Shown here in pieces: positions 1-62,259 of a stretch of 62,259 bases of DNA. The stretch is from a virus. The position numbers were made by a program, and so were the translations under genes. The notes under the pieces are model-generated. The model was not told the DNA's origin. It made no database searches and was given only the letters and a program-made list of their open reading frames with translations. The stretch covers positions 1 to 62,259 of the IMG/VR virus record IMGVR_UViG_3300037193_002008; one strand, given 5' to 3'. Each line of letters starts with the position of its first letter. Position 1 is the first letter of the stretch.

Positions 1-6
1 GAAACG

Positions 7-534
7 TCACCCGTTCGTGTCCGGCACCCGACCACCCGGCCCGCCGAGCTCCTTCGCCAGCCGCGCCATCTCCTGCCGCTCCAACTCCACCAACTTCGAC
101 CGGAACGCCATCACGATCGGGAAGATCTCCTCCGGGGTCAGGCCGGACTCGTGCAGCATGCCGGCCAGGTTGAACATGGGCACCGTCAGGTGGTTGAGGA
201 TGCCGACGGCGGTGGACAGCTCTTTGGCCAGGTCGACGGGTTCGCCGTACTCGTAGACGATCTCCGGCTTGTCGGGGTCGGCCTCCTGGCCGCGCAACAC
301 GCGGTACACGGCACCCGCCGGCCACCCCAAGGCTTTCTCCAGGCGAACGAGGGTCGCCTGGTCGTAGTTCTCGCGGGTACCGGTCTCCAGATCGGCGACG
401 ACCCGCCGGGACAAGGCCTTGTCACCCAGGTCGGCCTTCATCACGGCCAGGAACGCCTCCCGGGTGTGCAGGCCGAGGTCGACACGGCGGTCGACGATCG
501 CACGGGCGAGACGCTGCCAATCCATGCCCGTCAT
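7..534 (-). CDS. Xre-family HTH regulator, repressor-like
   Basis: About 175 aa. The N-terminal third reads as an Xre-type helix-turn-helix: a basic amphipathic start (DWQRLARAIVDRR), the GDKALSRRVVADLE helices, then LVRLEKALGW. The C-terminal half is helical and acidic, perhaps for oligomerisation. It is divergent from a small Xre gene beginning at 637, the arrangement of a phage repressor/Cro pair. The start is uncertain: the frame is open to 636, with ATGs at 573, 534 and 525, none with a clear Shine-Dalgarno site. I chose 534 because the HTH begins right after it. A second, stronger repressor candidate lies at 26734-27132, so this one may be a local switch. Confidence 0.75.
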   Translation of the reverse strand: MTGMDWQRLARAIVDRRVDLGLHTREAFLAVMKADLGDKALSRRVVADLETGTRENYDQATLVRLEKALGWPAGAVYRVLRGQEADPDKPEIVYEYGEPVDLAKELSTAVGILNHLTVPMFNLAGMLHESGLTPEEIFPIVMAFRSKLVELERQEMARLAKELGGPGGRVPDTNG

Positions 535-535
535 C

Positions 536-636
536 GTGCACCCGATCGGGCCAACTTTCGGCCCCGTGCACATTGTGTCGCACTTACTCACGGCCGACGC
601 TTGTTGTGGTGCACAATTGCGCATACGATGGTGCAC
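536..636. promoter_or_regulatory. Divergent promoter/operator with four GTGCAC sites
   Basis: GTGCAC occurs at 536-541, 566-571, 609-614 and 631-636, between two divergent Xre genes. A rightward promoter is visible: -35 TTGTTG at 601-606, a 17-bp spacer and -10 TACGAT at 624-629. The next gene's ATG is at 637, so the transcript would be leaderless. The third site lies in the promoter spacer and the fourth at the expected start point, positions suited to repression. Confidence 0.6.
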
Positions 637-864
637 ATGGCCCGACCCACCAGAACCGACGGCGCCGCTATCCGCCTACGCCGAGAGCTCAACGGCTGGA
701 ACCGGATCGCCTTCGCCGCGCACGTAGGCATGAACGCCAACTACCTCGCGAAGATCGAGAGCGGCGCTAATCAGGCGTCCCCGGCGATGCTCAAGCGGAT
801 CGCCGATGCACTTGGTTGTCCGGTGCTCGAACTGGTGAAGGTGCAGATACCTACGCCCGCCTGA
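637..864 (+). CDS. Small Xre-family HTH protein, Cro-like
   Basis: A 75-aa protein that is almost entirely a helix-turn-helix domain (AIRLRRELNGW, then MNANYLAKIESGANQASP, then MLKRIADALGC). The size and the divergent position fit a Cro-like phage regulator. The ATG at 637 is 7 nt after a TACGAT -10 box, so translation is probably leaderless; an in-frame ATG at 628 overlaps that box and is less likely. The replication gene lies downstream on the same strand, so this may be the first gene of the left operon. Confidence 0.8.
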   Translation: MARPTRTDGAAIRLRRELNGWNRIAFAAHVGMNANYLAKIESGANQASPAMLKRIADALGCPVLELVKVQIPTPA

Positions 865-951
865 TCTGTCTGACCCCTCACAGCAAGAAACCGCCGCGCC
901 CCGGTCCAAGGTTCGCGACGGTTTCCAGAGGCCAAGAAGGGCCCGACACCA

Positions 952-1002
952 ATGAACACGAGGATAACCCTCGGCGTGCCGAACTGCGAGATGTCGGCAT
1001 GA
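952..1002 (+). CDS. Possible leader peptide before the replication gene
   Basis: A 16-codon frame with a purine-rich stretch (aagaaggg) ahead of its ATG. Its TGA overlaps the ATG at 999 in an ATGA junction, so it could couple translation of the DUF3987 gene, whose own upstream sequence lacks a strong Shine-Dalgarno site. This is inference from position; the peptide itself carries no recognisable motif. Confidence 0.3.
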   Translation: MNTRITLGVPNCEMSA

Positions 1003-2567
1003 CCGACACCGTCAGCCGCGCCAACGGCAATGGCTACAAGGCGCCACCCCGCGAGTTGGTCGACCCCGAATCGGTAGAGGCCGAGAAGGTCGCGGCAGCC
1101 ATCGCCGACGGCTGGGTCAAGCCCAACCCGACGGGTTCCCCCACTCTTCCCCCACTTCCCGTCGAACGCATGCCGAAGGTGCTCGCCGACATCGCGTCCG
1201 CCGCTGCGGCCGAGGTGCAGGTGCCGGTCGACATGGGAGGAGTGCTGTCGATTTCGACCACGTCGGCGGCCGTCGCGGGCAAAGTCGAGATCGAGGCCCG
1301 CGGTGGACACCTCGAACAGTTGCCGACCTGGACGTTCACCGCCGCCGAGTCCGCCGAGCGGAAGACCGCCCTGTTCAACATCCTGCGCAAGCCGTTCACC
1401 GACTACGAGCAGGAACACCAGCGGGAACGGCTGATGGAGATCCGGCGGGCGGAGATGCGCAAGAAGCGGCTGGAAGCGGCCCTGAGCGCGAAGGTGAAGA
1501 AGGCCGCCGAAACCCTGTCGAGCCAGGACCTCGCCGAGGAGGAGGCACTTCACGAGCAACTGGAGGATCTGAAGATCCCACCGAAGCTCCAGCTGTGGGT
1601 GTCCAGCCCTACGCCTGAGGCGGTCCACAACCTGCTGTCCGAGCACGACGGGCGCATGGCGGTGTTCTCCGACGAGGGCGGCCTGTTCGGCATCATCGCC
1701 GGCCGCTACGCAGGCAAGGGCGGCGGCGCAGACATAGACCCGTTCCTACAGGGCTACAACGGCAGCCCGCTCCGGGCGCCCCGAGTGACGGCCGAGCGGA
1801 AGAACGTGCCGGCTGCCTACCTGTCCATGGGGTTCACGGTTCAACCGAAGGTGCTGGCCGAACTCGGGACGGTGGACGGCATCGAGGACAAGGGCTTGGT
1901 CGGCCGGTTCCTGTTCTCTCTGCCCGTCTCGACCGTTGGCACCCGCCGCTACCGCGACGCCGTGCCGATCGCCGAGGACATCGCGAACGCGTACGCGGCG
2001 ACGATGCGGCGCCTGATCGAGATGCCGGTACCGGCGCGGCCACACCGGCTGCTGCTGACACCGGAGGCGTGGGAGGTCTACGCCGACTTTGCCGATCGCA
2101 TCGAGGCACGGCTGGATCGGAAGGCCGGAGACCTCGCCCGTATCGGATCGTGGGGCGGGAAGATCGCGGGCACCACGCTGCGGATCGCTGCCCTGTTCCA
2201 CCTCGTCGAGCATGAGGACGCCCTGGAACGCAGCGTCGACCGGATCCACATTGAGAACGCGGCATACCTGGCCGAGGAGTACTTCATCCCGCACGCGTTG
2301 GCCGCGTTCCGGGTGGTCCGCCACGGCGCGGAGAAGTCGGTTACACAGAGGCTCGTGGCATGGATCGCCGACAACCAGCTGAAGCAGTTCACCCTGCGGG
2401 ACGCGTTCCAGCAGTTGAAGGGCGGCAAGGCGGGGCGGGTGCAGTCGGTTGATGACGTGCTGCCCGCGTTGACGCACCTGGAGGACGGCGGCTGGATCCG
2501 CCAGGTCGAGGCCACCCGAAGGAACACCGTGGCGTTCGAGGTGAACCCGCTGTGGGACTACCAGTGA
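999..2567 (+). CDS. DUF3987-family replication protein (primase/helicase-like)
   Basis: 522 aa. It resembles the DUF3987 (YfjI-type) proteins of phages and mobile elements, thought to act as ATP-dependent replication helicase/primase-associated proteins. A Walker A-like segment AESAERKT is near residues 116-123 and a Walker B-like AVFSDEGG near 221-228. Between them is a charged predicted coiled coil, about residues 135-195. The C-terminal 60 residues look like a winged helix (QLKQFTLRDAFQQLKGG). The start at 999 is preferred to an upstream ATG at 816 because the latter overlaps the Cro-like gene. A repeat-rich AT-rich segment follows directly, suggesting an origin next to its initiator. Confidence 0.75.
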   Translation: MTDTVSRANGNGYKAPPRELVDPESVEAEKVAAAIADGWVKPNPTGSPTLPPLPVERMPKVLADIASAAAAEVQVPVDMGGVLSISTTSAAVAGKVEIEARGGHLEQLPTWTFTAAESAERKTALFNILRKPFTDYEQEHQRERLMEIRRAEMRKKRLEAALSAKVKKAAETLSSQDLAEEEALHEQLEDLKIPPKLQLWVSSPTPEAVHNLLSEHDGRMAVFSDEGGLFGIIAGRYAGKGGGADIDPFLQGYNGSPLRAPRVTAERKNVPAAYLSMGFTVQPKVLAELGTVDGIEDKGLVGRFLFSLPVSTVGTRRYRDAVPIAEDIANAYAATMRRLIEMPVPARPHRLLLTPEAWEVYADFADRIEARLDRKAGDLARIGSWGGKIAGTTLRIAALFHLVEHEDALERSVDRIHIENAAYLAEEYFIPHALAAFRVVRHGAEKSVTQRLVAWIADNQLKQFTLRDAFQQLKGGKAGRVQSVDDVLPALTHLEDGGWIRQVEATRRNTVAFEVNPLWDYQ

Positions 2568-2574
2568 GCCCCAA

Positions 2575-2717
2575 CTGGGGGAACTGGGGGGAGTTCCTAG
2601 GGGGTAGAGAAGTAGAGAAGGACTATTTAGATATCTATCTATCTATTCAAAAGGGGCTTACTAAAGACCTTCCTCACTCACTTGCTCTCCCTCTGCAGCT
2701 CCCCCCAGTTCCCCCAG
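2575..2717. repeat. Perfect 19-bp inverted repeat around an AT-rich spacer, candidate origin
   Basis: The 19-mer at 2575-2593 (starting CTGGGGGAACTGG) recurs as its exact reverse complement at 2699-2717. The 105-bp spacer holds the most A/T-rich run I noticed in the window, around gactatttagatatctatc. It starts 8 bp after the DUF3987 stop. Phage origins often sit beside such genes; the alternative is a large RNA hairpin. The rest of 2568-2805 holds no credible gene. Confidence 0.5.
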
Positions 2718-2805
2718 TCGGACCGATCACCGACTACACAGCCCCAATCCAAGCCCGCTCTTGCCCCAACCCCCGTCAACGCAGAACACCCGGAAGGACC
2801 CCGAC

Positions 2806-3186
2806 ATGACCACCACCGACACCCCGAACCTGACCGGCTTCGTCGAACACAACGGCATCCGCATGACCGCCATCGGCGACGACGGCGACCGGCTGCTCGC
2901 CCTCGGCCACCACAACCCGATCAAGATGGCGCACACCTTCGACTGGTTCCTGCGCCACGTCATCGGCGAACCCGCCGGCCTAACCGAGATCGGCACCCCG
3001 GTCGAGGTCGCGCACGACATCCACGCACTGTGGGCAGTCACGATCAACGAATGCGGCGAATGCGGCGGCCGAGACGACTGCCACGACTGCGCCGCCATCC
3101 GGAACTCCGACTGGTGGGTCGACTGGGCCGTGTCCGAGGACGACCCGGGCGCCTTCCCGGTCATGGTGTTCCACCTCGACGGCTGA
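2806..3186 (+). CDS. Hypothetical protein with a Cys-rich C-terminal segment
   Basis: 126 aa, acidic, no signal peptide or membrane segment. Near residues 84-96 lies a CGECGGRDDCHDC cluster that could bind a metal ion. The ATG at 2806 follows a ggaagga ribosome binding site. It is the first of a run of genes separated by 50-130 bp C-rich spacers that end in a near-identical start module. Function not recognised. Confidence 0.7.
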   Translation: MTTTDTPNLTGFVEHNGIRMTAIGDDGDRLLALGHHNPIKMAHTFDWFLRHVIGEPAGLTEIGTPVEVAHDIHALWAVTINECGECGGRDDCHDCAAIRNSDWWVDWAVSEDDPGAFPVMVFHLDG

Positions 3187-3319
3187 CCCGCGCCGCGCCG
3201 TCCAAGCCGCCCTTGTCGCGTCCAACCGCGCACCCGCCCATCCACACCAACCCCGCCGGAACCCCGGCGCTCTCCGCCGCGTTCCTGCCTCAACCCACGA
3301 CCACCCGCAAGGAGACCCG

Positions 3320-4132
3320 ATGAGCCCGACCCCCGCTGACGCCACCCACCGCGTCGTGATGTTCTCCGGCGGCACCGGAAGCTGGGCCACCGCCCGCCGC
3401 GTCGCCAACACCCACGGCACCAGCCACATGACCCTCCTGTTCGCCGACACCCTCGCCGAACACACTGACCTACACCGCTTCCTCGCTGAAGCCGCCGCCG
3501 ACATCGGCGTCCCGGTGACCAGGGTTTGTGACGGGCGGACGCCGCAACAGGTCGACGTGGACCGGCGCTGGCTGTCGAACTCGCAGGTAGCGCAGTGCTC
3601 ACTCGAACTGAAGATCAAGCCGTGCCGTCGATGGCTCACGGAGAACTGCGATCCGGAGCGGACGGTGCTGTACGTCGGCATCGACTGGACAGAGACGGAA
3701 CGCATCCCCGGCATCGTGAAGGGCTGGGCACCTTGGCGCGTCGAAACACCCCTCGCCAAGCCGCCGTACGTCGACAAGCGAACCATCGACGACCAACTGC
3801 GAGCGCGAGGCATCGAGCCCCCGCTACTGAATCGGCTTGGGTTTCCGCACAACAACTGCCACGGTGCGTGCGTACGGGGCGGGCAGGCCCAGTGGGCACG
3901 CCTCTACGAGGTGTTCCCGGAGCGGTTCGCCGAGGCCGAAGCACACGAGCAGCACATGAGGGGTCTGCTCGGTGCCGATGTGGCAATGCTGAAGGACCGG
4001 ACTGGTGGTGTGACTCGGCCGCTTCCGTTGACGGTGCTGCGTAGCCGTATCGACGCCGACCGCGCTGGCCAGGACGCCCTGTTCGACCCGTACGACTGGG
4101 GTGGCTGCGGTTGCTTCACGGAGGCGGCGTGA
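3320..4132 (+). CDS. PP-loop ATP pyrophosphatase (PAPS reductase-like)
   Basis: 270 aa. The motif FSGGTGSW at about residues 15-22 is a variant PP-loop (SGGxxS), as in adenine nucleotide alpha hydrolases and PAPS reductases. Further in-line features are LLFADTL after the second strand and a C-terminal Cys pair (WGGCGC). Phages often carry stand-alone members whose substrate is unknown; nucleobase thiolation or DNA/RNA modification are possibilities, and true sulfate assimilation is unlikely here. The start follows an AAGGAG site. A Cys-His segment NNCHGAC near residue 177 may bind metal. Confidence 0.75.
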   Translation: MSPTPADATHRVVMFSGGTGSWATARRVANTHGTSHMTLLFADTLAEHTDLHRFLAEAAADIGVPVTRVCDGRTPQQVDVDRRWLSNSQVAQCSLELKIKPCRRWLTENCDPERTVLYVGIDWTETERIPGIVKGWAPWRVETPLAKPPYVDKRTIDDQLRARGIEPPLLNRLGFPHNNCHGACVRGGQAQWARLYEVFPERFAEAEAHEQHMRGLLGADVAMLKDRTGGVTRPLPLTVLRSRIDADRAGQDALFDPYDWGGCGCFTEAA

Positions 4133-4258
4133 CCATCCACGCCGTTCTTGCCTCAACCCCCGACCGTCCGCACCCGGACCACCAGCCCAGGCCCGAACCC
4201 GCACCGCCCGGACCGCTACACATCTGCCCTTGACCACCACGACCCAGGAGCCGACCCG

Positions 4259-4867
4259 ATGAGCCCCGTCACCCGCTACCACCGAGGAACCGCCCGCATC
4301 GACGCCCACATGCTGACCGAACTCGACTGGCTCCTCGACATGGACCAGGCCGCAGACCGGGCCACGGCCGAACCGATAGCCGCCCAGATCGCGGCACTCC
4401 TCCGCCAACCCGGGGCGGTCTACGCCGACGTGTGCCACCTCGACGAGGCCGAGGGTATCCACGACTACCTGACCGTGCAGGAGGTCGACGCCGTGCAACG
4501 CCTCCGCGGTGACCACCGTGCCGGCAGCGGGCCTGTCGACGTCGACGCGGGCGCCTTGTCGGAGGTGCGGAACCTTCTCGACCGGCTGACCATGTCGTGG
4601 CAGGGCTGCGAGGAGAACGCCGACGGCAACCCGTACGACTACCCACCCGCCGAATTGGCCTACGTCCGGGCGCAACTCGCGAAAAGCCCGCCCGAGATCT
4701 GCTACCGGTGCACGTGGTGCCAGTTCCTGATCATGCGGGACCGCATCGACTACCTGCTCGACCAGCAGGGGTTCACCGACCGGAACGCGTACATCGCCGT
4801 TCAGACCGAAGACCCCGAGGTCGTGTGGCGTGAGCGCGTGATCGGGCCGGTCCCTGCTGTCGCGTGA
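4259..4867 (+). CDS. Hypothetical protein
   Basis: 202 aa, acidic and probably cytoplasmic, with a CYRCTWC motif around residue 154 that may bind zinc. The ATG at 4259 follows a caggag site; the frame is open further upstream, but the 4133-4258 spacer has the C-rich composition of the other spacers here. No family recognised. The next frame begins at an overlapping GTG (4864), but its better start is 4915. Confidence 0.7.
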   Translation: MSPVTRYHRGTARIDAHMLTELDWLLDMDQAADRATAEPIAAQIAALLRQPGAVYADVCHLDEAEGIHDYLTVQEVDAVQRLRGDHRAGSGPVDVDAGALSEVRNLLDRLTMSWQGCEENADGNPYDYPPAELAYVRAQLAKSPPEICYRCTWCQFLIMRDRIDYLLDQQGFTDRNAYIAVQTEDPEVVWRERVIGPVPAVA

Positions 4868-4914
4868 CTGTCGCCCCGACCGCCACGAACCGCAACATCC
4901 GAAGGAGCCCCGAC

Positions 4915-5337
4915 ATGACCGACCCGACCACCCAGCGCACCGAAACCCTCGACGCCCTCCGCGACCACCCCGAGCGGATCCGCACCGTCGCACAGTTCCT
5001 GTTCGACGGCGGCGACGAGAACCTGCCCTTCGTCCGCACCACCGTTCACCGGCTCGCTACCGAGGAACCTGCCGACCTGCCGACGTGGGACGACCTGTCC
5101 GACCTCGACAAGGGCGCAGCCCTGCTCCACCTGCACAAGCGGGAATGGGAAGGCGGCGACTACGCCGAGGAGCACTACCCGGCCTCATTCTTCGACCACC
5201 CGGCCCTGACCGCCATGTGGCCGAGGGAGGCGTCCCGGTTCGCCGCCGAACTGGATGAGGACACCGAGGCGCTGTCGCCTGAGGAGCACAAGCGGCTGTA
5301 CGACCTTGCCCTTGCTGCCGAACGCGCCAACCGCTGA
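4915..5337 (+). CDS. Hypothetical protein
   Basis: 140 aa, acidic and helical, without Cys clusters or membrane segments. The ATG at 4915 has a gaaggag site 8 bp upstream, part of the repeated start module of this operon. Function not recognised. Confidence 0.7.
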   Translation: MTDPTTQRTETLDALRDHPERIRTVAQFLFDGGDENLPFVRTTVHRLATEEPADLPTWDDLSDLDKGAALLHLHKREWEGGDYAEEHYPASFFDHPALTAMWPREASRFAAELDEDTEALSPEEHKRLYDLALAAERANR

Positions 5338-5367
5338 GTCCACCTACACCTGAAGGAGATCCGAGTC

Positions 5368-5634
5368 ATGCCCACGTACACGTTCCAGGAGATCCGCCGC
5401 ACCAAGACCGTCCGGTTCAAGTGCGCCTGCGGCAAACGCTTCCAGCGCAAGGTCGCCGAAACGCAGACGATCAACCCGTTCAACCGCAACGCCGACGGCA
5501 CCCAGAAGACCTACCCCGAGATCTGGATCTCGCTCGGCGTGAAGCTGCAGGACCGGATGCCGCGGTCGGAATGCCCCGGCTGCGACCAGCAGGCTGCGGT
5601 GGTCAGTTCCCTCATCGAGGGCTACGGCGGCTGA
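5368..5634 (+). CDS. Small zinc-ribbon-like protein
   Basis: 88 aa. A CAC pair near residues 19-21 and a CPGC pair near residues 70-73 form a likely two-knuckle zinc ribbon around a 50-residue middle segment. A strong GAAGGAG site precedes the ATG. One of many tiny Cys-rich proteins in this phage; role unknown. Confidence 0.7.
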   Translation: MPTYTFQEIRRTKTVRFKCACGKRFQRKVAETQTINPFNRNADGTQKTYPEIWISLGVKLQDRMPRSECPGCDQQAAVVSSLIEGYGG

Positions 5635-5787
5635 CTACCGCGCCACCGCGCAGCTCCTTCGAAGCCCAAAGCCCGGACCACCCGACCACCGCAACCCCAC
5701 CCGACACGCCAGCCACACAGACAGGCCGGCTGACCCAAGCCGCTCTGGCCCCGTCCACCGATCGCAGCAACCCCCGAAGGAGACCCC

Positions 5788-5994
5788 GTGAAGCCCACGT
5801 TCCGCCCCGGTGACCGCATCATCTACGCCACCACCGGCCGTCCCATCGAGATGTCGACGTTCGGCGACTGGGTGAACGTCTGCCCCGTCGACGAAGTCGC
5901 CATGGACCACCTCGCAGACGACGGGTCCGTGCGCTGCCCCGTCTGCCAGATGTGGGCGGCCGACCTGCCGGTCGGGGCGCCCGATGTCCACTGA
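5788..5994 (+). CDS. Small hypothetical protein with a CPVC knuckle
   Basis: 68 aa, starting at GTG after GAAGGAG. It opens with an SH3-like stretch (FRPGDRIIYATTGRP) and ends with a CPVCQMW motif. The 150 bp before it (5635-5787) are C-rich and show no gene. Confidence 0.65.
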   Translation: MKPTFRPGDRIIYATTGRPIEMSTFGDWVNVCPVDEVAMDHLADDGSVRCPVCQMWAADLPVGAPDVH

Positions 5995-6021
5995 CGTCTC
6001 CACCGACCAGAAAGGCTGCAC

Positions 6022-6420
6022 GTGCTCGTCAATCTGACCCCACACCCGATCCGCATCTACCCGCCCGACGCCCCCGACCGGCTCGACCCCGACGAATGGG
6101 TGCCCACCATCGAACTCCCGGTCGCCGACCAACCGCCCGCACGCATCGGTGAACAGACGCTTGGTACCGCGTCCTACATCGGCGCCATCCCCATCGAGTA
6201 CGTCGAGTACGCCTCACATGGCGGCACCGTCCACCCAATCCCACCCGTTCAGCGAGACGACCGCGGCGAACCGGCCGCGTTCTACGTCGTCAGCCTTGTC
6301 GTCGGCCTCGTGCTCACCTACAGCGGACACAACCGGCCTGACCTACTCGTGCCGTACCGGGAGGTGCGCAACCTCGCCGGGACCGTCATCGGCTGCCGCC
6401 AACTCGCCCGACCCGTCTGA
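6022..6420 (+). CDS. Hypothetical protein with LTPHPIRIY N-terminus
   Basis: 132 aa, GTG start. The opening LVNLTPHPIRIY and the central VVSLVVGLVLTY look like strands of a beta-rich fold; I have the impression of a recurring conserved hypothetical in phages and actinomycetes but no function. The hydrophobic middle (about residues 87-98) is short for a membrane segment. Confidence 0.7.
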   Translation: MLVNLTPHPIRIYPPDAPDRLDPDEWVPTIELPVADQPPARIGEQTLGTASYIGAIPIEYVEYASHGGTVHPIPPVQRDDRGEPAAFYVVSLVVGLVLTYSGHNRPDLLVPYREVRNLAGTVIGCRQLARPV

Positions 6421-6448
6421 CCCCCGCCTGCCACCCCAAGGAGAAGAG

Positions 6449-6700
6449 ATGACCAACAGCCACGCCGTGACCCACGACAGCTGCGACTACGCCTACAAGC
6501 AGGTGAAGTGCGACCGCTGCGGCCGCGAGTACACGTCCACACCCTCGGACGACTTCTACTGCGCGGCCGAGGGTGACCACTGCTGCGAGCGGTGCCTGAC
6601 CACCAACGGGCACCCGGCCGATTTCGATCTGGCGTCATTGTTGTCCCAGTGGTCGGACGCGAGCAGGCGGAAGGACGGCCTGGGGTGGCGGCGCGCGTGA
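6449..6700 (+). CDS. Small zinc-finger-like protein
   Basis: 83 aa. CDRCGREY near residues 20-27 and CCERC near residues 49-53 give two CxxC knuckles. The ATG at 6449 follows AAGGAGAAG. Its stop overlaps the next GTG, so the two are probably translationally coupled. Confidence 0.7.
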   Translation: MTNSHAVTHDSCDYAYKQVKCDRCGREYTSTPSDDFYCAAEGDHCCERCLTTNGHPADFDLASLLSQWSDASRRKDGLGWRRA

Positions 6701-6879
6701 GCACCGCCACCGATCATCCGTACACCGACCAGGGCGACGGCCGCACCGAATGCCAGACCTGCGGTAAATGGGTGTGGCCCGTCACCCACTCGTGCAAACG
6801 CGTGCCCGTCACCGAGGCGGCACTTGCACGACACCTTGACCGTGCCCAATCAGCCACGAACCCGCAGGAGACCCGATGA
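6697..6879 (+). CDS. Small CxxC protein
   Basis: 60 aa, GTG start in a GTGA overlap with the previous gene. CQTCGKW near residue 19 and a following THSC form a likely Cys/His metal site. The next gene overlaps its stop by ATGA. Confidence 0.65.
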   Translation: MSTATDHPYTDQGDGRTECQTCGKWVWPVTHSCKRVPVTEAALARHLDRAQSATNPQETR

Positions 6880-7286
6880 CCGCCGACCAGCCGACCCTCG
6901 TCGACCTTCCCCCCGCCACCCCCCGCACCTTTTCCGAACGCCACATCCAGTCGGTGGCCGCCGCGCTGCACGCCCGGTGGGGTCCGTGCGACACCGTCAA
7001 CGCCGACGACTGCGACGGCGCCACCTGCCACGTCACGTTCGTGCGGGAGGTGCTGGAGGAGTCCGCCAAGACCCCTGTCCCGGTTCCCGCCGACCGCCTC
7101 GACGCGGCGGTGGAGGAGGCGTGGCGGATCGCCTGCTGCTACGGCGAACTCATCCCCGACGAGGCCAAGCGGCAGATGTCGGTGCCGGGGCTTACGCCGC
7201 ATATGGCGTTGAGCCGGGCACACATGTGGACCGTGGTGGCCCGGATCGCGCCGATCCTGGCGGCGTGTGCGGACGGTGCGCGGTGA
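6876..7286 (+). CDS. Hypothetical protein
   Basis: 136 aa, mixed helical, with scattered Cys (DDCDGATCH, ACCYGE). ATGA overlap upstream and GTGA overlap downstream place it in a tightly coupled group. A GCAGGAG site precedes the start. Not recognised. Confidence 0.7.
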   Translation: MTADQPTLVDLPPATPRTFSERHIQSVAAALHARWGPCDTVNADDCDGATCHVTFVREVLEESAKTPVPVPADRLDAAVEEAWRIACCYGELIPDEAKRQMSVPGLTPHMALSRAHMWTVVARIAPILAACADGAR

Positions 7287-7459
7287 GCGCGGTCGCCATC
7301 ACCGTCGCGGCCCTGCTCGTCGGCGGTGCTCTTGCCACGATGGTTGGCGCCGTCCTGATGGACGTTGCGGACGGCGTTGCCTACGTGCTGACCCGTGGAG
7401 GTATCGCTGCCTTCGTGGCTGGCGTTGTTATCGCCGTTGTTCGGGCCGTTACGACCTGA
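7283..7459 (+). CDS. Small membrane protein, two predicted segments
   Basis: 58 aa, GTG start coupled to the previous stop. Hydrophobic stretches at about residues 3-24 and 40-56 are separated by a short polar turn, suggesting a hairpin in the inner membrane. Size fits accessory membrane peptides or holin-like proteins, but no lysis gene is adjacent. Confidence 0.65.
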   Translation: MSAVAITVAALLVGGALATMVGAVLMDVADGVAYVLTRGGIAAFVAGVVIAVVRAVTT

Positions 7460-7539
7460 CCAGCCACCACGCCGCCCGTTACCCGCCGCTTTCCGACCCC
7501 GACCACCTGCCCGCAGCAACACCCGAAGGAGACCCCGAC

Positions 7540-8070
7540 ATGACCACCGCCAGCCCACCCCAGCCCGACTATTCGAGGCCGTTCATCCCCCTCGACGTCG
7601 ACGAACACACCCTGGCCGTCGAGCGGCACGGCGTCACCCACTACCGGTTCATCTGCACCTGCGCGTTCGCATCCGCATGGTGGCAGGTCCGGCACTACCC
7701 GAACGTGGACACGAACCGGCCACGCAACGGCTGCCCCTGCGACCCGACGGTGCGCGCCCTGACCACGTTGCAGTTCGCCTCCGGTGGCCTGTTCGACGCG
7801 ACACCGGTTGACTACCTGATCCACCTGGTCACCGCCACGAACCGCGGCACGCCCGGCCCGACGCTGTGCGGCATTGACCGGTTCGCGAAGGGCTCCGCCG
7901 GCTGGTCCGTCGGTGGCGGCGTGTCGGGCCCGTCGATAGTGCTGAAGCCGTGCGAAGGCTGTGCGGATGTGGCCTGGACCGAGTTCTCGGGTCTGCCTGT
8001 CGCCGGTTCGGTCGGCGGGCGGCAGATGGCCGACCACCTTGGCGTAGAGCACTGCAACTTCCCCTGGTGA
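7540..8070 (+). CDS. Hypothetical protein with Cys pairs
   Basis: 176 aa. CTCAFASAWW near residue 40, CPCD near residue 66 and CEGCADV near residue 145 suggest one or two metal sites. GAAGGAG lies ahead of the ATG. The segment VTATNRGTPGPTLCGIDRF resembles small actinophage proteins with a conserved LCG(I)DR element. No function assigned. Confidence 0.7.
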   Translation: MTTASPPQPDYSRPFIPLDVDEHTLAVERHGVTHYRFICTCAFASAWWQVRHYPNVDTNRPRNGCPCDPTVRALTTLQFASGGLFDATPVDYLIHLVTATNRGTPGPTLCGIDRFAKGSAGWSVGGGVSGPSIVLKPCEGCADVAWTEFSGLPVAGSVGGRQMADHLGVEHCNFPW

Positions 8071-8093
8071 CCAGGGTGCGAACAGGAGTCGAC

Positions 8094-8396
8094 ATGACCG
8101 ACCAGCCCGCCTTCACCGTCTCGGTTTCGAGCGCTTTCGCCGACGCCGCGAAAGTAGCGGCAGATGTTGCCGGCCGCGTGAACCAGCCCACCATCACCAA
8201 CGCCGCCGTCGACGCCTACCAGCGTGCCTGGGCGACCACGCCGTTCGACCCCAGCGACGCCCTCAACAACGTCCGCGCCGGTCTGGCCGCCGCCTACGAG
8301 TTCCTCCCGATCCGTGGCTGCAACGGCTACGACGGCTGCACCTGCTACCAGAAGGGTGTGCGGGACGGCCTCGAAGCCGCCGGCACCACCTGCTGA
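8094..8396 (+). CDS. Hypothetical protein
   Basis: 100 aa. The N-terminal 65 residues look helical (SAFADAAKVAADVAG, ALNNVRAGLAAAYEF) and a short Cys tail (GCNGYDGCTCYQ) follows. An AACAGGAG site precedes the ATG. Not recognised. Confidence 0.65.
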   Translation: MTDQPAFTVSVSSAFADAAKVAADVAGRVNQPTITNAAVDAYQRAWATTPFDPSDALNNVRAGLAAAYEFLPIRGCNGYDGCTCYQKGVRDGLEAAGTTC

Positions 8397-8427
8397 CCCC
8401 CGCCACCAATCGACCGAAGGAGACCCG

Positions 8428-8973
8428 ATGAGGAAGATCCCAACCCTGTTCCGCCGCGACCCGAACGACATGAGCCGCGTTCTGCCCGAAGTGCACCCGG
8501 ACTGTCAGTGGGTGCTCGACGGCGAGGGCGTGGCTACGTGGAAGTACGACGGCACCTGCGTCCTGTTCGACGGTGAACGCTGGTGGGCCCGCCGCGAGGT
8601 GAAGCCCGGCAAGACCGCCCCGCCGGACTTCGAGCCGGTCCAGACCGACGACGTGACCGGCAAGACGATGGGTTGGGAGCCGATCGAGCAGTCAGCCTTC
8701 GCGAAGTACCACGCCGAAGCGGTCGCGCAGCACGTCACCGTCGGCGACTGGGAGCCCGGCACGTACGAACTGGTCGGCCCGAAGGTCAACGGCAACCCGG
8801 AGATGTGCCAGCAGCACGAACTGTGGGCGCATGCCGCCGCTGACCAGGTCGATGCCCCACGCGACTTCGAAGGGCTGGCGAGGTTTCTCGCCGATTTCGC
8901 GGGCGAGGGTCTGGTTTGGCATCACCCGGATGGTCGGATGGCGAAGCTCAAGCGGAAGGACTTTCCACGATGA
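8428..8973 (+). CDS. RNA ligase-like nucleotidyltransferase (DUF5565 type)
   Basis: 181 aa. Covalent nucleotidyltransferase motifs appear in order: motif I KYDGT (Lys39 would carry AMP), a motif III-like YELVGPKVNGN near residues 113-123, motif IV-like EGLVW near residue 164 and motif V-like MAKLK near the C-terminus. There is no separate C-terminal domain, as in compact phage RNA ligases. It would join RNA ends using ATP, for example repairing cleaved tRNAs. It ends in an ATGA overlap with the HEPN gene, which suggests the two act together. The start follows GAAGGAG. Confidence 0.75.
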   Translation: MRKIPTLFRRDPNDMSRVLPEVHPDCQWVLDGEGVATWKYDGTCVLFDGERWWARREVKPGKTAPPDFEPVQTDDVTGKTMGWEPIEQSAFAKYHAEAVAQHVTVGDWEPGTYELVGPKVNGNPEMCQQHELWAHAAADQVDAPRDFEGLARFLADFAGEGLVWHHPDGRMAKLKRKDFPR

Positions 8974-9392
8974 CTACCGAGACCCGTATCGAACTTGACG
9001 TCCCTGCTCACGCCCTGCCGCAGCGGACCCCGACCGAACTGCTCGCCATGGCCCACCGCGGCCTGGAGGAGGCCGCCACCATGTCGGACGGCCTGCGCTA
9101 TGCGACCGCGCATCTGGCCGCCCTGCGTGCCGCGTCGGCGGTGTTGGCGGCCCGTGCCATCCCGGCTCCGGGGATACGTCGTAGCCGCCCGACCTCGGCG
9201 TGGACGCTGCTGGTGCAGGTTGCCCCGGAACTGTCGGAGTGGGCGGTGTTCTTCGCCTCCGGTGCGACGAAGCGGGCCGTTGCCGAGGCGAGCATCCCGA
9301 ACGTAGTGACGGCCGCCGAGGCGGATTCGATGGTGCGGTCGGTCACCGACTTTGTGGCGGTCGTCGAGACGGCGCTGGGGGTAGCGCGATGA
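8970..9392 (+). CDS. HEPN-domain protein, SAV_6107-like
   Basis: 140 aa. The helix-rich sequence LLAMAHRGLEEAA...RYATAHLAALRAASAVLAAR matches the actinobacterial SAV_6107 HEPN family as I remember it. It keeps an Rx4H motif (Arg43 to His48), the signature of many HEPN ribonucleases. HEPN proteins often cleave RNA in toxin-antitoxin or defence systems; whether this family is catalytic is not known to me. It directly overlaps the RNA ligase gene and is followed by another coupled gene. A ribosome site ggaagga lies 10 bp upstream of the start. Confidence 0.7.
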   Translation: MTTETRIELDVPAHALPQRTPTELLAMAHRGLEEAATMSDGLRYATAHLAALRAASAVLAARAIPAPGIRRSRPTSAWTLLVQVAPELSEWAVFFASGATKRAVAEASIPNVVTAAEADSMVRSVTDFVAVVETALGVAR

Positions 9393-9799
9393 TCGCCCGC
9401 AACCCGCACGACCCGTATATCGACGCCGTGTTCGCCGCCCTCAAGCAGGCCGGCATGGAGCCGTCGCAGTGCTGGACGTCAGATTCGGAGACTGCTGACG
9501 ACGGCATGACCTGCACCCTGTCGGCCGTGTTGATCTGGTCCTCCGATGACCTGCCGTCGTTCGAGTTCGACGACTTCCTGATCTGCTGGGACGTTCACAA
9601 GGGCTGGCAGTCGGCGGACGTGAATCCAGACGGGTCAAACACGTGGCCGGAGGATCTGCCGATCCCGGTGTGGGCGGCGCCGACGGCGGTGGTCGACTGC
9701 GTGGAGAGCCTGCTTCACCACGCAGAGATCCGTTCGAGCGGCGAGACGTGGCGAGACGATGTGGTGTTAGCCGCGGTCGACGAATGGTTGGCGTCGTGA
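9389..9799 (+). CDS. Hypothetical acidic protein
   Basis: 136 aa, coupled by ATGA to the HEPN gene. Strongly acidic middle (DDLPSFEFDDFLICWDVHKGW) and Trp-rich, suggesting a small alpha/beta fold. Its position directly after the HEPN protein would suit a partner or neutraliser, but nothing in the sequence proves it. Confidence 0.65.
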   Translation: MIARNPHDPYIDAVFAALKQAGMEPSQCWTSDSETADDGMTCTLSAVLIWSSDDLPSFEFDDFLICWDVHKGWQSADVNPDGSNTWPEDLPIPVWAAPTAVVDCVESLLHHAEIRSSGETWRDDVVLAAVDEWLAS

Positions 9800-9990
9800 C
9801 GCCCGACCGGTGCGGCTTCGGCCTCCGTATCGCCGACCTGCCCGACGGTGATCGGCAGGTGGTGGAGGAGTACCACGCCTTCCTCTGCGGGGGGCTCGAC
9901 TACGACCCGAAGACGAACGAGTTTGTGCCGGCGGGTGAGGGTGTGAGCCGGGACCAGATGCGAGCCAAGAAGGAGAACCCCGATGGATGA
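9796..9990 (+). CDS. Small hypothetical protein
   Basis: 64 aa, GTG start in a GTGA overlap with the previous gene; an ATG at 9784 is an alternative. No motif recognised. Confidence 0.6.
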   Translation: MTPDRCGFGLRIADLPDGDRQVVEEYHAFLCGGLDYDPKTNEFVPAGEGVSRDQMRAKKENPDG

Positions 9991-10099
9991 CGACCTGTGC
10001 CCCGGTTGCGACTGCGCCGAACAGGCACCCCGTGACCCCTGGGACGAGGGCGCCTACCCCGGACCCGACCCCGACTGTGAATGCGAGTGCCACGAATGA
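9983..10099 (+). CDS. Tiny Cys-rich acidic protein
   Basis: 38 aa, very acidic, with CPGCDC at the N-terminus and CECECH at the C-terminus, enough ligands for one zinc site. It overlaps the gene before it by 8 bp and the next one by ATGA, and has AAGGAG 7 bp ahead of its ATG. Confidence 0.6.
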   Translation: MDDDLCPGCDCAEQAPRDPWDEGAYPGPDPDCECECHE

Positions 10100-10290
10100 G
10101 CGAGTTGACGTTTGCCGAGGTGGAGGCGTGGCTGAAGGCCCGCCGCGACGGTGCCGAGTCCGTCGAGGGGCGGAAAGACACCGAGTGGTACGTGCTGGAC
10201 GACGCCCTCGACGACCTGCGGCGGCACTGGCACACCGGGACGCCGCTGACGGAGTCGGTCCGCGGGCCACACCACGAGGAGCAGGGATGA
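10096..10290 (+). CDS. Small hypothetical protein
   Basis: 64 aa, charged and helical (TFAEVEAWLKARRDG, DDALDDLRRHWH). Coupled on both sides by ATGA overlaps. Unrecognised. Confidence 0.6.
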   Translation: MSELTFAEVEAWLKARRDGAESVEGRKDTEWYVLDDALDDLRRHWHTGTPLTESVRGPHHEEQG

Positions 10291-10472
10291 ACGACGCCGA
10301 GTTCACCATGGAGATCGACGACATTCCGCACAACGGCTGGTGGAAGCCCGACAGCCGCTACGAGTACCAGCGGTTGGGCGGATACCTGGTCCAGTTGGGT
10401 CTGTCCCGGGAGCAAGCACTTGAAGTGTTGGAGCGGGCGTACGGGGCTGCGGCGGCGGAGTTCGGATCATGA
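10287..10472 (+). CDS. Small hypothetical protein
   Basis: 61 aa, ATGA overlaps at both ends, preceded by GAGGAGCAGGG. The C-terminal half (LVQLGLSREQALEVLERAYG) resembles a UBA-like helical bundle. Function unknown. Confidence 0.6.
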   Translation: MNDAEFTMEIDDIPHNGWWKPDSRYEYQRLGGYLVQLGLSREQALEVLERAYGAAAAEFGS

Positions 10473-10945
10473 GCGACGTGTGCCCGATGCCAACCCGCAG
10501 GCTGCGTTCCTGTGTGGAGGCGTGGCCGGACTGCTTCACGGGCGGCTACGACCCGTCGTGTTGCCGGTTCCCGAAGTCGTGCAGCGCGACGGTGTACGAC
10601 GAGGAGGACATGAAGGAGGAGGACCTGGAACCGGCACCTGGGCCGTGGCTGGCACCGGCACCGGCGGTCGACCTGCTGGAGGCGGCGGCCCGTGCCGCGC
10701 ATCGGTCCCAGTTTGTCGATCCTGCCGTGGCGGATCTGGTGTGGTCGTCGACGACGGACGCCTACCGGCACCAGTGGGAGGCAATCAGCCGCGCGGCGTG
10801 CGAGGTCGTCGTGGCCCGGGCCGTCGAGCAGGCGTTGCGTGAGGTCCACGCCGAAATCGCGCAGCGTCCCGGATATGCGGAGGTTGCCGACCTGGTCGAT
10901 GCTCGCGCCGACGAGTGGGCGGAACGCGCGAGGGAGGCATCGTGA
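10469..10945 (+). CDS. Hypothetical protein with N-terminal Cys region
   Basis: 158 aa. The first 40 residues carry six Cys, including SCCRFPKSC; the rest is a long helical stretch from about residue 68 rich in Ala, Arg and Glu. An acidic proline-rich linker joins them. Coupled to both neighbours. Not recognised. Confidence 0.65.
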   Translation: MSDVCPMPTRRLRSCVEAWPDCFTGGYDPSCCRFPKSCSATVYDEEDMKEEDLEPAPGPWLAPAPAVDLLEAAARAAHRSQFVDPAVADLVWSSTTDAYRHQWEAISRAACEVVVARAVEQALREVHAEIAQRPGYAEVADLVDARADEWAERAREAS

Positions 10946-11067
10946 GGTCGTGGTTGTTGTCGAACTGGCCGCCGTTGGCCGCGTCGGCGGGTGCCGCTGT
11001 GGCGTTGTGGGCGGGTGCCGCTGTGGCGTTGTGGGCGGCGGCCGGGCTGCTGGGGGTGGGCCGGTGA
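10942..11067 (+). CDS. Tiny membrane peptide with an internal duplication
   Basis: 41 aa, GTG start coupled to the previous stop. After a short polar N-terminus it is a single hydrophobic segment containing two identical copies of AGAAVALW, encoded by a perfect 24-bp tandem repeat. Probably an inner-membrane peptide. Confidence 0.55.
   Translation: MRSWLLSNWPPLAASAGAAVALWAGAAVALWAAAGLLGVGR
10987..11034 (+). repeat. Perfect 24-bp tandem duplication
   Basis: Two head-to-tail 24-bp units (each beginning GCGGGTGCCGCTG) lie inside the membrane peptide gene and keep its frame. Slippage could add or remove units and so lengthen or shorten the hydrophobic segment by eight residues. Confidence 0.8.
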
Positions 11068-11297
11068 GCGAGGAACCAAATCCGTTCGTCTCCGTCGTCG
11101 CCGACCTGCTGATCGAGCACGCACGTTACGGCATTCGGGGCTGCCGCTGCGGCTGGGCCGATCTGGGCAAGTCGCATGCGGTTCACGTTGCGAAGATGCT
11201 CGACACGGCGGGCCTGCTCGCAAGGGGAGATGGGCCGAAGCAGCCACCGGACGTGTCGTGGGTCCAGACGACTACACGATGGGAGGGGCAGCCGTGA
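11064..11297 (+). CDS. Small hypothetical protein
   Basis: 77 aa, GTG start in a GTGA overlap. The central segment IRGCRCGWADLGKSHAVHVAKML resembles a short Cys pair followed by a helix with His, as in phage proteins with a CxCG...H element. Role unknown. Confidence 0.6.
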   Translation: MSEEPNPFVSVVADLLIEHARYGIRGCRCGWADLGKSHAVHVAKMLDTAGLLARGDGPKQPPDVSWVQTTTRWEGQP

Positions 11298-11482
11298 GGG
11301 TCCCGCAGAAGGGTGAGGTGTTCGACGCGGTTGTCGACTCGACGGCGATGCGCCTGATGGTCACGTCGGAGCCGGAGACCCAGCCGGACGGGACGGTGAC
11401 GTTCGAGGCGTGCCCGGAGCATTTGGCGAACTGGAGCTTGGCGTTGCCGTACCTCACGGGTGAGGAGTCAGGCCATGCCTAG
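11294..11482 (+). CDS. Small hypothetical protein
   Basis: 62 aa, GTG start coupled to the previous gene. Predicted mostly beta strands (GEVFDAVVDS, AMRLMVTSE, VTFEACPEH). No recognised family. Confidence 0.6.
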   Translation: MRVPQKGEVFDAVVDSTAMRLMVTSEPETQPDGTVTFEACPEHLANWSLALPYLTGEESGHA

Positions 11483-11969
11483 TGTTGTGATCAAACCGGC
11501 TCGGGATCGGGACGAGTACGTGGTGTGGTCGACGGTGACCGAGTCCCCGCACGGCTACGGTGATCGCGCCCAGGTGGTCGAACTGCTGCGGGCCGGGATC
11601 CGGGGCTCCGACGAGGACAGACAGGATCCGGAGACCCCGGTTCGGAACGCCCACCATTGGGGTTCGTCGGCACGCGGTGGCTGGACCGAGGGCCACTGGG
11701 ATGACGACTTCTTCATCTTCAAGCAGGTCGGCACACTGCCGCGCGCTCATCTGTTCGAGGCGGCGCGGCGCATGGCCCGGCCCGGCGGGTGCCAGCTGTG
11801 GTACGTGCTGGAGCTTGTGGAGCCGTTCGGCGACGACGATGGGCGGGAGCACTATGCGAAGGTTCTGCGGGAGCACCGCGACGATGTGGTCTCGCTGGAC
11901 GAGGAGCGCAGGGTAGCGGGGCTGGCGCTGTCGCAGCTCATCCGGACGATCGAGGGGTGGAACCGGTGA
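11475..11969 (+). CDS. Hypothetical protein
   Basis: 164 aa, acidic, soluble, overlapping the previous gene by 8 bp, with GAGGAG 6 bp before the ATG. Trp- and Asp-rich centre (HWDDDFFIFKQVG). Not recognised. Confidence 0.65.
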   Translation: MPSVVIKPARDRDEYVVWSTVTESPHGYGDRAQVVELLRAGIRGSDEDRQDPETPVRNAHHWGSSARGGWTEGHWDDDFFIFKQVGTLPRAHLFEAARRMARPGGCQLWYVLELVEPFGDDDGREHYAKVLREHRDDVVSLDEERRVAGLALSQLIRTIEGWNR

Positions 11970-12262
11970 GGCTGCTCCGCTACTGGTGGACGCTGGCCCG
12001 CTGGGCTGTCCAGCGGGTCGGCTATTGGGTCCGCCCGTACGACATGCTGGCCGATGCGCGGCGCTGGTTCTGGCAGCCCCGGCAGCGGTGCGGTTTCGCG
12101 CAGGGTGGCGTCATCCAGGGGCCGCGTGACCTGGGTGACGACTCGGTCCCGGCCATCCTGTCGCGCGGATGCCAGATCGTCGACCCGGATCAGGCTGAGG
12201 CACTCGGGTTGACGGTAGAGGCGCGACGGCTGCGGGAGCGGGCGGGCAAGGACGACGAGTGA
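11966..12262 (+). CDS. Hypothetical protein, basic N-terminus
   Basis: 98 aa, GTG start in a GTGA overlap. The Trp/Arg-rich first 45 residues could contact a membrane or nucleic acid. The segment GGVIQGPRDLGDDSVPAILSRG looks like the short loop found near the ends of some phage structural proteins, but the similarity is too weak to assign a role. Confidence 0.55.
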   Translation: MRLLRYWWTLARWAVQRVGYWVRPYDMLADARRWFWQPRQRCGFAQGGVIQGPRDLGDDSVPAILSRGCQIVDPDQAEALGLTVEARRLRERAGKDDE

Positions 12263-12423
12263 AGCCGATCCGTCGCCGCACCACCTGCCGTGTTCCCGGC
12301 CACGGGACGCGCTGCGAGGTCGCCCACGAGAAGCCGTCGCGGTTCGAGCGGTGTACGGAGGAGCGGTTGGCGTTGGAGTTCGAGGAGGCGGCGGAACGGA
12401 CCGACAGTCCGCCGTCCGTCTAG
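12259..12423 (+). CDS. Tiny hypothetical protein
   Basis: 54 aa, GTG start in a GTGA overlap with the gene before; last of the tightly coupled set. Basic N-terminus with two Cys, acidic helical C-terminus. The 176 bp that follow (12424-12599) hold no gene that I can see. Confidence 0.55.
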   Translation: MKPIRRRTTCRVPGHGTRCEVAHEKPSRFERCTEERLALEFEEAAERTDSPPSV

Positions 12424-12599
12424 CGCCACCTGCCCGAACGGCCTAGGATCCGGATCATCGCGGCCACGCCAGGCCCGCACCCGTTGACCTTTGTCCAGGC
12501 CCGGCCTGCCGCGCTGTTCTCGGCGCCGCCACTAGCTGACCCCTCCTCGTCGGCTGCCGGGGCTCGCACAGTGCGCCCTGGGCCGACCGAGGAGCCATC

Positions 12600-13211
12600 C
12601 TGTCTGCAACCCCGCGCCGTGTGGCGCTGACCATCTTGACCCTGTCCCTGCTCACGATCGGCGTCGCCACGGCGCCGAAGGTTCACGCGAAGATCGAGGC
12701 CGTCGCCCACGGGGTGGCGGCCTCTGTTGTTGCCGACGTCCGTGCCGGTGTGGATGTTGGCGTCGATGTGGCTGTGTCACGGCTCGGGTCTGTCGCGGCG
12801 CAGGCCGGTGGTGGGGGCGAGTCGTCGAAGCCTGTCAAGCCGGTGAGCCTGGCCGGGACCGGCCGTGGCGCGACGATCGCCCGTTGGGCACAGGCCCAGG
12901 CCGGGAAGGGCTACCAGTTCGGAGCGACCGGACCGTCCCGATTTGACTGTTCTGGCCTCTCTCTGCGTGCAGCAGCCCAGGTCGGCGTGAGGCTCCCGCG
13001 GACCGCCGCGCAGCAGTTCGGCTACGGCAAGCGCATCTCGCGTGCCCAGCTGCAGCCCGGCGACCTGATCTTCTGGTCGACGAAGAAGGGCATCTCGCAC
13101 GTGGCGGTCAGCCTCGGCGGGAACCGGATGGTCGCAGCGGCGAACCCGCGCAAGGGCGTGGTGATCGGCACCATCTACGGCAGCCCGGCCGGTTACCGGC
13201 GCATCGCCTAG
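12600..13211 (+). CDS. Secreted NlpC/P60 peptidoglycan endopeptidase
   Basis: About 203 aa. An N-terminal signal segment (Arg-Arg followed by TILTLSLLTIGVATA) leads to a linker and a C-terminal NlpC/P60 domain. The catalytic Cys lies in FDCSGL and the His in GISHVAV; PGDLIFW is also typical. It would cut peptide cross-links of the cell wall and could be an endolysin or a host-wall remodelling enzyme. The frame's first GTG (12621) cuts into the hydrophobic core with no ribosome site, whereas a CTG at 12600 has GAGGAG 5 bp upstream and adds the positive N-region, so I chose CTG. Convergent with the next gene. Confidence 0.75.
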   Translation: MSATPRRVALTILTLSLLTIGVATAPKVHAKIEAVAHGVAASVVADVRAGVDVGVDVAVSRLGSVAAQAGGGGESSKPVKPVSLAGTGRGATIARWAQAQAGKGYQFGATGPSRFDCSGLSLRAAAQVGVRLPRTAAQQFGYGKRISRAQLQPGDLIFWSTKKGISHVAVSLGGNRMVAAANPRKGVVIGTIYGSPAGYRRIA

Positions 13212-13711
13212 CCCGAGTCGGACGCAGACGGCTGGCGGCCCTGTGCGGAGTCCGAGCCCGCGGGGCCGCTAGCACCACTGCGCGGTGCCGACTCGCGCCG
13301 TGACGGCTCCGCGGCAGGCTCCGGCCGCTCAGATGCGGGTGGCTGCAGGATCGGCGGCAGCGACGGCACCAGCGGCGGCGTAGACGTCCGTGTGGGCGCC
13401 TGCGGGGTTGTCGGTGTGGTTCCGGTGTGGGTCGGCTTTGGGGTCCCGCTGGGGGCGGCAGGGACCGACGCCGTAGTCGCGGGTGCGACCGGCTGCTGTG
13501 TCACCCTTCCGGGTGCGGTGGTCTTCGGCGGCCGTGCCGGCTGCGGCCTCGTCACCGTCCCGACCCCGGACCGCGGGTTGCCGCCGAACCCGTCCGTGGG
13601 TTGCTGCCGGGCGCTGAAGTCCTGCCGGTTCACGGCCCAAGTCACGGCAACGGGTGGGGCGAGGGCTGCCGTAAGCAGGGCAGCCAGGGCGATCGGGAGG
13701 CGGTGGCGCAC
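13208..13711 (-). CDS. Secreted or anchored Pro/Thr/Ser-rich protein
   Basis: 167 aa. An N-terminal signal or anchor (PIALAALLTAALAPPVAV) is followed by a low-complexity tail rich in Pro, Thr, Ala and Ser, like a wall-spanning stalk. GTG start. Its stop overlaps that of the NlpC/P60 gene by 4 bp on the opposite strand. No catalytic domain. The region 13712-13995 upstream shows no convincing gene. Confidence 0.6.
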   Translation of the reverse strand: MRHRLPIALAALLTAALAPPVAVTWAVNRQDFSARQQPTDGFGGNPRSGVGTVTRPQPARPPKTTAPGRVTQQPVAPATTASVPAAPSGTPKPTHTGTTPTTPQAPTRTSTPPLVPSLPPILQPPASERPEPAAEPSRRESAPRSGASGPAGSDSAQGRQPSASDSG

Positions 13712-13995
13712 GGTGATCCATTCTCCCCGAGCTCCACTGGGGCGTCACCCGCAGGTGCGACATGGTTACGCCTCAGCCACGCGATCATGTCCGTGCAGCT
13801 ACCGTGCAGGCAGTTGAGATCCGGCGTGTCCGAGCGTTCCCCCAGCGATCACGCCGCCGGATCGGTGCAAAGAAGCGCCCTCCGTGTGCTGACCCACCGG
13901 GCGCCGTTGCCACGTCCGGGTGACGAAGCCTCAAGACTGGCAATGCTTCCAGCCCGCATAGAACTCCGAAGCCGTTGCCCTGTCACGCTGACAGC

Positions 13996-14187
13996 ATGGC
14001 GAAGAAGTGCAAGCGGCACGACCGCAGAGACTGCTCCACCTGCCGTAGCACCTACGGCTCCTCCGACACGTCGGCGTGGATCACCACCTGGGCGGCGACG
14101 TCCTCGTCCTACGACTACGGATCCTCGTCCTCGTGCTCGGACTCGTCGTCGAGCTCGTCTTCGTCGGACTGCGGCGGAGGCTGGTAG
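13996..14187 (+). CDS. Small Ser-rich, Cys-containing protein
   Basis: 63 aa. A basic N-terminal KKCKRHDRRDCSTC segment precedes a tail of Tyr, Asp and long Ser runs, then CGGGW. The Ser-run frame and the terminator 8 bp after the stop support a real gene. Low complexity prevents a family call. Confidence 0.55.
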   Translation: MAKKCKRHDRRDCSTCRSTYGSSDTSAWITTWAATSSSYDYGSSSSCSDSSSSSSSSDCGGGW

Positions 14188-14194
14188 ACGAAGC

Positions 14195-14224
14195 GACGCC
14201 CCCCGCCGGTGTGCGAGGGGCGTC
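14195..14224 (+). terminator. Hairpin terminator after the Ser-rich gene
   Basis: GACGCCCC at 14195-14202 pairs with GGGGCGTC at 14217-14224 around a 14-nt loop, then ctgtagg. It lacks a long U run, common for high-GC phages. It could also serve the leftward operon that ends at 14311. Confidence 0.5.
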
Positions 14225-14310
14225 TGTAGGGCTCCCGCAGGGGGGATTGCGGGCGAGTCCAGTATGCGGGCAGGTGGGCTGAACTGCTGGTGAGTGAGCA
14301 GGTGGGGCGC

Positions 14311-14565
14311 TCAGTCAGGTCCATCGCCGTCGGGCTGCTCGGCGCACCAGCGCGCCCACTCCATGTGAACCGGGACCGGCACGTACCAGCGGACGATTTC
14401 CACTGGCGGACGGCCGTCCCACAGTTCGCGGTAGCTGTCGATCAGGCCCCGCTCGGCAAGTGCGGCGAGGGTGCGCGGGTGGTGACCGCCATCCTGGCCG
14501 ATGCAGATCTGCCCGAACACCTCCCGCTGCCGCTCGGTGAGTTCATCCATGAACGAGACGCTCAC
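14311..14565 (-). CDS. Small winged-helix-like protein
   Basis: 84 aa. TERQREVFGQICIGQDGGHHPRT followed by LAALAERGLIDSYRE looks like a MarR/ArsR-style winged helix. GTG start in a GTGA overlap with the upstream gene; last gene of the leftward operon 19248-14311. Possibly DNA-binding. Confidence 0.6.
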   Translation of the reverse strand: MSVSFMDELTERQREVFGQICIGQDGGHHPRTLAALAERGLIDSYRELWDGRPPVEIVRWYVPVPVHMEWARWCAEQPDGDGPD

Positions 14566-14780
14566 CCCTGGGCCAACCTTTCGTCGCCGGCCGTCGTGCG
14601 CCGCCAGCACGGCTCGTTCGCCGCGTCGATGTAGCGCTCGATGAGCCCGTCGCGTTCGAGCCTTACCAACTCGGACCGAACCGACCGGGACTCGGTCATC
14701 GACTCGTACATGCGGTCGCCGACGACGTCCCCGATACGGCGCAGGACGGTCAGGCGGCGGACTTCGGCTTCGGTCCTCAC
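14562..14780 (-). CDS. Small winged-helix-like protein
   Basis: 72 aa. RSVRSELVRLERDGLIERYIDAANEPCWRRTTAGDERL has the recognition helix and wing pattern of a small winged helix. GTG start overlapping the gene before it, and its stop overlaps the next, which is of similar design, so the two may be related or partner proteins. Confidence 0.6.
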   Translation of the reverse strand: MRTEAEVRRLTVLRRIGDVVGDRMYESMTESRSVRSELVRLERDGLIERYIDAANEPCWRRTTAGDERLAQG

Positions 14781-14977
14781 AGTCGATCCATCCCGGTGTC
14801 CTCGTAGGCCTTGCACGCCTCGTCCCCAGCCCGCCTGACCATGTCGGTGGCGTGGTCCTGCAGCTCGCGGATGAGCGGCCCGTGGTAGATGGCGGCCACG
14901 TCAAGGGCGTCGAGGTGACGCCGAACGATCTCGGCAATCGGGTCATTGACGTCGCGGTGCTGCAGCGGCCGGGCCAT
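14777..14977 (-). CDS. Small helical hypothetical protein
   Basis: 66 aa, helical, with a His-containing middle. The ATG at 14977 has an AAGGAGAC site and overlaps the preceding TGA by one base. Unrecognised. Confidence 0.6.
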   Translation of the reverse strand: MARPLQHRDVNDPIAEIVRRHLDALDVAAIYHGPLIRELQDHATDMVRRAGDEACKAYEDTGMDRL

Positions 14978-15210
14978 CAGGTCTCCTTCTTGCATTCGTG
15001 GCGGTCGTACCGGTCAGCGTCGAACGGAACGCCGAAGAACGCGGCGTCCCGCTCCGTCTCGATCCCGAAGATCGCCGTCGGGTCGTCGTTCGGTTCACCA
15101 TGGAAGACGGCGGCACCATCGGTGGACGGCTCGGCCTCCATCACCAGGAGCGCGCCGTCGGTGGCGTGGGCGACGATCGTCTTCATGCCGCACAGGCAGG
15201 TGCGAAACAT
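14977..15210 (-). CDS. Small hypothetical protein
   Basis: 77 aa. CLCG near the N-terminus, then an acidic alpha/beta-looking body. GAGGAG precedes the ATG at 15210. Function unknown. Confidence 0.6.
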   Translation of the reverse strand: MFRTCLCGMKTIVAHATDGALLVMEAEPSTDGAAVFHGEPNDDPTAIFGIETERDAAFFGVPFDADRYDRHECKKET

Positions 15211-15212
15211 GG

Positions 15213-15539
15213 TCAGGACTCCTCGGCTTGGTCGGGGAACGCCAGCGACCGGATCACGGCGCACATCCGTTCAGCTTCGACGGCGGTCAAGTCCATCGGC
15301 AGGGTGATCCGGGCGAACGGGGCACCGGCCCGCACAGGCACGTCGTAGACGACCATGCGGGTGTTCGCGGCGCCCGCCTCGCGGCGGAGTTCGGCCAGTG
15401 CCCGTTCGATGCGGTCGAGTTTGTCGGCGTCGGGGTTGGTGTGGGCGATGTCGGTCAGGAGGTCGATGTACTCCTCGATCTGGTCGGCGCGGCTCTTCGG
15501 ATGCCGACGTCGTACGGCGGTCTCGTCGAGCCCGTTCAC
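15213..15539 (-). CDS. Hypothetical protein
   Basis: 108 aa, GTG start in a GTGA overlap. The first 60 residues are a charged helical stretch (IEEYIDLLTDIAH, IERALAELRREAG), then beta-like VVYDVPVRAGAPFARITLP. Not recognised. Confidence 0.6.
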   Translation of the reverse strand: MNGLDETAVRRRHPKSRADQIEEYIDLLTDIAHTNPDADKLDRIERALAELRREAGAANTRMVVYDVPVRAGAPFARITLPMDLTAVEAERMCAVIRSLAFPDQAEES

Positions 15540-15721
15540 GGTGTCTCCTCGGTGTCGTGGTGCGGGCATCGGCATCCCTGCCGGCCCCACAGGTCACACG
15601 GCAGGTGGTCGCCGTGGTTGCAGTGATCGCACCAGTCGGGCCGGTCCGCCATGCGGCGCAGCACGTTCTCGAAGGCGCGCATCACCTCGGGGTCGACGGG
15701 CAGCAGGTCGGTCTCGTTCAT
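15536..15721 (-). CDS. Small Cys/His-rich protein
   Basis: 61 aa. CDHCNHGDH, CDLW and CRCPHH together give a probable zinc site. ATG start with GAGGCGA upstream, coupled to both neighbours. Confidence 0.6.
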   Translation of the reverse strand: MNETDLLPVDPEVMRAFENVLRRMADRPDWCDHCNHGDHLPCDLWGRQGCRCPHHDTEETP

Positions 15722-15966
15722 CGCGGTCGCCTCTCCTCGGTCAACATCTCCATCGTGATCACCCGCTTGGCCGGGTCGGGCTCCGAATCGTTGAGCCGGT
15801 TCTGAATGCCGAGCAGCTCCCAGTCGTCGAAGTCGAACGCCGCCCGTGCCGTCGCCTCGTCGGCGTAGACGCCGGGGATCCAGCACCCGGATTCGCTGAT
15901 CGAGTAGGTGCCGTCGCGACGCCAGATGCGGCGGTCGCCATCATGGATGATGACGGGGTCGCTCAT
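15718..15966 (-). CDS. Small hypothetical protein
   Basis: 82 aa, beta-rich start (PVIIHDGDRRIWRRDGTY) then acidic helices. ATGA-type overlaps on both sides and GAAGGAG-like upstream sequence. Unrecognised. Confidence 0.6.
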   Translation of the reverse strand: MSDPVIIHDGDRRIWRRDGTYSISESGCWIPGVYADEATARAAFDFDDWELLGIQNRLNDSEPDPAKRVITMEMLTEERRPR

Positions 15967-16280
15967 GTCGTCCGCTCCTTCTGTAGTTCGGCGAGTGCCG
16001 CGTTCGTGGTGTCGATGGCGGCCTGCCGGTCGGGTGTCGCGTCTTCGGGGTAGCAGTCGACGAACCAGGCCTCGCGAAGTTGGTCACCGACCCAGACGCG
16101 TTGGCGGCGGAACTTGCCACCGAAACCGAGCCCGCCTTGGAATCGCCATTCGGTCGGGGGCTGGTCGGAGGTTTGGTGGTGGACGAAGTTTTCCCTGTCG
16201 AACGGATCGGTCGAAGCGCCGGCGTGGCCGACCAGCACCGCCCAGATCGCAGAGGCTTCGGTTTTGGACAGCGGGGTCAT
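15963..16280 (-). CDS. Hypothetical protein
   Basis: 105 aa from the ATG at 16280 (overlapping the previous stop). An alpha/beta pattern ends in a charged helix (TTNAALAELQKER). No recognised family. Confidence 0.6.
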   Translation of the reverse strand: MTPLSKTEASAIWAVLVGHAGASTDPFDRENFVHHQTSDQPPTEWRFQGGLGFGGKFRRQRVWVGDQLREAWFVDCYPEDATPDRQAAIDTTNAALAELQKERTT

Positions 16281-16540
16281 CGGATGATCCTCGTGCTCGG
16301 TTCGACCAGTAGCCCAGCATTCGCCAACGCTTCGGCCGCTCTCTCCGCATCGGGCCACGACAGACGGCACTGCATGACGTTCGCCGCCACCTGGCGCGGG
16401 TCCGACACGGGCGTTTCGCCGTCGGCCAGTAGTCCGGACATGTGCAGATCTGCGGCGATCGCTGCACCGCGCGGACCTGATCGCAGGGGTGGGAGGATCT
16501 CGTCGAGGACGGCGGCGGCGCGGTCAACGGTGGTGGTCAC
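16277..16540 (-). CDS. Small hypothetical protein
   Basis: 87 aa, GTG start in a GTGA overlap; mostly helical with Ala-rich segments. Unrecognised. Confidence 0.6.
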   Translation of the reverse strand: MTTTVDRAAAVLDEILPPLRSGPRGAAIAADLHMSGLLADGETPVSDPRQVAANVMQCRLSWPDAERAAEALANAGLLVEPSTRIIR

Positions 16541-16779
16541 CAGGCTCTCCTTGGCGGGTTGGGGTCGTGGACGGGGCAGCCGTAGACGTAGCCGTCGGCG
16601 GACGGCATCGGGCCACACAGGCAGCCGTCGAACGGGTCAGGCCGGCGTATCCACGACAGGTTCTCCAACCGTGCGGTGGCGCCGGCGGGGACGACGGTGG
16701 CGAAGTCGGGGCAGTGGGCGCGGTGGGCGCCGCCGGTGTTGCGGAGGCAGCCACACGGCCACAGGTGGTCGGAGGCCAT
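16537..16779 (-). CDS. Small Cys/His protein
   Basis: 80 aa. CGC near residue 10, HRAHC near 20, CLC near 55 and CPVH near 70 suggest a zinc-stabilised fold. ATG at 16779 in a TGATG overlap with the previous gene; GTG at 16782 is an alternative. Confidence 0.6.
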   Translation of the reverse strand: MASDHLWPCGCLRNTGGAHRAHCPDFATVVPAGATARLENLSWIRRPDPFDGCLCGPMPSADGYVYGCPVHDPNPPRRAW

Positions 16780-16949
16780 CACGCACCGAGCCGTTCCGCG
16801 ATGGCCCGCAGGTCACCCCACGTCAGGCCAGTCCTGGCACCGCTGTGGCCGATACGGTCGGCGGCAACCAGGATGTCCGCGTCGTTGTCGACGTTCGGGA
16901 AAGTGTCGAGGGTGCGGCGCAGTTGGGCGATCAGGTGGTCGATGCTCAT
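16779..16949 (-). CDS. Small hypothetical protein
   Basis: 56 aa with GAGGAG ahead of its ATG. Two helices with a polar hinge (MSIDHLIAQLRRTLDTF, LTWGDLRAIAERLG). Overlaps the uncertain frame 17211-16813 in another frame, and is the more credible of the two there. Confidence 0.6.
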   Translation of the reverse strand: MSIDHLIAQLRRTLDTFPNVDNDADILVAADRIGHSGARTGLTWGDLRAIAERLGA

Positions 16950-17211
16950 CGGGTCTCCTCAGGTTGCGTTGTCGGCCGGCCGCGTCGCCCTGCACGGGCA
17001 CGTGACCGGATGGTTCAGGTGGGCGGTCATCACCGCACGTGGTTCGGCTGCCCGTCCGGGTGGGCGTACACCGGGCACCAGACGCGCATACGAGGCTTTC
17101 GCGTCGGACGGTGGCCTGACCTGTGGCCGGGTCGATGACCAGCTGCACGCGGTCACCGGCACGGATGTCCTCGGTGGCGACGGCGTCGAAGACGGTCCTG
17201 GGCTTGTCCAT
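16813..17211 (-). CDS. Uncertain frame with a credible N-terminal half
   Basis: The first 40 codons (VATEDIRAGDRVQLVIDPATG) look like a genuine beta-rich small protein, with a good start 14 bp downstream of the gene at 17226. After about residue 45 the frame turns into Arg/Pro-rich sequence typical of a shadow frame and runs into the next gene. A stop has probably been lost, or a frame is shifted: two other short frames begin at ATGs inside it, one around 17100 (MRVWCPVYAHPDGQ) and one around 17040 (MTAHLNHPVTCPC). Confidence 0.4.
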   Translation of the reverse strand: MDKPRTVFDAVATEDIRAGDRVQLVIDPATGQATVRRESLVCASGARCTPTRTGSRTTCGDDRPPEPSGHVPVQGDAAGRQRNLRRPDEHRPPDRPTAPHPRHFPERRQRRGHPGCRRPYRPQRCQDWPDVG

Positions 17212-17225
17212 CGAGGACTCCTGTT

Positions 17226-17498
17226 CTAGCGGATGAGGGCTTGGGTCGCCGCGAGCACGGCCGCGTCAACCGCCTGCCGGGGCAGCGACGCAACCTCGGC
17301 ATGCCTGTACACGTCTACGGACTCAGCGCGGCGGGTGGCGCCGGCGGACAGGATCCACGCCAGCGAGTCCGTCGACCATCCGGCGAGGGAGTCGACGACA
17401 CGGCTGGCGACGCGGGCTCGGGTGGTGGCATCGTCGACGTAGCGGTGCAGGGCGTTGACGGCTGCGGTGTGGGCTCGGGTGCGTTCGTCGGGGGTCAT
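17226..17498 (-). CDS. Small helical hypothetical protein
   Basis: 90 aa, Ala/Arg-rich helical sequence with GAGGAG before the ATG. No Cys or membrane segment. Unrecognised. Confidence 0.6.
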   Translation of the reverse strand: MTPDERTRAHTAAVNALHRYVDDATTRARVASRVVDSLAGWSTDSLAWILSAGATRRAESVDVYRHAEVASLPRQAVDAAVLAATQALIR

Positions 17499-17508
17499 CG
17501 GGTTCTCC

Positions 17509-17769
17509 TCAGGCGTTCTGGTGGGCGTCGAGGGCTGCGCGGCCCGCGTCGGTGAGCAGCCACGGGATGACGAAGCCGTCCAGTTCGCCGACCTTCAGCA
17601 GGGGCTCGGGGCGGTCGGTGAGCCGTTCCACGATCGCGGTGACGGTCTTGTGCCGGTCGGCGCGGTTGAACGACTGGTACAGGGTGTTGATCGAGTGGGA
17701 GCGGTACACGTCACCGTTCGCGGCGTCACGCAGGACCCGCAGGTGGGACGGTGGAAGCTTGGCGGACAT
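17509..17769 (-). CDS. Small winged-helix-like protein
   Basis: 86 aa. A pattern of helix-turn-helix then wing: LRVLRDAANGDVYRSHSINTLYQSFNRAD, VTAIVERLTD, then VIPWLLTDAGRAALDAH, typical of phage winged-helix proteins read as 'TDAGRxALD'. Could bind DNA. Confidence 0.6.
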   Translation of the reverse strand: MSAKLPPSHLRVLRDAANGDVYRSHSINTLYQSFNRADRHKTVTAIVERLTDRPEPLLKVGELDGFVIPWLLTDAGRAALDAHQNA

Positions 17770-17773
17770 CGGG

Positions 17774-17935
17774 TTAGTCCTCGTCGTCTCGTGCCGGTTC
17801 GAGCAGCACCACCGGCCCGAAGCTGATGTAGGCGTGGTCGGCGCTGGTCACAGGTCGGGGGATGCCGTGCTCGTCTTCGACGGCCAGTTCGGGGTCGGTG
17901 CCGTTGCAGGCGGCAACCAGGTCAGACAGGCGCAT
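17774..17935 (-). CDS. Tiny hypothetical protein
   Basis: 53 aa from the ATG at 17935, with AAGGAGAA upstream inside the end of the previous gene. Acidic, no motif. Confidence 0.55.
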   Translation of the reverse strand: MRLSDLVAACNGTDPELAVEDEHGIPRPVTSADHAYISFGPVVLLEPARDDED

Positions 17936-18101
17936 CGGGTTCTCCTTGATTCGCTTCTTCGGCGTCGTCTCCGTCGGCGCACTTCGAGCAGACGTGACCT
18001 TCCTTGAACGCGTAGACCCGACCGCCGCACCCGTAGTGCCACATCGAACCAGGGTCGGGGTCGGCGGCGGTCGGGCCGTAGTGCCAGTTGAGTTCGGTCA
18101 C
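17922..18101 (-). CDS. Small Cys-pair protein
   Basis: 59 aa, GTG start in a GTGA overlap. GCGG near residue 24 and CSKC near residue 38 suggest a zinc knuckle. Overlaps the next gene by 14 bp. Confidence 0.6.
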   Translation of the reverse strand: MTELNWHYGPTAADPDPGSMWHYGCGGRVYAFKEGHVCSKCADGDDAEEANQGEPDAPV

Positions 18102-18550
18102 GAGTCGAACCAGAAGACGATGCGTACGTCGCTGGGGTCGCCCAGATTGGCCAGCGCGTCCAGGTCGCGGCGGTACCAGTCGCCCAGGTATTCGCGCAGT
18201 GGCTCGTGGCCGCCGGCCCAGCCCATGACGGGCTGGTCGTAGTCGACGGACTGAACCTCCGCCAGCGTCAGCCACGAGTGGGTGTGCCAGCCCCAGTCGG
18301 CGGGGTGAGGTTCGGCCCCCGGCTGGTCGCGAACCTCGGCGGACACGTCCTCGGGCAGGCCGCGCGGCTCCGAGATCGGGTCGACCTCGCCGCTGCGGAC
18401 ACCGGCGAACAGGCCGAACATGGTGTAGTCGCGCTCCTTGAACGGCTGGTTGGTCCACCGGTCGCTGCCTGCGTAGAACAGGTCGTCGGTGACGAGGTGC
18501 CACTTTCCGTTGCGGCGAACTTCAACGTACGGGTGAATGTCGGTTCCCAT
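18098..18550 (-). CDS. Conserved phage protein with MGxDIHxYVE start
   Basis: 150 aa. The opening MGTDIHPYVEVRRNGKW matches a family of phage and bacterial hypotheticals I have seen beginning MGCDIHxxxE; the role is unknown. A second conserved-looking block is HTHSWLTLAEVQ. Mostly acidic and soluble. The ATG has a GGAGAAC site. Confidence 0.7.
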   Translation of the reverse strand: MGTDIHPYVEVRRNGKWHLVTDDLFYAGSDRWTNQPFKERDYTMFGLFAGVRSGEVDPISEPRGLPEDVSAEVRDQPGAEPHPADWGWHTHSWLTLAEVQSVDYDQPVMGWAGGHEPLREYLGDWYRRDLDALANLGDPSDVRIVFWFDS

Positions 18551-18562
18551 TTCGTTCTCCTG

Positions 18563-18622
18563 TCAGGCGGTTTCGGCGATGCGGCGGGCGTTGTCAAGGT
18601 CGGCGGCGTCAGCGACCTCGGA
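18563..18622 (-). pseudogene. Orphan C-terminal fragment
   Basis: An open stretch reading SEVADAADLDNARRIAETA ends in TGA but has no start codon; a stop lies just upstream in frame. It looks like the tail of a normal helical protein. The GIY-YIG gene ends 46 bp before this stop, overlapping the fragment, so an insertion of that gene may have removed the rest. Confidence 0.4.
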
Positions 18623-18983
18623 TCAGCAGCGGTCGGTAGTGCTTGGTGTGCGACTTGTTGTGACGGGGCTGCGCCTCTCGGATTGCCGCCACCTCAACGG
18701 CGTAGGCGGCCTTCTCGTTCTCGAACCACTCAATGCGCTCGGAATGGATCTCTGACCCCCACATCCCGTTCTTGCGATGCTGGGCGATCCGGAACTCGGG
18801 GTGGTGGCTCATACCGATGTATACGGCTTCACCGTCGACGTCGGTCAACCAGTAGACGGCGTGAGGTGCGGTCGGGTCGTAGTGGTACTTGCGGTACTGG
18901 GACCAGTCGACTGGCGCCTCGGTGTTGCCGCTAGTGTCGATCACGGATCGAGGGTTCCTCTCGGTTCTGGCCTCGGCCGGCAT
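18609..18983 (-). CDS. GIY-YIG endonuclease-like protein
   Basis: About 124 aa. A GIY-YIG core is visible: AVYWLTD and EAVYIGMS stand for the GIY and YIG strands, followed by RIAQHRKNG (catalytic Arg) and a later AVEVAAIREAQPRHN segment carrying the metal-binding Glu. Such domains make single-strand or double-strand cuts and are typical of homing endonucleases. No added DNA-binding domain is present. Start options are ATG 18983 and GTG 18944; the domain is intact with either. One of three GIY-YIG proteins here. Confidence 0.75.
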   Translation of the reverse strand: MPAEARTERNPRSVIDTSGNTEAPVDWSQYRKYHYDPTAPHAVYWLTDVDGEAVYIGMSHHPEFRIAQHRKNGMWGSEIHSERIEWFENEKAAYAVEVAAIREAQPRHNKSHTKHYRPLLIRGR

Positions 18984-19023
18984 GCTGTCCAGGCTCTCCG
19001 GTCGGGGCCGCTTACGTTTGCTA

Positions 19024-19248
19024 CTACTCGGTCGGGGGCGGTGGGCGTTTCGGCGCCTTGGCACCCTTCTTGCGGATGTACCAGTCGATGAACTCCCGCA
19101 ACGCCGCACCTGGGCCGTTCGGCGTCAAGGCCACGAACGTCTGCCAGTCTTCGCGGGGATACCGGAAGGCTTGGCGCGGTTCGCCGTAGTTCTTGGTTGC
19201 CTTGGCTTTCGGCTCGCCTTCGACCACTCGATCACCTCCTCTCTTCAT
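19024..19248 (-). CDS. Small ribbon-helix-helix-like regulator
   Basis: 74 aa. The middle (EPRQAFRYPREDWQTFVAL, then GAALREFIDWYIRKKG) has the strand-helix-helix pattern of actinobacterial RHH-like proteins whose sequence typically ends in REFIxWYxR. It is the first gene of the leftward operon and faces an operator-rich gap, so it probably represses itself and the divergent operon. Confidence 0.6.
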   Translation of the reverse strand: MKRGGDRVVEGEPKAKATKNYGEPRQAFRYPREDWQTFVALTPNGPGAALREFIDWYIRKKGAKAPKRPPPPTE

Positions 19249-19267
19249 GCCCCAATCCTACCCGAAC

Positions 19268-19336
19268 TGTCTAGCCATATGTCTAGCCACATTCGAGTGA
19301 ATCGGCCTTGCACCTGTCTAGACAGACGGCTACCGT
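19268..19336. promoter_or_regulatory. TGTCTAG operators and a leaderless promoter
   Basis: TGTCTAG occurs at 19268-19274 and 19280-19286 (12 bp apart), and the palindrome TGTCTAGACA at 19315-19324. The rightward promoter has -35 TTGCAC at 19308-19313, a 17-bp spacer and -10 TACCGT at 19331-19336; the downstream ATG is at 19343, so its mRNA should be leaderless. The palindrome lies in the promoter spacer. Confidence 0.6.
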
Positions 19337-19342
19337 TTAGGC

Positions 19343-19909
19343 ATGACGACGAACGCCACCACCCAGCAGATCCGCCACCAGGCCGGCGCGTTCATCCTCA
19401 CCCTGAACCCGCAGCCCCACGGCTACAGCGTCCACGTCGAACACGCCTCCACCGGCACCCAGATCGACGCCCTCACCACCACCTGGCCCACCTTCGAACA
19501 GGCCATCGCCTGCATGCGCAACGCCTACCGCCACTTCGCTTCGGGCGGCACCATCGCCGACGGGGCCTGCGGCGGAGTCGTCCTCGTCCGGCCCCGCACC
19601 GAAACCCCCGCCGACACGGTGATCCTCACCCCGCCCGCGAAAGGCACCGCCACGAAGATCACGGACCCGGGCCTGAAGGCGGTCGACACCGCCCTCTACA
19701 ACGGCGGGTGGATCGGACGCGGCGACCACGAAGGACAAGCCCCCGAACCCGTCCTCAAGGCGTTGGCGAAGCGGAACCACCTGACGCTCACCTACGCCAC
19801 CCACGGACGCCGCAAGGTCACCACCGGAGGTTCGGTCACCCGCGCTGGGCTCATCGCCTGGGTACGCGCCACCTTCCCCGCCCGCACCGCCTACATGCTC
19901 GCAGCGTGA
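19343..19909 (+). CDS. Hypothetical protein, first of rightward operon
   Basis: 188 aa. The N-terminal half is beta-rich (GAFILTLNPQPHGYSVHVEH), the C-terminal half basic and helical with a possible HTH (GSVTRAGLIAWVRATF). No family recognised. Translation probably starts at the first nucleotide of the mRNA, from the TACCGT promoter. Confidence 0.7.
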   Translation: MTTNATTQQIRHQAGAFILTLNPQPHGYSVHVEHASTGTQIDALTTTWPTFEQAIACMRNAYRHFASGGTIADGACGGVVLVRPRTETPADTVILTPPAKGTATKITDPGLKAVDTALYNGGWIGRGDHEGQAPEPVLKALAKRNHLTLTYATHGRRKVTTGGSVTRAGLIAWVRATFPARTAYMLAA

Positions 19910-19920
19910 GGAGTTAGACC

Positions 19921-20115
19921 ATGAACCCGATCCGCTGGTACGTCGTGATGCTCCCCGGCGAATACGCCGACACCTCCGAGTTGTACGGGCCGTTCCGCAG
20001 CGAGGAACAGGCCGACGAGGCGTGCGCCAGGTGGAACCGCGACAACGCCACCAACGGCGACGAGGCAACCGTCATGCCGATCTTCCCCGCCACCAACCTG
20101 CGCTTTGCGAACTAG
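19921..20115 (+). CDS. Small hypothetical protein
   Basis: 64 aa, soluble, with a ferredoxin-like beta-alpha-beta look (WYVVMLPGE, FRSEEQADEACARWNRD, EATVMPIF). GAGGAG precedes the ATG. Unrecognised. Confidence 0.6.
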   Translation: MNPIRWYVVMLPGEYADTSELYGPFRSEEQADEACARWNRDNATNGDEATVMPIFPATNLRFAN

Positions 20116-20125
20116 GGAGCCATTG

Positions 20126-20470
20126 ATGAACGCCAAAGACCTCGCTGCCACCCTTCGATTCGGCGACCACGTCCAGGGCATCACCGCTGACGCCCACCCG
20201 TTCGCTGGCTACCTGTGCGCCGATCCGGAACCAGGCCGGACCGCGGGCGGCTACGACGCCACCATCCTGCGGCTCGCCTCCCACCCAGTCCCCGGCAAGG
20301 GCGGGGTGTGGGCAGTCAGCGCCCAGGCCACACTCACCGTTCTGCCCATCGACCCGTACGTGGCAGCCACGATCGCCCGGAACCTCGATGCACTCCGGCT
20401 CACGACAGATCAGTACCGACAGGTCGCGAACTGGTGCACCGAAAACGGCTGCCCACCCAAGGAGGACTGA
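20126..20470 (+). CDS. Hypothetical protein
   Basis: 114 aa from the ATG at 20126 after a gggagc site. Beta-rich start with small barrel character (FGDHVQGITADAHPFAGYLC), helical end. Unrecognised. Confidence 0.6.
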   Translation: MNAKDLAATLRFGDHVQGITADAHPFAGYLCADPEPGRTAGGYDATILRLASHPVPGKGGVWAVSAQATLTVLPIDPYVAATIARNLDALRLTTDQYRQVANWCTENGCPPKED

Positions 20471-20473
20471 CCG

Positions 20474-20764
20474 ATGACCACCATCACCCCAGCCACCGAC
20501 CTCGCCCAGTTCGTCGGCGTCACCACCCGCGTCACCCACCGAGTCGACGGCAACCCCGCCAACGTCGACGGCATCGCCCACGTCACCGTCGTCATCCGCG
20601 AGGCACGCCATGGCGCCACCACCTCGGGGCGGTACGGCCTCGACGACGGGGTGAGCGGCTGCGCCGACTACTACGACGCCCGCGGCGGGCGGACCGGATC
20701 GTCGTACTTCTACTGGCCGTACGACGGCCTCACCATCGCCATCGTCAACTCGAACACCGCCTGA
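20474..20764 (+). CDS. Small hypothetical protein
   Basis: 96 aa, mostly beta (VTTRVTHRVDG, AHVTVVIREARHG), Tyr/Gly-rich end. AAGGAG is 11 bp upstream. Unrecognised. Confidence 0.6.
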   Translation: MTTITPATDLAQFVGVTTRVTHRVDGNPANVDGIAHVTVVIREARHGATTSGRYGLDDGVSGCADYYDARGGRTGSSYFYWPYDGLTIAIVNSNTA

Positions 20765-20775
20765 GGAGCCACCAA

Positions 20776-21042
20776 ATGATCGAGATTCCCAGCCAGGACG
20801 ACCTCGACGACAACGAGGTCGCAATCCGCATCACCGACGACCGGGTCGACGACCTGGGCCGCGCCCAATTCACCGCGTTCTGGCGCGACCACCACATGAC
20901 CCCGGCTGGTGTTCGTGGACAGGTGTTCAACACCACCGTTGCCGATTGGGTGCAACGCGAAACCCAGTTCGGGTTCAAGGTGACGGCCCTGGACGAGCAC
21001 ACCCACCGGCTGCTCGACAGCCTCGGCCTCGACGGGAAGTGA
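20776..21042 (+). CDS. Small hypothetical protein
   Basis: 88 aa, acidic, with GAGGAG before the ATG. The segment WRDHHMTPAGVRGQVFNTTVADWV may be helical. Unrecognised. Confidence 0.6.
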   Translation: MIEIPSQDDLDDNEVAIRITDDRVDDLGRAQFTAFWRDHHMTPAGVRGQVFNTTVADWVQRETQFGFKVTALDEHTHRLLDSLGLDGK

Positions 21043-21052
21043 GGAGCCCCGA

Positions 21053-21298
21053 ATGTCCTTCCGCACCCGCGACTTCCGACGCCGCGCCACCCAGCTACGC
21101 AACCTCGCCGATGAGTACCGGCAGGCCGGCATGTCCACCGACGAAGCTGTCGCCTGGGCCAACCGCGGCTTCACCCCCACCGAAGCCCAACGGTGGCGCA
21201 GCGCCGGCTACGGACCCCGCCAGGCCGGATTCCACGCCGACGACTTCCGCTCCGTCGAAGAAGCCTTGACCGTTGACCCGCCGAAGGGTGCCCGATGA
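21053..21298 (+). CDS. Small helical hypothetical protein
   Basis: 81 aa, Arg/Ala-rich. The repeated pattern (MSTDEAVAWANRGFTPTEAQRWRSAGYGPRQA) hints at two or three short helical repeats, each ending in an aromatic/Gly turn. Coupled by ATGA to the next gene. Confidence 0.6.
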   Translation: MSFRTRDFRRRATQLRNLADEYRQAGMSTDEAVAWANRGFTPTEAQRWRSAGYGPRQAGFHADDFRSVEEALTVDPPKGAR

Positions 21299-21453
21299 GC
21301 AACCTCGACCCTGACATCGAAGCCCGCGTCCGTGAGCTCGAAGCCCAGGGCGTGCCCCGCGGAGATGCGATCGGCATCGCCGGCTGGGAACACGACCACC
21401 GAGACGTTCGGCCGCCGTGGCTGGCCGAGATCCTGAACGAGGAGGAGAAGTGA
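21295..21453 (+). CDS. Tiny hypothetical protein
   Basis: 52 aa, acidic helix-turn-helix-like hairpin (EARVRELEAQGVPRGDAIGIAG). ATGA overlap with the previous gene. Unrecognised. Confidence 0.55.
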   Translation: MSNLDPDIEARVRELEAQGVPRGDAIGIAGWEHDHRDVRPPWLAEILNEEEK

Positions 21454-21701
21454 AGTACGCCAGCATCACCACCGACACTGGTGGCCGCCTCACCGACGAC
21501 TCGACCCTGTGTGTCGACGGCCAGACCACACCGGTCCCGACCCGCGCAGAGGTCGGTGGCCGGTTCGCGCCCCGCCGGATCGTCGAAGCACTGGCCGAGC
21601 GGGGTTACCAGCCAGCCACCAACTACTACGCCGACCTGCAGCCGCACGACGCCGACGGCTACCTCAACATCGCGATCGTGCCGTTGGACGGTGCACCGTG
21701 A
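21450..21701 (+). CDS. Small hypothetical protein
   Basis: 83 aa, GTG start in a GTGA overlap after GAGGAGGAGAA. Beta-rich fold pattern. Unrecognised. Confidence 0.6.
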   Translation: MKYASITTDTGGRLTDDSTLCVDGQTTPVPTRAEVGGRFAPRRIVEALAERGYQPATNYYADLQPHDADGYLNIAIVPLDGAP

Positions 21702-21805
21702 CCCTGCCCGCGTGGGTTGCCGTGGCGGCCCTCGTTGTACTCGACGTCTGCGCCGCCTACATCGTGTGGACGGCGCCGGACACCGCCAACCCTGAGGAGA
21801 ACTGA
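21698..21805 (+). CDS. Tiny single-span membrane peptide
   Basis: 35 aa, GTG start. One hydrophobic segment (WVAVAALVVLDVCAAYIVW) with a short acidic tail. Coupled to the preceding gene. Confidence 0.55.
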   Translation: MTLPAWVAVAALVVLDVCAAYIVWTAPDTANPEEN

Positions 21806-21806
21806 C

Positions 21807-21941
21807 ATGAGTGTTGAGTGCGTGAAGTGGCTTGGCCGTTGTGACCGCTGCGGCGAGGCTGCGCCCGAGGAGCGGGACTCGTTTGAAGCCGCCCAGCAGG
21901 ACGCCGACGAATGCCCGTGCCTCGACGAGGAGAGCAAGTGA
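21807..21941 (+). CDS. Tiny zinc-ribbon-like protein
   Basis: 44 aa. CDRCGEA near residue 12 and CPC near residue 36 form a likely ribbon. GAGGAG precedes the ATG. Confidence 0.6.
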   Translation: MSVECVKWLGRCDRCGEAAPEERDSFEAAQQDADECPCLDEESK

Positions 21942-22207
21942 AGCCCGCCGACCTGCAACCCGGGCAGCGCATCCCCACGCCCGCCCTCGGCATCTTGACC
22001 GTCATCGAGAAGCCGTGGACAGAGATCGCCGACAACCCGGATGACAGTCGTATCGAGGTCGACGTAGACCTCGAATACACGACGCCGTTCGGCGACCCCG
22101 ACGTTCTCGCCGCCGAAGTGGGGGCGTGGGCGGCCCAGTTCCTGTCGCTGCGGCCTCTGCGGTACCGCCTGTTCTTCCTCCCCGACACGGACGTGGAGGT
22201 GGAGTGA
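21938..22207 (+). CDS. Small hypothetical protein
   Basis: 89 aa, GTG start in a GTGA overlap. The start KPADLQPGQRIPTPALGILTVIEKP resembles an SH3-like barrel, the later part is helical. Unrecognised. Confidence 0.6.
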   Translation: MKPADLQPGQRIPTPALGILTVIEKPWTEIADNPDDSRIEVDVDLEYTTPFGDPDVLAAEVGAWAAQFLSLRPLRYRLFFLPDTDVEVE

Positions 22208-22208
22208 C

Positions 22209-22418
22209 ATGCGGGTGAAGGGCCACGGGCTCCAGCGCGAAGGCCGCGCCCACGACGCCCTCGGCAACTACACCGGCCAGCAGGTCGGGCACGCCCTGTG
22301 CGCCTGCGGTGCCATCTCCGACGAGTACGACACCACTGCCGCACGGCAGGCGTGGCACGTCGGCCATAAACAGGAGATGGCACGGCTGCTTGGACCGAGC
22401 TCGTGGAGCATCCGGTGA
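22209..22418 (+). CDS. Small hypothetical protein
   Basis: 69 aa. A CACG element and His-rich helix (WHVGHKQEM) may bind metal. Coupled to the next gene by GTGA. Confidence 0.6.
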   Translation: MRVKGHGLQREGRAHDALGNYTGQQVGHALCACGAISDEYDTTAARQAWHVGHKQEMARLLGPSSWSIR

Positions 22419-22663
22419 CGGCCAATGTTCGCGCCGCCGACCTGCCGCACGGATCGGTTATCGAAGTGACGGCGCCAGTGGTCGCCGGCACCTACACCCG
22501 CGAATCATCCGTTGAGGAGATCCACGCAGGCCGCACCGATCTCGGCGCCCAGTACTGGGTGAGCGCAGGCCGCAACCGATATCTGCGCGGTCGTGACGTG
22601 GACGCCTACCTGGCGGACGGGCGGGCCAGGGTTGTCGCTATTGGAAGAGCGCGGCAGCCGTGA
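22415..22663 (+). CDS. Small hypothetical protein
   Basis: 82 aa, GTG start in a GTGA overlap. Opens with VRAADLPHGSVIEVTAP, similar in style to the SH3-like starts of neighbouring genes, suggesting related paralogues. Function unknown. Confidence 0.6.
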   Translation: MTANVRAADLPHGSVIEVTAPVVAGTYTRESSVEEIHAGRTDLGAQYWVSAGRNRYLRGRDVDAYLADGRARVVAIGRARQP

Positions 22664-22845
22664 ACGCGGTCGCGGTGGCGGTCGTCCTCGAAGCCGCCAA
22701 GAACAACTGCGACGTCGCCCATGCGGGGTTCAGGCTCGCCTGGGACCAGTTGCGAGGCGACCGGGCCGACGGGCTGCCGGCCTGCGTACAGCGGGCACGG
22801 TTCGACGAGATCTCCGCGGCGGTGCGGGAGCTCGAAGCGGAATGA
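22660..22845 (+). CDS. Small helical hypothetical protein
   Basis: 61 aa, GTG start in a GTGA overlap, two helices. Last gene of this rightward operon; a terminator hairpin follows. Confidence 0.55.
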   Translation: MNAVAVAVVLEAAKNNCDVAHAGFRLAWDQLRGDRADGLPACVQRARFDEISAAVRELEAE

Positions 22846-22846
22846 C

Positions 22847-22870
22847 GGGCCGTCCTCAGGGGTGGCCCTT
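22847..22870. terminator. Bidirectional terminator between convergent genes
   Basis: GGGCC at 22847-22851 pairs with GGCCC at 22864-22868, followed by TT on the + strand. It lies between convergent genes ending at 22845 and 22870. Confidence 0.45.
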
Positions 22871-23037
22871 TACCGTTCGGTCAGGTCTTCGGGCCGGCCG
22901 CCGAAGTCGAGCATCTTGTTGACCAACTGGTCCAGGGTGCCGCGGGTCAGGACGAGACCGCCGTGGTGGAACAGCCGCCACCCGTCGGGCCACAGTTCGG
23001 CCCGCCACACCCCGTCAGCGGTCAGAAGAACCTTCAC
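22870..23037 (-). CDS. Small hypothetical protein
   Basis: 55 aa from a GTG at 23037, beta-rich with WRAELWPDGWRLFHHGG. A TACCGT box sits 6 nt before the GTG, so this may be another leaderless message; an ATG at 23085 would add 16 residues instead. Unrecognised. Confidence 0.5.
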   Translation of the reverse strand: MKVLLTADGVWRAELWPDGWRLFHHGGLVLTRGTLDQLVNKMLDFGGRPEDLTER

Positions 23038-23455
23038 GTGGCGACGGTAGCCTGCGCGCCGACCCGTCGAGACATTTCGCCTCACGCACCCGCACCGTCA
23101 CCACCCGCCGCCACGTACCACGCGGCACACCGGACCGGTCGACATCCAGGGCGTACAACTCCTGCCACAGGTCACCTCCCGTCCAGCGGAACGCCGGGCC
23201 GGCACTCTTCACCAGCAGCCGCAACGTGTCATTGCCCGAACAGTGGGCGTGGTGGGGGACCTTGATGAGCTCGTCGGCTTCGATCGGCAGGACTAGTTCG
23301 GAGCGGGCAGGTGGGCTACTCGGGTCCAACGGGGCCTCCACGACACGGGTGGGGTGGGCCGGTGCGGGTGGAGCATGAGGTGGCGCAGGAAGCGTGGGGG
23401 TCGCCGAATACGCGCCTAACGTCGCGGCGACCCCCACTAATCCCGAGTCTGACAC
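23015..23455 (-). CDS. Hypothetical Pro/Ala-rich protein
   Basis: 146 aa from a GTG at 23455; the frame is open further to 23611, but that part runs through the operator region. The first 60 residues are Pro/Ala-rich, the rest basic (WRRVVTVRVREAK). No family recognised. It is divergent from the GntR-type gene. Confidence 0.5.
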   Translation of the reverse strand: MSDSGLVGVAATLGAYSATPTLPAPPHAPPAPAHPTRVVEAPLDPSSPPARSELVLPIEADELIKVPHHAHCSGNDTLRLLVKSAGPAFRWTGGDLWQELYALDVDRSGVPRGTWRRVVTVRVREAKCLDGSARRLPSPREGSSDR

Positions 23456-23594
23456 ATACGCGCGTAAGTTCGCCTGGGGAGTCCAAAGACCCGACCACGT
23501 AGGGCTGACGGCAATGTCGGAAAACGACGGATTCCCGCCCTGCGCCCCACCGTCGACGGGGGAGGCGGTAGAACGGGGGTTGCCTAACGTCGCG
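23408..23594. promoter_or_regulatory. Operator-like repeats upstream of the GntR-type gene
   Basis: Two similar 18-mers occur at 23408-23425 and 23456-23473 (consensus ATACGCGCnTAAnnTCGC). The 13-mer GCCTAACGTCGCG is found at 23414-23426 and again at 23582-23594. They flank the divergent starts at 23455 and 23611 and may be sites for the GntR-type protein. Confidence 0.5.
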
Positions 23595-23610
23595 AAAGCA
23601 GGTAGCCCCA

Positions 23611-23871
23611 ATGAATGAGCAGGAGCAGTCCCGGTATCGGCAAGTCGTCGAGATATTGGCCGCGCGGATCAGCGACGGCTACTACGCCGCCGCCGGGCGG
23701 CTGCCGTCCCAGCAAGAGCTCGGGCACGAGTTCAAGGTCGGGAACACCACCTTGCGGATGGCGCTGGCGATTCTTGAGGATCGCGGACTGATTGTCTCGG
23801 AGCAAGGGAAACGCGGGTTTCAGATCGTCAAACCCGAAGGGTCATCTGACCGGGGTCCATCAGACGGCTAG
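23611..23871 (+). CDS. Small GntR-type winged-helix regulator
   Basis: 86 aa. The whole sequence is a GntR-type DNA-binding domain: VEILAARISDGYYAAAGRLPSQQELGHEF, then GNTTLRMALAILEDRGLI, ending in the usual wing (GKRGFQIV). It has no effector domain, as in small mobile-element regulators of the KorSA type. It is close to attP and integrase, so control of excision or integration is likely. Confidence 0.75.
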   Translation: MNEQEQSRYRQVVEILAARISDGYYAAAGRLPSQQELGHEFKVGNTTLRMALAILEDRGLIVSEQGKRGFQIVKPEGSSDRGPSDG

Positions 23872-24011
23872 TGCTCCAACTTAAGCGCGTAAGCGGGGTG
23901 CTTGTCAGGCGTCAAGTTGTAAGAGTCGTTGAAGGCTGCCCCTGGGGCCGTCCAATGGGTTGGGCACATCCCCGGGGGCAGTCCTCGTCTACAGCGCTGC
24001 AGTCACGTCGA

Positions 24012-24333
24012 ACGGACACGCAACGGACACGGACGGCCCCGAACCGGGCCGGTTGGCCCCGGATGACCCCGGAGGGGTGCGGACCGGCTGACCTGCGAAT
24101 ATCGGACCCGATCGAACCGTTCCGGATGATGCCGGAGGTGTGCTACCGCACTTGAAAACCGGTAGAGCGAGAGATCGTTCTCGTGGGTTCGAATCCCACA
24201 CCCTCCGCTTCACCAGCATCAACGCCCCGGACGGCGGAAAGCCGAAGGGATCTCCGGGCCGGTTCGGACACAGAACGGACACGCTCGGTCAGCTCGCCGT
24301 CCCGGACGTGTCGCCGGACACCCCGTCGGACAC
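24012..24333. other. attP: tRNA-Ser(UGA) 3' half with arm-type repeats
   Basis: From 24151 to 24208 the sequence reads as the 3' part of a tRNA-Ser gene: anticodon loop CTTGAAA (anticodon TGA), a long variable arm, the T arm GGGTTCGAATCCC and acceptor CCCTCCG. The 5' half lacks a D arm, so it is not a working tRNA gene but an attachment core that rebuilds the host gene on integration. CGGACAC repeats flank it: 24013, 24024 on the left; 24265, 24276, 24315 and 24327 on the right. The pairs are 11-12 bp apart, as for arm sites bound by an integrase. Otherwise 23872-24288 holds no credible gene. Confidence 0.75.
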
Positions 24334-25713
24334 AGGTCCAGCTGGCCGTCGCCGGTGCCGCTCCGCCAGCAGGGATACGACCGTCTCCGACGCCTTGTCG
24401 AGGATCGGCTTGCGCACGTGCTGATACCGGTCCCGCGTGAACCCGGTCTTCGAGTGACCCATCCGCTCCGACACGATCTTGATGTCGATGCCGGCTTCCA
24501 GGCCGAGCGTCGCTGCCGTGTGCCGGCCGTCGTGGAACCGGATCGGCGGCAAGCCGGCGGCTGCGACGGCGGTCCGCCAACGACGGGACACCAGGTCCGG
24601 CGGCCACGGCTCACCTGTCGGCCGGCAGAAGATCAGGTCGTTGTCGGTCCACGCCTCGCCCATGGCAAGGCGCATCTCCGCCTGCTTCACCCGATGACGC
24701 AGGTACATGTCCCGGGTGGCGCCGTCGAGGTGCACCGTCCGCTCTCCGGCCTTCGTCTTCGGCGTCGACTCGGTGATCCGGCCCGAGATCGACAGGATCG
24801 TCTTCTTGAGGGTCAGGTGGCCGGTGGCCTCATCGAAGCCGGCCCAGCGGGCGCCGACGATTTCGCCGCGGCGTGGGCCGTGGATGACGACGGTCCTGAA
24901 CAACAGGCCCATCTCCCCGTCGTCCTCGATGAAGTCGAGGAACCGGTTGACCTCGGCCGGTCCCCAAACCACCGTCTCGGCGGGGTCCTCCGGCGGCAGT
25001 TCGATGTGTTGGGCGGGGTTGACGTTGATCCGGCGGGCCTTGATCGCCCCATTGAGGGCGTTGCGGAGGGTGGCGACAACCCGGTGCAGGGTGGCGTTAC
25101 TGATCACCTGCACTCGGCGGCGGATGTCGCCCTCGCAGTTCGGGTGGCGCCCTTCGGCGCGAGCTTCGGCGATCTCAGCGTTCCATTCTCCAATCCGGTC
25201 GACCATCTCGTCGATGTGTTCGGCGCGGAGCCGGTCGAGGGGGACCTGGCCGAGCATCGGATTCAGGTAGATCCGGATGTGGGTGGCGTACGTCTCGGCG
25301 GTCGACTCCCGGAGTTTCCGCTTCCCGGCGAGCCACTGATCCAGCCATGAGCCGACGGTGATGGAGGAGGACAGGTCGCCGCGGAGGCCGAGCTTGCGAC
25401 GGACCTCGTCGACCGGGGGGAGAGGCGCGCCTCGGCGTAGTCCGAAGAGGAGGTCTCCGATGCGGTTGATGTCGTGTCGTTCGCCGCAGGCGAGGGCGAC
25501 GAGGTTGCGAACGAGGCGGCCGTGTTCTTCGGCGTCGGCTCGTCGGGCGAAGCCGCCGCGGCGGTAGGAGCGGCGACCGGTGCTGGAGTCGAGCCTGTCC
25601 CGATACTCCCAGTCGCCATGCTTCGATCCGGTTAGTTGCGGGCAGGCCGATCCGTACTCTCTTCCCGTTTGTGGGTTTTTGCAGTGGCATCGGCGTTTGA
25701 TGCTGCCTGGCAC
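24289..25713 (-). CDS. int: Tyrosine-type site-specific integrase
   Basis: 474 aa. An N-terminal region with a Cys cluster (CHCKNPQTGREYGSAC) is followed by a SAM-like core-binding domain near residues 118-225 and a C-terminal catalytic domain. Active-site residues are visible: Arg in HGPRRGE near 281, Lys near 320 (TPKTKAGER), His and Arg in FHDGRH near 394-397, His in MGHS near 420, and the Tyr nucleophile in RDRY at 430. It would recombine attP with the host tRNA-Ser(UGA) attB. The gene ends within about 80 bp of the attP core, the usual arrangement. The long basic N-terminus fits arm binding. Confidence 0.9.
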   Translation of the reverse strand: MPGSIKRRCHCKNPQTGREYGSACPQLTGSKHGDWEYRDRLDSSTGRRSYRRGGFARRADAEEHGRLVRNLVALACGERHDINRIGDLLFGLRRGAPLPPVDEVRRKLGLRGDLSSSITVGSWLDQWLAGKRKLRESTAETYATHIRIYLNPMLGQVPLDRLRAEHIDEMVDRIGEWNAEIAEARAEGRHPNCEGDIRRRVQVISNATLHRVVATLRNALNGAIKARRINVNPAQHIELPPEDPAETVVWGPAEVNRFLDFIEDDGEMGLLFRTVVIHGPRRGEIVGARWAGFDEATGHLTLKKTILSISGRITESTPKTKAGERTVHLDGATRDMYLRHRVKQAEMRLAMGEAWTDNDLIFCRPTGEPWPPDLVSRRWRTAVAAAGLPPIRFHDGRHTAATLGLEAGIDIKIVSERMGHSKTGFTRDRYQHVRKPILDKASETVVSLLAERHRRRPAGPVSDGVSGDTSGTAS

Positions 25714-25883
25714 GAGGCGTCACCTCTGTGTGTCCGACCGGTGTCCTTCGCGGGTTCCGGTGCTGGTCAGGGCGGTGTGACTGGTTCTGTATTCCGGCGT
25801 CACGAGGGTGCCGGTTCGGGCACGGTATGACCGCTCTGACCGGATGGCAACGAACGGGGCCGGATGAATCCGTGCCGTTTCGG

Positions 25884-25920
25884 TTGCGTGCGTGCGTGCA
25901 ATGCGTCTAACGTGCAGTGC
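25884..25920 (+). promoter_or_regulatory. Leaderless promoter of the excisionase-like gene
   Basis: -35 TTGCGT at 25884-25889, an 18-bp spacer of repeated GCGTGCGTGC type, and -10 TAACGT at 25908-25913; the ATG at 25921 is 7 nt later. The 12-mer TTGCGTGCGTGC is shared with the promoter at 27332, so both may be bound by the same repressor. Confidence 0.55.
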
Positions 25921-26181
25921 ATGGCTGCAACCCCTGCCAACAAGTCGCGACAGTCTCGCCACCACTGGACGCTGGAACAGATCCGGGCACTGGGCGCCAC
26001 CACTGACCTCGTGACGGCATGCAGCATTTTCTACAAGGTAGGCAAGTCGCAGGCGTGGGAGAGATTCCATCGCGGCCAACTCAATTTCCCGGCGTTCAAG
26101 AATGGCCGCTCGGTTATCGTGCCAGTGGCTCCGCTGTTGAGGCTGCTGGCCGGAGCTGACGTCGAGAAGGACGCCGCGTAG
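25921..26181 (+). CDS. Excisionase-like helix-turn-helix protein
   Basis: 86 aa. The sequence DLVTACSIFYKVGKSQAWERFHRG, followed by a wing-like NGRSVIVPVAPLLRLL, has the pattern of MerR/AlpA-type excisionase domains fused to the 'binding site then V(P)TAPLLRLLG' end seen in actinobacterial Xis-like proteins. It lies just beyond int and is divergently oriented. A strong terminator follows. It would direct the integrase towards excision. Confidence 0.65.
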   Translation: MAATPANKSRQSRHHWTLEQIRALGATTDLVTACSIFYKVGKSQAWERFHRGQLNFPAFKNGRSVIVPVAPLLRLLAGADVEKDAA

Positions 26182-26198
26182 CTCGATGTGGAACGACG

Positions 26199-26238
26199 AA
26201 CCCCGGCCGAACCCACGCAAGGGGTCGGCCGGGGTTTT
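26199..26238. terminator. Strong bidirectional terminator
   Basis: AACCCCGGCCGA starting at 26199 pairs with TCGGCCGGGGTT ending near 26236, with a short loop and a run of T on the + strand. It separates the convergent excisionase-like and membrane protein genes. Confidence 0.8.
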
Positions 26239-26582
26239 CAGTCGACCGGCACGAGAACTCGGTTGCGCTGGGTGGGGGCGCCGAGGTTGCGGGCGTATTC
26301 GCGGGCGGCGTCGACGCGACCGTCCTCTGTGCACAGTTGGCCGTAGCCGGGGATATCGCGGTGAAGCCGCGCCTCGATCTTATCGAGATGGCCGATGAGG
26401 CGCTGGCAGTTGTAGGCGGAGAAGAAAGCGATCCATGACACGGTGGTGCCGATGGTGATGAGAACGCCGACGTTGACCGGCACGAGGATCTCGCCGGCCA
26501 CCAACTCCATAAGGACGACCATTACTTTGGCGGCGCCGAACACGATGCCGCTGACTAACGCTCCGATTTGAAGGGGGGACAT
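26238..26582 (-). CDS. Small membrane protein in the lysogeny module
   Basis: 114 aa. Hydrophobic segments at about residues 5-27 and 34-56, then a charged cytoplasmic tail (HLDKIEARLHRD). It lies between the terminator and the repressor region. Prophages often express such proteins to block superinfection; this is inference from position. Upstream (26583-26733) an inverted element TCCGT-n6-ACGGA suggests local regulation. Confidence 0.6.
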   Translation of the reverse strand: MSPLQIGALVSGIVFGAAKVMVVLMELVAGEILVPVNVGVLITIGTTVSWIAFFSAYNCQRLIGHLDKIEARLHRDIPGYGQLCTEDGRVDAAREYARNLGAPTQRNRVLVPVD

Positions 26583-26733
26583 GCGTGTCTCCCTGGGCTT
26601 TGGTGCGGATGTACCCCATCCGCGAGGGTGGGTTGGGCACTGAGAGTATTTAATCCGTACCTCTCCGTATTTTCACGGATATCCCGATCATCGTCGCCCG
26701 GAGACCTCGATCGGGTGACCGTCCCATGTGGAC

Positions 26734-27132
26734 TTAGGCGGAACGCCTACGCCGCATGAGTTTTCGCTCGGGTTCCATCACCTGGTCGACGATGAGCCGC
26801 AACCGCTGCCGCCGTTCCTCCCCAAGGGGGGAGTTCTGGTCGAGCATGCGGTCGAGCTCTGCGGCGAGCGGATCTGTCTCCTTGACGGGCACCGCAACGG
26901 TGGCAGCGTCGGTGGGTGCGCCGTAGCCGGCGAGGCTGAGTAGTTGGCTGTAGTCGATGCGCAGGGCCGGGGCGACGAGCCGGAGCTTGTCCGGAGTCGG
27001 GCGGCTCTCGTTGCGGATCCACCGGCTGAGGGTTGCGGCGTCGATTCCGCTGCGTCGTGCGAGTTCGGGTCTTTCGATGGGTGGACTCTGCGAGCGCATG
27101 TAGTCAGCGAGCCAGTCGCCGAAGGGTCTCAT
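26734..27132 (-). CDS. Xre-family repressor
   Basis: 132 aa. An N-terminal Xre helix-turn-helix (PPIERPELARRSGIDAATLSRWIRNES) is followed by TPDKLRLVAPALRIDYSQLLSLAGYG, a classic phage/actinobacterial repressor start, then a linker and a helical acidic C-terminus probably for dimerisation. A gggagg site precedes the ATG at 27132. It faces palindromes at 27153 and 27332 and is the best candidate for the immunity repressor. Its stop region carries a small hairpin (TAGGCG/CGCCTA at 26735-26749). Confidence 0.75.
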   Translation of the reverse strand: MRPFGDWLADYMRSQSPPIERPELARRSGIDAATLSRWIRNESRPTPDKLRLVAPALRIDYSQLLSLAGYGAPTDAATVAVPVKETDPLAAELDRMLDQNSPLGEERRQRLRLIVDQVMEPERKLMRRRRSA

Positions 27133-27152
27133 ACCGCCTCCCGCCTGCGGGT

Positions 27153-27166
27153 GTGCATGCATGCAC
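27153..27166. promoter_or_regulatory. Palindromic operator GTGCATGCATGCAC
   Basis: A perfect 14-bp palindrome 21 bp upstream of the repressor start, beside a TAGCGT box on the - strand that could be its -10. Probably the repressor's own operator. Confidence 0.55.
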
Positions 27167-27331
27167 GCTACCGGATTGCGACTGGCGGTGGGGGACTGGC
27201 GGGTTCGGGGATCTCGGGTGAGGGTCACGGCGCCCCGCCGAGTTGATCGAGGGATGTCGCTGTCATAGGTGCCACGGTAGCCCCGTGCGGGTGACCTGCG
27301 GAATTGCAACCGAGCGATCTGGCAGTGCTGC

Positions 27332-27366
27332 TTGCGTGCGTGCACGCATGCAAGTACGGTTGTTGC
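27332..27366 (+). promoter_or_regulatory. Early promoter with near-perfect palindromic operator
   Basis: -35 TTGCGT (27332-27337), 17-bp spacer, -10 TACGGT (27355-27360); ATG at 27367, 7 nt from the -10 end, so leaderless. The 22-bp stretch 27332-27353 is an inverted repeat with a single mismatched pair, centred on GTGCAC, covering the -35 and spacer. Confidence 0.65.
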
Positions 27367-27651
27367 ATGAGTGCACGGCACGGACGCATGACCGATCGGA
27401 AGACCTACCGAGGCCGACGCGTCCTCGTCGTCGACTCGGCGCGGTTCACCGCCGAGATGGCGCGCCATAACGCCACCACCGACGCCGAGATCGCCCGGCT
27501 CCTCGAAACAGAGCGGACGACGATCACCCGCATCCGCGAGGGTGAAACGTTGCCCTCCAACACCTTCTTTGCCGCCTGCTCCGACGCCGGCGTCGACTTC
27601 CTGTCGTTCCTCAACGTCGAACGCCGCAACACTGTCGACCGGGCGGCATGA
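27367..27651 (+). CDS. HTH protein, divergent from the repressor
   Basis: 94 aa. The middle is an Xre-type helix-turn-helix (TDAEIARLLETERTTITRIREGETLPS, NTFFAACSDAGVDFLSF). Its promoter overlaps the operator palindrome, so it is likely a Cro-like or early regulator. Leaderless start at 27367; an in-frame ATG later would shorten it by 7 residues. Confidence 0.65.
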   Translation: MSARHGRMTDRKTYRGRRVLVVDSARFTAEMARHNATTDAEIARLLETERTTITRIREGETLPSNTFFAACSDAGVDFLSFLNVERRNTVDRAA

Positions 27652-27652
27652 G

Positions 27653-28423
27653 ATGCCCGCGACACGCACGCCGATCGAGAAGCTACCCAGAAACGCTTCG
27701 GCGTGGACCGAAGCGCCCGAAGCCTGGGTCGCGGATCTCTCCGGCCCCGGCAAGATGCTCCACCGGACGACCGTGGTTGCAGCGCCACACGGCGGAATCA
27801 CAACCCACGCCCAGACAGTGTGCGGCGGCTACCTGACCCGCGCCAACCTCTACTTCGACCCGCCCGCCGACCTCGACGAGTGCGACGCCTGCCTGATGGA
27901 CAACACCGTCTACCACGTCGCCTACATGTACCGCGACACCGACGGCAGATACCTCTACGCCGGCTACAGCTCAGGCCTCGTCGAGCGGATCGGGAAGCAC
28001 CGCCGGGAATCCCCCTGGTGGCGCCCGGATCTGGTCCTCACCTACGAGGTCTTCGACAGTGAAGTCGAAGCGCGGGCCGCTGAGACCGCAGCGATTCGGA
28101 AGTACTGGCCGCGTTACAACCTCGCCGCCAAGGGCGGCGGGCCGCGCGAGAACGCACCCAAGGCCACCCTCCACGTCCACTACGACGTGCTTGTCCGCCT
28201 AGTCGCTGAGCGGCTCGAAGTGCCCGCCGACTCCGTCGGAACTGGGCTCTGCGCGGATTTCCTGGGCGTCAACCGGTCGACCTGCTACCGGATAAGCGTC
28301 GACCGCGAGTACGTCGTCAGCAGCAGCCTAGTCGCGCAGGTCATGACCATCTTCGGCGGAATTCCTGAAGGCGTTTTCGAAGCCCGCCTGCCAACGGCGC
28401 GACACCTGTCCGTCGTCGCCTGA
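27653..28423 (+). CDS. GIY-YIG nuclease-like protein with HTH-like tail
   Basis: 256 aa. After an N-terminal segment with CGG and CDACL elements, a GIY-YIG domain runs from about residue 87 (VAYMYRD, YLYAGYSS, RIGKHRRE with the catalytic Arg, AAETAAIRKYWPRYN with the Glu). The C-terminal part (LVRLVAERLEVPADS, LVAQVMTIFGGIPEG) resembles a helix-turn-helix used for site recognition. Its start almost abuts the previous stop. It could be a homing endonuclease or a regulator turned nuclease. Confidence 0.7.
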   Translation: MPATRTPIEKLPRNASAWTEAPEAWVADLSGPGKMLHRTTVVAAPHGGITTHAQTVCGGYLTRANLYFDPPADLDECDACLMDNTVYHVAYMYRDTDGRYLYAGYSSGLVERIGKHRRESPWWRPDLVLTYEVFDSEVEARAAETAAIRKYWPRYNLAAKGGGPRENAPKATLHVHYDVLVRLVAERLEVPADSVGTGLCADFLGVNRSTCYRISVDREYVVSSSLVAQVMTIFGGIPEGVFEARLPTARHLSVVA

Positions 28424-28511
28424 CCCGAAAGGCCGGGCCCCTCACCGGCTGCCACCGACGAGGAGCCCTTCGGCACCACCAGATCAACCCGACGAAAGGA
28501 CGGCGGTACCG

Positions 28512-28685
28512 ATGATCCCGCAGTCTGCCACACCGACCGAGGTCCCCGACTTGTACGACGGCCCAATCAAGGCCGAGTCGGTCTACTGGCGCGACGCCAC
28601 CGACAACGGCCGCGACACGGCGTTCGGCCGCAAGCTCGCCGCCGAGAAGCGCGCCGCTCGGGCCGCAGAGGCGGTGACCCGATGA
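28512..28685 (+). CDS. Small charged hypothetical protein
   Basis: 57 aa, basic C-terminus, soluble. GAAAGGACGG precedes the ATG and it overlaps the next gene by ATGA. Unrecognised. The short gap 28424-28511 shows nothing else. Confidence 0.6.
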   Translation: MIPQSATPTEVPDLYDGPIKAESVYWRDATDNGRDTAFGRKLAAEKRAARAAEAVTR

Positions 28686-29563
28686 CCGCCGCGCTCGCCA
28701 CCGATGTCGTCCTGCTGATGGCCCGGTACCCGTACGCCGTCCTCACCGTCTCCTGCGCCACCAAGTGCAACGCGCATGCCGGTGAGGACTGCCGGTCGAC
28801 CGGCGGCGGGAACTTCGCCCATGTCGCCACCCACGCCGCCCGCAAGGCGCGGATCGCACGTTGGACCGAGGCGCAGTTCGCCGCTGCGGATGCGCTGTTC
28901 CGGGCGCAGGGGCGCCGCCGGACGTGGCGCCAGATGCCGGCCGGCTACTACGCGGAGACGGAGGCCGCCGCCGCGATCCCGGTCAAGGCCGCGAAGCAGC
29001 CGACACCGAAGGGCGTGCGGCTTTCGGAGAACCAGGCCGAACTGATCGAGCAGGCTGCGGCGAACCGTGGGCGGTACCAGGCGCCGACATCGCATTTCCA
29101 TGGCGACGCGGCCGAGCGGCAGTCCGCGAACGCCCTGGAGGCGAAGGGGATCCTCCGGTTCGTCAGCTACACCGACGACGGTTACGCCCGCAACATGCGG
29201 CTGACCGAGTTCGGCTGGTCGGTCTACCACCAGCACCGTCTGGTCATCCGTCGCGTCCCGGACGAGCAGCATCCGCCGACCTGCCCCTGCCGCCCGGACA
29301 CGCCCGCCGAGCAGGTGGCGCAGGTGCAGAACCAGCCGGAGATCCGTGCCGCCCAGTCACGTCTCGCGGTGCGGTGGGAGAACACCCAGAAGGCGTTGGT
29401 CGCGACCGCCCAGGCCGGTACCCATTTCCGGCTCCGTCCCGTGTTGCAAGAGGAGCGGGACAACCGGCCGCCGCTGGGCTCGATCCGTGGCGTCACTGAC
29501 ATCTCCGAGGCCCGTGCCCGTCGCACTGCGAAGCTGCGTCGTTCCACGGACGGCATCGCATGA
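28682..29563 (+). CDS. Hypothetical protein with N-terminal zinc-finger-like motif
   Basis: 293 aa. The start CATKCNAHAGEDCRSTGGGNF and the following HVATHAARKARI match a short finger (C..C, C, H..H) common at the ends of actinophage proteins. The rest is helical and basic, with a winged-helix-like block near residues 120-175. Probably DNA- or RNA-associated. Coupled to its neighbours by ATGA overlaps. Confidence 0.65.
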   Translation: MTAALATDVVLLMARYPYAVLTVSCATKCNAHAGEDCRSTGGGNFAHVATHAARKARIARWTEAQFAAADALFRAQGRRRTWRQMPAGYYAETEAAAAIPVKAAKQPTPKGVRLSENQAELIEQAAANRGRYQAPTSHFHGDAAERQSANALEAKGILRFVSYTDDGYARNMRLTEFGWSVYHQHRLVIRRVPDEQHPPTCPCRPDTPAEQVAQVQNQPEIRAAQSRLAVRWENTQKALVATAQAGTHFRLRPVLQEERDNRPPLGSIRGVTDISEARARRTAKLRRSTDGIA

Positions 29564-29721
29564 ACGCCCCGACGATCCCTACCCAGCGCCGCCAGGTCGC
29601 CACCTGCTCGGCGGGTCACCCAGTCGACAACCTTCTCGGCACGTGCATCCCGTGCCTACGCGTCGAGCTCGACATGGACGTGGCCGACGACTTGCGGAGC
29701 GAGGCCTGTGATGACGAGTAG
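29560..29721 (+). CDS. Tiny CxxC protein
   Basis: 53 aa. TCSAGH near residue 16 and CIPC near residue 30 form a metal knuckle. ATGA overlap with the previous gene. Confidence 0.6.
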   Translation: MNAPTIPTQRRQVATCSAGHPVDNLLGTCIPCLRVELDMDVADDLRSEACDDE

Positions 29722-29854
29722 CCGCCCGCGTCTCGTCGCCGTCGACGACCTTCGCATCGCCGTGAACATTGCTGCTTTTCTTGCCCGTTTCGGCAGCCCG
29801 CTCGCCAAACAGGTTCTTGCCGACACCAACCCGAGCCGCCCGAGGAGGGCTTGA
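29711..29854 (+). CDS. Tiny hypothetical protein
   Basis: 47 aa, overlapping the previous gene by 11 bp; helical with a hydrophobic centre (VNIAAFLARFG). Coupled to the next gene. Confidence 0.5.
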   Translation: MTSSRPRLVAVDDLRIAVNIAAFLARFGSPLAKQVLADTNPSRPRRA

Positions 29855-30108
29855 TGTTTTCCAACCTTCACGAGGCGCGGGCTGAGGCCCTGTTCGCCTC
29901 CACGCTGCAGCGGTCACAGCACCCCACCAACGTTGAGGTTCGAGCCACGGTGAAGGCCACGATCCGCCAGTTCGGGGTGCGTGGCTGTGCCGGTGCTGTC
30001 GCCGCCGAGTACGCCCGCCACCCGGATACGGCGGTGGCGCGGATGGCGTGGTGCAACACTGCCGTCGACGAGGCGTGGCCGGCGCGGACCCTTGCGGGTG
30101 TCCGGTGA
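29854..30108 (+). CDS. Small helical hypothetical protein
   Basis: 84 aa from the ATG at 29854 in a TGATG overlap, preceded by GAGGAGG. Helical, Ala-rich; conserved-looking FGVRGCAGAVAAEYARHP. Unrecognised. Confidence 0.6.
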   Translation: MFSNLHEARAEALFASTLQRSQHPTNVEVRATVKATIRQFGVRGCAGAVAAEYARHPDTAVARMAWCNTAVDEAWPARTLAGVR

Positions 30109-30521
30109 CCGCCGCGACCCGTCGGCAGTGGACGTATTCCGCCGGGACGGTCGCCTACCGGCGGAGTGTCCGCCACACACTGCTCCTCGGCTGGGATGTG
30201 GCGACCCCGACGGTGGTGACCCTGCTCCTCGGTACCCCGCAGGGTGCCGCGATCGGTGGCGGCCACTGGGATGTCGACCGGCGGATGCTGTCGGGCGGGC
30301 TGACTGTCGATGTGGCTTCGGCCGACGGCGTGGAGGTTCGCCCGTTCCGTGGCGCCGACCCGGGCCTGACACTGATCCGTCCGGCGGCCGGGGTGGTGCC
30401 GTTTGTGGTGCCGGAAGGTGCGCTGGACCGGTTTCTGGCCCGGACAGCGTATTGGGTGCCGTTCGGCACGGAGGTGTCGTTCGAGTCGGCGGTCGACGAA
30501 CTTTTGAGGCGTGCGGCATGA
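30105..30521 (+). CDS. SsgA-family protein
   Basis: 138 aa, GTG start in a GTGA overlap. It matches the SsgA/SsgB family (Pfam-type 'SsgA') in order: a beta-rich start, WDVDRRMLSGGL near residues 55-66 (family pattern W.fARDLL..G), a VDV step near 68, and FLARTAYWVPFGTE near 110-123 (family pattern FL.RT...VP.G.E). SsgA-like proteins control septum placement and FtsZ recruitment in sporulating actinomycetes. A phage copy could alter host division or interfere with sporulation. The assignment rests on these spaced motifs; overall identity is low. Confidence 0.7.
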   Translation: MTAATRRQWTYSAGTVAYRRSVRHTLLLGWDVATPTVVTLLLGTPQGAAIGGGHWDVDRRMLSGGLTVDVASADGVEVRPFRGADPGLTLIRPAAGVVPFVVPEGALDRFLARTAYWVPFGTEVSFESAVDELLRRAA

Positions 30522-30796
30522 GCGCCCGCCCCGTGGTGTCGTCGGTGGCGTTCGTGTTCGCGTTTGTCGGCTGGCTGGTCCGGTCGTGGCCGACGTTCAC
30601 CGAGTCGTTTGCCGGTCAGGCGCATGTGTTGATCTCGTGTGCGGCGATCGGTGGGGTCGGTGCGTGGCTGGCCGGGCTTGTTGTGGGGGTGGCCGAGTCG
30701 AAGGTTGCCGCGGCGAAGGCGGTGGTTGACGCCGACCGGGAGTTGACGACGATCGCCGACGTTATCGGCGTGATGCGGCCGGGGGCGAAGCCGTGA
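30518..30796 (+). CDS. Small membrane protein
   Basis: 92 aa. Hydrophobic segments at about residues 6-22 and 38-58 with a charged helical tail. ATGA overlap with the SsgA-like gene. Function unknown; together they may act at the membrane. Confidence 0.6.
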   Translation: MSARPVVSSVAFVFAFVGWLVRSWPTFTESFAGQAHVLISCAAIGGVGAWLAGLVVGVAESKVAAAKAVVDADRELTTIADVIGVMRPGAKP

Positions 30797-30993
30797 CCCG
30801 CCTTGTCGTCATCCAGCCATACCGGCTGCCGAACCAGTCGACGACCGGACTGCGGGTCGTGGACAAGGTCGGCGATGTGGTCGACAAGATTGTGGCCGTC
30901 GACTACCAGACCCCAGATCTGCGGGCCGCTGCCGAGACGTATTCGGCCATCTATGGGGTTCCGTGGGTGTGCACGGTGGAGGTCAACGCGTGA
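30793..30993 (+). CDS. Small hypothetical protein
   Basis: 66 aa, GTG start in a GTGA overlap. Beta-alpha-beta pattern. Immediately precedes the recombination genes, with GTGA coupling. Confidence 0.6.
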   Translation: MTRLVVIQPYRLPNQSTTGLRVVDKVGDVVDKIVAVDYQTPDLRAAAETYSAIYGVPWVCTVEVNA

Positions 30994-31865
30994 CCGCCGT
31001 CGCCGAGCCCGCAGTGGTGGTGACCGAGCCGGGCATTCACCCGATGACCGCCGAGGCCTACCACGCCGACCCTGTGCCCGAGGGCAGCCTGTCGTCGTCC
31101 GGCGTCAAGAAGCTCCTCCCGCCGTCATGCCCTGCCCTGTTCAAGCACGAACGGGACCACGGGCAGCCACACAAGAAGACGTTCGACTTCGGCCACGCCG
31201 CCCACAAGATGGTCCTCGGTGTCGGGCCCGAGCTCGTGAAGGTCGGCTTCGACAACTGGCGCACGTCGGAAGCCCAGGCGCAGCAGAAGCTGGCCTACGC
31301 CGAGGGAAAAGTGCCGCTGCTCGCCAAGGACTACCAGGTAGTCCTCGACATGGCCGCCGCCCTGCGGGCGCACCCGTTGGCGTCGCGGCTGTTCGGTGCC
31401 GGCACCGGCGAACCTGAGGTGCCGATCTTCTGGTGTGACGCCGAGACCGGGGTGTGGCGTCGGGCGATGTTCGACTGGCTCCGCAACGGCGGCACCGGAC
31501 GACCGATGATCGTCGACTTCAAGGGCCTCGCCAAGGTCGATCTGGCCAGCCTGTCGAAGACGCTCGTCGACTACGGCTACGCCGGCCAGGCGCCCTGGTA
31601 TCTCGACGGAGCGCAGGCTCTCGGCCTCGTCGACGACGACGCGGCCTTTGTGTTCGTGGCACAGATGAAGACCCCGCCGTACCTGATCACGACGTGGCAA
31701 CCGGATGACCGGGCCATCGCATACGGGCGGTCGATCAATCGGCAGGCAATCGAAGTCTTCGCCGCCTGCCAGGAGTCCGGCGAGTGGCCCGACTTCGCCA
31801 ACAACGAAATCCAGGAAATCGCGCTACCCGGCTGGGTTGAGCGCGCCCACGACAACCAGTTCTGA
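30990..31865 (+). CDS. RecE-like exonuclease (PD-(D/E)XK fold)
   Basis: 291 aa, GTG start. Features of the RecE/exonuclease VIII family: HAAHKMVLG near residue 70, FDWLRNGG, then IVDFKGLAKVD (catalytic Asp and Lys), and QAPWYLDGA downstream giving the Q-x-x-x-Y motif. Such enzymes chew 5' ends to expose 3' tails for a RecT partner. The RecT gene follows 28 bp downstream, supporting the pairing. Confidence 0.8.
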   Translation: MTAVAEPAVVVTEPGIHPMTAEAYHADPVPEGSLSSSGVKKLLPPSCPALFKHERDHGQPHKKTFDFGHAAHKMVLGVGPELVKVGFDNWRTSEAQAQQKLAYAEGKVPLLAKDYQVVLDMAAALRAHPLASRLFGAGTGEPEVPIFWCDAETGVWRRAMFDWLRNGGTGRPMIVDFKGLAKVDLASLSKTLVDYGYAGQAPWYLDGAQALGLVDDDAAFVFVAQMKTPPYLITTWQPDDRAIAYGRSINRQAIEVFAACQESGEWPDFANNEIQEIALPGWVERAHDNQF

Positions 31866-31893
31866 CCCGCCCGCCAACCTGATTGGACTTGCT

Positions 31894-32781
31894 GTGACTG
31901 TCGCCCTGCGCACCAACAACCACAACGCTGTCACCCTGCCCGACGACTCCGACCACGCCTCCGCCCAACTCATTCAGTGGGCACAGGCCGCTGATGCCGC
32001 GTTCGCATTGGCGAACCGGCTGTGCACCACCCAGTTCGCCCCTGCCGCCTACCGCGGACGGGTAGAAGAGGCCACGGCGGCGATCATCGCCGGGGCCGAG
32101 GTCGGCTTGTCGCCGATGGCCTCGCTGCGAGCCTTCGACGTGATTCAGGGCACGCCCGCCCCGAAGGCGGTGACGTTGCGGGCAATCGTTCAGTCTCGTG
32201 GACACGAGGTCGTAATCAAGGAGTCGAACCCGGACAGGGCCGTTGTGGTTGGCCGCCGCAAGGGCGACGAGGACTGGCAAACGTCGGTGTGGGACGTCGC
32301 CCGCGCCCAGCGGATGGGCCTGACGGAGAAGGCGCAGTGGAAGCAACAGCCCGGCGCGATGCTCGTGGCGCGGGCCACGGCGGAGGTGTGCCGGTGGATC
32401 GCCGCCGACGCCATCATGGGCATGCCGTACACGGCCGAGGAGGTCGGCGACGGTGGCGGCGAGGTCGACGTCCGGCCGGCGCCGCGGCGGGTGTCCGCAC
32501 GGGAGGTCCTCGACGAGCCGCAGCCGGGACCGGTTGAGCCGCCCGCGGCGGACGTCGCCGTCGAGGGCCCGATCATGCCGGACCAGCGGCAGTTGGCCGC
32601 CATGTTCGCCACCCTGAACGAGGCGAACCTGAAGGACAAGGCGGTGCAGCTGGACTTCATCGCCGAGGTCATCGGTCGGCGGATCGAGTCGCGCAAGGAG
32701 CTCACCGCCGACGAGGTCGCGCAGATCCGGTCGGCTGCTCGGGCGCTGGTGCCGCCGCAGGACGGCGTTGAGCAGGCGTGA
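31894..32781 (+). CDS. recT: RecT-family single-strand annealing protein
   Basis: 295 aa, GTG start without an obvious Shine-Dalgarno. The N-terminal two thirds carry the RecT pattern: AAIIAGAEVGLSPMASLRAFDVIQGTPAPKA, then QSRGHEVVIKE and MLVARATAEVCRWIAADAI. The C-terminal part is a proline-rich linker and a helical end. It would anneal complementary strands with the RecE-like nuclease during phage recombination. Confidence 0.85.
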   Translation: MTVALRTNNHNAVTLPDDSDHASAQLIQWAQAADAAFALANRLCTTQFAPAAYRGRVEEATAAIIAGAEVGLSPMASLRAFDVIQGTPAPKAVTLRAIVQSRGHEVVIKESNPDRAVVVGRRKGDEDWQTSVWDVARAQRMGLTEKAQWKQQPGAMLVARATAEVCRWIAADAIMGMPYTAEEVGDGGGEVDVRPAPRRVSAREVLDEPQPGPVEPPAADVAVEGPIMPDQRQLAAMFATLNEANLKDKAVQLDFIAEVIGRRIESRKELTADEVAQIRSAARALVPPQDGVEQA

Positions 32782-32978
32782 TGCGGGTCGAGATGACCGA
32801 ATGGTTCAAGCTTCGGTTCGGGCTGGTGGTGTTCGACTTCGACGCCTCGCGCCGTGACCGGCCGAGGGTGGAGGTCTACCAGCCGAACACTGACGGCGCC
32901 GTTCTCGACCCGCGTGACGCCGAGCAGCTCGGCACCGCGCTGCTCGCGTGGGCGCAGCGGTACGGCGGTGGATCATGA
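32781..32978 (+). CDS. Small hypothetical protein
   Basis: 65 aa from the ATG at 32781 in a TGATG overlap; a GTG at 32778 is an alternative. Beta-rich start. Coupled to the exonuclease gene. Unrecognised. Confidence 0.55.
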   Translation: MRVEMTEWFKLRFGLVVFDFDASRRDRPRVEVYQPNTDGAVLDPRDAEQLGTALLAWAQRYGGGS

Positions 32979-33847
32979 CGTGGTTCGACCCCGCCCAACG
33001 CTGGCTGTGCTGGGACCTAGAGACCACCGCCCCCGATCCAGCCGAGGCGCGTCTGGTCACTGCCTGCGTCGCGTTTGTCGGAGGTGGTAAGCCGACCGAG
33101 GTCATGTCATGGGTTGTCGACGCTGGTGTCGACGTACCTGCCGAGGCGGCCGAGGTGCACGGCTACACCACCGAGCGGGTGCGGGCCGAAGGTAAGCCGA
33201 TCGCGGACGTCCTGCCGGAAATCGTCGGCTACCTGGCCGGCGCGGTCGCGGCGGGCGTCCCGCTGGTGGCGTTCAACGCCTGCTACGACAACACGGTCCT
33301 GGCGTGCGAGACGGTCCGGCTTGGGCTGGACCCGTTCGGTGATGTTCTTGCGGATGCGGTAGTGCTAGATCCGTTCGTGATCGACAAGCGCATTGACCGC
33401 TACCGTCCGGGCAAGCGGACGCTGGAGACCGCGTGTCAGGTCTACCGCGTGAAACTTGACGGAGCCCACGACTCGGAATTCGACGCCCTCGCCGCCGGCC
33501 GTGTCCTGTACCGCATCGGGCAGCGCTGCCAGATGACCCCGGGCCAGATCCGCGCCGAGTATGCCGAGCGGCGGTACCCGAACAACTTCGTGAAGGCGTT
33601 CGCCGAGCTCGGGGCGATGTCGCTGCGGGAGCTCCACGACGCGCAACGTGAGTGGTACCAAGAGCAGTCGGAAGGCCTGGCCGCCCACTGGCGCAAGGTG
33701 GTCATGGAGAAGCGCCACGAGGCCGACGGTGCCGCCGATCGTGACGAGTTCGACCTGGCTACGACGCTGCGCGCCGAAGCCGATGAGCTCCTCGAACGGG
33801 CGGACGGCGTGAACACGTCGTGGCCGCTGCAGGTGGTGTCGCCGTGA
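32975..33847 (+). CDS. DnaQ-like 3'-5' exonuclease
   Basis: 290 aa. DEDDh exonuclease motifs in order: WDLETTAP (Asp14, Glu16), NACYDNTVL (Asp105) and AHDSEFDA (His165, Asp170). The rest of the C-terminus is helical and unique. It degrades DNA 3' ends and could proofread or process recombination intermediates. ATGA coupling to the previous gene. Confidence 0.85.
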   Translation: MTWFDPAQRWLCWDLETTAPDPAEARLVTACVAFVGGGKPTEVMSWVVDAGVDVPAEAAEVHGYTTERVRAEGKPIADVLPEIVGYLAGAVAAGVPLVAFNACYDNTVLACETVRLGLDPFGDVLADAVVLDPFVIDKRIDRYRPGKRTLETACQVYRVKLDGAHDSEFDALAAGRVLYRIGQRCQMTPGQIRAEYAERRYPNNFVKAFAELGAMSLRELHDAQREWYQEQSEGLAAHWRKVVMEKRHEADGAADRDEFDLATTLRAEADELLERADGVNTSWPLQVVSP

Positions 33848-34092
33848 CGTTCCGCCCGTCCCACGTCCCGTCACGTGGCCACGCCGCCGTGGCCCGCTAT
33901 CTGTCGCGGCTGCCGTCGGGTTCGACGGTGCGCATGCACTACGGCGCGGTCATGGTCAAGTACGTGCGCCGCTGGATGACGGCAGGCTTCATCGGCGACC
34001 CGATCACGTCCACCGCGCTCTCCAGGCTCAACGGGGGCGTCCGGCCGACGCTGCTGGTGCCGGCGTGGGCGCCGTCGGAGGCGACGCCGTGA
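33844..34092 (+). CDS. Small hypothetical protein
   Basis: 82 aa, GTG start in a GTGA overlap, basic. A KYVRRWMTAGFIGDP stretch could be part of a winged helix. Unrecognised. Confidence 0.55.
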   Translation: MTFRPSHVPSRGHAAVARYLSRLPSGSTVRMHYGAVMVKYVRRWMTAGFIGDPITSTALSRLNGGVRPTLLVPAWAPSEATP

Positions 34093-34271
34093 CCACCCTC
34101 GACCGTTTGGATGAGCGCCTCCACGCCGCCGTCAACTCCCTCGACGGGGAGCGCCTCGGCCGTGGCCTCATCGTTGTCGGCTCCGCCATGGCGGCCGGGT
34201 CGGCGCTCACGTTGGCCGCGCTGGGGCTCGGAGTCCAGGTCGGCTACTTCCTGTTTGGAGACATCCTGTGA
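34089..34271 (+). CDS. Small single-span membrane protein
   Basis: 60 aa, GTG start in a GTGA overlap; one hydrophobic segment near residues 28-54 after a charged helix. Coupled to RusA by GTGA. Confidence 0.55.
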   Translation: MTTLDRLDERLHAAVNSLDGERLGRGLIVVGSAMAAGSALTLAALGLGVQVGYFLFGDIL

Positions 34272-34876
34272 CCGTCCAGATGGACCTGTTCGCCGACCAG
34301 GACACCAAAGCCGTGAATGCTGCCAAGGCTGCCCGCCCTCGGCGTAAGCGCCGCCCGAAGCCCGTCGTGGCCGACACTGCACCCGTCACCTACACCACCG
34401 GCGTCGACAATGGGGGCCGGACGACGTGGACGCTGACGTTCCCGGCACCCGATCGGATGCTCTCCGGCAATGTGCGCGTCTACTGGCGGACCCGGCACGC
34501 TCTCACCGCGTCGTGGCGGCAAGCCCTCGCCGTACATGCGAAGGCGGCGAAGCTGCCGCGCGGGCTGAGTCGGGTGCGGATTGACTTTGTTCTGCGGTTC
34601 CCGGACAAGCGCGGCGACCGAGACGCCTTGAACTATTACCCGCTGGTCGTCAAGCCTGCCGTCGACGGCCTCGGTCCCGAGTTCAGGCAGCAGATCAAGC
34701 GCGGGGCACGGGCTGGGCAGGAGTCGTTTCAGCCCGGGCACGGGCTGATCGCCGACGACACCCCGGCACATCTGGACGGCCCACACATCGAGCTCGGCCC
34801 GAAGGTCGACGACCCGAAACGGTGCCCGTTCGGCCAGATCATCCTCACCATCACCGACCTCGGAGGCTCGTCGTGA
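34268..34876 (+). CDS. rusA: RusA-like Holliday junction resolvase
   Basis: 202 aa, GTG start. A basic N-terminal extension precedes the RusA-type core with NVRVYWRTRHALT, then PDKRGDRDALNYYPLVVKP (Asp119, Asn122, Lys129) and VDGLG, and a C-terminal GLIADDTPAHL (acidic metal ligands). It would cut four-way junctions in recombination. Next to the exonuclease and RecE/RecT genes. Confidence 0.8.
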   Translation: MTVQMDLFADQDTKAVNAAKAARPRRKRRPKPVVADTAPVTYTTGVDNGGRTTWTLTFPAPDRMLSGNVRVYWRTRHALTASWRQALAVHAKAAKLPRGLSRVRIDFVLRFPDKRGDRDALNYYPLVVKPAVDGLGPEFRQQIKRGARAGQESFQPGHGLIADDTPAHLDGPHIELGPKVDDPKRCPFGQIILTITDLGGSS

Positions 34877-35157
34877 TCAAAGCCAAGCCTGCCCCTGCCC
34901 CGTGTGAGTGTGGCGGCACGTGCCGTACCTGCACCGATCCGCTGCTTCTGGAGTGGAAGAACGACGCCCAAGCCCACCACGCGGCGTGGCGGACCGCCGA
35001 CCTCGGCAAGAACACCGAGCGGGTGACGGTGCCGGTGGGGTCGCTGGCGAACACGCAGCTGGTGGTGAACCTGCCGCGGCGGCTGGCGAACCCCAGCATC
35101 GCCGAGTTCGAAGCCGGAATGTCGGCGTTGTATGAGCGGTTGCGGGGCCATGTCTGA
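34873..35157 (+). CDS. Hypothetical protein with Cys-rich start
   Basis: 94 aa, GTG start. CECGGTCRTC near residue 9 is likely a zinc knuckle; the rest is helical and charged. Overlaps the next gene by 8 bp. Unrecognised. Confidence 0.55.
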   Translation: MIKAKPAPAPCECGGTCRTCTDPLLLEWKNDAQAHHAAWRTADLGKNTERVTVPVGSLANTQLVVNLPRRLANPSIAEFEAGMSALYERLRGHV

Positions 35158-35698
35158 CGTCTGGCCCGCCGTCATGGTGACCGGCCACCGTGAGCTCGCC
35201 GCCGAGGAGGCGGACTGGGTGCGGGGCCGGCTGGCCGACTGTGTGGCGTGGCTACGCGACGTGCACGACACGACCGTTGCGATCTCCGGCATGGCGCTGG
35301 GTGTCGACACCACGTGGGCCCAGGTCGCCCTCGACGCCGGGCTGGCGCTGCACGCCTACGTGCCGTTCCCGCAGCAGCCCGACCGGTGGCCCGAACCGGA
35401 CCGGGAGGAATGGTCGAAGCTGTTGGCCCGCGCCACGGAGGCCCACACCGTCGGCGACCTCAACAACGTCGACCCTGGGCGCCGCAGATTCGAGGTGATC
35501 CGGCTCCTCCACGCCCGCAACGACGCCATGCTGCGGGCCACGTCCGGGGTGGCCGTGGCCGCTCTGCGGGCGTCAGCCACGACTGGCGGTACGTACTCGT
35601 GCGTCGAGAAGGCCCGACGGCGGGGCTTGACCGTGGTCCACATCGAACCGGAGTCGCGGACGACGCGGCTCTTGCGACCTGAGGCGGCGTCGTTGTGA
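35150..35698 (+). CDS. SLOG-superfamily protein (DprA/YpsA-like)
   Basis: 182 aa. The start VMVTGHREL followed by ISGMALGVDTTWAQVAL has the SLOG nucleotide-binding pattern (TG.R, G...G.D). The later ATTGGTYSCVEKARRRG fits its second loop. Members bind NAD-like or nucleotide ligands; in phages their role is unknown. It closes the rightward operon. Confidence 0.65.
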   Translation: MSDVWPAVMVTGHRELAAEEADWVRGRLADCVAWLRDVHDTTVAISGMALGVDTTWAQVALDAGLALHAYVPFPQQPDRWPEPDREEWSKLLARATEAHTVGDLNNVDPGRRRFEVIRLLHARNDAMLRATSGVAVAALRASATTGGTYSCVEKARRRGLTVVHIEPESRTTRLLRPEAASL

Positions 35699-35730
35699 CC
35701 GGCGGTGCGCGACAGGGCGGGCCGGTGAAG

Positions 35731-36069
35731 CTACCGGCCCGTCTCCGTCTCGGGGGCCGCTTGGGCGGCGCGTTGGGCGGGCGTCAGTCGCGTCGGGTCG
35801 CCCTGAATCCCGGCGGCACGCAGGATGCGGCGCACGTGTTCCGGGGTGTAGTCGACCTTCCGGCCTATCTCGGCCGCCTTGTACTCGCCGGTTCGGAACA
35901 GGTCGACGATCGCGGCGGCCAGTTCCTCCCGCCGCCTCTCAAGCGTGGCAGCGGCACGGTCTCGGGCCGCGAGGGCGTCGAGCATCAGTTTTTCGCGCCG
36001 CAGCGCTTCGTCGCTCTTGGGCTTTGCCACGGGGCTGAGTGTTTCACACGGGAGTGTCGGGATCGGCAT
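35731..36069 (-). CDS. HTH protein with N-terminal coiled coil
   Basis: 112 aa from the ATG at 36069, which lies 7 nt after a TAAACT box preceded by TAGACA 18 bp upstream, so the message is probably leaderless. A long charged helix (DEALRREKLMLDALAARDRAAATLERRREE) leads to a helix-turn-helix (GEYKAAEIGRKVDYTPEHVRRILRAAGI). It probably binds the palindrome at 36098-36129. Confidence 0.6.
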   Translation of the reverse strand: MPIPTLPCETLSPVAKPKSDEALRREKLMLDALAARDRAAATLERRREELAAAIVDLFRTGEYKAAEIGRKVDYTPEHVRRILRAAGIQGDPTRLTPAQRAAQAAPETETGR

Positions 36070-36097
36070 GTCCCAAAGTTTAGAGACCCTTGCATCC

Positions 36098-36129
36098 GGA
36101 TGTCTATGTCTCGTAAAGTCGAGACATCC
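36098..36129. promoter_or_regulatory. Palindromic operator between divergent genes
   Basis: ATGTCTCG (36106-36113) and CGAGACAT (36120-36127) form a perfect inverted repeat around a 6-bp core; a further GGATGTCT (36098-36105) pairs with AGACATCC (36122-36129), overlapping it. It covers the -35 region of the leftward promoter (TAGACA on the - strand). Confidence 0.55.
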
Positions 36130-36161
36130 GCATCTCATTACGACCTCTCGGAGCACGTCAG

Positions 36162-36839
36162 ATGCCACGCACATACGAGCCACCGGCAGGCAAAACCGTC
36201 GGCGCCTGCCGGGTCTGCGGCAACATCCGCACCCTCAAGAAGGACGGCACCCTGCGCGTCCACGGCGCCGCCGGGCAGAAGTACACGAACTGTCGCGGAT
36301 CCGGCCAGCAGCCCAAAGGCGCCGGCGACCAGCGGCCAGTGTGGCTCCTTGACGTCGACGGCGTCATCAACGCCAACCGACCCGGCTGGGGTGCCGCGCC
36401 CACCCAGCGGCAGGTCTGGTCCAACCACATCGGCCGCGAGTTCCGGGTGCGGTTCGCCCCCGAGTTGATCCGCCGCATCCGCAACATCCACCGCGCGGGA
36501 CAGGTCGAGATCCGCTGGTGCACCACATGGTGTGGCGACACAGCCGTCCTGGAGCAGGCGTTCACCCTGCCCGAACTCGGCACATCGTGGACTGACTACT
36601 GCAACGGCTACGTCGCGAAGGAAGCGAAGCTGGCCGCCGCCGAAGACGTCCTCGCCGAGGGCCGAAAGCTCATCTGGACCGACGACACCGAGGCCCCCGA
36701 CGAGTCGTCGGATCTGCACCGCGCGCTGACCGCCGACGGTCAGGCGCTGTTGATCCGGCCCGACGAGCGGACCGGCCTCCAGCCCGAGCACCTCGACACT
36801 ATCGAAGCCTTCATCAACGGAAACAAGGAGAACCAGTGA
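36162..36839 (+). CDS. HAD-like protein with N-terminal Cys motif
   Basis: 225 aa. The N-terminus has a CRVCGNI knuckle; then WLLDVDGVIN near residue 66 is the first HAD motif, RWCTTWCGDT near 115 the threonine/serine motif region and IWTDD near 170 the last acidic motif. HAD proteins are often phosphatases; substrate unknown. Its start follows GGAGC upstream. Coupled to the lipoprotein gene by GTGA. Confidence 0.7.
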   Translation: MPRTYEPPAGKTVGACRVCGNIRTLKKDGTLRVHGAAGQKYTNCRGSGQQPKGAGDQRPVWLLDVDGVINANRPGWGAAPTQRQVWSNHIGREFRVRFAPELIRRIRNIHRAGQVEIRWCTTWCGDTAVLEQAFTLPELGTSWTDYCNGYVAKEAKLAAAEDVLAEGRKLIWTDDTEAPDESSDLHRALTADGQALLIRPDERTGLQPEHLDTIEAFINGNKENQ

Positions 36840-37132
36840 AGTCCCGCATCGCAGCCATCTCCGTGGCTGCCCTCCTCGCCCTCCCGCCCCTCGCCGCTTG
36901 CTCCGACGACGACCACGACGCCAAGAAGTGCAAGAAGGCCTCCGCGACCGCCCAGACGTTCACCAAGCCCGGCGGCGGCTCCGGCGGTGGCAAGGGCGGC
37001 GGTGGCGCCAGGGGCGGATCGAAGGGCAAGTCCGGCTCCAAGACCGGCAAGAACTCCAAGACCAAGCCCGGAACCGGCGGCGGCGGGGTTGCCCCGCAGC
37101 CGGCCACCACCGCCAAGTGCCGGAAGAAGTGA
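36836..37132 (+). CDS. Small lipoprotein with Gly/Lys-rich tail
   Basis: 98 aa, GTG start. The signal peptide (SRIAAISVAALLALPPLAAC) ends in the lipobox LAAC, giving a lipid-anchored Cys near residue 22. The tail is low complexity (Gly, Lys, Ser) with CRKK at the end. A phage lipoprotein suggests superinfection exclusion or surface change; not shown. Confidence 0.65.
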   Translation: MKSRIAAISVAALLALPPLAACSDDDHDAKKCKKASATAQTFTKPGGGSGGGKGGGGARGGSKGKSGSKTGKNSKTKPGTGGGGVAPQPATTAKCRKK

Positions 37133-37139
37133 GACACCG

Positions 37140-37562
37140 ATGACCCACGACCCATACGGCGCCACCCGATTCGCCGCCGACACCGACTACCACCAACTGA
37201 CCGTCCTCCACGACGGCCGCGCCTACAGCCACCTCCGCTCCGAATCGGCGAGTAACCCGTCCGACTGGTTCGAGATCGTCACGAGCGCTGGACGGCTGAT
37301 GTTCACCCCCGGTCGTGGCGAAGGCTTCACGTTCGCCCACACGACTGGTCTGTTCGACTTCTTCCGCGCGACCGGCATGGATGCCGACGACAACCCGAAC
37401 CGGATCAACCCCGAGTACTGGGCTGACAAGGTCATCGGTGGTCGGGACCGGTGCCGCACTGAGGACGGATCCGGCTGGACTCCGGAATTCCTGTGGGCGT
37501 GCAACGCGATCTCCACCGCAATCCGGCAGTACGACGAGGTGAACGCCGCGGTGGCATCGTGA
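37140..37562 (+). CDS. Hypothetical protein
   Basis: 140 aa, soluble, beta-rich start with HDGRAYSHLRSES. The ATG follows an AGAAGTGAGA stretch. Coupled by GTGA to the next gene. Unrecognised. Confidence 0.6.
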   Translation: MTHDPYGATRFAADTDYHQLTVLHDGRAYSHLRSESASNPSDWFEIVTSAGRLMFTPGRGEGFTFAHTTGLFDFFRATGMDADDNPNRINPEYWADKVIGGRDRCRTEDGSGWTPEFLWACNAISTAIRQYDEVNAAVAS

Positions 37563-37921
37563 CGACCTACGCCCACCGCGAGATCGTCGTCCGCCGTATC
37601 GAGTACGGCGTTGCCGCCGGTTGCACCGTCGGTGACCTGCACAAGGTGCTCGCCATCGCGTGGCAGGACTACGCCAGCCGCAACGGCATCGAGGACCGCG
37701 GCGCCGGTCCGCGCACCTTCGACGACTGGGCGGAAATCCATCCACGCGACGAGGAGACGGTCATCGCGTTCACCGTCGAAGTCGACGCCGCGAAGGAAGC
37801 CGACCGGGTCAAGGCCGTCCTCGACCTCGTCGACCGGGCCGACGCCCTCGGCTGGGACGAGGTACTCCGCCAGTCCGGCGACGACATCCCGCAAGCCATC
37901 CGCCGCATCCTCCAACCCTGA
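37559..37921 (+). CDS. Hypothetical protein
   Basis: 120 aa, GTG start in a GTGA overlap. Acidic helices (EEAD-rich) in the C-terminal half. Unrecognised. Confidence 0.6.
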   Translation: MTTYAHREIVVRRIEYGVAAGCTVGDLHKVLAIAWQDYASRNGIEDRGAGPRTFDDWAEIHPRDEETVIAFTVEVDAAKEADRVKAVLDLVDRADALGWDEVLRQSGDDIPQAIRRILQP

Positions 37922-37958
37922 ACCGCCACCCCGAACAACCAGCACAAGGAGAACAGCA

Positions 37959-38231
37959 ATGACCGAACCGCAGACGTACCGCAAGACCGCCACCATCCAG
38001 GCCCTCCCGTGGGACCCCGCCAACCCGCGCCCGGTCCTCGACTGGCTGGAGGCGAACGGCTGCCACTACAAGGTGCTCGACAACGGCCGGCTCGGTGTCG
38101 GCACGTTGGAATCCGGGACCGACGTCGACCGGCACACCGCCGGCCCCGGTGACCTGGTCGCCCACGGCGCCGTCGGCGAGTTCTGGATCATCCGCAAGGA
38201 CGTGTTCGCCCAGACATACGTGGCGGCCTGA
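37959..38231 (+). CDS. Small hypothetical protein
   Basis: 90 aa with AAGGAG 9 bp before the ATG. Beta-rich (IQALPWDP, YKVLDNGRLGV, DLVAHGAVGEFWIIRKD), like a small ligand-binding or cupin-like fragment. Conserved-looking but unassigned. Confidence 0.6.
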   Translation: MTEPQTYRKTATIQALPWDPANPRPVLDWLEANGCHYKVLDNGRLGVGTLESGTDVDRHTAGPGDLVAHGAVGEFWIIRKDVFAQTYVAA

Positions 38232-38307
38232 CATTACGAGCGGGCGGCGGCGTGGACCACGACGAGGTCACCGCGCCGCCGCCCTGAACCCCGACAAGAA
38301 GGATCTC

Positions 38308-38526
38308 ATGACCACCGACGTCAACCTTCACGCCTGGGCCGGCCAGACCGCCGAGGCTTACCGCAACTTCGAACAGCACGAGTTGGCCATGTACCCGTCC
38401 CGTGACCACCGCGACTCGGCACTCGTCGAATGGGTGCTGCGGGTCCTCGCCCGCCCCGAGAACGCCGGTACCGCGCAGGTTCTCGAAGCGATCGATCGGC
38501 AGCGTGCGTCGGTGGGTGCGTCATGA
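38308..38526 (+). CDS. Small helical hypothetical protein
   Basis: 72 aa, two helices, soluble, AAGAAGGA upstream. ATGA overlap with the next gene. Unrecognised. Confidence 0.55.
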   Translation: MTTDVNLHAWAGQTAEAYRNFEQHELAMYPSRDHRDSALVEWVLRVLARPENAGTAQVLEAIDRQRASVGAS

Positions 38527-38630
38527 CCGACCACTACGCCGACGTACTCGATGCCGCCGCCGTGACCGACGACGAGCAGGCCGATCACGACGCCGATCGC
38601 GGCGCAGCCGTAGGAGATGACGACCGGTGA
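38523..38630 (+). CDS. Tiny acidic protein
   Basis: 35 aa, more than a third Asp/Glu. ATGA overlap before it and GTGA after it. Possibly only a coupling peptide. Confidence 0.5.
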   Translation: MTDHYADVLDAAAVTDDEQADHDADRGAAVGDDDR

Positions 38631-38797
38631 CCCACGCCACGACAGGGGCCGGGCAGACCACACCCCCGGAGCCCGAATATCCGGACCGGTGCCGGTACTG
38701 CACCAGGCCGATACGCGACACCGGGAACGGCTGGGCCGACCGGCACGGCTGGTTCCGGTGCGAACGCGACACCTACCACGAGCCGAGGCCGACGTGA
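38627..38797 (+). CDS. Small Cys protein
   Basis: 56 aa, GTG start. CRYCTRPI and WFRCER form a probable zinc site. Coupled on both sides. Confidence 0.55.
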   Translation: MTHATTGAGQTTPPEPEYPDRCRYCTRPIRDTGNGWADRHGWFRCERDTYHEPRPT

Positions 38798-39027
38798 CAA
38801 CCCTGCCGGCCGAGGTCGTCACCTGGGCCCACGACGTCGCCGACCGGTTCCGCACCCACCAGGCCGGGCAGCCGTTCAGTCGCAGCCTCAACGGGCACGT
38901 CGTCACACCGGAACAGGAACTGACCGAGTACGTCATCCGGGGACTCGTTGAGGGTGGCTGCCCGGCCACCGCCGCAGTGCTGGAGTTCGTTGACCGGTGC
39001 CGCGCAGGACACGAGGTGGCGGCGTGA
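38794..39027 (+). CDS. Small helical hypothetical protein
   Basis: 77 aa, GTG start in a GTGA overlap. Helical, with CPATAAVLEFVDRCRAGH at the end. Unrecognised. Confidence 0.55.
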   Translation: MTTLPAEVVTWAHDVADRFRTHQAGQPFSRSLNGHVVTPEQELTEYVIRGLVEGGCPATAAVLEFVDRCRAGHEVAA

Positions 39028-39503
39028 ACGCCATCACGATCAGGTTGCCGTACGCCGCAGCCATACGCGCCTCGGCCAAGCTCGTCGAAAATCGGGGTCG
39101 CCCGATCCACGACCGCCACATCGGTGAACGGGTCGCCATCCACGCCGCCGCCACCTGGTCGAAAGAAGGTGGGGCCGACCCGCGCATCCGGCAATGGTGG
39201 TGGGGTCCCGGCTGCCGCGAGGTCGTCCCGACCGACTTCAGCTTCATGTTCCGCAAGGTGATCGCCGTCGCCACCATCGCCGGCTGCCACGAAGCGCAGT
39301 GGCCGCGGGTGCCGATGGAGGCGTGCTGCGCGCCGTGGGGAGACAGCTGGTACTCGGGGAAGCCCGCGTGGCACATCGTGCTGGCCGACGTTGTTGCCCT
39401 GGACGAGCCGGTCGGGCCGGTCCGGGGCCAACTGTCGGTGCCGTGGAACCTGCCTGACGACGTGGCCGCACAGGTCGCCGAACAGATCGGGGTGGCGTCG
39501 TGA
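39024..39503 (+). CDS. ASCH-domain protein
   Basis: 159 aa, GTG start. ITIRLPYAAAIRASAKLVENRGR followed by IGERVAIHAAA matches the ASCH pattern (hydrophobic strand, xxPWAxxIxxGxKxxExR, then G..laIh). A His/Trp/Cys-rich body follows. ASCH domains bind RNA or modified nucleotides; partner not known. Confidence 0.65.
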   Translation: MNAITIRLPYAAAIRASAKLVENRGRPIHDRHIGERVAIHAAATWSKEGGADPRIRQWWWGPGCREVVPTDFSFMFRKVIAVATIAGCHEAQWPRVPMEACCAPWGDSWYSGKPAWHIVLADVVALDEPVGPVRGQLSVPWNLPDDVAAQVAEQIGVAS

Positions 39504-39670
39504 ACATCGCCTGCGCCGTCCTCGGCCAACCCTCACAGTGCCTGCGGTGCGGACAGTGGGTGTGCCCCGGCGCCACCGACCAGCAACGGCATGACGCCGC
39601 TGTCGAACGGCTCAAAGCGTACGGCTACGACGAAGACGACATCGACAAGGTCATAGCGAACCCCTCGTAG
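39500..39670 (+). CDS. Tiny Cys protein
   Basis: 56 aa, GTG start in a GTGA overlap. CLRCGQWVC knuckle, then a charged helix ending in a short acidic tail (YDEDDIDKVIANPS). Unrecognised. Confidence 0.55.
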   Translation: MNIACAVLGQPSQCLRCGQWVCPGATDQQRHDAAVERLKAYGYDEDDIDKVIANPS

Positions 39671-39706
39671 CCCGACACCACCCCTCGAAGCACGGAAGAC
39701 AAGGAC

Positions 39707-40051
39707 ATGCCCGACCCGACCTGCACCGCCACCACCCACGGCAGCAACTACTACGCCTACCAGCGTCACGGCTGCCGCTGCCCCGCCGCCGTCGCCGACA
39801 TGCGGGCCAAATGGCGACGCGACAACAAGCCCTACCAGCGGGCCGGTCGCAACCCACACCTGTCCCTCGTCGTCAACGACATCGACCCGGTCGCCGTGAC
39901 CCTCGTCGTCGAAGACGGACACCGCCTGCCCCTGACCGCCGGTGAACGCAAACAGGCCGCCGTCGCACTGAGGCAGCGCGGCTGGCCCGTCTGGCGGATC
40001 GCCCAACACCTCAACGTCACCACGCGGACCGTCATCCGGTACGCGGCCTGA
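39707..40051 (+). CDS. HTH protein with N-terminal Cys/His segment
   Basis: 114 aa. A Cys/His start (HGSNYYAYQRHGCRC) and a C-terminal helix-turn-helix (ERKQAAVALRQRGWPVWRIAQHLNVTTRTVIRY). AAGGAC precedes the ATG. It shares its layout with the next, larger gene, suggesting paralogues. Confidence 0.65.
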   Translation: MPDPTCTATTHGSNYYAYQRHGCRCPAAVADMRAKWRRDNKPYQRAGRNPHLSLVVNDIDPVAVTLVVEDGHRLPLTAGERKQAAVALRQRGWPVWRIAQHLNVTTRTVIRYAA

Positions 40052-40126
40052 ACCGGGGCGTCGCCCAGCCCGGCGGACGGCGCCCAACCTATCCCCAACA
40101 CCGACCAGCACCATCCGGAGCACCAC

Positions 40127-40969
40127 ATGAACCGACCCACACCATGCGCCACCCACACCGCCCGCCGCACCCAGGCCGGCTGCCTCGAATGCCGCCGCTA
40201 CAACCGGGAGCGCTACCACTGGCGGAAAACCCCCGAAGGCGCGGCAGGCGCCTACTACTCCATCGCCTTGGTCCGCGCCCACATCCAGGGCCTACGCGCC
40301 GAAGGCATGCGGCTGTGCGACATTGCCGCCGCCGCCGGATACAAAACCAGCCGCCTCAGCACCCTCATGTACGACAAGAACCGCAAATATTGCATGGTTC
40401 GTGTCGCCCGTCGGATTCTGTCGGTCACCGCCACGGCGACCGACCGGTGGCTCATGGACGGGGTCGGCACCCGCCGCCGCATCCGTGCTCTCATGTGCGA
40501 AGGCTGGACCCAGGGTGCCCTCGCCGATCGGCTCGGTTACCACCACTCGGTCCTGTGGGAGTGGACGCACGCAGCTCAGGTGCACCGGTCCTCCTACGTC
40601 AGAGTCAAGGCGCTGTACGACGAGTTGGCCCCGCTTGACGGCGGGTCGTCGTGGGTACGGCGGCTGGCGGAACGGCGCGGCTGGGATCCGCCGGAGGCGT
40701 GGTCCGAAACTTCGATCGACGACCCGACCGCCGAGCCATACGACTGGAGCCGTGACGACGTCGCCGGCCCCGACAGGGTCGCCTTGGAGCAGTTCGAACA
40801 GGGCGTTCGGAGATGGGATGCGCTGACTGACGCCGAGCAGCGGGAGGTCGTCCGTCGCCACGCCGGAGGACTGTCGACGTCGACGTTGGCGAAACGGTGG
40901 AAGGCAGGCCGAGCCCGGATCGAAAGGCTGGTTGCCGAAGTCTTCGCGGACCGGCAGGTGGCGGCATGA
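40127..40969 (+). CDS. Multi-HTH regulator with N-terminal zinc motif
   Basis: 280 aa. The N-terminus CATHTARRTQAGCLEC is a probable zinc site followed by a basic stretch. At least two helix-turn-helix segments can be read (AAAAGYKTSRLSTLMYDKN; GWTQGALADRLGYHHSV), and a third at the C-terminus (GGLSTSTLAKRWKAGRARIERL). Probably a transcription regulator of late or middle genes. Coupled by ATGA to the Xre gene. Confidence 0.65.
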   Translation: MNRPTPCATHTARRTQAGCLECRRYNRERYHWRKTPEGAAGAYYSIALVRAHIQGLRAEGMRLCDIAAAAGYKTSRLSTLMYDKNRKYCMVRVARRILSVTATATDRWLMDGVGTRRRIRALMCEGWTQGALADRLGYHHSVLWEWTHAAQVHRSSYVRVKALYDELAPLDGGSSWVRRLAERRGWDPPEAWSETSIDDPTAEPYDWSRDDVAGPDRVALEQFEQGVRRWDALTDAEQREVVRRHAGGLSTSTLAKRWKAGRARIERLVAEVFADRQVAA

Positions 40970-41265
40970 ACACGAAGCCGCTGCTGCGCACAGTCGGCCA
41001 GCGAGTCCGGGAACTACGACGGGCGCAAGGCCTCAACCGGCAACAGGTCGCCGACCTTGCCGGGGTTCACATGACAACGGTGCGGTCGCTGGAAAGGCAG
41101 CAGCCTGCCGGGACGAGCCTGCACACGCTGGCTGGCCTGTCACGGGCGTTGGGGGTGCCGATCGGTGTCCTCGTCGGGGAACAGCCGATGCCTTCGGGTG
41201 GCGTACCGCCGATCGAATGGCGCCGGGTCCGGGCTGAGGTCGACTCGTTGCGGGAGGCGGCGTGA
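40966..41265 (+). CDS. Xre-family HTH protein
   Basis: 99 aa. VGQRVRELRRAQGLNRQQVADLAGVHMTTVRSLERQQPAG is an Xre helix-turn-helix; LAGLSRALGVPIGVLVGE follows. The C-terminus is a short helix. Overlaps the WhiB gene. Regulator of unknown targets. Confidence 0.75.
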   Translation: MNTKPLLRTVGQRVRELRRAQGLNRQQVADLAGVHMTTVRSLERQQPAGTSLHTLAGLSRALGVPIGVLVGEQPMPSGGVPPIEWRRVRAEVDSLREAA

Positions 41266-41873
41266 TGACCATCCCCGCCCGCGTGTCTTTCGCCAATGAC
41301 CGGTCGGTGCCGTGCCGGCGACCGGCGAACAACCCGGACTGGTGGGGTGCCGACAAGGAAGAGGGCGGCTCCCACTACACCGACGCTGTGGCCGCCGCGA
41401 AACTCGCCTGCCTGCAATGCCGGCGTCGGGTGGACTGCCTGATCGCCGCAGCTGACACCGACGACGAGCACGGAATCCGCGGGGGCCTCACCCCGACCGA
41501 GCGGGCCGCGTGGACGGTCGACGACGGGGACCCGTTCGACCTGCGGGACTTCCCCGAGGCGCCGCAGTGGTACGCGAAGCCGTTCAGCTGGCAGGGTTCG
41601 GGCCGGCGCTACAACCTGCGGGATCTGTTCGCCGCTGTCGACGCGGTCAGAGGAGGTGTCGGGCACCGCGATGCCGCCGAAGAGTTCGGGGCGAGTTTGA
41701 CGAACCTGCAGCAGGCGGTCCTGATCCGGCGGTGGGCACCTGATCTGGTCGACGACGTGTGCGACGGGCATGTGCCGATCGGTGCGGCGGAACGGTATGC
41801 CCGCGCGGTGCGGGACTTTTTCACGCCGGGGCGTCCGGCGACAGCGGCGGTTTCTATCAAGGAGGCGGCGTGA
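41262..41873 (+). CDS. WhiB-family iron-sulfur regulator
   Basis: 203 aa. Four Cys in WhiB spacing: C18 (SVPCRRP), C50, C53 (CLQC) and C59, followed by GIRGGLTPTERAAW, the phage/WhiB turn equivalent to G(V/I)WGG. They would hold a [4Fe-4S] cluster. WhiB proteins control differentiation and division in actinomycetes, and phage copies can dominate host ones. A C-terminal extension of about 110 residues contains an HTH-like segment (HRDAAEEFGASLTNLQQAVLIRRW). Start ATG at 41265 or GTG at 41262. Confidence 0.85.
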   Translation: MMTIPARVSFANDRSVPCRRPANNPDWWGADKEEGGSHYTDAVAAAKLACLQCRRRVDCLIAAADTDDEHGIRGGLTPTERAAWTVDDGDPFDLRDFPEAPQWYAKPFSWQGSGRRYNLRDLFAAVDAVRGGVGHRDAAEEFGASLTNLQQAVLIRRWAPDLVDDVCDGHVPIGAAERYARAVRDFFTPGRPATAAVSIKEAA

Positions 41874-42121
41874 GCGGGATCAGTATCGACACCGAAGGCG
41901 AGGCGTTCATCCGGCTGGAGCCGCAGACTGATCTGACGCGTCGGGAGCTTGACATGTTGCGGCACATCGCTCAGGGCCGCACGAACGAGGACATCGCTTC
42001 ACGGCTCGGGGTGTCGGTCGACACGGTGAAGACGCATCTGTGCAGGTTGTACCGGCGGTTGGGGGCGCGGGATCGGGCGCACGCCGTACATCTGGGGCAT
42101 CGGCGCGGCCTTCTGTTCTGA
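41870..42121 (+). CDS. LuxR-type (GerE) HTH protein
   Basis: 83 aa, GTG start in a GTGA overlap. After a short N-terminus the rest is a LuxR-type domain: TRRELDMLRHIAQGRTNEDIASRLGVSVDTVKTHLCRLYRRLG, then an end helix. No receiver domain. It works presumably with WhiB and Xre upstream to control later transcription. Confidence 0.8.
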   Translation: MSGISIDTEGEAFIRLEPQTDLTRRELDMLRHIAQGRTNEDIASRLGVSVDTVKTHLCRLYRRLGARDRAHAVHLGHRRGLLF

Positions 42122-42378
42122 CTGCGCTCGGTGACGGGCTGGGCGGGGTTTGCTGGCTGGGGGTGCGCTGGTGTTCGGTGTCGTTCGCTGGCGACCGGTT
42201 TGGGTCGGTCCCGTCCGGCATCGTTGTCACGCTGCGTGACATTCGGCCCGTGCCTCTCGGCCTCGTGGCGGGTGGCCTGCGGTTGCTTCCGGTGTCGGAA
42301 GCGTTGTCCCGTAACGGGGATACGAGGCACGCCTGACATTGATGTCATGTGTCGGAATCTCAAAGCAGGGGTGCAGTC

Positions 42379-42485
42379 GGGTAGCGCTAAGTCACCTCAG
42401 TCGACTACGCTGCCCGGTAGACGTACAGGGCTTACGCCCGTGTAATTCCCAAAGGGGCGGACGCCCACGGATGGACGTCCGCCCC
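42379..42485 (+). ncRNA. Structured RNA element ending in a GC-rich hairpin
   Basis: Four consecutive stem-loops are possible: GGGTAGCG (42379-42386) with CGCTGCCC (42408-42415), with an internal AGTC/GACT; an ACAGGGC/GCCC-type hairpin around 42427-42445; and GGGGCGGACG (42454-42463) with CGTCCGCCCC (42476-42485), a 10-bp stem. A TGACAT-TG-ATGTCA palindrome at 42334-42347 lies ahead. It may be a small RNA or the leader of the gene at 42655. I see no credible gene in 42122-42654. Confidence 0.4.
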
Positions 42486-42654
42486 AACCCAAAACAGAAC
42501 CGCCCAGACGTGGGGCGACCCGACCAGGACCTGCGCCAACAGGTATCCCAGTCACCGCAAACGCTAGCGACCTCCCCCCATCCGGGGCAAGCACCCAGGT
42601 CGCAGGCGTGCCGAGGGTCGCACCGCCGAGGGCTCCAACCCATCGGAGACCCCC

Positions 42655-42957
42655 ATGACCAACGCCAGCATCCTCGACGACCTGATCGCCGACGACACCG
42701 ACAAGCGTCGCGCCCGGACCGCAGCCGCCCGCGCTGAATGGCGCCGCCGGCTCGAACAGCAGGTCAACCCCGACGGCGACCTGCACCCCGACGTCGTCGC
42801 CGCCAAGTTGAAGGAACTCCGCAGCAAACTCGCCAAAGAAGCCGCCCGCCGCAGCGCCGAGGTCCGCGCAGCGAAGGCGCTCGACCGGAAGTCCGCCGCG
42901 GTCGACGAAGAGTTCGACCGGATCGCTCACGCCCTGGCATTGCTCGTAGACCCGTAA
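42655..42957 (+). CDS. Small coiled-coil protein
   Basis: 100 aa, strongly charged and helical (RRRLEQQ, LKELRSKLAKEAARRSAEVRAAK), predicted coiled coil over most of its length. ATG after cggagacccc. Role unknown. Confidence 0.65.
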   Translation: MTNASILDDLIADDTDKRRARTAAARAEWRRRLEQQVNPDGDLHPDVVAAKLKELRSKLAKEAARRSAEVRAAKALDRKSAAVDEEFDRIAHALALLVDP

Positions 42958-42962
42958 CGGTA

Positions 42963-43015
42963 GCCCGTCCAGAGAAATTGGACGGGCCCTTCGCGATCAC
43001 CACTCGCGAGGGCCC
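42963..43015 (+). promoter_or_regulatory. Two overlapping alternative hairpins
   Basis: Hairpin A: GCCCGTCCA (42963-42971) with TGGACGGGC (42979-42987). Hairpin B: GGGCCC plus TCGCGA (42984-42996) with TCGCGA plus GGGCCC (43004-43015). They share 42984-42987 and so exclude each other. They lie between the coiled-coil gene and the methyltransferase genes, so they may end or attenuate transcription. Confidence 0.45.
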
Positions 43016-43051
43016 TTGTGTCTGACCCACCGACCAAGGAGCGCCAAGACG

Positions 43052-43258
43052 ATGCACACGATACAGGCCACCGCCGAGAAAATCGATCTCGATCACTCAC
43101 GCGATTCGCGAACGGGTTCACGACAGCCGATTTGGACATCGCGCTGCGCGTGCTCCCACCTTGCCGTCCATCACGGACCCGCCGACGGCTGGAACCTCCG
43201 TGGCGCCTGCCTCAATGCCAGGTGCGGATGCGCTGCATTCCAGGCGGTGCCAGCATGA
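43052..43258 (+). CDS. Small CxC zinc-domain protein
   Basis: 68 aa from an ATG at 43052. RCACSHLAVHH and GACLNARCGCAAF give a C-x-C...H...C-x5-C-x-C pattern typical of small actinobacterial phage domains. ATGA overlap with the methyltransferase gene. Role unknown. Confidence 0.6.
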   Translation: MHTIQATAEKIDLDHSRDSRTGSRQPIWTSRCACSHLAVHHGPADGWNLRGACLNARCGCAAFQAVPA

Positions 43259-45087
43259 CCTACACCATCGGCTCGTTCTGCACCGGCTACGGCGGCGCCG
43301 ACCTCGCCGTCGAAGCAGTCCTCGGGCCCGCCGAGCACCTGTGGCACACCGAATTCAACGACGACAAGGTGAAGATCCTCGCCGCCCACTGGCCCACAGT
43401 GCCCAACCTCGGCGACATCACCAAGGTCGACTGGTCGCAGGTAGCCCGCCCAGACGTCGTTACCGCAGGTTTTCCATGCACCGATATTTCTTCAGCTGGC
43501 CGTCAGGCGGGCATGGCCAGCGGCCGTCTGTTGGCCGCTGGCCAGATGGAGTGCGGCTGCCGATGGGCAGACCACCAAGCAGAGACGTGCCGCGACTCGA
43601 CCGCCCCGACGACCAGGGGCGCGTCGGTCTGCGCGTTCGACCCCTGGGAAACCTTGAACGACGGGGACTTCGACGAAGCCGTCAAGGACGCGATCGCGTG
43701 GCTGAACGCCCGCGACCTAGCCAGCCCCGACGGACCGCCACCGAAACGCACCGTCGGCGGCACCCGCTCCGGCGTCTGGTCGAACATCGCCGCCGCCATA
43801 GCCATTCTCCGACCCCGCCTCGTCCTCATCGAAAACGTCCGGGCACTCCTGTCTACGAAAGCGAACCGAGATGCAGCCGACAGCCACGTGGAACCCGGAC
43901 CGGCAGATGTGGGAAACGGACCAGCTGGACCTGTTCTCCGCGCAATCGGAGCCGTACTCGGAGACCTTTCCGACCTCGGGTTCGATGCGGAATGGTGCAC
44001 TGTGGCCGCGTCCGACGTCGGCGCCTGCCACCGCCGCGAACGGGTCTTCGTACTCGCCTGGCCCCGCGACGCTGCCGACACCGAAAGCGTCCGATACTGG
44101 CACGAGCGGGCGCAGGGCGTCGCCGGGGTGGCGACCACCGCTGTCGGAGGTCGTGCTGGCGCAGACGGGCTGAACCTGCTGCCGACCCCGACGAGTTCGG
44201 ACACAACCGGGGCAGGCCACTCCGGGCGCAAGGGCGGGCACAACCTGCGGACCGAGGTGTCGCTGCTACCCACCCCGACCGCCACGTCATACGGCAGCAA
44301 CCAGTCCGCCTCGGCGGGTGCCGCAGTGCGGCCGTCGCTGGACAGCCTCGCCAGCTCCGGGGCGCTGCTGCCCACGCCCGCCCCACGGCTCGGCGACGAA
44401 CGGGGTTCCCCGTCTGCACGACTCGCCGGCGACCGGATGCCATCCGGTCGCCGCAACCTCGACGACGCTGTGGCCCTGCTGCCCACGCCGACAGCGCGGG
44501 ACGGTGACGGCCGAGGCGAAGGCTCCCCCGGCTATTGGGCGAGGCGCGGTGACGAACGGGCCAACGGGCTGCCGCTCGGCGCCGTCGTCAACCTCCTGCC
44601 AACCCCGCGAGCCACCGACGGCACGAAAGGTGGCCCGAACCAGCGCGGCTCGTCCGGCGACCTCATGCTGCCATCGGCGGTGATGGAGCTCCTTCCGACA
44701 CCGGTCACCACTGACGCCAACGGTGCCCGCAACGCCACCGCAGTCCGCCACCGCGTCAGCCCGACAGCACAGACGAACGGCTGGGCCCTCTCGGACGTCG
44801 CCCACGCCGACCGGTGGGGCCGCTACGGCGACGCCATCCTCCGCTGGGAACAGATCGTCGGACGCCCCGCGCCCGATCCGACCGAACCCGGATCGAAAGG
44901 CCAGCCACGCCTATCGCCCCGCTTCGTCGAGTTCATGATGGGCCTGCCCGACGGCTGGGTCACCGACCACGTCGGCCGCAACGCCGCTCTGCATGCCCTC
45001 GGAGACGGAGTTGTCTGGCAACAGGGTGCGTACGCACTGCGGCGACTTCTTCGGGCCGCGGTTACGCCCGTGGGGGTGGCGTCGTGA
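43255..45087 (+). CDS. DNA cytosine-C5 methyltransferase
   Basis: 610 aa. Motif I GSFCTGYGG (residues 6-14) binds S-adenosylmethionine; motif IV AGFPCTDIS holds the catalytic Cys75; motif VI IENV is near residues 192-195; GACHRRERVFVLAW serves as motif VIII. A roughly 80-residue insert with Cys (MECGCRWADHQAETC) interrupts the loop after motif IV. Residues about 305-480 contain six repeats of the type LLPTP followed by a Thr/Ala and Asp, probably within the target-recognition region. Phages use such enzymes to protect their DNA. A frame upstream is open to 43018, but the ATG at 43255 begins at motif I. Confidence 0.85.
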   Translation: MTYTIGSFCTGYGGADLAVEAVLGPAEHLWHTEFNDDKVKILAAHWPTVPNLGDITKVDWSQVARPDVVTAGFPCTDISSAGRQAGMASGRLLAAGQMECGCRWADHQAETCRDSTAPTTRGASVCAFDPWETLNDGDFDEAVKDAIAWLNARDLASPDGPPPKRTVGGTRSGVWSNIAAAIAILRPRLVLIENVRALLSTKANRDAADSHVEPGPADVGNGPAGPVLRAIGAVLGDLSDLGFDAEWCTVAASDVGACHRRERVFVLAWPRDAADTESVRYWHERAQGVAGVATTAVGGRAGADGLNLLPTPTSSDTTGAGHSGRKGGHNLRTEVSLLPTPTATSYGSNQSASAGAAVRPSLDSLASSGALLPTPAPRLGDERGSPSARLAGDRMPSGRRNLDDAVALLPTPTARDGDGRGEGSPGYWARRGDERANGLPLGAVVNLLPTPRATDGTKGGPNQRGSSGDLMLPSAVMELLPTPVTTDANGARNATAVRHRVSPTAQTNGWALSDVAHADRWGRYGDAILRWEQIVGRPAPDPTEPGSKGQPRLSPRFVEFMMGLPDGWVTDHVGRNAALHALGDGVVWQQGAYALRRLLRAAVTPVGVAS

Positions 45088-45220
45088 CGTACTCGCGGAG
45101 CTTCTCCACAACGACGGCCGTCAGGTCGCGGCCCTCGGCCTTTGCCTTCTCTGTGGCCGCCGTCTTCAGGTCGGTCGGGATGCGAAATGACGAGTGCGGG
45201 GTTTTCGGCTGGTCGGGCAT
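45062..45220 (-). CDS. Ribbon-helix-helix (Arc-type) regulator
   Basis: 52 aa. HSSFRIPTDLKTAATEKAKAEGRDLTAVVVEKLREYV is an Arc/MetJ-type strand-helix-helix. It is the distal gene of a leftward three-gene operon whose promoter carries a repeated palindrome, so autoregulation is likely. It overlaps the 3' end of the methyltransferase gene on the other strand by 26 bp. Confidence 0.7.
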   Translation of the reverse strand: MPDQPKTPHSSFRIPTDLKTAATEKAKAEGRDLTAVVVEKLREYVTTPPPRA

Positions 45221-45221
45221 G

Positions 45222-45419
45222 TCAGGCCGCCACGTAGACGGTTTCACGGGCGAGGAGTTCGACCGGCTGGCCGTTGACGATCGCGAGGACCAGGTCGCCG
45301 AAGGTCTCAACCGCGTTGACGGTGGCTCCGGCGCCGTGGCGGGTCGGGGAGATCGAGTCGCCGATGAGGGTGTGGCCTTCGCGGAGCTCGTCGGCTCCGA
45401 TGGCGTGGGTGGTCTTCAT
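45222..45419 (-). CDS. Small hypothetical protein
   Basis: 65 aa, beta-rich (AIGADELREGHTLIGDSIS, LVLAIVNGQPVELL), like a small SH3 or cold-shock style barrel. Lies between two other small genes of the operon. Confidence 0.6.
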   Translation of the reverse strand: MKTTHAIGADELREGHTLIGDSISPTRHGAGATVNAVETFGDLVLAIVNGQPVELLARETVYVAA

Positions 45420-45440
45420 GTCGGTCGGTCTCTCTGCTTG

Positions 45441-45602
45441 TCAGGCGTTGATCGAAACGGGGATGAGCTTGTCGACCTCGTCGGTCAGGAGGCGGCGGGT
45501 GCCGCGGACGAGCATGACCTGGCCGGGCTTGACGTACTCGACGGCCCAGATCTGACGGAGGTACTTGACTGCGTCGCCTTTGCGGATCTTCTTGGTGGCC
45601 AT
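45441..45602 (-). CDS. Small basic hypothetical protein
   Basis: 53 aa. Basic start (TKKIRKGDAVKYLRQIW) and a beta-rich end (PGQVMLVRGTRRLLTDEVDKL). First gene of the leftward operon, with AGGGG ahead of its ATG. Perhaps a DNA- or RNA-binding partner of the RHH protein. Confidence 0.6.
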   Translation of the reverse strand: MATKKIRKGDAVKYLRQIWAVEYVKPGQVMLVRGTRRLLTDEVDKLIPVSINA

Positions 45603-45621
45603 CTCGGTACCCCTCTCGCTT

Positions 45622-45655
45622 GGTGTACATACACCGTAGCCGGTGTATGTACACC
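45622..45655. promoter_or_regulatory. Twin palindromic operator of the RHH operon
   Basis: GGTGTACATACACC at 45622-45635 and its exact reverse complement GGTGTATGTACACC at 45642-45655, 6 bp apart, each nearly self-palindromic. On the - strand a -35 TTGCCC and a TACGGT -10 (18-bp spacing) overlap them, ahead of the leftward operon. RHH proteins commonly bind such paired sites. Confidence 0.65.
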
Positions 45656-45709
45656 GGGGCAAGGGGAATGCCCAACCCCAACGGGTGAACACCCGACGGA
45701 GGTCGCCCC

Positions 45710-46132
45710 ATGACCGCCGTCCACCCCCCACGCCTCGTCGCCACCCTCACCGACGCCGAACTCGCCGCCTACGCCGACGGCCATCAAGCCGCCACCGACA
45801 CCGCCTACACCGACGGCTTCGAACAAGGCCGCGCCGCCGGCTGGGACGCCGGATACGCCCAGGCCCTCCGCGACATCGCCGGAGGCGACCCCTACCAGGC
45901 TGGGCGGGCACACGGCTACACCGCCGCACTCCACGACATCGCCGTACGGGCCGCCGAACTAGACATCGCAGGGCTCGCCGCCGACCGGCGCGTCAGGTCG
46001 CAGGCCGCCGCCAACATCCGGGCACGGCGCGAGCAGCACGAAGAACGGGCCCGGCAGTTGTATGAGCTCCACGGGCGGCAGGAATACCGGGGCGGGCCCG
46101 TGCCCGTCTGGGGCGGCGGTGAAGCCGCATGA
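45710..46132 (+). CDS. Hypothetical protein, helical
   Basis: 140 aa, Ala/Gly/Arg-rich, with repeated polar helices (DGHQAATDTAYTDGFEQGRAAGWDAGYAQAL is one). Looks like a coiled or armoured helical protein. GGAGG is 7 bp upstream. Coupled by ATGA to the GIY-YIG gene. Confidence 0.6.
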   Translation: MTAVHPPRLVATLTDAELAAYADGHQAATDTAYTDGFEQGRAAGWDAGYAQALRDIAGGDPYQAGRAHGYTAALHDIAVRAAELDIAGLAADRRVRSQAAANIRARREQHEERARQLYELHGRQEYRGGPVPVWGGGEAA

Positions 46133-46836
46133 CCACCACACCCCTCGCCGACCGGCCACACGCCCTCTACCGGTTCTACGACCGGCACGGCACTCTGCTC
46201 TACGTCGGCCTCACTCTTGACCCCTCAGCCCGCTGGGCAACGCACTCGAAAGAGAAGCCCTGGTGGCTGAAGGTCACCGACATCCGCATCGAGCACTTCC
46301 CGGACCGGGAGTCGGTAGAGGCGGCAGAGAAGCGAGCCATTAGAGCTGAGAACCCGCGCCACAACGTGACCCACTCCTGGAAGCGTGCATACTCGCCCAG
46401 CCGCCATCTCACCATCGTCAACTGCGGGATCGGTCGACCAGGACGGCCGGAGTTCACCATCAACTACCGGTTCACCGCAGACCGCACACGTCGGCCATTC
46501 GATCGGAAGATCGTCCTGGACTACGACGGCGACATCGCGTCGGTGAGACTCGAACGTGACGACTACATGCAAGACGAATGGGCCAGGCAGCCAACGGCAG
46601 ACGTGCTGGCCGCCGCCAGGGAGTGCCAACAGGCAGGCATCAAACGCCTTCGGACGGGCGACGCATGGGGCGACCGGGAAATGCCGCTCTTGCCCAATGA
46701 CCTGTTTATCTGGCTCCTGGTCCCCGACACCATGGCCGACCTTGCCCTCAGGGCGCTGCTCGCGGCGGAACTGAACCGCAGCCCCTATGCCTTGAACGGC
46801 CTTGCCGCCCTCCTCGCGGAAGGGCCGGTCCGGTGA
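46129..46836 (+). CDS. GIY-YIG endonuclease-like protein
   Basis: 235 aa. GIY-YIG at residues 8-75: ALYRFYDRHG, LLYVGLT, RWATHSKEKPWW (catalytic Arg), then EAAEKRAIRAENPRHN (Glu). The remaining 160 residues are unlike the other GIY-YIG proteins, beta-rich then helical (CQQAGIKRLRTGDAWGDREMP). May be a homing or restriction-like nuclease. Coupled to both neighbours. Confidence 0.7.
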   Translation: MTTTPLADRPHALYRFYDRHGTLLYVGLTLDPSARWATHSKEKPWWLKVTDIRIEHFPDRESVEAAEKRAIRAENPRHNVTHSWKRAYSPSRHLTIVNCGIGRPGRPEFTINYRFTADRTRRPFDRKIVLDYDGDIASVRLERDDYMQDEWARQPTADVLAAARECQQAGIKRLRTGDAWGDREMPLLPNDLFIWLLVPDTMADLALRALLAAELNRSPYALNGLAALLAEGPVR

Positions 46837-48110
46837 CTATGACGGACTGGCAGATCCCGGACGCCGACCCCTGGGCCGGCATGGGCATGACGCTGCCCAA
46901 ACACCCCAGCCTCATGCCGACCGACAGCCCCGCCTACGTCGAATGGCAGGCCACCACAGCAGCCGAGAAGGAACTCCGCCGCGCCCAGCAACTCGCCGAA
47001 GCGACCGAGCGGGAACTGATCCGGCTCCGTGCCCAGCACGCCGCCAAGGAACAGTTCGCCGCCGAAGAAGCAGAGAAGGCGAAGAAGGCCGTCGCCGAAT
47101 CAGCCCGCGTCTTCACCGGCGGCTCGTTCCTCCTCGACATCCCCGACACCCCGCCCGCGATCTGGGGCAAAGGCGACGACGTGCTGTGGGCCGAAGGCGA
47201 GTCGCTGATCATCGCCGGGCCGCAGGGTGTCGGCAAGACGACCATCGCCGGGCAGCTTCTACGCGGCCTCGTCGGGCTGCAGTCAGAAGTCCTCGGGTTC
47301 CCCATCGAAGCCGCCAAGAAGCGCGTCGGATACCTCGCCATGGACCGACCAGCCCAGGCCCGTCGGGCACTCGGCCGGATGTTCCGCGAAGAGGAACGCG
47401 GCTTCATCGACGAGATGATCCGCTTCTGGGCAGGCCCGCTCCCGACCGATGCCGCGGTCGATCCGGAGACGTTCGTGCGGATCGCCCGCCAGATCGAGGC
47501 CGAGGTTCTGTTCGTCGACTCGATGAAGGACGCCGCCATCGGCCTGAGCAAGGACGAGGTGGGGGCCGGATACAACCGCGCCCGCCAGTTTGCGTTGGCC
47601 GAGGGCATCCAGATCGCCGAGCTCCACCACGTGGTGAAGAACGGTGTGGACGGGAAGCAGCCGAAGAACCTGGCGGGCGTGTACGGGTCGACGTGGCTGA
47701 CTTCAGGCGCGGGTTCTGTGGTGATGCTGTGGGGCGAGGCCGGCGACCCGATCATCGACCTCACCCACCTGAAGCAGCCCCTCAACGAGGTGGGCCCGTT
47801 CAAGGTGCGCCACAACCGGGAGACGGGGATCTCGGAGGTGTTCCACGACGAGGACACCGACGTCATCGCTCTTGCCCGCGGGGCTTCGGCCGGCATTTCT
47901 GCCCACGAGGCAGCCGCCTGTCTCTTCTCTGCAGAGAAGCCGTCGACGGCTCAGGTCGAGAAGGCCCGTCGGAAGCTTGCGAAATTCGTTGCCGATGGGT
48001 TGCTGGTAGAGCACGGGTCCGGTGGGGGTCGGGGGAAGGCTGCACGCTGGTTCGCGGTGGCTCCTGCGAGTTGGTCAGACGACTCCGACGACCGCGGTTG
48101 GGGGGAATGA
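46833..48110 (+). CDS. RepA/KaiC-like replication ATPase
   Basis: 425 aa. The first 95 residues include a coiled coil. Walker A GPQGVGKTT lies near residues 129-137, Walker B-like VLFVDSMKDA near 227, then HHVVKNG and GAGSVVMLWG, patterns of RepA/DnaB/RadA-type helicase or ATPase domains. The C-terminus has a winged helix (TAQVEKARRKLAKFVADGLLVEHG). Probably a replicative helicase or loader. Its 3' end is followed by iteron-like repeats. GTG start at 46833 or ATG at 46839. Confidence 0.75.
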   Translation: MTMTDWQIPDADPWAGMGMTLPKHPSLMPTDSPAYVEWQATTAAEKELRRAQQLAEATERELIRLRAQHAAKEQFAAEEAEKAKKAVAESARVFTGGSFLLDIPDTPPAIWGKGDDVLWAEGESLIIAGPQGVGKTTIAGQLLRGLVGLQSEVLGFPIEAAKKRVGYLAMDRPAQARRALGRMFREEERGFIDEMIRFWAGPLPTDAAVDPETFVRIARQIEAEVLFVDSMKDAAIGLSKDEVGAGYNRARQFALAEGIQIAELHHVVKNGVDGKQPKNLAGVYGSTWLTSGAGSVVMLWGEAGDPIIDLTHLKQPLNEVGPFKVRHNRETGISEVFHDEDTDVIALARGASAGISAHEAAACLFSAEKPSTAQVEKARRKLAKFVADGLLVEHGSGGGRGKAARWFAVAPASWSDDSDDRGWGE

Positions 48111-48146
48111 AGTCGTGTCCGTTTTGGTGGGTCTGGTGCCGATTAG

Positions 48147-48322
48147 AAACTCACGGAAGAAACTCACGCAAGATCATCGCCTCAAACTCACGGAGAAAGT
48201 CACGCCTCGATGTGTCGCTGACGTTTCCGCAGGTCAGAAACTCACGCCAATTCTCACGGAAACTCACGCTCTCTGGTCCCGGAAAACTCACGCCGGGGGG
48301 GTCCTTTATAAGACCCCCGGCG
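48147..48322 (+). repeat. Iteron-like AAACTCACG array and long hairpin, candidate origin
   Basis: AAACTCACG occurs exactly six times at 48147, 48160, 48184, 48238, 48260 and 48284, plus two near-copies at 48196 and 48250. The last copy runs into a long inverted repeat: about 15 bp including CTCACGCCGGGG (from 48287) pairing with CCCCGGCGTGAG (to about 48326), with a CTTTATAA loop. It lies directly after the ATPase gene. The rest of 48111-48452 holds no credible gene. Confidence 0.55.
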
Positions 48323-48452
48323 TGAGATTCCGGACCCGGCCAAAAAAGATCAACAGCCGGGTCGGCCCGCCATGACCCACCCCGGCCCCCAACACTTCGC
48401 CGACATCGCCCACCCGCTCATCCAAACCCTCAAACCCCGAACGGAGCCCGCC

Positions 48453-48734
48453 ATGACCGACAAGCCCATTGCCGACGACATCCGCCCCGGCGTCACCGAA
48501 TACGTTCAGCGGTTCGTCCGAGCGCACCTCCCCGACGGGCGCATCGACGACAGCCGCGTCAAGACCCTGACCGGCACCCCTCACCCGATCGCCGCCTGGT
48601 CGGAGGCGTTCGGCCGGATGCACTTCCCCGAAGGCACCCGGTTCGAGGAGATGCGGCGCACCGTCCGGATCGAGGCCACACCGTGGGAGTCCCTCACCCA
48701 GTCCGACGCTCAGCTCGACACGATGAGGGGCTGA
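48453..48734 (+). CDS. Small hypothetical protein
   Basis: 93 aa. Charged, soluble; VTEYVQRFVRAHLPDGRIDD is a possible helix. A start at 48372 would add 27 residues through the hairpin region; 48453 has cggagcc upstream and is preferred. Unrecognised. Confidence 0.55.
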   Translation: MTDKPIADDIRPGVTEYVQRFVRAHLPDGRIDDSRVKTLTGTPHPIAAWSEAFGRMHFPEGTRFEEMRRTVRIEATPWESLTQSDAQLDTMRG

Positions 48735-48737
48735 CCC

Positions 48738-48863
48738 GTGTACCTGTGCACCGCCTGCTGGCTGCACGACAGCGATGTCGCCTGCCCCATCTGCTGGCGC
48801 GGCTACTGCCTGCCGTGCGCCGGGCTGCACCGGCACCGGGTGGCCCTGGCGGTGACGACGTGA
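48738..48863 (+). CDS. Tiny Cys-rich protein
   Basis: 41 aa, GTG start. Seven Cys and three His (CTACWLHD, CPICW, CLPCAGLHRHR), enough for two zinc sites like a small RING-type fold. Coupled to the next gene. Confidence 0.6.
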   Translation: MYLCTACWLHDSDVACPICWRGYCLPCAGLHRHRVALAVTT

Positions 48864-49063
48864 AGACCGCTGCGGACGTGCGGGCCGAAGCCGCCACCGT
48901 CGTCTGGCACGTTCCCCGCCACCCCGACCAGCCGTGCGACTGCCCTGAGGTGCCGTGCGGGCTGGTTGTGCCGAGGCCCGGATGTGAGCCGCACCGGGAA
49001 GCCGGCGCCACCCTCGCCATGAAGATCCACCCCGAACACCGATGCCCTGGAGGAGTCCGATGA
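48860..49063 (+). CDS. Small Cys/His protein
   Basis: 67 aa, GTG start in a GTGA overlap. CDCPEVPC and C-H in CEPHREAGAT with RCPGG. Probably zinc-stabilised. Coupled to the next gene. Confidence 0.55.
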   Translation: MKTAADVRAEAATVVWHVPRHPDQPCDCPEVPCGLVVPRPGCEPHREAGATLAMKIHPEHRCPGGVR

Positions 49064-49269
49064 AGCCCGTCAACCCCGACTGTCCACGCATCGCCCACGA
49101 GTCCGGGGTCGTCCTCGGCTGCCAACGCGACCACGGCCCCACCGTCGGCGAACTCCACGGCACGGTCACGGGGATCTTGTGGTCCGACGATGACGACCGG
49201 ATTTCCATCGCCGAGTTGGAGCCACACCACCGGCAGGCGCGATTCCGGGATGACGGGGAGTCCGGATGA
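49060..49269 (+). CDS. Small hypothetical protein
   Basis: 69 aa, ATG at 49060 after GGAGG. Acidic, with a beta-rich middle (GELHGTVTGILWSDDDDRISIAEL). Unrecognised. Confidence 0.55.
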   Translation: MKPVNPDCPRIAHESGVVLGCQRDHGPTVGELHGTVTGILWSDDDDRISIAELEPHHRQARFRDDGESG

Positions 49270-49544
49270 ACCCCACCGGAGCCACGATGCCCCTTCCTGC
49301 CCCCTGTGGCCGTCGTAGGACCGCCGAACGGGTTGGGGTGGTAGGTGGGGATACCTCGACCCGTCTTCGGCCGTCTCAGCGGGCCGTAGCGGTCGTCGCC
49401 CTCCTCGTCGGCATCTACGTCGCCGTCGCCATCGCACTACCCCTCGTCCGCCACGACACCGCCCTCATCCCGATCACCAACGGCTGCTCCGCCGACGACC
49501 GAGCCGAGCGAGCCCCCGCCTGCCCACCGAAAGGAACCCGATGA
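49266..49544 (+). CDS. Small membrane protein
   Basis: 92 aa with one strong hydrophobic segment near residues 41-60 (VAVVALLVGIYVAVAIALPLV) and a Cys-containing outer tail. ATGA overlap upstream. Function unknown. Confidence 0.55.
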   Translation: MNPTGATMPLPAPCGRRRTAERVGVVGGDTSTRLRPSQRAVAVVALLVGIYVAVAIALPLVRHDTALIPITNGCSADDRAERAPACPPKGTR

Positions 49545-49732
49545 ACAACGACGCCCAGGGCCAGTGGCGCCGCTCCACGAGGTGCTCGACAGGTGCGTGC
49601 ACAATCGTCAAGATCCAGGACGGCGGCCCGGTCCAGGTCGCTGACTCCAAGCTCGGTGACGCCTCCCCGATCCTCGCCTTCGACCCACCGTCGTGGATGG
49701 CGTTCATCGACGACCTGAAGGCGACGCCGTGA
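49541..49732 (+). CDS. DUF397-family protein
   Basis: 63 aa. QWRRSTRCSTGACTIVKI, then VQVADSKLGDASPILAFDPPSWMAFI, matches the actinobacterial DUF397 pattern (W.KS..S...C..V, RDS....P.L.F....W..F). In hosts these often pair with an Xre regulator. Its presence suggests a host-derived regulator-like partner. Confidence 0.75.
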   Translation: MNNDAQGQWRRSTRCSTGACTIVKIQDGGPVQVADSKLGDASPILAFDPPSWMAFIDDLKATP

Positions 49733-49845
49733 ACGCTGACCCGAGCCCGCATCTACGCATCCCGCTGTCGGTCCTAGTCGTAGGCATCGCCGGGGCGGTC
49801 GTGCTCGTCACCTGCTGCGGAATCTGGACGGGAGACCTGTGGTGA
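49729..49845 (+). CDS. Tiny membrane peptide
   Basis: 38 aa, GTG start in a GTGA overlap. One hydrophobic segment with adjacent Cys (VVGIAGAVVLVTCCGIW). Coupled to the next membrane peptide. Confidence 0.5.
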   Translation: MNADPSPHLRIPLSVLVVGIAGAVVLVTCCGIWTGDLW

Positions 49846-49952
49846 GCCGCTTCCTGCTCGGCGTCGCGATCGGGGCGGCCCTCGTCGGGCTGGCCGCTGT
49901 GGTGCGGAAGGTCCTGGTCGTGGACTACGACGATCAGGAGTTCGCCGGGTGA
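49842..49952 (+). CDS. Tiny membrane peptide
   Basis: 36 aa, GTG start. Hydrophobic N-terminal segment then a short acidic tail. The two peptides together resemble a holin/accessory pair, but no lysis gene is near. The next 76 bp (49953-50028) hold only short frames. Confidence 0.5.
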   Translation: MSRFLLGVAIGAALVGLAAVVRKVLVVDYDDQEFAG

Positions 49953-50028
49953 GCGAACTCGAAAGTTGAGCGCCGGAGACTCAAGGGTCATGGAACTTCT
50001 ACAGCAGGTCGAGGCGGTGATCTGATCG

Positions 50029-50664
50029 ATGAGCGGGAATCAAGGCCGAGCGCCTGACGACAAGACGTGTGGCGCCAGGAAGTCTGACGGAGGCACTTGT
50101 CGCAAGCCCGCCGGCTGGGGAACCGAGTTCAACGTCGGCCGATGCCGCACTCACGGCGGAAACACCCGGGCACAGATCACCCATACCCAGAAGGCCCTCG
50201 CGACACAGGCCGTCAGGTCGTACGGAATCAAGTCCGACCTGCCACCCCGTGCCGCCCTCCTCGAAGAGGCCCAGTGGTCTCACGGCCACGTCGTGTGGCT
50301 GCGTGACGTCGTCCAGATGATCGACCCTGACGCGCTCGTCTGGGGCGTGACGGAGGAACACGAGAAGACCGCCAGCGAGTTTCCCGGCGTCGATGTGAAG
50401 AAGCTGGCCGCGCCGAACGTGTGGCTGAAGCTGTACCACGAGGAACGCCGGCTGCACCTCGATCTGGTCAAGACGATCGAGACGTTGAAGTTGGAACAGG
50501 GCTGGCTCGACTACGTCAACCGGACCGCCGACCTCATGGAGCAGATCATCCTACTCGTCCTGGCGATGCGTGGGGTGCCGGCCGATGAGGCGCTGCCAGG
50601 GCAGATTCAGGCGGCGACCGCGCAGGTTGCCGGGGTGAAGACGATCGAAGGGAAAGTGGCGTGA
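50029..50664 (+). CDS. terS: Small terminase subunit
   Basis: 211 aa. The N-terminal CGARKSDGGTCRKPAGWGTEFNVGRCRTHGG motif (C..C..C..H) is the zinc finger start of an actinophage small terminase. It is followed by a helical region (IKSDLPPRAALLEEAQW) and a C-terminal helix. It would bind packaging sites and load the large terminase. Coding start ATG at 50029. It is first in the late head operon. Confidence 0.75.
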   Translation: MSGNQGRAPDDKTCGARKSDGGTCRKPAGWGTEFNVGRCRTHGGNTRAQITHTQKALATQAVRSYGIKSDLPPRAALLEEAQWSHGHVVWLRDVVQMIDPDALVWGVTEEHEKTASEFPGVDVKKLAAPNVWLKLYHEERRLHLDLVKTIETLKLEQGWLDYVNRTADLMEQIILLVLAMRGVPADEALPGQIQAATAQVAGVKTIEGKVA

Positions 50665-50825
50665 CGTGCAGCTGTGATCTGTGCCAGTCCGGCGAAAGTC
50701 GCTACCTCAGCCGCTGCGGCGCCTGCGACTCGATCGTCGTGGTGGTGCATGGGCGGGCCGAGGATCACCACGAGAACGACGGTGAGGGCGACCTCTGTCC
50801 GGCGTCGGGTGAGGACCGCGGATGA
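50661..50825 (+). CDS. Tiny zinc-ribbon-like protein
   Basis: 54 aa, GTG start overlapping the previous stop. CDLCQSGE and CGACDS form a two-knuckle ribbon, then an acidic tail. Coupled to the next gene. Confidence 0.55.
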   Translation: MTCSCDLCQSGESRYLSRCGACDSIVVVVHGRAEDHHENDGEGDLCPASGEDRG

Positions 50826-51178
50826 GTGACGCGTACGCCGACATGTGGGCCAGGTTCACGGAGAACCTGGACCGCCAGGTCGAGCAGATGCTGGCCGAGC
50901 TTCCGTCACCGCCTCCGCCGAAGCCGTTCGACCTGGCTGACCTGACCCGTCTCGCCTCGACTGTTGAGGCGTCACGGCAGACCCGGGTAGATCGGGCGAT
51001 CATCGCGCCGGACGTGCGGGACTGGCTGCTGGCGAACGTGGCGACGAAGCCGGCCGAGCGGCCCAGTCCGGACCACCTGTGGGACATCCCGGTCGTCATC
51101 GACGAGGACATAGCTCCGGGGTCGTGGGAGTTGCGGTGCGGCGACCGGGTTGTGCGCAGGTCGGGTGAGTCGTCGTGA
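50822..51178 (+). CDS. Hypothetical protein
   Basis: 118 aa, acidic helical N-terminus (YADMWARFTENLDRQVEQML), then a Pro-rich middle. ATGA overlap. Unrecognised. Confidence 0.6.
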   Translation: MSDAYADMWARFTENLDRQVEQMLAELPSPPPPKPFDLADLTRLASTVEASRQTRVDRAIIAPDVRDWLLANVATKPAERPSPDHLWDIPVVIDEDIAPGSWELRCGDRVVRRSGESS

Positions 51179-51489
51179 GCCCCACGGTCATCGTCGATAG
51201 TGACCAGGATTTGATCGCCGAACCGTGCCCCGAGTGCGGCGGGAGGGTCCGCTATTGGCTGACGTGCCACACGTGGGGTGGCAAGCCCGACGGAACGGGC
51301 TGGATGCACTGCCTGCCGTGCGACACAGCTTGGGATCTCATCTGTTCGCTGCCGGACGAAGATGGCGATTTCCTGGTTGACGGCTGCGGCTGGTCGTACA
51401 CGTGGGGGCTGAACCCGCGCAATCCTCGGTCGGTGCGCAATGAGGAGTGTCGACCGCCGTGGATCGAGCCCGGCTCGATGCCGCCGTGA
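51175..51489 (+). CDS. Hypothetical protein with CxxC pairs
   Basis: 104 aa, GTG start. CPECGGR near residue 18 and CLPCDTAW near residue 46 form a zinc ribbon. Unrecognised. A terminator follows the stop by 10 bp. Confidence 0.6.
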   Translation: MSPTVIVDSDQDLIAEPCPECGGRVRYWLTCHTWGGKPDGTGWMHCLPCDTAWDLICSLPDEDGDFLVDGCGWSYTWGLNPRNPRSVRNEECRPPWIEPGSMPP

Positions 51490-51499
51490 GTTGAGACGC

Positions 51500-51528
51500 G
51501 GCTCCGGCGAACGCCAATCACCGGAGCC
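51500..51528 (+). terminator. Hairpin terminator before the DUF7341-like gene
   Basis: GGCTCCGG (51500-51507) pairs with CCGGAGCC (51521-51528), loop of 13, no long T run. Ends the small-gene operon. The remaining bases to 51608 hold no gene. Confidence 0.5.
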
Positions 51529-51608
51529 GACCACCCCCTAGACCACCCGCTCGCACCGACGGTCTCCGCGCATCATACCCGCCTTGACCAGCGGAAACGG
51601 AGATCGTA

Positions 51609-52319
51609 ATGACCGTCGATATCCTGGCCGAACTGCGAGACGCAGCCGACGCCCTCACCAACCCCAGCCAGGTCCGCAACCCGCGCCGAGCCCGCGACGC
51701 CAACGGCGAACGGGTCCAACTGCCCGACCACGTCGCCACCCTCCCCGGTCTCATCGCCCAGGTCGCGGAGATCGTGTGGCCGACCGGCGGCGGCGACTCC
51801 GAATCGGCTCGACCGGTCCCGTCATCCCGCCCGCCGGGGAATCCGCAGGCGATGGCCCTGCACCTCGACATCTGGATCGGGGTGTCGAAGTGGCACATGC
51901 GCTGGTGCCTCACCACCCGCGACACCCTCGAATCGTCGATCCGGCAGATGGTCGCCAAGGTCATGTCGGAGGATTCGGACACCCAGGACGAGATGCTCGG
52001 CGATCTCCGCTCCTGGCGGCACCGCTGCGAGGTGGTGCTGAGGGAGGCGTTCAACGACCCGCAGATCCAGTCGCCGTGCCCTGTTGAGGGGTGCGGGAAC
52101 CGGACGCTCCGGGTCAACGTGCAGAAGAAGACGGCGCGGTGTACGACGTGTCGGGCGCGGTGGGCGGAGGTGCCGGATCCGGAACGGGGGATCTGGTCGA
52201 TCGTCGGATTGGCCGACCACATCCAGACGTACGAGGCGCAGGCGCGGGCAGCGGCGGCTGAGGTGCGGATGGCTGAGCGGGAGGCGAAGGAGCGGCGGTA
52301 TGGGCGTTCGGCGGCCTAG
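51609..52319 (+). CDS. Conserved actinophage protein between terminase genes
   Basis: 236 aa. Resembles a conserved protein commonly found between terminase genes of actinophages (I recall the label DUF7341, unverified). The middle has CPVEGCGNRTLRVNVQKKTARCTTC, a zinc ribbon, near residue 157-181. The N-terminal half is helical, the C-terminal tail basic and coiled. ATG after a gaaacggag site. Confidence 0.65.
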   Translation: MTVDILAELRDAADALTNPSQVRNPRRARDANGERVQLPDHVATLPGLIAQVAEIVWPTGGGDSESARPVPSSRPPGNPQAMALHLDIWIGVSKWHMRWCLTTRDTLESSIRQMVAKVMSEDSDTQDEMLGDLRSWRHRCEVVLREAFNDPQIQSPCPVEGCGNRTLRVNVQKKTARCTTCRARWAEVPDPERGIWSIVGLADHIQTYEAQARAAAAEVRMAEREAKERRYGRSAA

Positions 52320-52391
52320 ATTGCGATGGAGGTGGGCTGACCTGCGGAAGTTCGGCTTGACGCCGCTCAAGATCGCATTTAGAGTGACCCT

Positions 52392-52447
52392 CTGTCAGAG
52401 GTGTCTCTTCTGGCAGGTCGCAGCCCGCCATGTAAAGCGGGCTTTTT
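52392..52447 (+). ncRNA. Candidate small RNA: promoter, hairpin and terminator
   Basis: A good promoter: -35 TTGACG at 52357-52362, 17-bp spacer, -10 TAGAGT at 52380-52385. Transcription from near 52392 would give about 56 nt. Its first part folds as an 8-bp stem, CTGTCAGA (52392-52399) with TCTGGCAG (52409-52416), one G-T pair. An intrinsic terminator follows: AGCCCGC (52422-52428) with GCGGGCT (52437-52443) and a T run. No credible reading frame fits, so a short stable RNA is likely. It is 73 bp after the stop at 52319. Confidence 0.55.
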
Positions 52448-52459
52448 CTATGCCTCGGG

Positions 52460-52588
52460 CTACTTCCCGCCCCGCCACCACGCCCCGAGGCCGAACGCGA
52501 ACAGCCCCATGCCGACCATCCCGGCGAACCCCAGCCACAGCGCATCCGAGAGCGGGATGATCCCGGCGACGGTCACACACTCGGTCAT
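52460..52588 (-). CDS. Small single-span membrane protein
   Basis: 42 aa on the opposite strand to its neighbours. LWLGFAGMVGMGLFAFGLGAWW is a strong membrane segment with a positive end (RGGK). ATG at 52588. It converges on the small RNA terminator. Holin-like or coat-like in size; function unknown. Confidence 0.5.
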   Translation of the reverse strand: MTECVTVAGIIPLSDALWLGFAGMVGMGLFAFGLGAWWRGGK

Positions 52589-52643
52589 GGTTCGGCCCCG
52601 GGATTGACGTGCTGGCGGTACTGATGATCTTACCTGGGGGCCG

Positions 52644-52952
52644 GTGGTGATTCTCGACCGGCTCCGCCCCATCGCCGCCCGACTGCACCCGCTCAACCCG
52701 CTGACGGCCGTCCTCGCCCAGATCCACCAGTCGCTGGCCCGCATCGGCCGCGACACCGCCTACACCCTCATCGATGTCCGCAAGCTCAAGGAGGAACTGA
52801 TGGCGCGCATGGACGACCTCGAAGGCAAGCTCGACCGCGACGACGAGAACACCAGCCGACCCGACAGCGGCAACGAGCCGGCCACCGACGAACCGGCCCA
52901 GCCCGAACCGACCAACCCGGCCGACAACCCGAACGAGCCCGACCAGGGCTGA
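52644..52952 (+). CDS. Small helical protein with acidic tail
   Basis: 102 aa, GTG start (two adjacent GTGs). Helical front (LTAVLAQIHQSLARIGRDTAYTL), a coiled-coil-like KLKEELMARMDDLEGKL, then a Pro/Glu/Asp/Asn tail. Unrecognised. Confidence 0.55.
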   Translation: MVILDRLRPIAARLHPLNPLTAVLAQIHQSLARIGRDTAYTLIDVRKLKEELMARMDDLEGKLDRDDENTSRPDSGNEPATDEPAQPEPTNPADNPNEPDQG

Positions 52953-52960
52953 CCAAGAGC

Positions 52961-53001
52961 GAAGGGACGCGGACGCCACTTTCCCCAGCGCGCGTCCCTT
53001 C
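52961..53001 (+). terminator. Hairpin after the acidic-tail gene
   Basis: GAAGGGACGCG (52961-52971) pairs exactly with CGCGTCCCTTC (52991-53001) around a 19-nt loop. It starts 8 bp after the previous stop. Confidence 0.55.
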
Positions 53002-53037
53002 TCGAACCTGCGGTTACCGCGGGGTGGGTGGTGAAAG

Positions 53038-53091
53038 AGGTCCGGGTCGTTCGGCATTAACGAGGGGTGAATGCCGATGCGGCCCGGACCT
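53038..53091 (+). promoter_or_regulatory. Long imperfect hairpin upstream of a tiny gene
   Basis: AGGTCCGGG (53038-53046) pairs with CCCGGACCT (53083-53091), and GGCAT (53053-53057) with ATGCC (53071-53075) inside it. It would cover the ribosome site (GAGGGGTG) and start codon of the tiny gene at 53071. Confidence 0.45.
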
Positions 53092-53190
53092 GCCCACAAA
53101 CGGCTGACGTTCTCCGACGCGCGACTCGCCGTCGACAAGCCGCTGCCCAGCAGAGTCGGCACCGTCCGGCTTGACTTCCGCGCCCCCTGA
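53071..53190 (+). CDS. Tiny basic protein
   Basis: 39 aa, basic start (MPMRPGPAHKR) then a beta-rich end. GAGGGGTG precedes the ATG but is tied up in the hairpin. The next gene starts one base after the stop. Unrecognised. Confidence 0.45.
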   Translation: MPMRPGPAHKRLTFSDARLAVDKPLPSRVGTVRLDFRAP

Positions 53191-53191
53191 C

Positions 53192-53416
53192 ATGCGCTGG
53201 CTCCACCGCCACCTCGGCGACGGCCGGTTCTGGTCGATGTTCTGGCTCGGCTGGGCCGGCATCTGGCTGGCCAACCTGCCGTTCGCCCTGACCCTACTGA
53301 AGCGCAGCCTCGAATACCTGATCTTCATCTCGGTCATGGCATTGGTGCTCGCCTGCCTGGCTGCCTTTCAGGCGTCGTTGGGGATGCGGAAAACGGATCC
53401 CGATGACCCGCTCTGA
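53192..53416 (+). CDS. Small membrane protein
   Basis: 74 aa with two hydrophobic segments, about residues 15-38 and 46-66, joined by a Lys/Arg loop. Could be a holin or membrane accessory. Overlaps the next gene by 14 bp. Confidence 0.55.
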   Translation: MRWLHRHLGDGRFWSMFWLGWAGIWLANLPFALTLLKRSLEYLIFISVMALVLACLAAFQASLGMRKTDPDDPL

Positions 53417-53510
53417 CCTGCGCCGCCAATGGCCCGCCTGGTTCATCGCCGGCCTCGTCGCCGTGATCGTCCTGGCTGGCACCATCGCCTCCTGCCTCAA
53501 CGGCAGATAA
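53403..53510 (+). CDS. Tiny single-span membrane peptide
   Basis: 35 aa, positive start (MTRSDLRRQW) and one hydrophobic segment (AWFIAGLVAVIVLAGTIAS) before the end; the Cys follows. Overlaps the previous gene. Confidence 0.5.
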   Translation: MTRSDLRRQWPAWFIAGLVAVIVLAGTIASCLNGR

Positions 53511-53534
53511 CCCGCCAACCCGCCAAGGAGCTCC

Positions 53535-53888
53535 ATGAACGCCACCGCCGACCACCCGCTCACCGGCCGCCACGCCGCACTGTTCGAAAAGTGGCTTCGG
53601 CCGAACGGCATCATCGGTTGGATGCCTGAGGACCCGACCATCGTCGTCGACCTCGCGGGCGGCACTGTGACGTGGCCTAAGTGGCGGCACCTCAACGGTG
53701 GCAGCAGCCCGTGGGAGAAAGACCTCGCCGTCAAGTCCGACGCCTGGTCGGACTCGGAGCGTCGCACGCGGTCGTCCGACGAAGACGGCGCGGTCATCGA
53801 CCAGACGACCACCAAGCTGCGGGCGCCGGTCACCGACGAGGTTCGGGACCTGGCGCGCCGCTGCGGCATGCGCCTCGAAGAGCGCTAG
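53535..53888 (+). CDS. Hypothetical protein
   Basis: 117 aa, AAGGAG 7 bp before the ATG. A charged acidic/basic protein with WPKWRHLNGGSS in its middle and a helical end. Unrecognised. Confidence 0.6.
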   Translation: MNATADHPLTGRHAALFEKWLRPNGIIGWMPEDPTIVVDLAGGTVTWPKWRHLNGGSSPWEKDLAVKSDAWSDSERRTRSSDEDGAVIDQTTTKLRAPVTDEVRDLARRCGMRLEER

Positions 53889-53915
53889 ACCCCCGCCATC
53901 CCGCCTTCTCCAGCC

Positions 53916-54110
53916 ATGGACACCGTGCACGTCATCCCGGTCGGTGACCTCGTCGACCACGACACCAGCGGCGCCGACTGCGTCTGTGGCCCGTCGACCG
54001 AAGCCGTTTACCGCGACGACGGGTCGAACGGCTGGCTGATCCGGCACAACTCCCTCGACGGCCGGGAGGCGACCGAGCGCGCCACCGATGAAGGCACCGG
54101 ACGCGACTAG
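53916..54110 (+). CDS. Conserved actinophage protein with DGRE motif
   Basis: 64 aa. VHVIPVGDLVDHDTSGADCVCGP, then IRHNSLDGREATE, follows the pattern of a small actinophage family I have seen next to terminase genes. Function unknown. The ATG lacks a clear ribosome site. Confidence 0.6.
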   Translation: MDTVHVIPVGDLVDHDTSGADCVCGPSTEAVYRDDGSNGWLIRHNSLDGREATERATDEGTGRD

Positions 54111-54182
54111 CGGTACGGCCCGAGAGCAATACCTGAACCTCCCCCGCATGAGGCGGGGCAATCCCGTGAAGGGGAAACCGCA

Positions 54183-54443
54183 ATGCCGAAGACGAACATC
54201 TACCCGCCGTGCCCGACCCCCGACGGTGTCGCCAACCGACGCGTCGAAGTCGGCTGGATGGGCGGCACCGTCCAGGTCGCCACCACCCTGCTCACCAACC
54301 CAGCCAACCTGACCGTCGACGACCCGCACGCCGAACCTGAGTGGAAGTCCGACAGCTACGTCGACCTCGACCGGCAGGGCGTCAACAACCTGATCCGCGC
54401 CCTGCGTCAGGCACGCGACAAGGCGTACGGGCGCGACGAGTAG
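54183..54443 (+). CDS. Small hypothetical protein
   Basis: 86 aa after a small hairpin (CCCCGC at 54143 with GCGGGG) and AAGGGG. Beta-rich (VEVGWMGGTVQVAT) with helical end. Unrecognised. Confidence 0.6.
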   Translation: MPKTNIYPPCPTPDGVANRRVEVGWMGGTVQVATTLLTNPANLTVDDPHAEPEWKSDSYVDLDRQGVNNLIRALRQARDKAYGRDE

Positions 54444-54449
54444 CCCGCC

Positions 54450-54749
54450 ATGCCCGACGGCCGCACCCCCGAACAGAAGACCGCCGACGACAACCTGACC
54501 GCCGCCGTCGAAGCGGTCGCTGAGGCGTACGGGTACAACCAGCCCGGGTTCATCAACAACGAATACCTGGTCGTGTTGCACCAGCGCGGCTGGGGCGACG
54601 ACGTCGACGACACCTACTCCAGTGTCGCCCTGCTGTACCGCGACGGCGGCCTGCCGTGGATGGCGATCATGGGGTTGCTGACCATGGCCAACCGGCGGGT
54701 ACGGCGGCTGTACGACCAGTGCATCGTCGAAGGCGACGACGAGCCATGA
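54450..54749 (+). CDS. Small hypothetical protein
   Basis: 99 aa. YLVVLHQRGWGDDVDD, then SVALLYRDGGLPWMAIMGLL suggests a conserved actinophage fold that I cannot name with certainty. ATGA overlap with the large terminase gene. Confidence 0.6.
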   Translation: MPDGRTPEQKTADDNLTAAVEAVAEAYGYNQPGFINNEYLVVLHQRGWGDDVDDTYSSVALLYRDGGLPWMAIMGLLTMANRRVRRLYDQCIVEGDDEP

Positions 54750-56773
54750 CGGTCATGTCGCGGATGGACCGACAGTTGCTTGAGGCGTTAGCGCGGAGGT
54801 TCGACCCGCCCGAGGAAGTGCCGGAAGAGGACGTCTTCGGCAAACTCGATTACGTTCCGACCCCGAAGCAGGCCGAGTTCCATGCCGCAACCGAGTTCTC
54901 CGTCCTGTTCGGCGGCTCGGCCGGCGGCGGCAAGTCCCGGGCCGTCACTGCCCATGCCCTTCGTGAATGCGTCCGCTACTCAGGCCTACGGGTCGGAGCG
55001 TTCCGACGCACCTACGGCGAACTGAAGGAATCCCTCCTCGCCGAACTTGCCGAACTCGGGTTCGGCCACGCCCTCGGCGCCCGCTGGAACGGCACCGAAT
55101 ACGAGCTGCGGTTCCCCAACGGGTCGCTGATCATGTTCCGGTACGCCGAGAACCTCACCGACGCCACCCGCCGCCAAGGCGGTCAGTACCAGCTCCTCAT
55201 CTTCGACGAACAGACCCTCATGTCACCCGAGGTCGTCCGGTTCCTCGAATCCCGCCTCCGGTCCGGCCGCCGCGACCTGCCTGTCCTCGGCGTACGCGCC
55301 ACCGCCAACCCCGGCGGTGTCGGCCACGGAGCCGTCCGCGACCGGTACATCGACCCCACCGAGTACGGCAAGAAGGTCGTCACCGACGTCCGAGGCCGCA
55401 CCGTCCGATTCATCCCGTCGAAGCTGTCCGACAACCCGCACGTCAACCCCGAGTACGCCATGGACCTCATGGCCCTCGATGAGCAGCAGCGTGCGGCGTT
55501 CCTCGACGGCAACTGGGACGCGTTCGCCGGGTCGATGTTCCCCAACCTGTCCCGCGACCGGCACGTCCTCCCGCCGGTCGAACTGCCGAACTCGTGGCCC
55601 CGCTACAACGGCATCGACTGGGGTTTCACCGCCCCGTGGGCTGTCCTGTGGGCTGCGGTCGACGAAGATGGCCGAGTCTGGATCTACCGGGAGATCTACG
55701 AGAAGCAGGTCGGTGAGGCCGACCAAGCGCGGAAGATCCTCGAAGCTGAGGCTGGGGAGCGGATACGGGCACGGTTCGCTGACGACGCCATGTGGGCGAC
55801 CCGTGGTGATGCGAAGCCGATCGCCGACGTGTACGCCGACAACGGCGTCGAGCTCACCAGGGCTGGCAAGGGCGTCGGGTCGCGGGTGCACGGCTGGCAA
55901 CGGTGGCGTTCCTATCTCGCCGAGGGTCCCGCCTGCGCCCATCACCGGTCGCTCGGATGGGAGACGTGCCCGAAGGTTCACATCTTCGACACCTGCCCCG
56001 AGCTGTTCAAGGAACTCCGCGACTTGCCGCACGCCGTCACTGGTGACCCTGAGGACGCCGACTCGCGGGCACCCGACCACGCCTGCGACGCCGGCAGGTA
56101 TCTGCTGACGAATCTTGACCAGCCACAGAACACCGACCTGTTCCCACCGCTGCTGTGGCGCTACTTCCGGCACGTGTCCGACGGGATGCTCGACTGCGGG
56201 GGACGCATCGCCAGACGCGTCGAAGGCTGGACGTACGTCACCGCCCACGTGCCCGACGGCACCGACGCCCCTGCCGAGTACACGGTTGCGGCGGCGTGGT
56301 GCCAGACGATCGGCGGGGACCTTCTCCTGCTGGACCTGCGCCGGGAGCGGCTCGGCGCGACGAGTGCCGCCGACCTGATCGGCCCGCTGTCCCGGACGTG
56401 GGGCGCGGACACGGTGTTCGTCACCAAGAAGCAGATCACCGACACGCTGCGCGCCGAGGCGAGCCGGGCGCGGTTCGGGATCACCCCGCTCGACGCCGGT
56501 ACCGACCTGTACGCGCGGGCGCTGACCGCGGCGAAGAAGGTTGCCGAGGGTGGCGTGTGGCTGCCGCAGGGCGCGGGCTGGGCGGAGCAGTTCCGTACGG
56601 ATGCGATGGCGTTCCCGCACTCGTCGCATCGTGGCTGCGTGGCGGTGCTGGCCCTGGCCGCGCAGGTTGAGACGACCAAGTGGCAGCCGCCCCCACGCAA
56701 CCCGGCCAATACGGCACCGCCCGACCGGTACGGCGACACCAGCGACCTCGACCTGCTCAACCTGAGCTTCTAG
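54746..56773 (+). CDS. terL: Large terminase subunit with extra C-terminal nuclease-like domain
   Basis: 675 aa, longer than usual (450-550). ATPase: Walker A GGSAGGGKS (residues 56-64), Walker B LLIFDE (150-155) with its catalytic Glu. RNase H-like nuclease: GIDWGF (Asp291), DDAMW (346-347) and DHACDAGRYL (444-448). A second block at about 485-640 has the shape of another terminase nuclease domain (LLLLDLRRERLG, GADTVFV, RALTAAKKVAEGGVWLP, AMAFPHSSH) but lacks the expected acidic residues. It would cut concatemers and pump DNA. ATG start, coupled to the gene before. Confidence 0.9.
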   Translation: MTVMSRMDRQLLEALARRFDPPEEVPEEDVFGKLDYVPTPKQAEFHAATEFSVLFGGSAGGGKSRAVTAHALRECVRYSGLRVGAFRRTYGELKESLLAELAELGFGHALGARWNGTEYELRFPNGSLIMFRYAENLTDATRRQGGQYQLLIFDEQTLMSPEVVRFLESRLRSGRRDLPVLGVRATANPGGVGHGAVRDRYIDPTEYGKKVVTDVRGRTVRFIPSKLSDNPHVNPEYAMDLMALDEQQRAAFLDGNWDAFAGSMFPNLSRDRHVLPPVELPNSWPRYNGIDWGFTAPWAVLWAAVDEDGRVWIYREIYEKQVGEADQARKILEAEAGERIRARFADDAMWATRGDAKPIADVYADNGVELTRAGKGVGSRVHGWQRWRSYLAEGPACAHHRSLGWETCPKVHIFDTCPELFKELRDLPHAVTGDPEDADSRAPDHACDAGRYLLTNLDQPQNTDLFPPLLWRYFRHVSDGMLDCGGRIARRVEGWTYVTAHVPDGTDAPAEYTVAAAWCQTIGGDLLLLDLRRERLGATSAADLIGPLSRTWGADTVFVTKKQITDTLRAEASRARFGITPLDAGTDLYARALTAAKKVAEGGVWLPQGAGWAEQFRTDAMAFPHSSHRGCVAVLALAAQVETTKWQPPPRNPANTAPPDRYGDTSDLDLLNLSF

Positions 56774-56801
56774 GGCGGCAGGCTGTGAGCGGGGGTGCAC
56801 G

Positions 56802-58961
56802 GTGACCGCGCCCACCTTCCGCCCACCAACCCGGCTCCTCGGCCACGTGTCGGACGCCTACTACGAGCAGATCCTCGACGACATTCTGGCCGACCTGCCG
56901 GCCGAACTTCAGTGGCCGCTGTCGGTCCGCACGTACCTGTCGTGCCAGCGGGACCCGACCGCATGGGCCGCGCTTCAGGGCTACGTCCTGCAACTGCTGC
57001 GAGCCACATGGCAACTCGACGGGCGGGGCTGCGACCCCGAGCTCACCAAGCTGGTCGCCGACGACATGGGGCTTCCCGTCGTAGGCGATGATGAGGCCGG
57101 CGCCGCCCGGACCCGGGGTGTGTCGTGGGATGAGCACCTACGCGCCGTGCTGTCGAACTCGCTTACGTTTGGACACTTCGGCTCGGAGCTCGGCGCCGAG
57201 ATTGTCGACGGTAAGGCCCGCCTCGTCACCCTCGCCGAACGCCCCGCCTCAACGATCACCCAGATCCACGTCGACCCGAAGACCGGCGCGTTCTTGGGCA
57301 TCACCCAGGACGCGGTCCGCCGGGACGGTAAGCCGCAGATCCCGGCCCGGCAGATGGCCTGGTACTGCAACCAGCGACAGGGTGCCCAGTGGCACGGGGT
57401 GTCCCTGTTCCGGCAGGTAGCGCAGATCGTCGCGATCAAACGCGAGATGATCCGAGTGCACGCCACGTCAAACCGGCGCTGGGGTATGGGTGTCCCCGTC
57501 ATGGAGGCCCTGCCGGGCACCGCACCGTCGCCCGAGCAGATGGTCCAGGCGCAACAACTGGCCGGCGCCGCCCGTGGCGGCGAGCAGGCCGGTGCGGCGA
57601 CTCCGCCCGGCTTCCAGTTGAAGCTCACCGGCATCTCCGGATCGTTGCCCGCGACACAGGACTTTTTGGCGTGGCTCGACCGGCAGATCCTCCGCGCCGT
57701 CCTGATGCCCCACCTGGAACTCGGGCAGGGCACCTCCGGCGGAGCCAGAGCCCTCGGCGAGGCGTTCATCGACAGCTGGACCCTCAGCCTTGAGGCTTTG
57801 GGATCCGCCGTTTGCGACGTGGCCACGAGGCAGATCGCCGCCCGGATCGTCGAATGGAACGCGGGCGACCAGACTCCCGTGCCCCGCGTGGTCGTGTCCG
57901 GGGTCGGCTCCCGCCGCGAGGTCACCGCCGAATCCCTCGCCCGCCTCCTCGACGCCGGTGCCCTGTCTTCCGACCCCGCCCTCGAATCGTGGGTGCGTCG
58001 CGAGTACCGGCTCCCGGAACGTGACGAGCCGGAAGGGCGTCCCGCGCCGCAGGGCCGCATCTTCGAGTCGGACATCACTTCGGGCACGATCACCCGTGAC
58101 GAGCGGCGGGCGCAGATGGGCCTGCCGCCGCTCGGCGACAAAGCCCCAGCCGTGCCGAACCCTGCCACCCCGACGACCCCGCCCGAGCCGAAGGTGGCGG
58201 CGAAGCGCAGCCGCCAGGCCGACGGGCAGTTGGCCCTGCCGATCGCTGCCGCAGCCGACGACGACGAAGCCGATCGGGTCCAACGCGACTACGACACCGC
58301 CCTGGCTGCCCTGCTCGCCGCGTGGCCGATGCTCGCCGCCCCGTTGGTCGGTGACCTCGCCGCTCAGGCTGCCGCTGCGGGTGTTAGCGGACTGACCTCT
58401 CTCGCCGCGTCTGTTGACACCGTCAACACGATCACGGCCAGCCTCACCCAGGCCATGGCCGACCTTGCCGACCGGTCCGCCGAACAGGTCGCCGCATCGG
58501 CACGGGCACACGGTGTGGACGTGCCACCGGCCGCCCCCGACGACGGGGCCCTCGCCGAGGTAGCCGCCGTCACCGCCGCCTTACTCGCAGCTCGGTACGC
58601 GACCGCCGCCGCCGAGCGGGCCCTGACCGCACCCGCCGACAGCATCTCCACCGCGGTACAGGCGGCGCTGACCGACATGTCGACCGCGACACGCGGCATG
58701 GTCGCTGACCGGCTCGGTGCGGCCCTGTCGACGGCGCAGGGCCACGGCCGGATGGTCGTCATGGCGGCCACCCCACCGCGCCTGCTGGTTGCTGACGAGT
58801 CGAACGACTCGGGCAGCCGCTGCGAGGCATGTGCCCAGGTTTCGGGGAAGACGTACCTGACGGTCGCCGAAGCGGCCGAGGACTATCCGACGTTCGCCGG
58901 TTACGTCCGCTGCGCTGGTGGCAGTCGCTGCCACGGGTTCCTACGAGCACAGTGGCAATGA
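56802..58961 (+). CDS. Portal protein with C-terminal MuF-like extension
   Basis: 719 aa, GTG start. Residues to about 440 fit a portal of the Mu gp29/DUF935 type: TWQLDGRG, GWHG-like QWHGVSLFRQV, FLAWLDRQILRAVLMPHLELGQG, and ALGEAFIDSW. A Pro-rich linker and an Ala-rich helical region lead to a C-terminal MuF-type capsid segment with two Cys pairs (CEACAQVSG and CAGGSRCHG). In other phages these are separate genes; here fused. The ring forms the DNA entry vertex. Coupled to the following small gene by ATGA. Confidence 0.8.
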   Translation: MTAPTFRPPTRLLGHVSDAYYEQILDDILADLPAELQWPLSVRTYLSCQRDPTAWAALQGYVLQLLRATWQLDGRGCDPELTKLVADDMGLPVVGDDEAGAARTRGVSWDEHLRAVLSNSLTFGHFGSELGAEIVDGKARLVTLAERPASTITQIHVDPKTGAFLGITQDAVRRDGKPQIPARQMAWYCNQRQGAQWHGVSLFRQVAQIVAIKREMIRVHATSNRRWGMGVPVMEALPGTAPSPEQMVQAQQLAGAARGGEQAGAATPPGFQLKLTGISGSLPATQDFLAWLDRQILRAVLMPHLELGQGTSGGARALGEAFIDSWTLSLEALGSAVCDVATRQIAARIVEWNAGDQTPVPRVVVSGVGSRREVTAESLARLLDAGALSSDPALESWVRREYRLPERDEPEGRPAPQGRIFESDITSGTITRDERRAQMGLPPLGDKAPAVPNPATPTTPPEPKVAAKRSRQADGQLALPIAAAADDDEADRVQRDYDTALAALLAAWPMLAAPLVGDLAAQAAAAGVSGLTSLAASVDTVNTITASLTQAMADLADRSAEQVAASARAHGVDVPPAAPDDGALAEVAAVTAALLAARYATAAAERALTAPADSISTAVQAALTDMSTATRGMVADRLGAALSTAQGHGRMVVMAATPPRLLVADESNDSGSRCEACAQVSGKTYLTVAEAAEDYPTFAGYVRCAGGSRCHGFLRAQWQ

Positions 58962-59164
58962 CCGATCACGACTACCTGTCGACCGCCTGCCTGCACGGCC
59001 GCCACGGCTACTGCGCGGCGCCGACAGTGACCCGCGACGGCGAGTGGGCGACCGTCGGGCCGAGTTACAGCAGCCGACGCGACGAACTGAAAGCCCCGGC
59101 CAGGTGCAAGTTCTGCGACGCCCCATGCCGATGCGACTGCCATGCGGGGGTGACCGGTGCCTGA
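58958..59164 (+). CDS. Small Cys/His zinc protein
   Basis: 68 aa. CLHGRHGYC, CKFCDAPC and CDCH give a probable zinc cluster. ATGA overlap with the portal gene and an 8-bp overlap with the protease/scaffold gene. Role unknown; small Cys proteins here are common in actinophages. Confidence 0.65.
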   Translation: MTDHDYLSTACLHGRHGYCAAPTVTRDGEWATVGPSYSSRRDELKAPARCKFCDAPCRCDCHAGVTGA

Positions 59165-61019
59165 ACTGACTCGCCGTGACGGTGTAGAACTTGCAAGATC
59201 GGGCGTCTGGGATCTCAGCACCGGAATTTGGCGGGCCGAACCCGGTGACTTCGCTGCCGCGATCGCCGCGACTACTTGTCCGGCGGTGGACCGGCCGTAC
59301 CTCCGCCTCGGCCACTCTGACCCGAGATTCCCGCTCGTCGCTGAACCCCCGACGGGCGACGGCGAGCCCGCCATCGGCTGGATCGACAATCTGCGCGTCG
59401 CGGATGGCGGCAACACGCTGGTCGGAGACTGGGTCGAAATTCCCGACTGGTTGAACAGTGTCGCCGCATCGGCCTACCCGAGGCGGTCGGTGGAAGGCGC
59501 CTACAACAGGCGCTGTGCTCTCGGCCACACCCATCCGTTCGTGCTGGATGGCTTAGCGCTGCTCGGCGTGACGCGTCCGGGTGTCGGCACCTTGAAGCCG
59601 ATCGGTGGCCTTGACGACGTGCGCCGCCTGTTCGCCCCGGCGGTTGCCGCATCGTCGGATGAGGTGCGGATCGCGGCCAGCATCCCCGGCCCGGACGTCG
59701 CCGCAGCGGACGGCAAGCGTGGCGACGCGGAGCAACTGAAGCGTTTCTGGACGTTCGGCCGGGGCGGGATCGAACTGATCAAGTGGCAGCCGCAAGAGGG
59801 TTCGTTCGACCGGTGTGTCCGCGCCATTCATGAGCACGTGCCGACGATGGCCGACCCCGAAGGCTACTGCGCAACTCTGTACCGCCGTGTCCACGGGGAG
59901 TGGCCGGGTCGGCGCAAGCGTGACGACGACAGGGTCGCCGCTTCCGATGATGGAGGTTCCATGCCCAACCCCCAACCGTCGCTGGCGGACCGGGTCCGCG
60001 AAGCATGGAACGCTTCTGGGGCGCCTTTCTCGCAGCACGTGCACCAAGTGCGCGGATCGACGGCGATCGTGCTGGACGAGGCCGACCGATCTTTTTGGCG
60101 GATCCCGGTCGTGGTCGTCGACGGCGGCGACATCAAATTCGGTGAGCGTGAACGGGTCATGCCGGACTTCGTCGACTTCGACGAGTCGCTGATCGCCGCG
60201 TCGATAACGTTCGCCACGCGGGAGGAGTCCCGCCCATCGAACTGGACGCCCGCCACTGAGGTTGCGGCGGAACTCGACTGGCGGATGCGTGAGGGTGTCG
60301 CTGCGACGGTCCTCGACTCGCCCAGCCCGATCGAGCAGCAACCACCGAACCCCATCCAACCGGTCGAGCCGCCGCCGCCAGCGACACCACCGACCGAAGA
60401 GGAACCCCAGACGCCGCCTGACGAGGGCGGCGTTCCTGTTTCCACACCCGAGCAGACTCCCGGCGCCGAGCCGGAGCAGGAAGCAGTACCTACCGATCCG
60501 GAAGGAGACGGCCCCGTGTCGACTCTGAGCACAGATGTGCGCTCGCGGCTCGGCCTGGCTGAAGACGTCGACGACGCTGCCGTGGTGGCCGCGTTGGACG
60601 CGCTCAAGCAGAAGGCTGAGACGCCGCCGCAGCCCACCCCCGAGCAGGTCGCCGCGTCGGCCGCCTCTGAGCGGGAGAAGGACGAGCTCCGCAAGGAGGT
60701 CCAGGTCCTCGCCTCGCAGATGCAGACCGTGACCGCCGAACTCGCCGCCGCGAAGGCCGAGAAGGCGGCGGTGGTGAAGGCGTCCATCATCCAGGACGCC
60801 ATCGACACCGGCCGGATCACTCCGGCGGACCGGGAGCGGTGGGAGAAGGACTACGACGACGCCCCGGCGGTCGTGACCCGCGTCATTGCGTCGTTCGCCC
60901 CGTACTCGGCTGTTCCGCTCGCCGCGGCCGGCTACACCGGCACCGGCGAGGAAGCCACCGACCTCGACGTCGGCGGTACGGACTACAACCGCCTCTTCGG
61001 CATCAAGGAGAGTGCGTGA
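59157..61019 (+). CDS. Head maturation protease / scaffold polyprotein (Mu gpI-like)
   Basis: 620 aa, GTG start. The N-terminal 180 residues match a Mu-type head protease (LRLGHSDPRF, GWIDNLRVADGGNTLVGDWVEIP, YPRRSVEGAY). A Pro-rich linker at about 395-450 leads to a C-terminal coiled coil (residues about 495-545) typical of scaffold. Two internal in-frame starts with strong ribosome sites, ATG at 59961 and GTG at 60516, could yield shorter scaffold products. It processes and shapes the procapsid. It follows the portal gene and precedes decoration and capsid genes. Confidence 0.8.
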   Translation: MPELTRRDGVELARSGVWDLSTGIWRAEPGDFAAAIAATTCPAVDRPYLRLGHSDPRFPLVAEPPTGDGEPAIGWIDNLRVADGGNTLVGDWVEIPDWLNSVAASAYPRRSVEGAYNRRCALGHTHPFVLDGLALLGVTRPGVGTLKPIGGLDDVRRLFAPAVAASSDEVRIAASIPGPDVAAADGKRGDAEQLKRFWTFGRGGIELIKWQPQEGSFDRCVRAIHEHVPTMADPEGYCATLYRRVHGEWPGRRKRDDDRVAASDDGGSMPNPQPSLADRVREAWNASGAPFSQHVHQVRGSTAIVLDEADRSFWRIPVVVVDGGDIKFGERERVMPDFVDFDESLIAASITFATREESRPSNWTPATEVAAELDWRMREGVAATVLDSPSPIEQQPPNPIQPVEPPPPATPPTEEEPQTPPDEGGVPVSTPEQTPGAEPEQEAVPTDPEGDGPVSTLSTDVRSRLGLAEDVDDAAVVAALDALKQKAETPPQPTPEQVAASAASEREKDELRKEVQVLASQMQTVTAELAAAKAEKAAVVKASIIQDAIDTGRITPADRERWEKDYDDAPAVVTRVIASFAPYSAVPLAAAGYTGTGEEATDLDVGGTDYNRLFGIKESA

Positions 61020-61378
61020 TGGCCGAGTACGCCCCGCTGTTCATGCCCGGTGATGTCATCACCTGCGTGACGAGTGCCGCTGTCACCGGTGGCCGGCTCG
61101 TCGAGGTGTCCGGCAACGGCACCGTCGCTCACGCCGGTGCGGCGTCCGCGAAGGTGATCGGCGTTGCCGCGTTCGACGCCGCGTCCGGCACCAACGTGTC
61201 CGTCCACGGCCGCGGCCAGGTGCACGTGTCGACCGCAGCCGGTGCGATCACCGCCGGGGACCGGGTCAACGCCGCCGCGACCGGAACTGTCGCGACGGGT
61301 GTCGCGGCCCTCACCAACATCGGGATCGCGATGACCACGGCCGCCGACACGGCGCTCGTTACCTGGATGGAGGTGTAG
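61019..61378 (+). CDS. Capsid decoration protein, DUF2190-like
   Basis: 119 aa in a TGATG overlap with the scaffold stop. Beta-rich, Ala/Gly/Thr/Val with pattern YAPLFMPGDVITCVTS, GRLVEVSG, AASAKVIGVAAFDA, GDRVNAAATG, as in capsid cement proteins. It would stabilise the head surface. The next gene begins 4 bp after the stop. Confidence 0.75.
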   Translation: MAEYAPLFMPGDVITCVTSAAVTGGRLVEVSGNGTVAHAGAASAKVIGVAAFDAASGTNVSVHGRGQVHVSTAAGAITAGDRVNAAATGTVATGVAALTNIGIAMTTAADTALVTWMEV

Positions 61379-61382
61379 TTCG

Positions 61383-62259
61383 ATGCCCGTTGCATACCCT
61401 CCGGCCCCGGCGACGCTGACCGGCGACCTGCTCACGATCAACCGGTGGCTGCAGAACCCGGCGGTTCTGACCCGTCGGCTGCAGGCGCTGTCGGACATCG
61501 GCTTCGTCGCCGACGTTCTACTGCCTCGCAAGGCGCGTGTCTCGGGTGGCGGTGTCGCCTACGAGATCGACGAGCCGCTGTTCACCGACCGGGAGATCAC
61601 CGCTGTCGCGCCCGGGTCGGAGTACCCGCGTGCGCTGCCGGCGACCGGTCAGGCCGCGTTGGCGTACGTGTCCAAGTGGGGCCAGAAGACCGAGCTGACC
61701 GACGAGCGGATCAAGCGGTCGTTGCCGATGGGTTCGGCGATCGACTGGGCGTTGCGGAAGGTCGTCAACACGGTCGTCCGGAAGGTTGACCGGCTGGCGA
61801 TCGCGACGATCGCATCGGCGGTCACGGCGACGACGACGGGTACCGACTGGACGAACGAGACCGCATCGCGGATTCTGCTGGACATCGAGACGGCGAAGGC
61901 CGAGGTGTCCGATCTGGAGATGGGCTACGAGCCCGACATGATCCTCATGTCGAACATCAAGTACGCGCACCTCGCGTCCGACGACAAGATCGCCACGCTG
62001 CGACGTCGTGAGTCGACGGACAACCCGGTGTACGGCGGCACCATCGAGACGATCGCCGACCTGAAGGTGGTCAAGACGCCACTGGGGAACCTGCCCGGCG
62101 GTCTCGACGACGTGTGGATCTTGGACTCGCGGGTCCTCGGAGCCATGGCCGACGAACCGGACCTCGACCCCGGCTACGCCGTCGCCGACAACGGTGTCCA
62201 GGTCCAGACGGACCGCGTGAAGGATCGTGACGTGTGGGCCCTGTGGGGCCGCCGGATCA
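61383..62259 (+). CDS. Major capsid protein (HK97 fold), partial
   Basis: At least 292 residues, cut by the window edge. HK97-like features: an N-terminal helical segment (LLTINRWLQNPAVLTRRLQAL), beta-hairpin EITAVAPGSEYPR, long spine helix (KWGQKTELTDERIKRSLPMG), and a P-domain-like segment (MILMSNIKYAHLAS). Length and location after decoration support it. The missing C-terminus would complete the A domain. Confidence 0.8.
   Translation, partial: MPVAYPPAPATLTGDLLTINRWLQNPAVLTRRLQALSDIGFVADVLLPRKARVSGGGVAYEIDEPLFTDREITAVAPGSEYPRALPATGQAALAYVSKWGQKTELTDERIKRSLPMGSAIDWALRKVVNTVVRKVDRLAIATIASAVTATTTGTDWTNETASRILLDIETAKAEVSDLEMGYEPDMILMSNIKYAHLASDDKIATLRRRESTDNPVYGGTIETIADLKVVKTPLGNLPGGLDDVWILDSRVLGAMADEPDLDPGYAVADNGVQVQTDRVKDRDVWALWGRRI

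Follow-up and report, generated by a model that had tools for sequence, protein, structure and literature searches.

What is a relative of the septum-placing SsgA proteins doing in a virus, and is the relationship real? We examined this question for a gene of a 62,259-base IMG/VR virus record (68% GC), which was analyzed over its full length and is called the window here. The feature under study is:

30105-30521, + strand, SsgA-like protein (SALP) gene, 138 aa, GTG start, identified by the profile PF04686, Foldseek matches to SsgB structures and shuffle controls

The gene ends with a TGA stop codon (30519-30521) and overlaps both neighbors by 4 nt, the upstream gene (29854-30108) through GTGA and the downstream gene (30518-30796) through ATGA. 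Given these overlaps, the SALP gene and its two neighbors are likely translationally coupled. Its codon-position GC contents (0.73/0.57/0.81) were in line with those of the remaining genes of the virus, and the gene was also picked by a codon-usage gene caller made for this record.

A divergent member of the SsgA-like family

The sequence-only reading had assigned the product to the SsgA family on the basis of two spaced motifs of SsgA and SsgB. Both were present exactly, WxxxRxxLxxG as W-DVD-R-RM-L-SG-G and FLxRTxxxVPxGxE as FLARTAYWVPFGTE. The assignment was borne out by profile search: the protein cleared the cut-off of 25 of the Pfam SsgA model PF04686 with 35.4 bits (E 1.1e-8), and residues 28-123 aligned with positions 5-98 of the 98 in the profile. 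When 396 Actinomycetota genomes were searched with this model, only 14 yielded a match above the cut-off, and 14 control genomes yielded none, indicating that the match is not background. Against a local profile of 26 bacterial SsgA-like proteins and two SsgB proteins, the phage protein scored 24.1 bits, compared with 10.6 for the best of 2000 shuffled sequences, and hhalign with the same profile returned 94.5% (E 7.4e-8), compared with 4.7% for the best of 60 shuffles. In bacteria, the protein directly matched two SALPs (L097 and L098; E 2-4e-4). The gene thus almost certainly encodes a SALP.

An unrelated beta-rich phage protein that resembles the family motifs by chance would be the trivial explanation, and the pairwise match between this protein and the SALP of a syntenic contig (L007, see below) was indeed not significant. 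However, the curated cut-off of PF04686 was exceeded, the shuffle controls of both profile and hhalign searches separated the protein from chance, and the direct bacterial matches and the SALP in L007 itself point the same way; a false match is therefore extremely improbable and already largely refuted. When phages, viral contigs and GTDB genome contigs were searched pairwise with the protein, no relative came up, and no close copy was found in bacterial genomes and other viruses; SALP relatives were instead reached via the family model, RecT and SsgB. Separately, a sub-threshold SsgA match of 24.1 bits (L116, 180-674) was seen in a 2.4 Mb Actinomycetota genome (G056), outside the large genomes that held most other SsgA matches, and is possibly a distant SALP.

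The predicted structure agreed with this assignment. AlphaFold2, supplied with an alignment of the SALP of this virus with phage and SsgB sequences, gave a model of moderate confidence (pLDDT 67, pTM 0.61). When this model was compared with the PDB by Foldseek, all eight matches at E <= 1e-3 were SsgB chains (6SUJ, 6SLC and 3CM1), with probability 1.00 and TM scores of 0.59-0.71 for a model derived from the SsgB-containing alignment, and the top matches in a viral structure library were SsgA-like proteins of Streptomyces phages. Structure prediction thus brought up SsgB and no different fold, as the sequence-only reading would have it, but because SsgB was inside the alignment and single-sequence AlphaFold failed (pLDDT 34, no usable model), the fold match is supportive rather than independent. 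For Mycobacterium phage Dylan, a possible fold of the SsgA type (Foldseek E 3.6e-3) lacked HMM support and is not claimed; judging by its length, the protein behind this weak match to the SsgA-like model is probably Dylan gp101 (L145, 22316-22720).

The gene had also been described as a phage copy of an SsgA-family gene. It does not closely resemble either SsgA or SsgB, however: identities were about 20-28%, and about 26-28% to SsgB of S. coelicolor. In SsgB numbering, the protein retained the alpha2-alpha3 hinge (V115, P116, G118, T119 and E120) with its partner R55, as well as the FLxRT stretch. In SsgB, this hinge determines how the last helix is angled, E120 and V115 contact R55, and the substitutions V115G, G118V and E120G tilt or rotate the division plane (PMC8061694). 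Among the residues invariant in bacterial SALPs, P34, V37, W51, R55, G61, V71, P75, G118 and E120 were kept, as was D70, depending on the alignment, whereas Y29, D33, F41, F53, L57, G67 and G69, invariant in all 26 bacterial SALPs, were altered, so that several of the invariant residues of the N-terminal half are gone. The hydrophobic patch of SsgB (Y35, V37, L57 and L97) was not intact either, with Y35 replaced by T, L57 by M and L97 by F. With just 26-28% identity and an altered patch, the protein does not look like an orthologue of SsgB, the FtsZ recruiter.

The two directly matched bacterial SALPs, L097 and L098, are SsgD by the equivalog cut-off of NCBIfam NF052496, and in the tree the phage SALP stood beside them, on a very long branch that makes this placement unsafe. 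NF052496 picks up SALPs in general, and with 23.7 bits the phage protein stayed far below its cut-off of 185; this score and the long branch led us to reject an SsgD (spore wall SALP) identity. The protein was also apart from the remaining phage SALPs, and since long branches meet there, the tree does not distinguish one capture of SALPs by phages from several. By these sequence comparisons, the phage protein is a strongly divergent new member of the SsgA-like family.

Early-operon setting and SALPs of other phages

The genes around the SALP gene that bear on its role are as follows:

24289-25713, - strand, tyrosine integrase (phrog_1, E 5.4e-62)
26734-27132, - strand, candidate CI-type repressor, HTH_3 (PF01381, E 2.7e-7; phrog_3949, E 3.5e-11)
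27388-27651, + strand, candidate Cro-like protein, divergent from the repressor (by position; weak HTH_31 match, E 0.009, below cut-off)
27653-28423, + strand, GIY-YIG endonuclease, opening the early operon (PF01541, E 8.9e-6; syntenic in L007)
29854-30108, + strand, 84-aa protein with no family match, GTGA-coupled upstream of the SALP gene
30518-30796, + strand, predicted membrane protein of 92 aa (hydropathy), ATGA-coupled to the SALP gene
30793-30993, + strand, 66-aa protein with no family match
30990-31865, + strand, RecE-like (exonuclease VIII) nuclease (phrog_412, E 1.6e-85)
31894-32781, + strand, RecT-like annealing protein (phrog_4171, E 3.7e-48; about 55% identity to the L007 protein)
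32975-33847, + strand, DnaQ-like exonuclease (phrog_192, E 1.3e-28; syntenic in L007)
41265-41873, + strand, WhiB-like regulator (PF02467, E 1.7e-7; four-cysteine pattern)

An integrase, a divergent pair of repressor and Cro-like genes, and recombination genes downstream form the early-operon layout of a temperate actinophage, and the presence of a tyrosine integrase points to a temperate phage. The GIY-YIG gene, small genes, the SALP gene, the membrane protein gene, recE, recT and dnaQ form a run of mostly overlapping + strand genes, farther along which are whiB, a large DNA methyltransferase gene and a helicase gene; terminase, portal and head protease genes occupy the right end of the record. 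The RecE-like protein was closest to gp39 of Streptomyces phage OnionKnight (45% identity) and the integrase to that of Streptomyces phage TurkishDelight (33%), although integrase matches spread across most Actinomycetota sampled. Together with the WhiB-like protein (cysteines C17, C49, C52 and C58), these relationships suggest that the host is likely an actinomycete.

In the lambdoid layout, the region downstream of Cro that holds the recombination genes is normally repressed in the lysogen. Since the SALP gene adjoins recombination genes downstream of the immunity region, the SALP would, by analogy with this organization, be made early in lytic infection. A promoter scan, which covered sigma-70-type sites only, found nothing. 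The sequence-only reading had proposed that the gene might keep the phage through sporulation; its position downstream of the Cro-like gene, in an early lytic operon with RecE and RecT, disfavors a role of the prophage kind.

Elsewhere in the window, we observed a phosphoadenosine phosphosulfate reductase-like gene (3320-4132; phrog_424), weak SLOG/DprA-like matches, a nucleotide-binding fold, at 35150-35698, and a DNA methyltransferase of about 610 aa (43255-45087) whose profile matches fall in separated stretches, which suggests a large insertion or a fused domain. The C-terminal stretch of the 8428-8973 product matched RNA ligase 1 (RLIG1, PF17720, E 7.2e-9), and 36162-36839 matched, slightly under cut-off, HAD_SAK_2, the 'Swiss Army Knife RNA repair' kind of HAD domain; the two may hint at RNA repair. 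The SALP and WhiB-like genes place two homologues of host developmental regulators in one phage.

A second SALP was found in the same place in another virus. The best RecT relative in IMG/VR (about 55% identity) lies on contig 3300044709_000179 (L007), which was thus located without use of the SALP, and its genes are arranged in the same order as in the present virus:

833-1141, L007, GIY-YIG
2570-3007, L007, SALP
5099-5968, L007, RecE
6001-6813, L007, RecT
7582-8493, L007, DnaQ

The L007 SALP scored 53.2 bits to PF04686. The two phage SALPs were only about 21% identical, the hinge VPxGTE was lost in L007, and more genes separated SALP from RecE there than in the present virus. The other RecT relative, L008, carried no SALP. 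Since L007 too has a SALP gene between its GIY-YIG and RecE genes, the SALP of the present virus is, as judged from gene order, a resident gene of the temperate-actinophage early operon. A captured host gene that drifts without function would explain the extreme divergence of the SALP, but the intact reading frame, the normal codon bias, the tight run of overlapping genes and the keeping of a SALP in that interval of L007 despite such low identity make a mere passenger very unlikely.

The sequence-only reading had noted that the SALP gene is coupled to a membrane protein gene, and the 30518-30796 product is indeed predicted by hydropathy to have two helices, with hydrophobic segments at about residues 3-24 and 36-60 followed by a charged tail. 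Pfam and NCBIfam gave no match to it, PHROG none of significance and tblastn none in phages, leaving it with no detectable relative. A SepG/YlmG-like anchor was not supported, there being no match to YggT (PF02325); SepG has two helices flanking a cytoplasmic center, whereas this product has two close helices and a C-terminal tail. L007 has two small membrane genes before RecE, but several genes separate them from the SALP gene, so the pairing is not conserved, and a partnership between SALP and membrane protein is unsupported.

By tblastn with the SsgB, Comrade and Wakanda proteins, about 30 named Streptomyces phages were seen to encode a SALP, mostly annotated as 'hypothetical protein'; their genomes are nearly all of 121-131 kb. 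All named phages with SALPs infect Streptomyces. The Comrade and Wakanda SALPs were above the PF04686 cut-off, and that of Faust passed the local SALP profile. In three large Streptomyces phages examined, the SALP gene (L003, 3947-4327; L004, 2444-2821; L005, 2462-2848) was a few genes upstream of an Lsr2-like gene. Scans of IMG/VR with SsgB and the Dagobah protein gave no matches. A human fecal 'Bacteriophage sp.' scaffold, MT838510, also encodes a SALP (L006, 4505-4936; 39-45% identical to SsgB); this unverified 5 kb scaffold may be bacterial rather than phage DNA.

Possible role in infected hyphae

That the SALP redirects host division, as the sequence-only reading suggested, is plausible from its sequence and setting. 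Our preferred reading, held tentatively at a probability of roughly 0.45, is that this divergent early-operon resident interferes with host septum placement as a competitor or decoy. The SALP, produced early in lytic infection, would act on the septum-placement machinery of the host (FtsZ, SsgA or SsgB) and most likely block or misplace septa, so that infected hyphae would remain undivided and would not sporulate. Interference rather than activation is suggested by the loss of family-invariant residues while the hinge was kept, by the restriction of phage growth through Streptomyces development, and by a precedent in which a phage homologue of a developmental protein hinders septation. Streptomyces development contributes to keeping phage infection in check, and repression of developmental genes is an early event in infection by phage Alderaan (PMC10117723); the precedent is the WhiB of phage TM4, described as hindering septation in work cited in PMC7650747. 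The residue pattern would fit an altered, interfering SALP better than a working replacement, and it is equally compatible with drift toward another role.

Such a working replacement would imitate SsgA or SsgB, recruiting FtsZ or wall machinery and stimulating cross-walls or fragmentation, with the spread of infected compartments or the carriage of the phage into spores as its purpose. It would accord with the retained hinge and C-terminal motif, and Streptomyces SALPs are positive regulators, with SsgB recruiting FtsZ (PMC8061694). We consider it rather unlikely, because many residues of the N-terminal half that are invariant in 26 bacterial SALPs were lost, no SepG/YggT-like partner was found, and the gene is grouped with recombination genes of the early lytic region rather than with the integrase and repressor, a location ill-suited to lysogeny or spore carriage.

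Drift toward another role would make the protein a SALP descendant whose SsgA fold serves a purpose unrelated to host division, such as control of the neighboring RecE/RecT or of DNA replication, or a complex with the membrane protein whose gene is coupled to its own. The very long branch and the lost invariant residues agree with this, as do the location before RecE/RecT conserved in two phages and the similar position of the Dagobah SALP among DNA-metabolism genes. However, nothing positive points to such a function, and the restriction of named SALP phages to Streptomyces hosts is what a host-directed function predicts; we regard repurposing as a lesser possibility that deserves to be kept in mind.

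Interference with septum placement might also extend beyond this virus. It is conceivable, though we would not expect it on present evidence, that actinophages repeatedly recruited SALPs as early-expressed inhibitors of FtsZ recruitment, directed against host escape into spores. If so, these proteins would parallel the division inhibitors of other phages while drawing on the fold with which the host itself places septa. Sporulation and development have come to be viewed as one way in which Streptomyces contains phages (PMC10117723), and a phage-owned member of the septum-placing family offers a testable handle on phage counter-action at the divisome. Because about 30 sequenced Streptomyces phages carry a SALP gene, the divisome question can be tested with cultured phages, and the SALPs of about 29 large ones, mostly listed as hypothetical proteins, are worth re-annotation. 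We found no experimental study of any phage SALP in the open-licence literature.

Comparison with known SALPs

SsgB of S. coelicolor (6SLC/6SUJ) and T. fusca (3CM1) agrees with the phage SALP in length and, by the SsgB-guided model, in fold, and common to both are the W-R-L-G and FLxRT...VPxGTE motifs and the hinge residues. Unlike SsgB, the present protein is phage-borne and encoded in an early operon, and its residues at Y29, D33, Y35, F41, G67 and G69 are altered; demonstrated FtsZ recruitment also sets SsgB apart. Two SsgD proteins were matched directly and stand beside the phage SALP in the tree, unsafe as that placement is, yet the phage SALP falls far under the SsgD equivalog cut-off.

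Phage homologues of SsgA are not new. The SALPs of large Streptomyces phages in the Stanwilliamsviridae (Comrade gp209, Faust gp210, Wakanda gp230 and others) are phage-borne, as here, but they have 125-128 aa and occur in phages of 121-131 kb, unlike the present virus. The earliest published case that we found is the ssgA of Streptomyces phage Dagobah, reported by Hardy et al. in 2020 (PMC7650747) and brought up again in 2023 as a gene that might serve to manipulate development (PMC10117723). The Dagobah gene, HUN42_00031, encodes a phage-borne SALP among DNA-metabolism genes, as in the present virus, whereas its score to PF04686 is 75 bits, compared with 35 for the SALP described here, and its genome type and neighboring genes differ.
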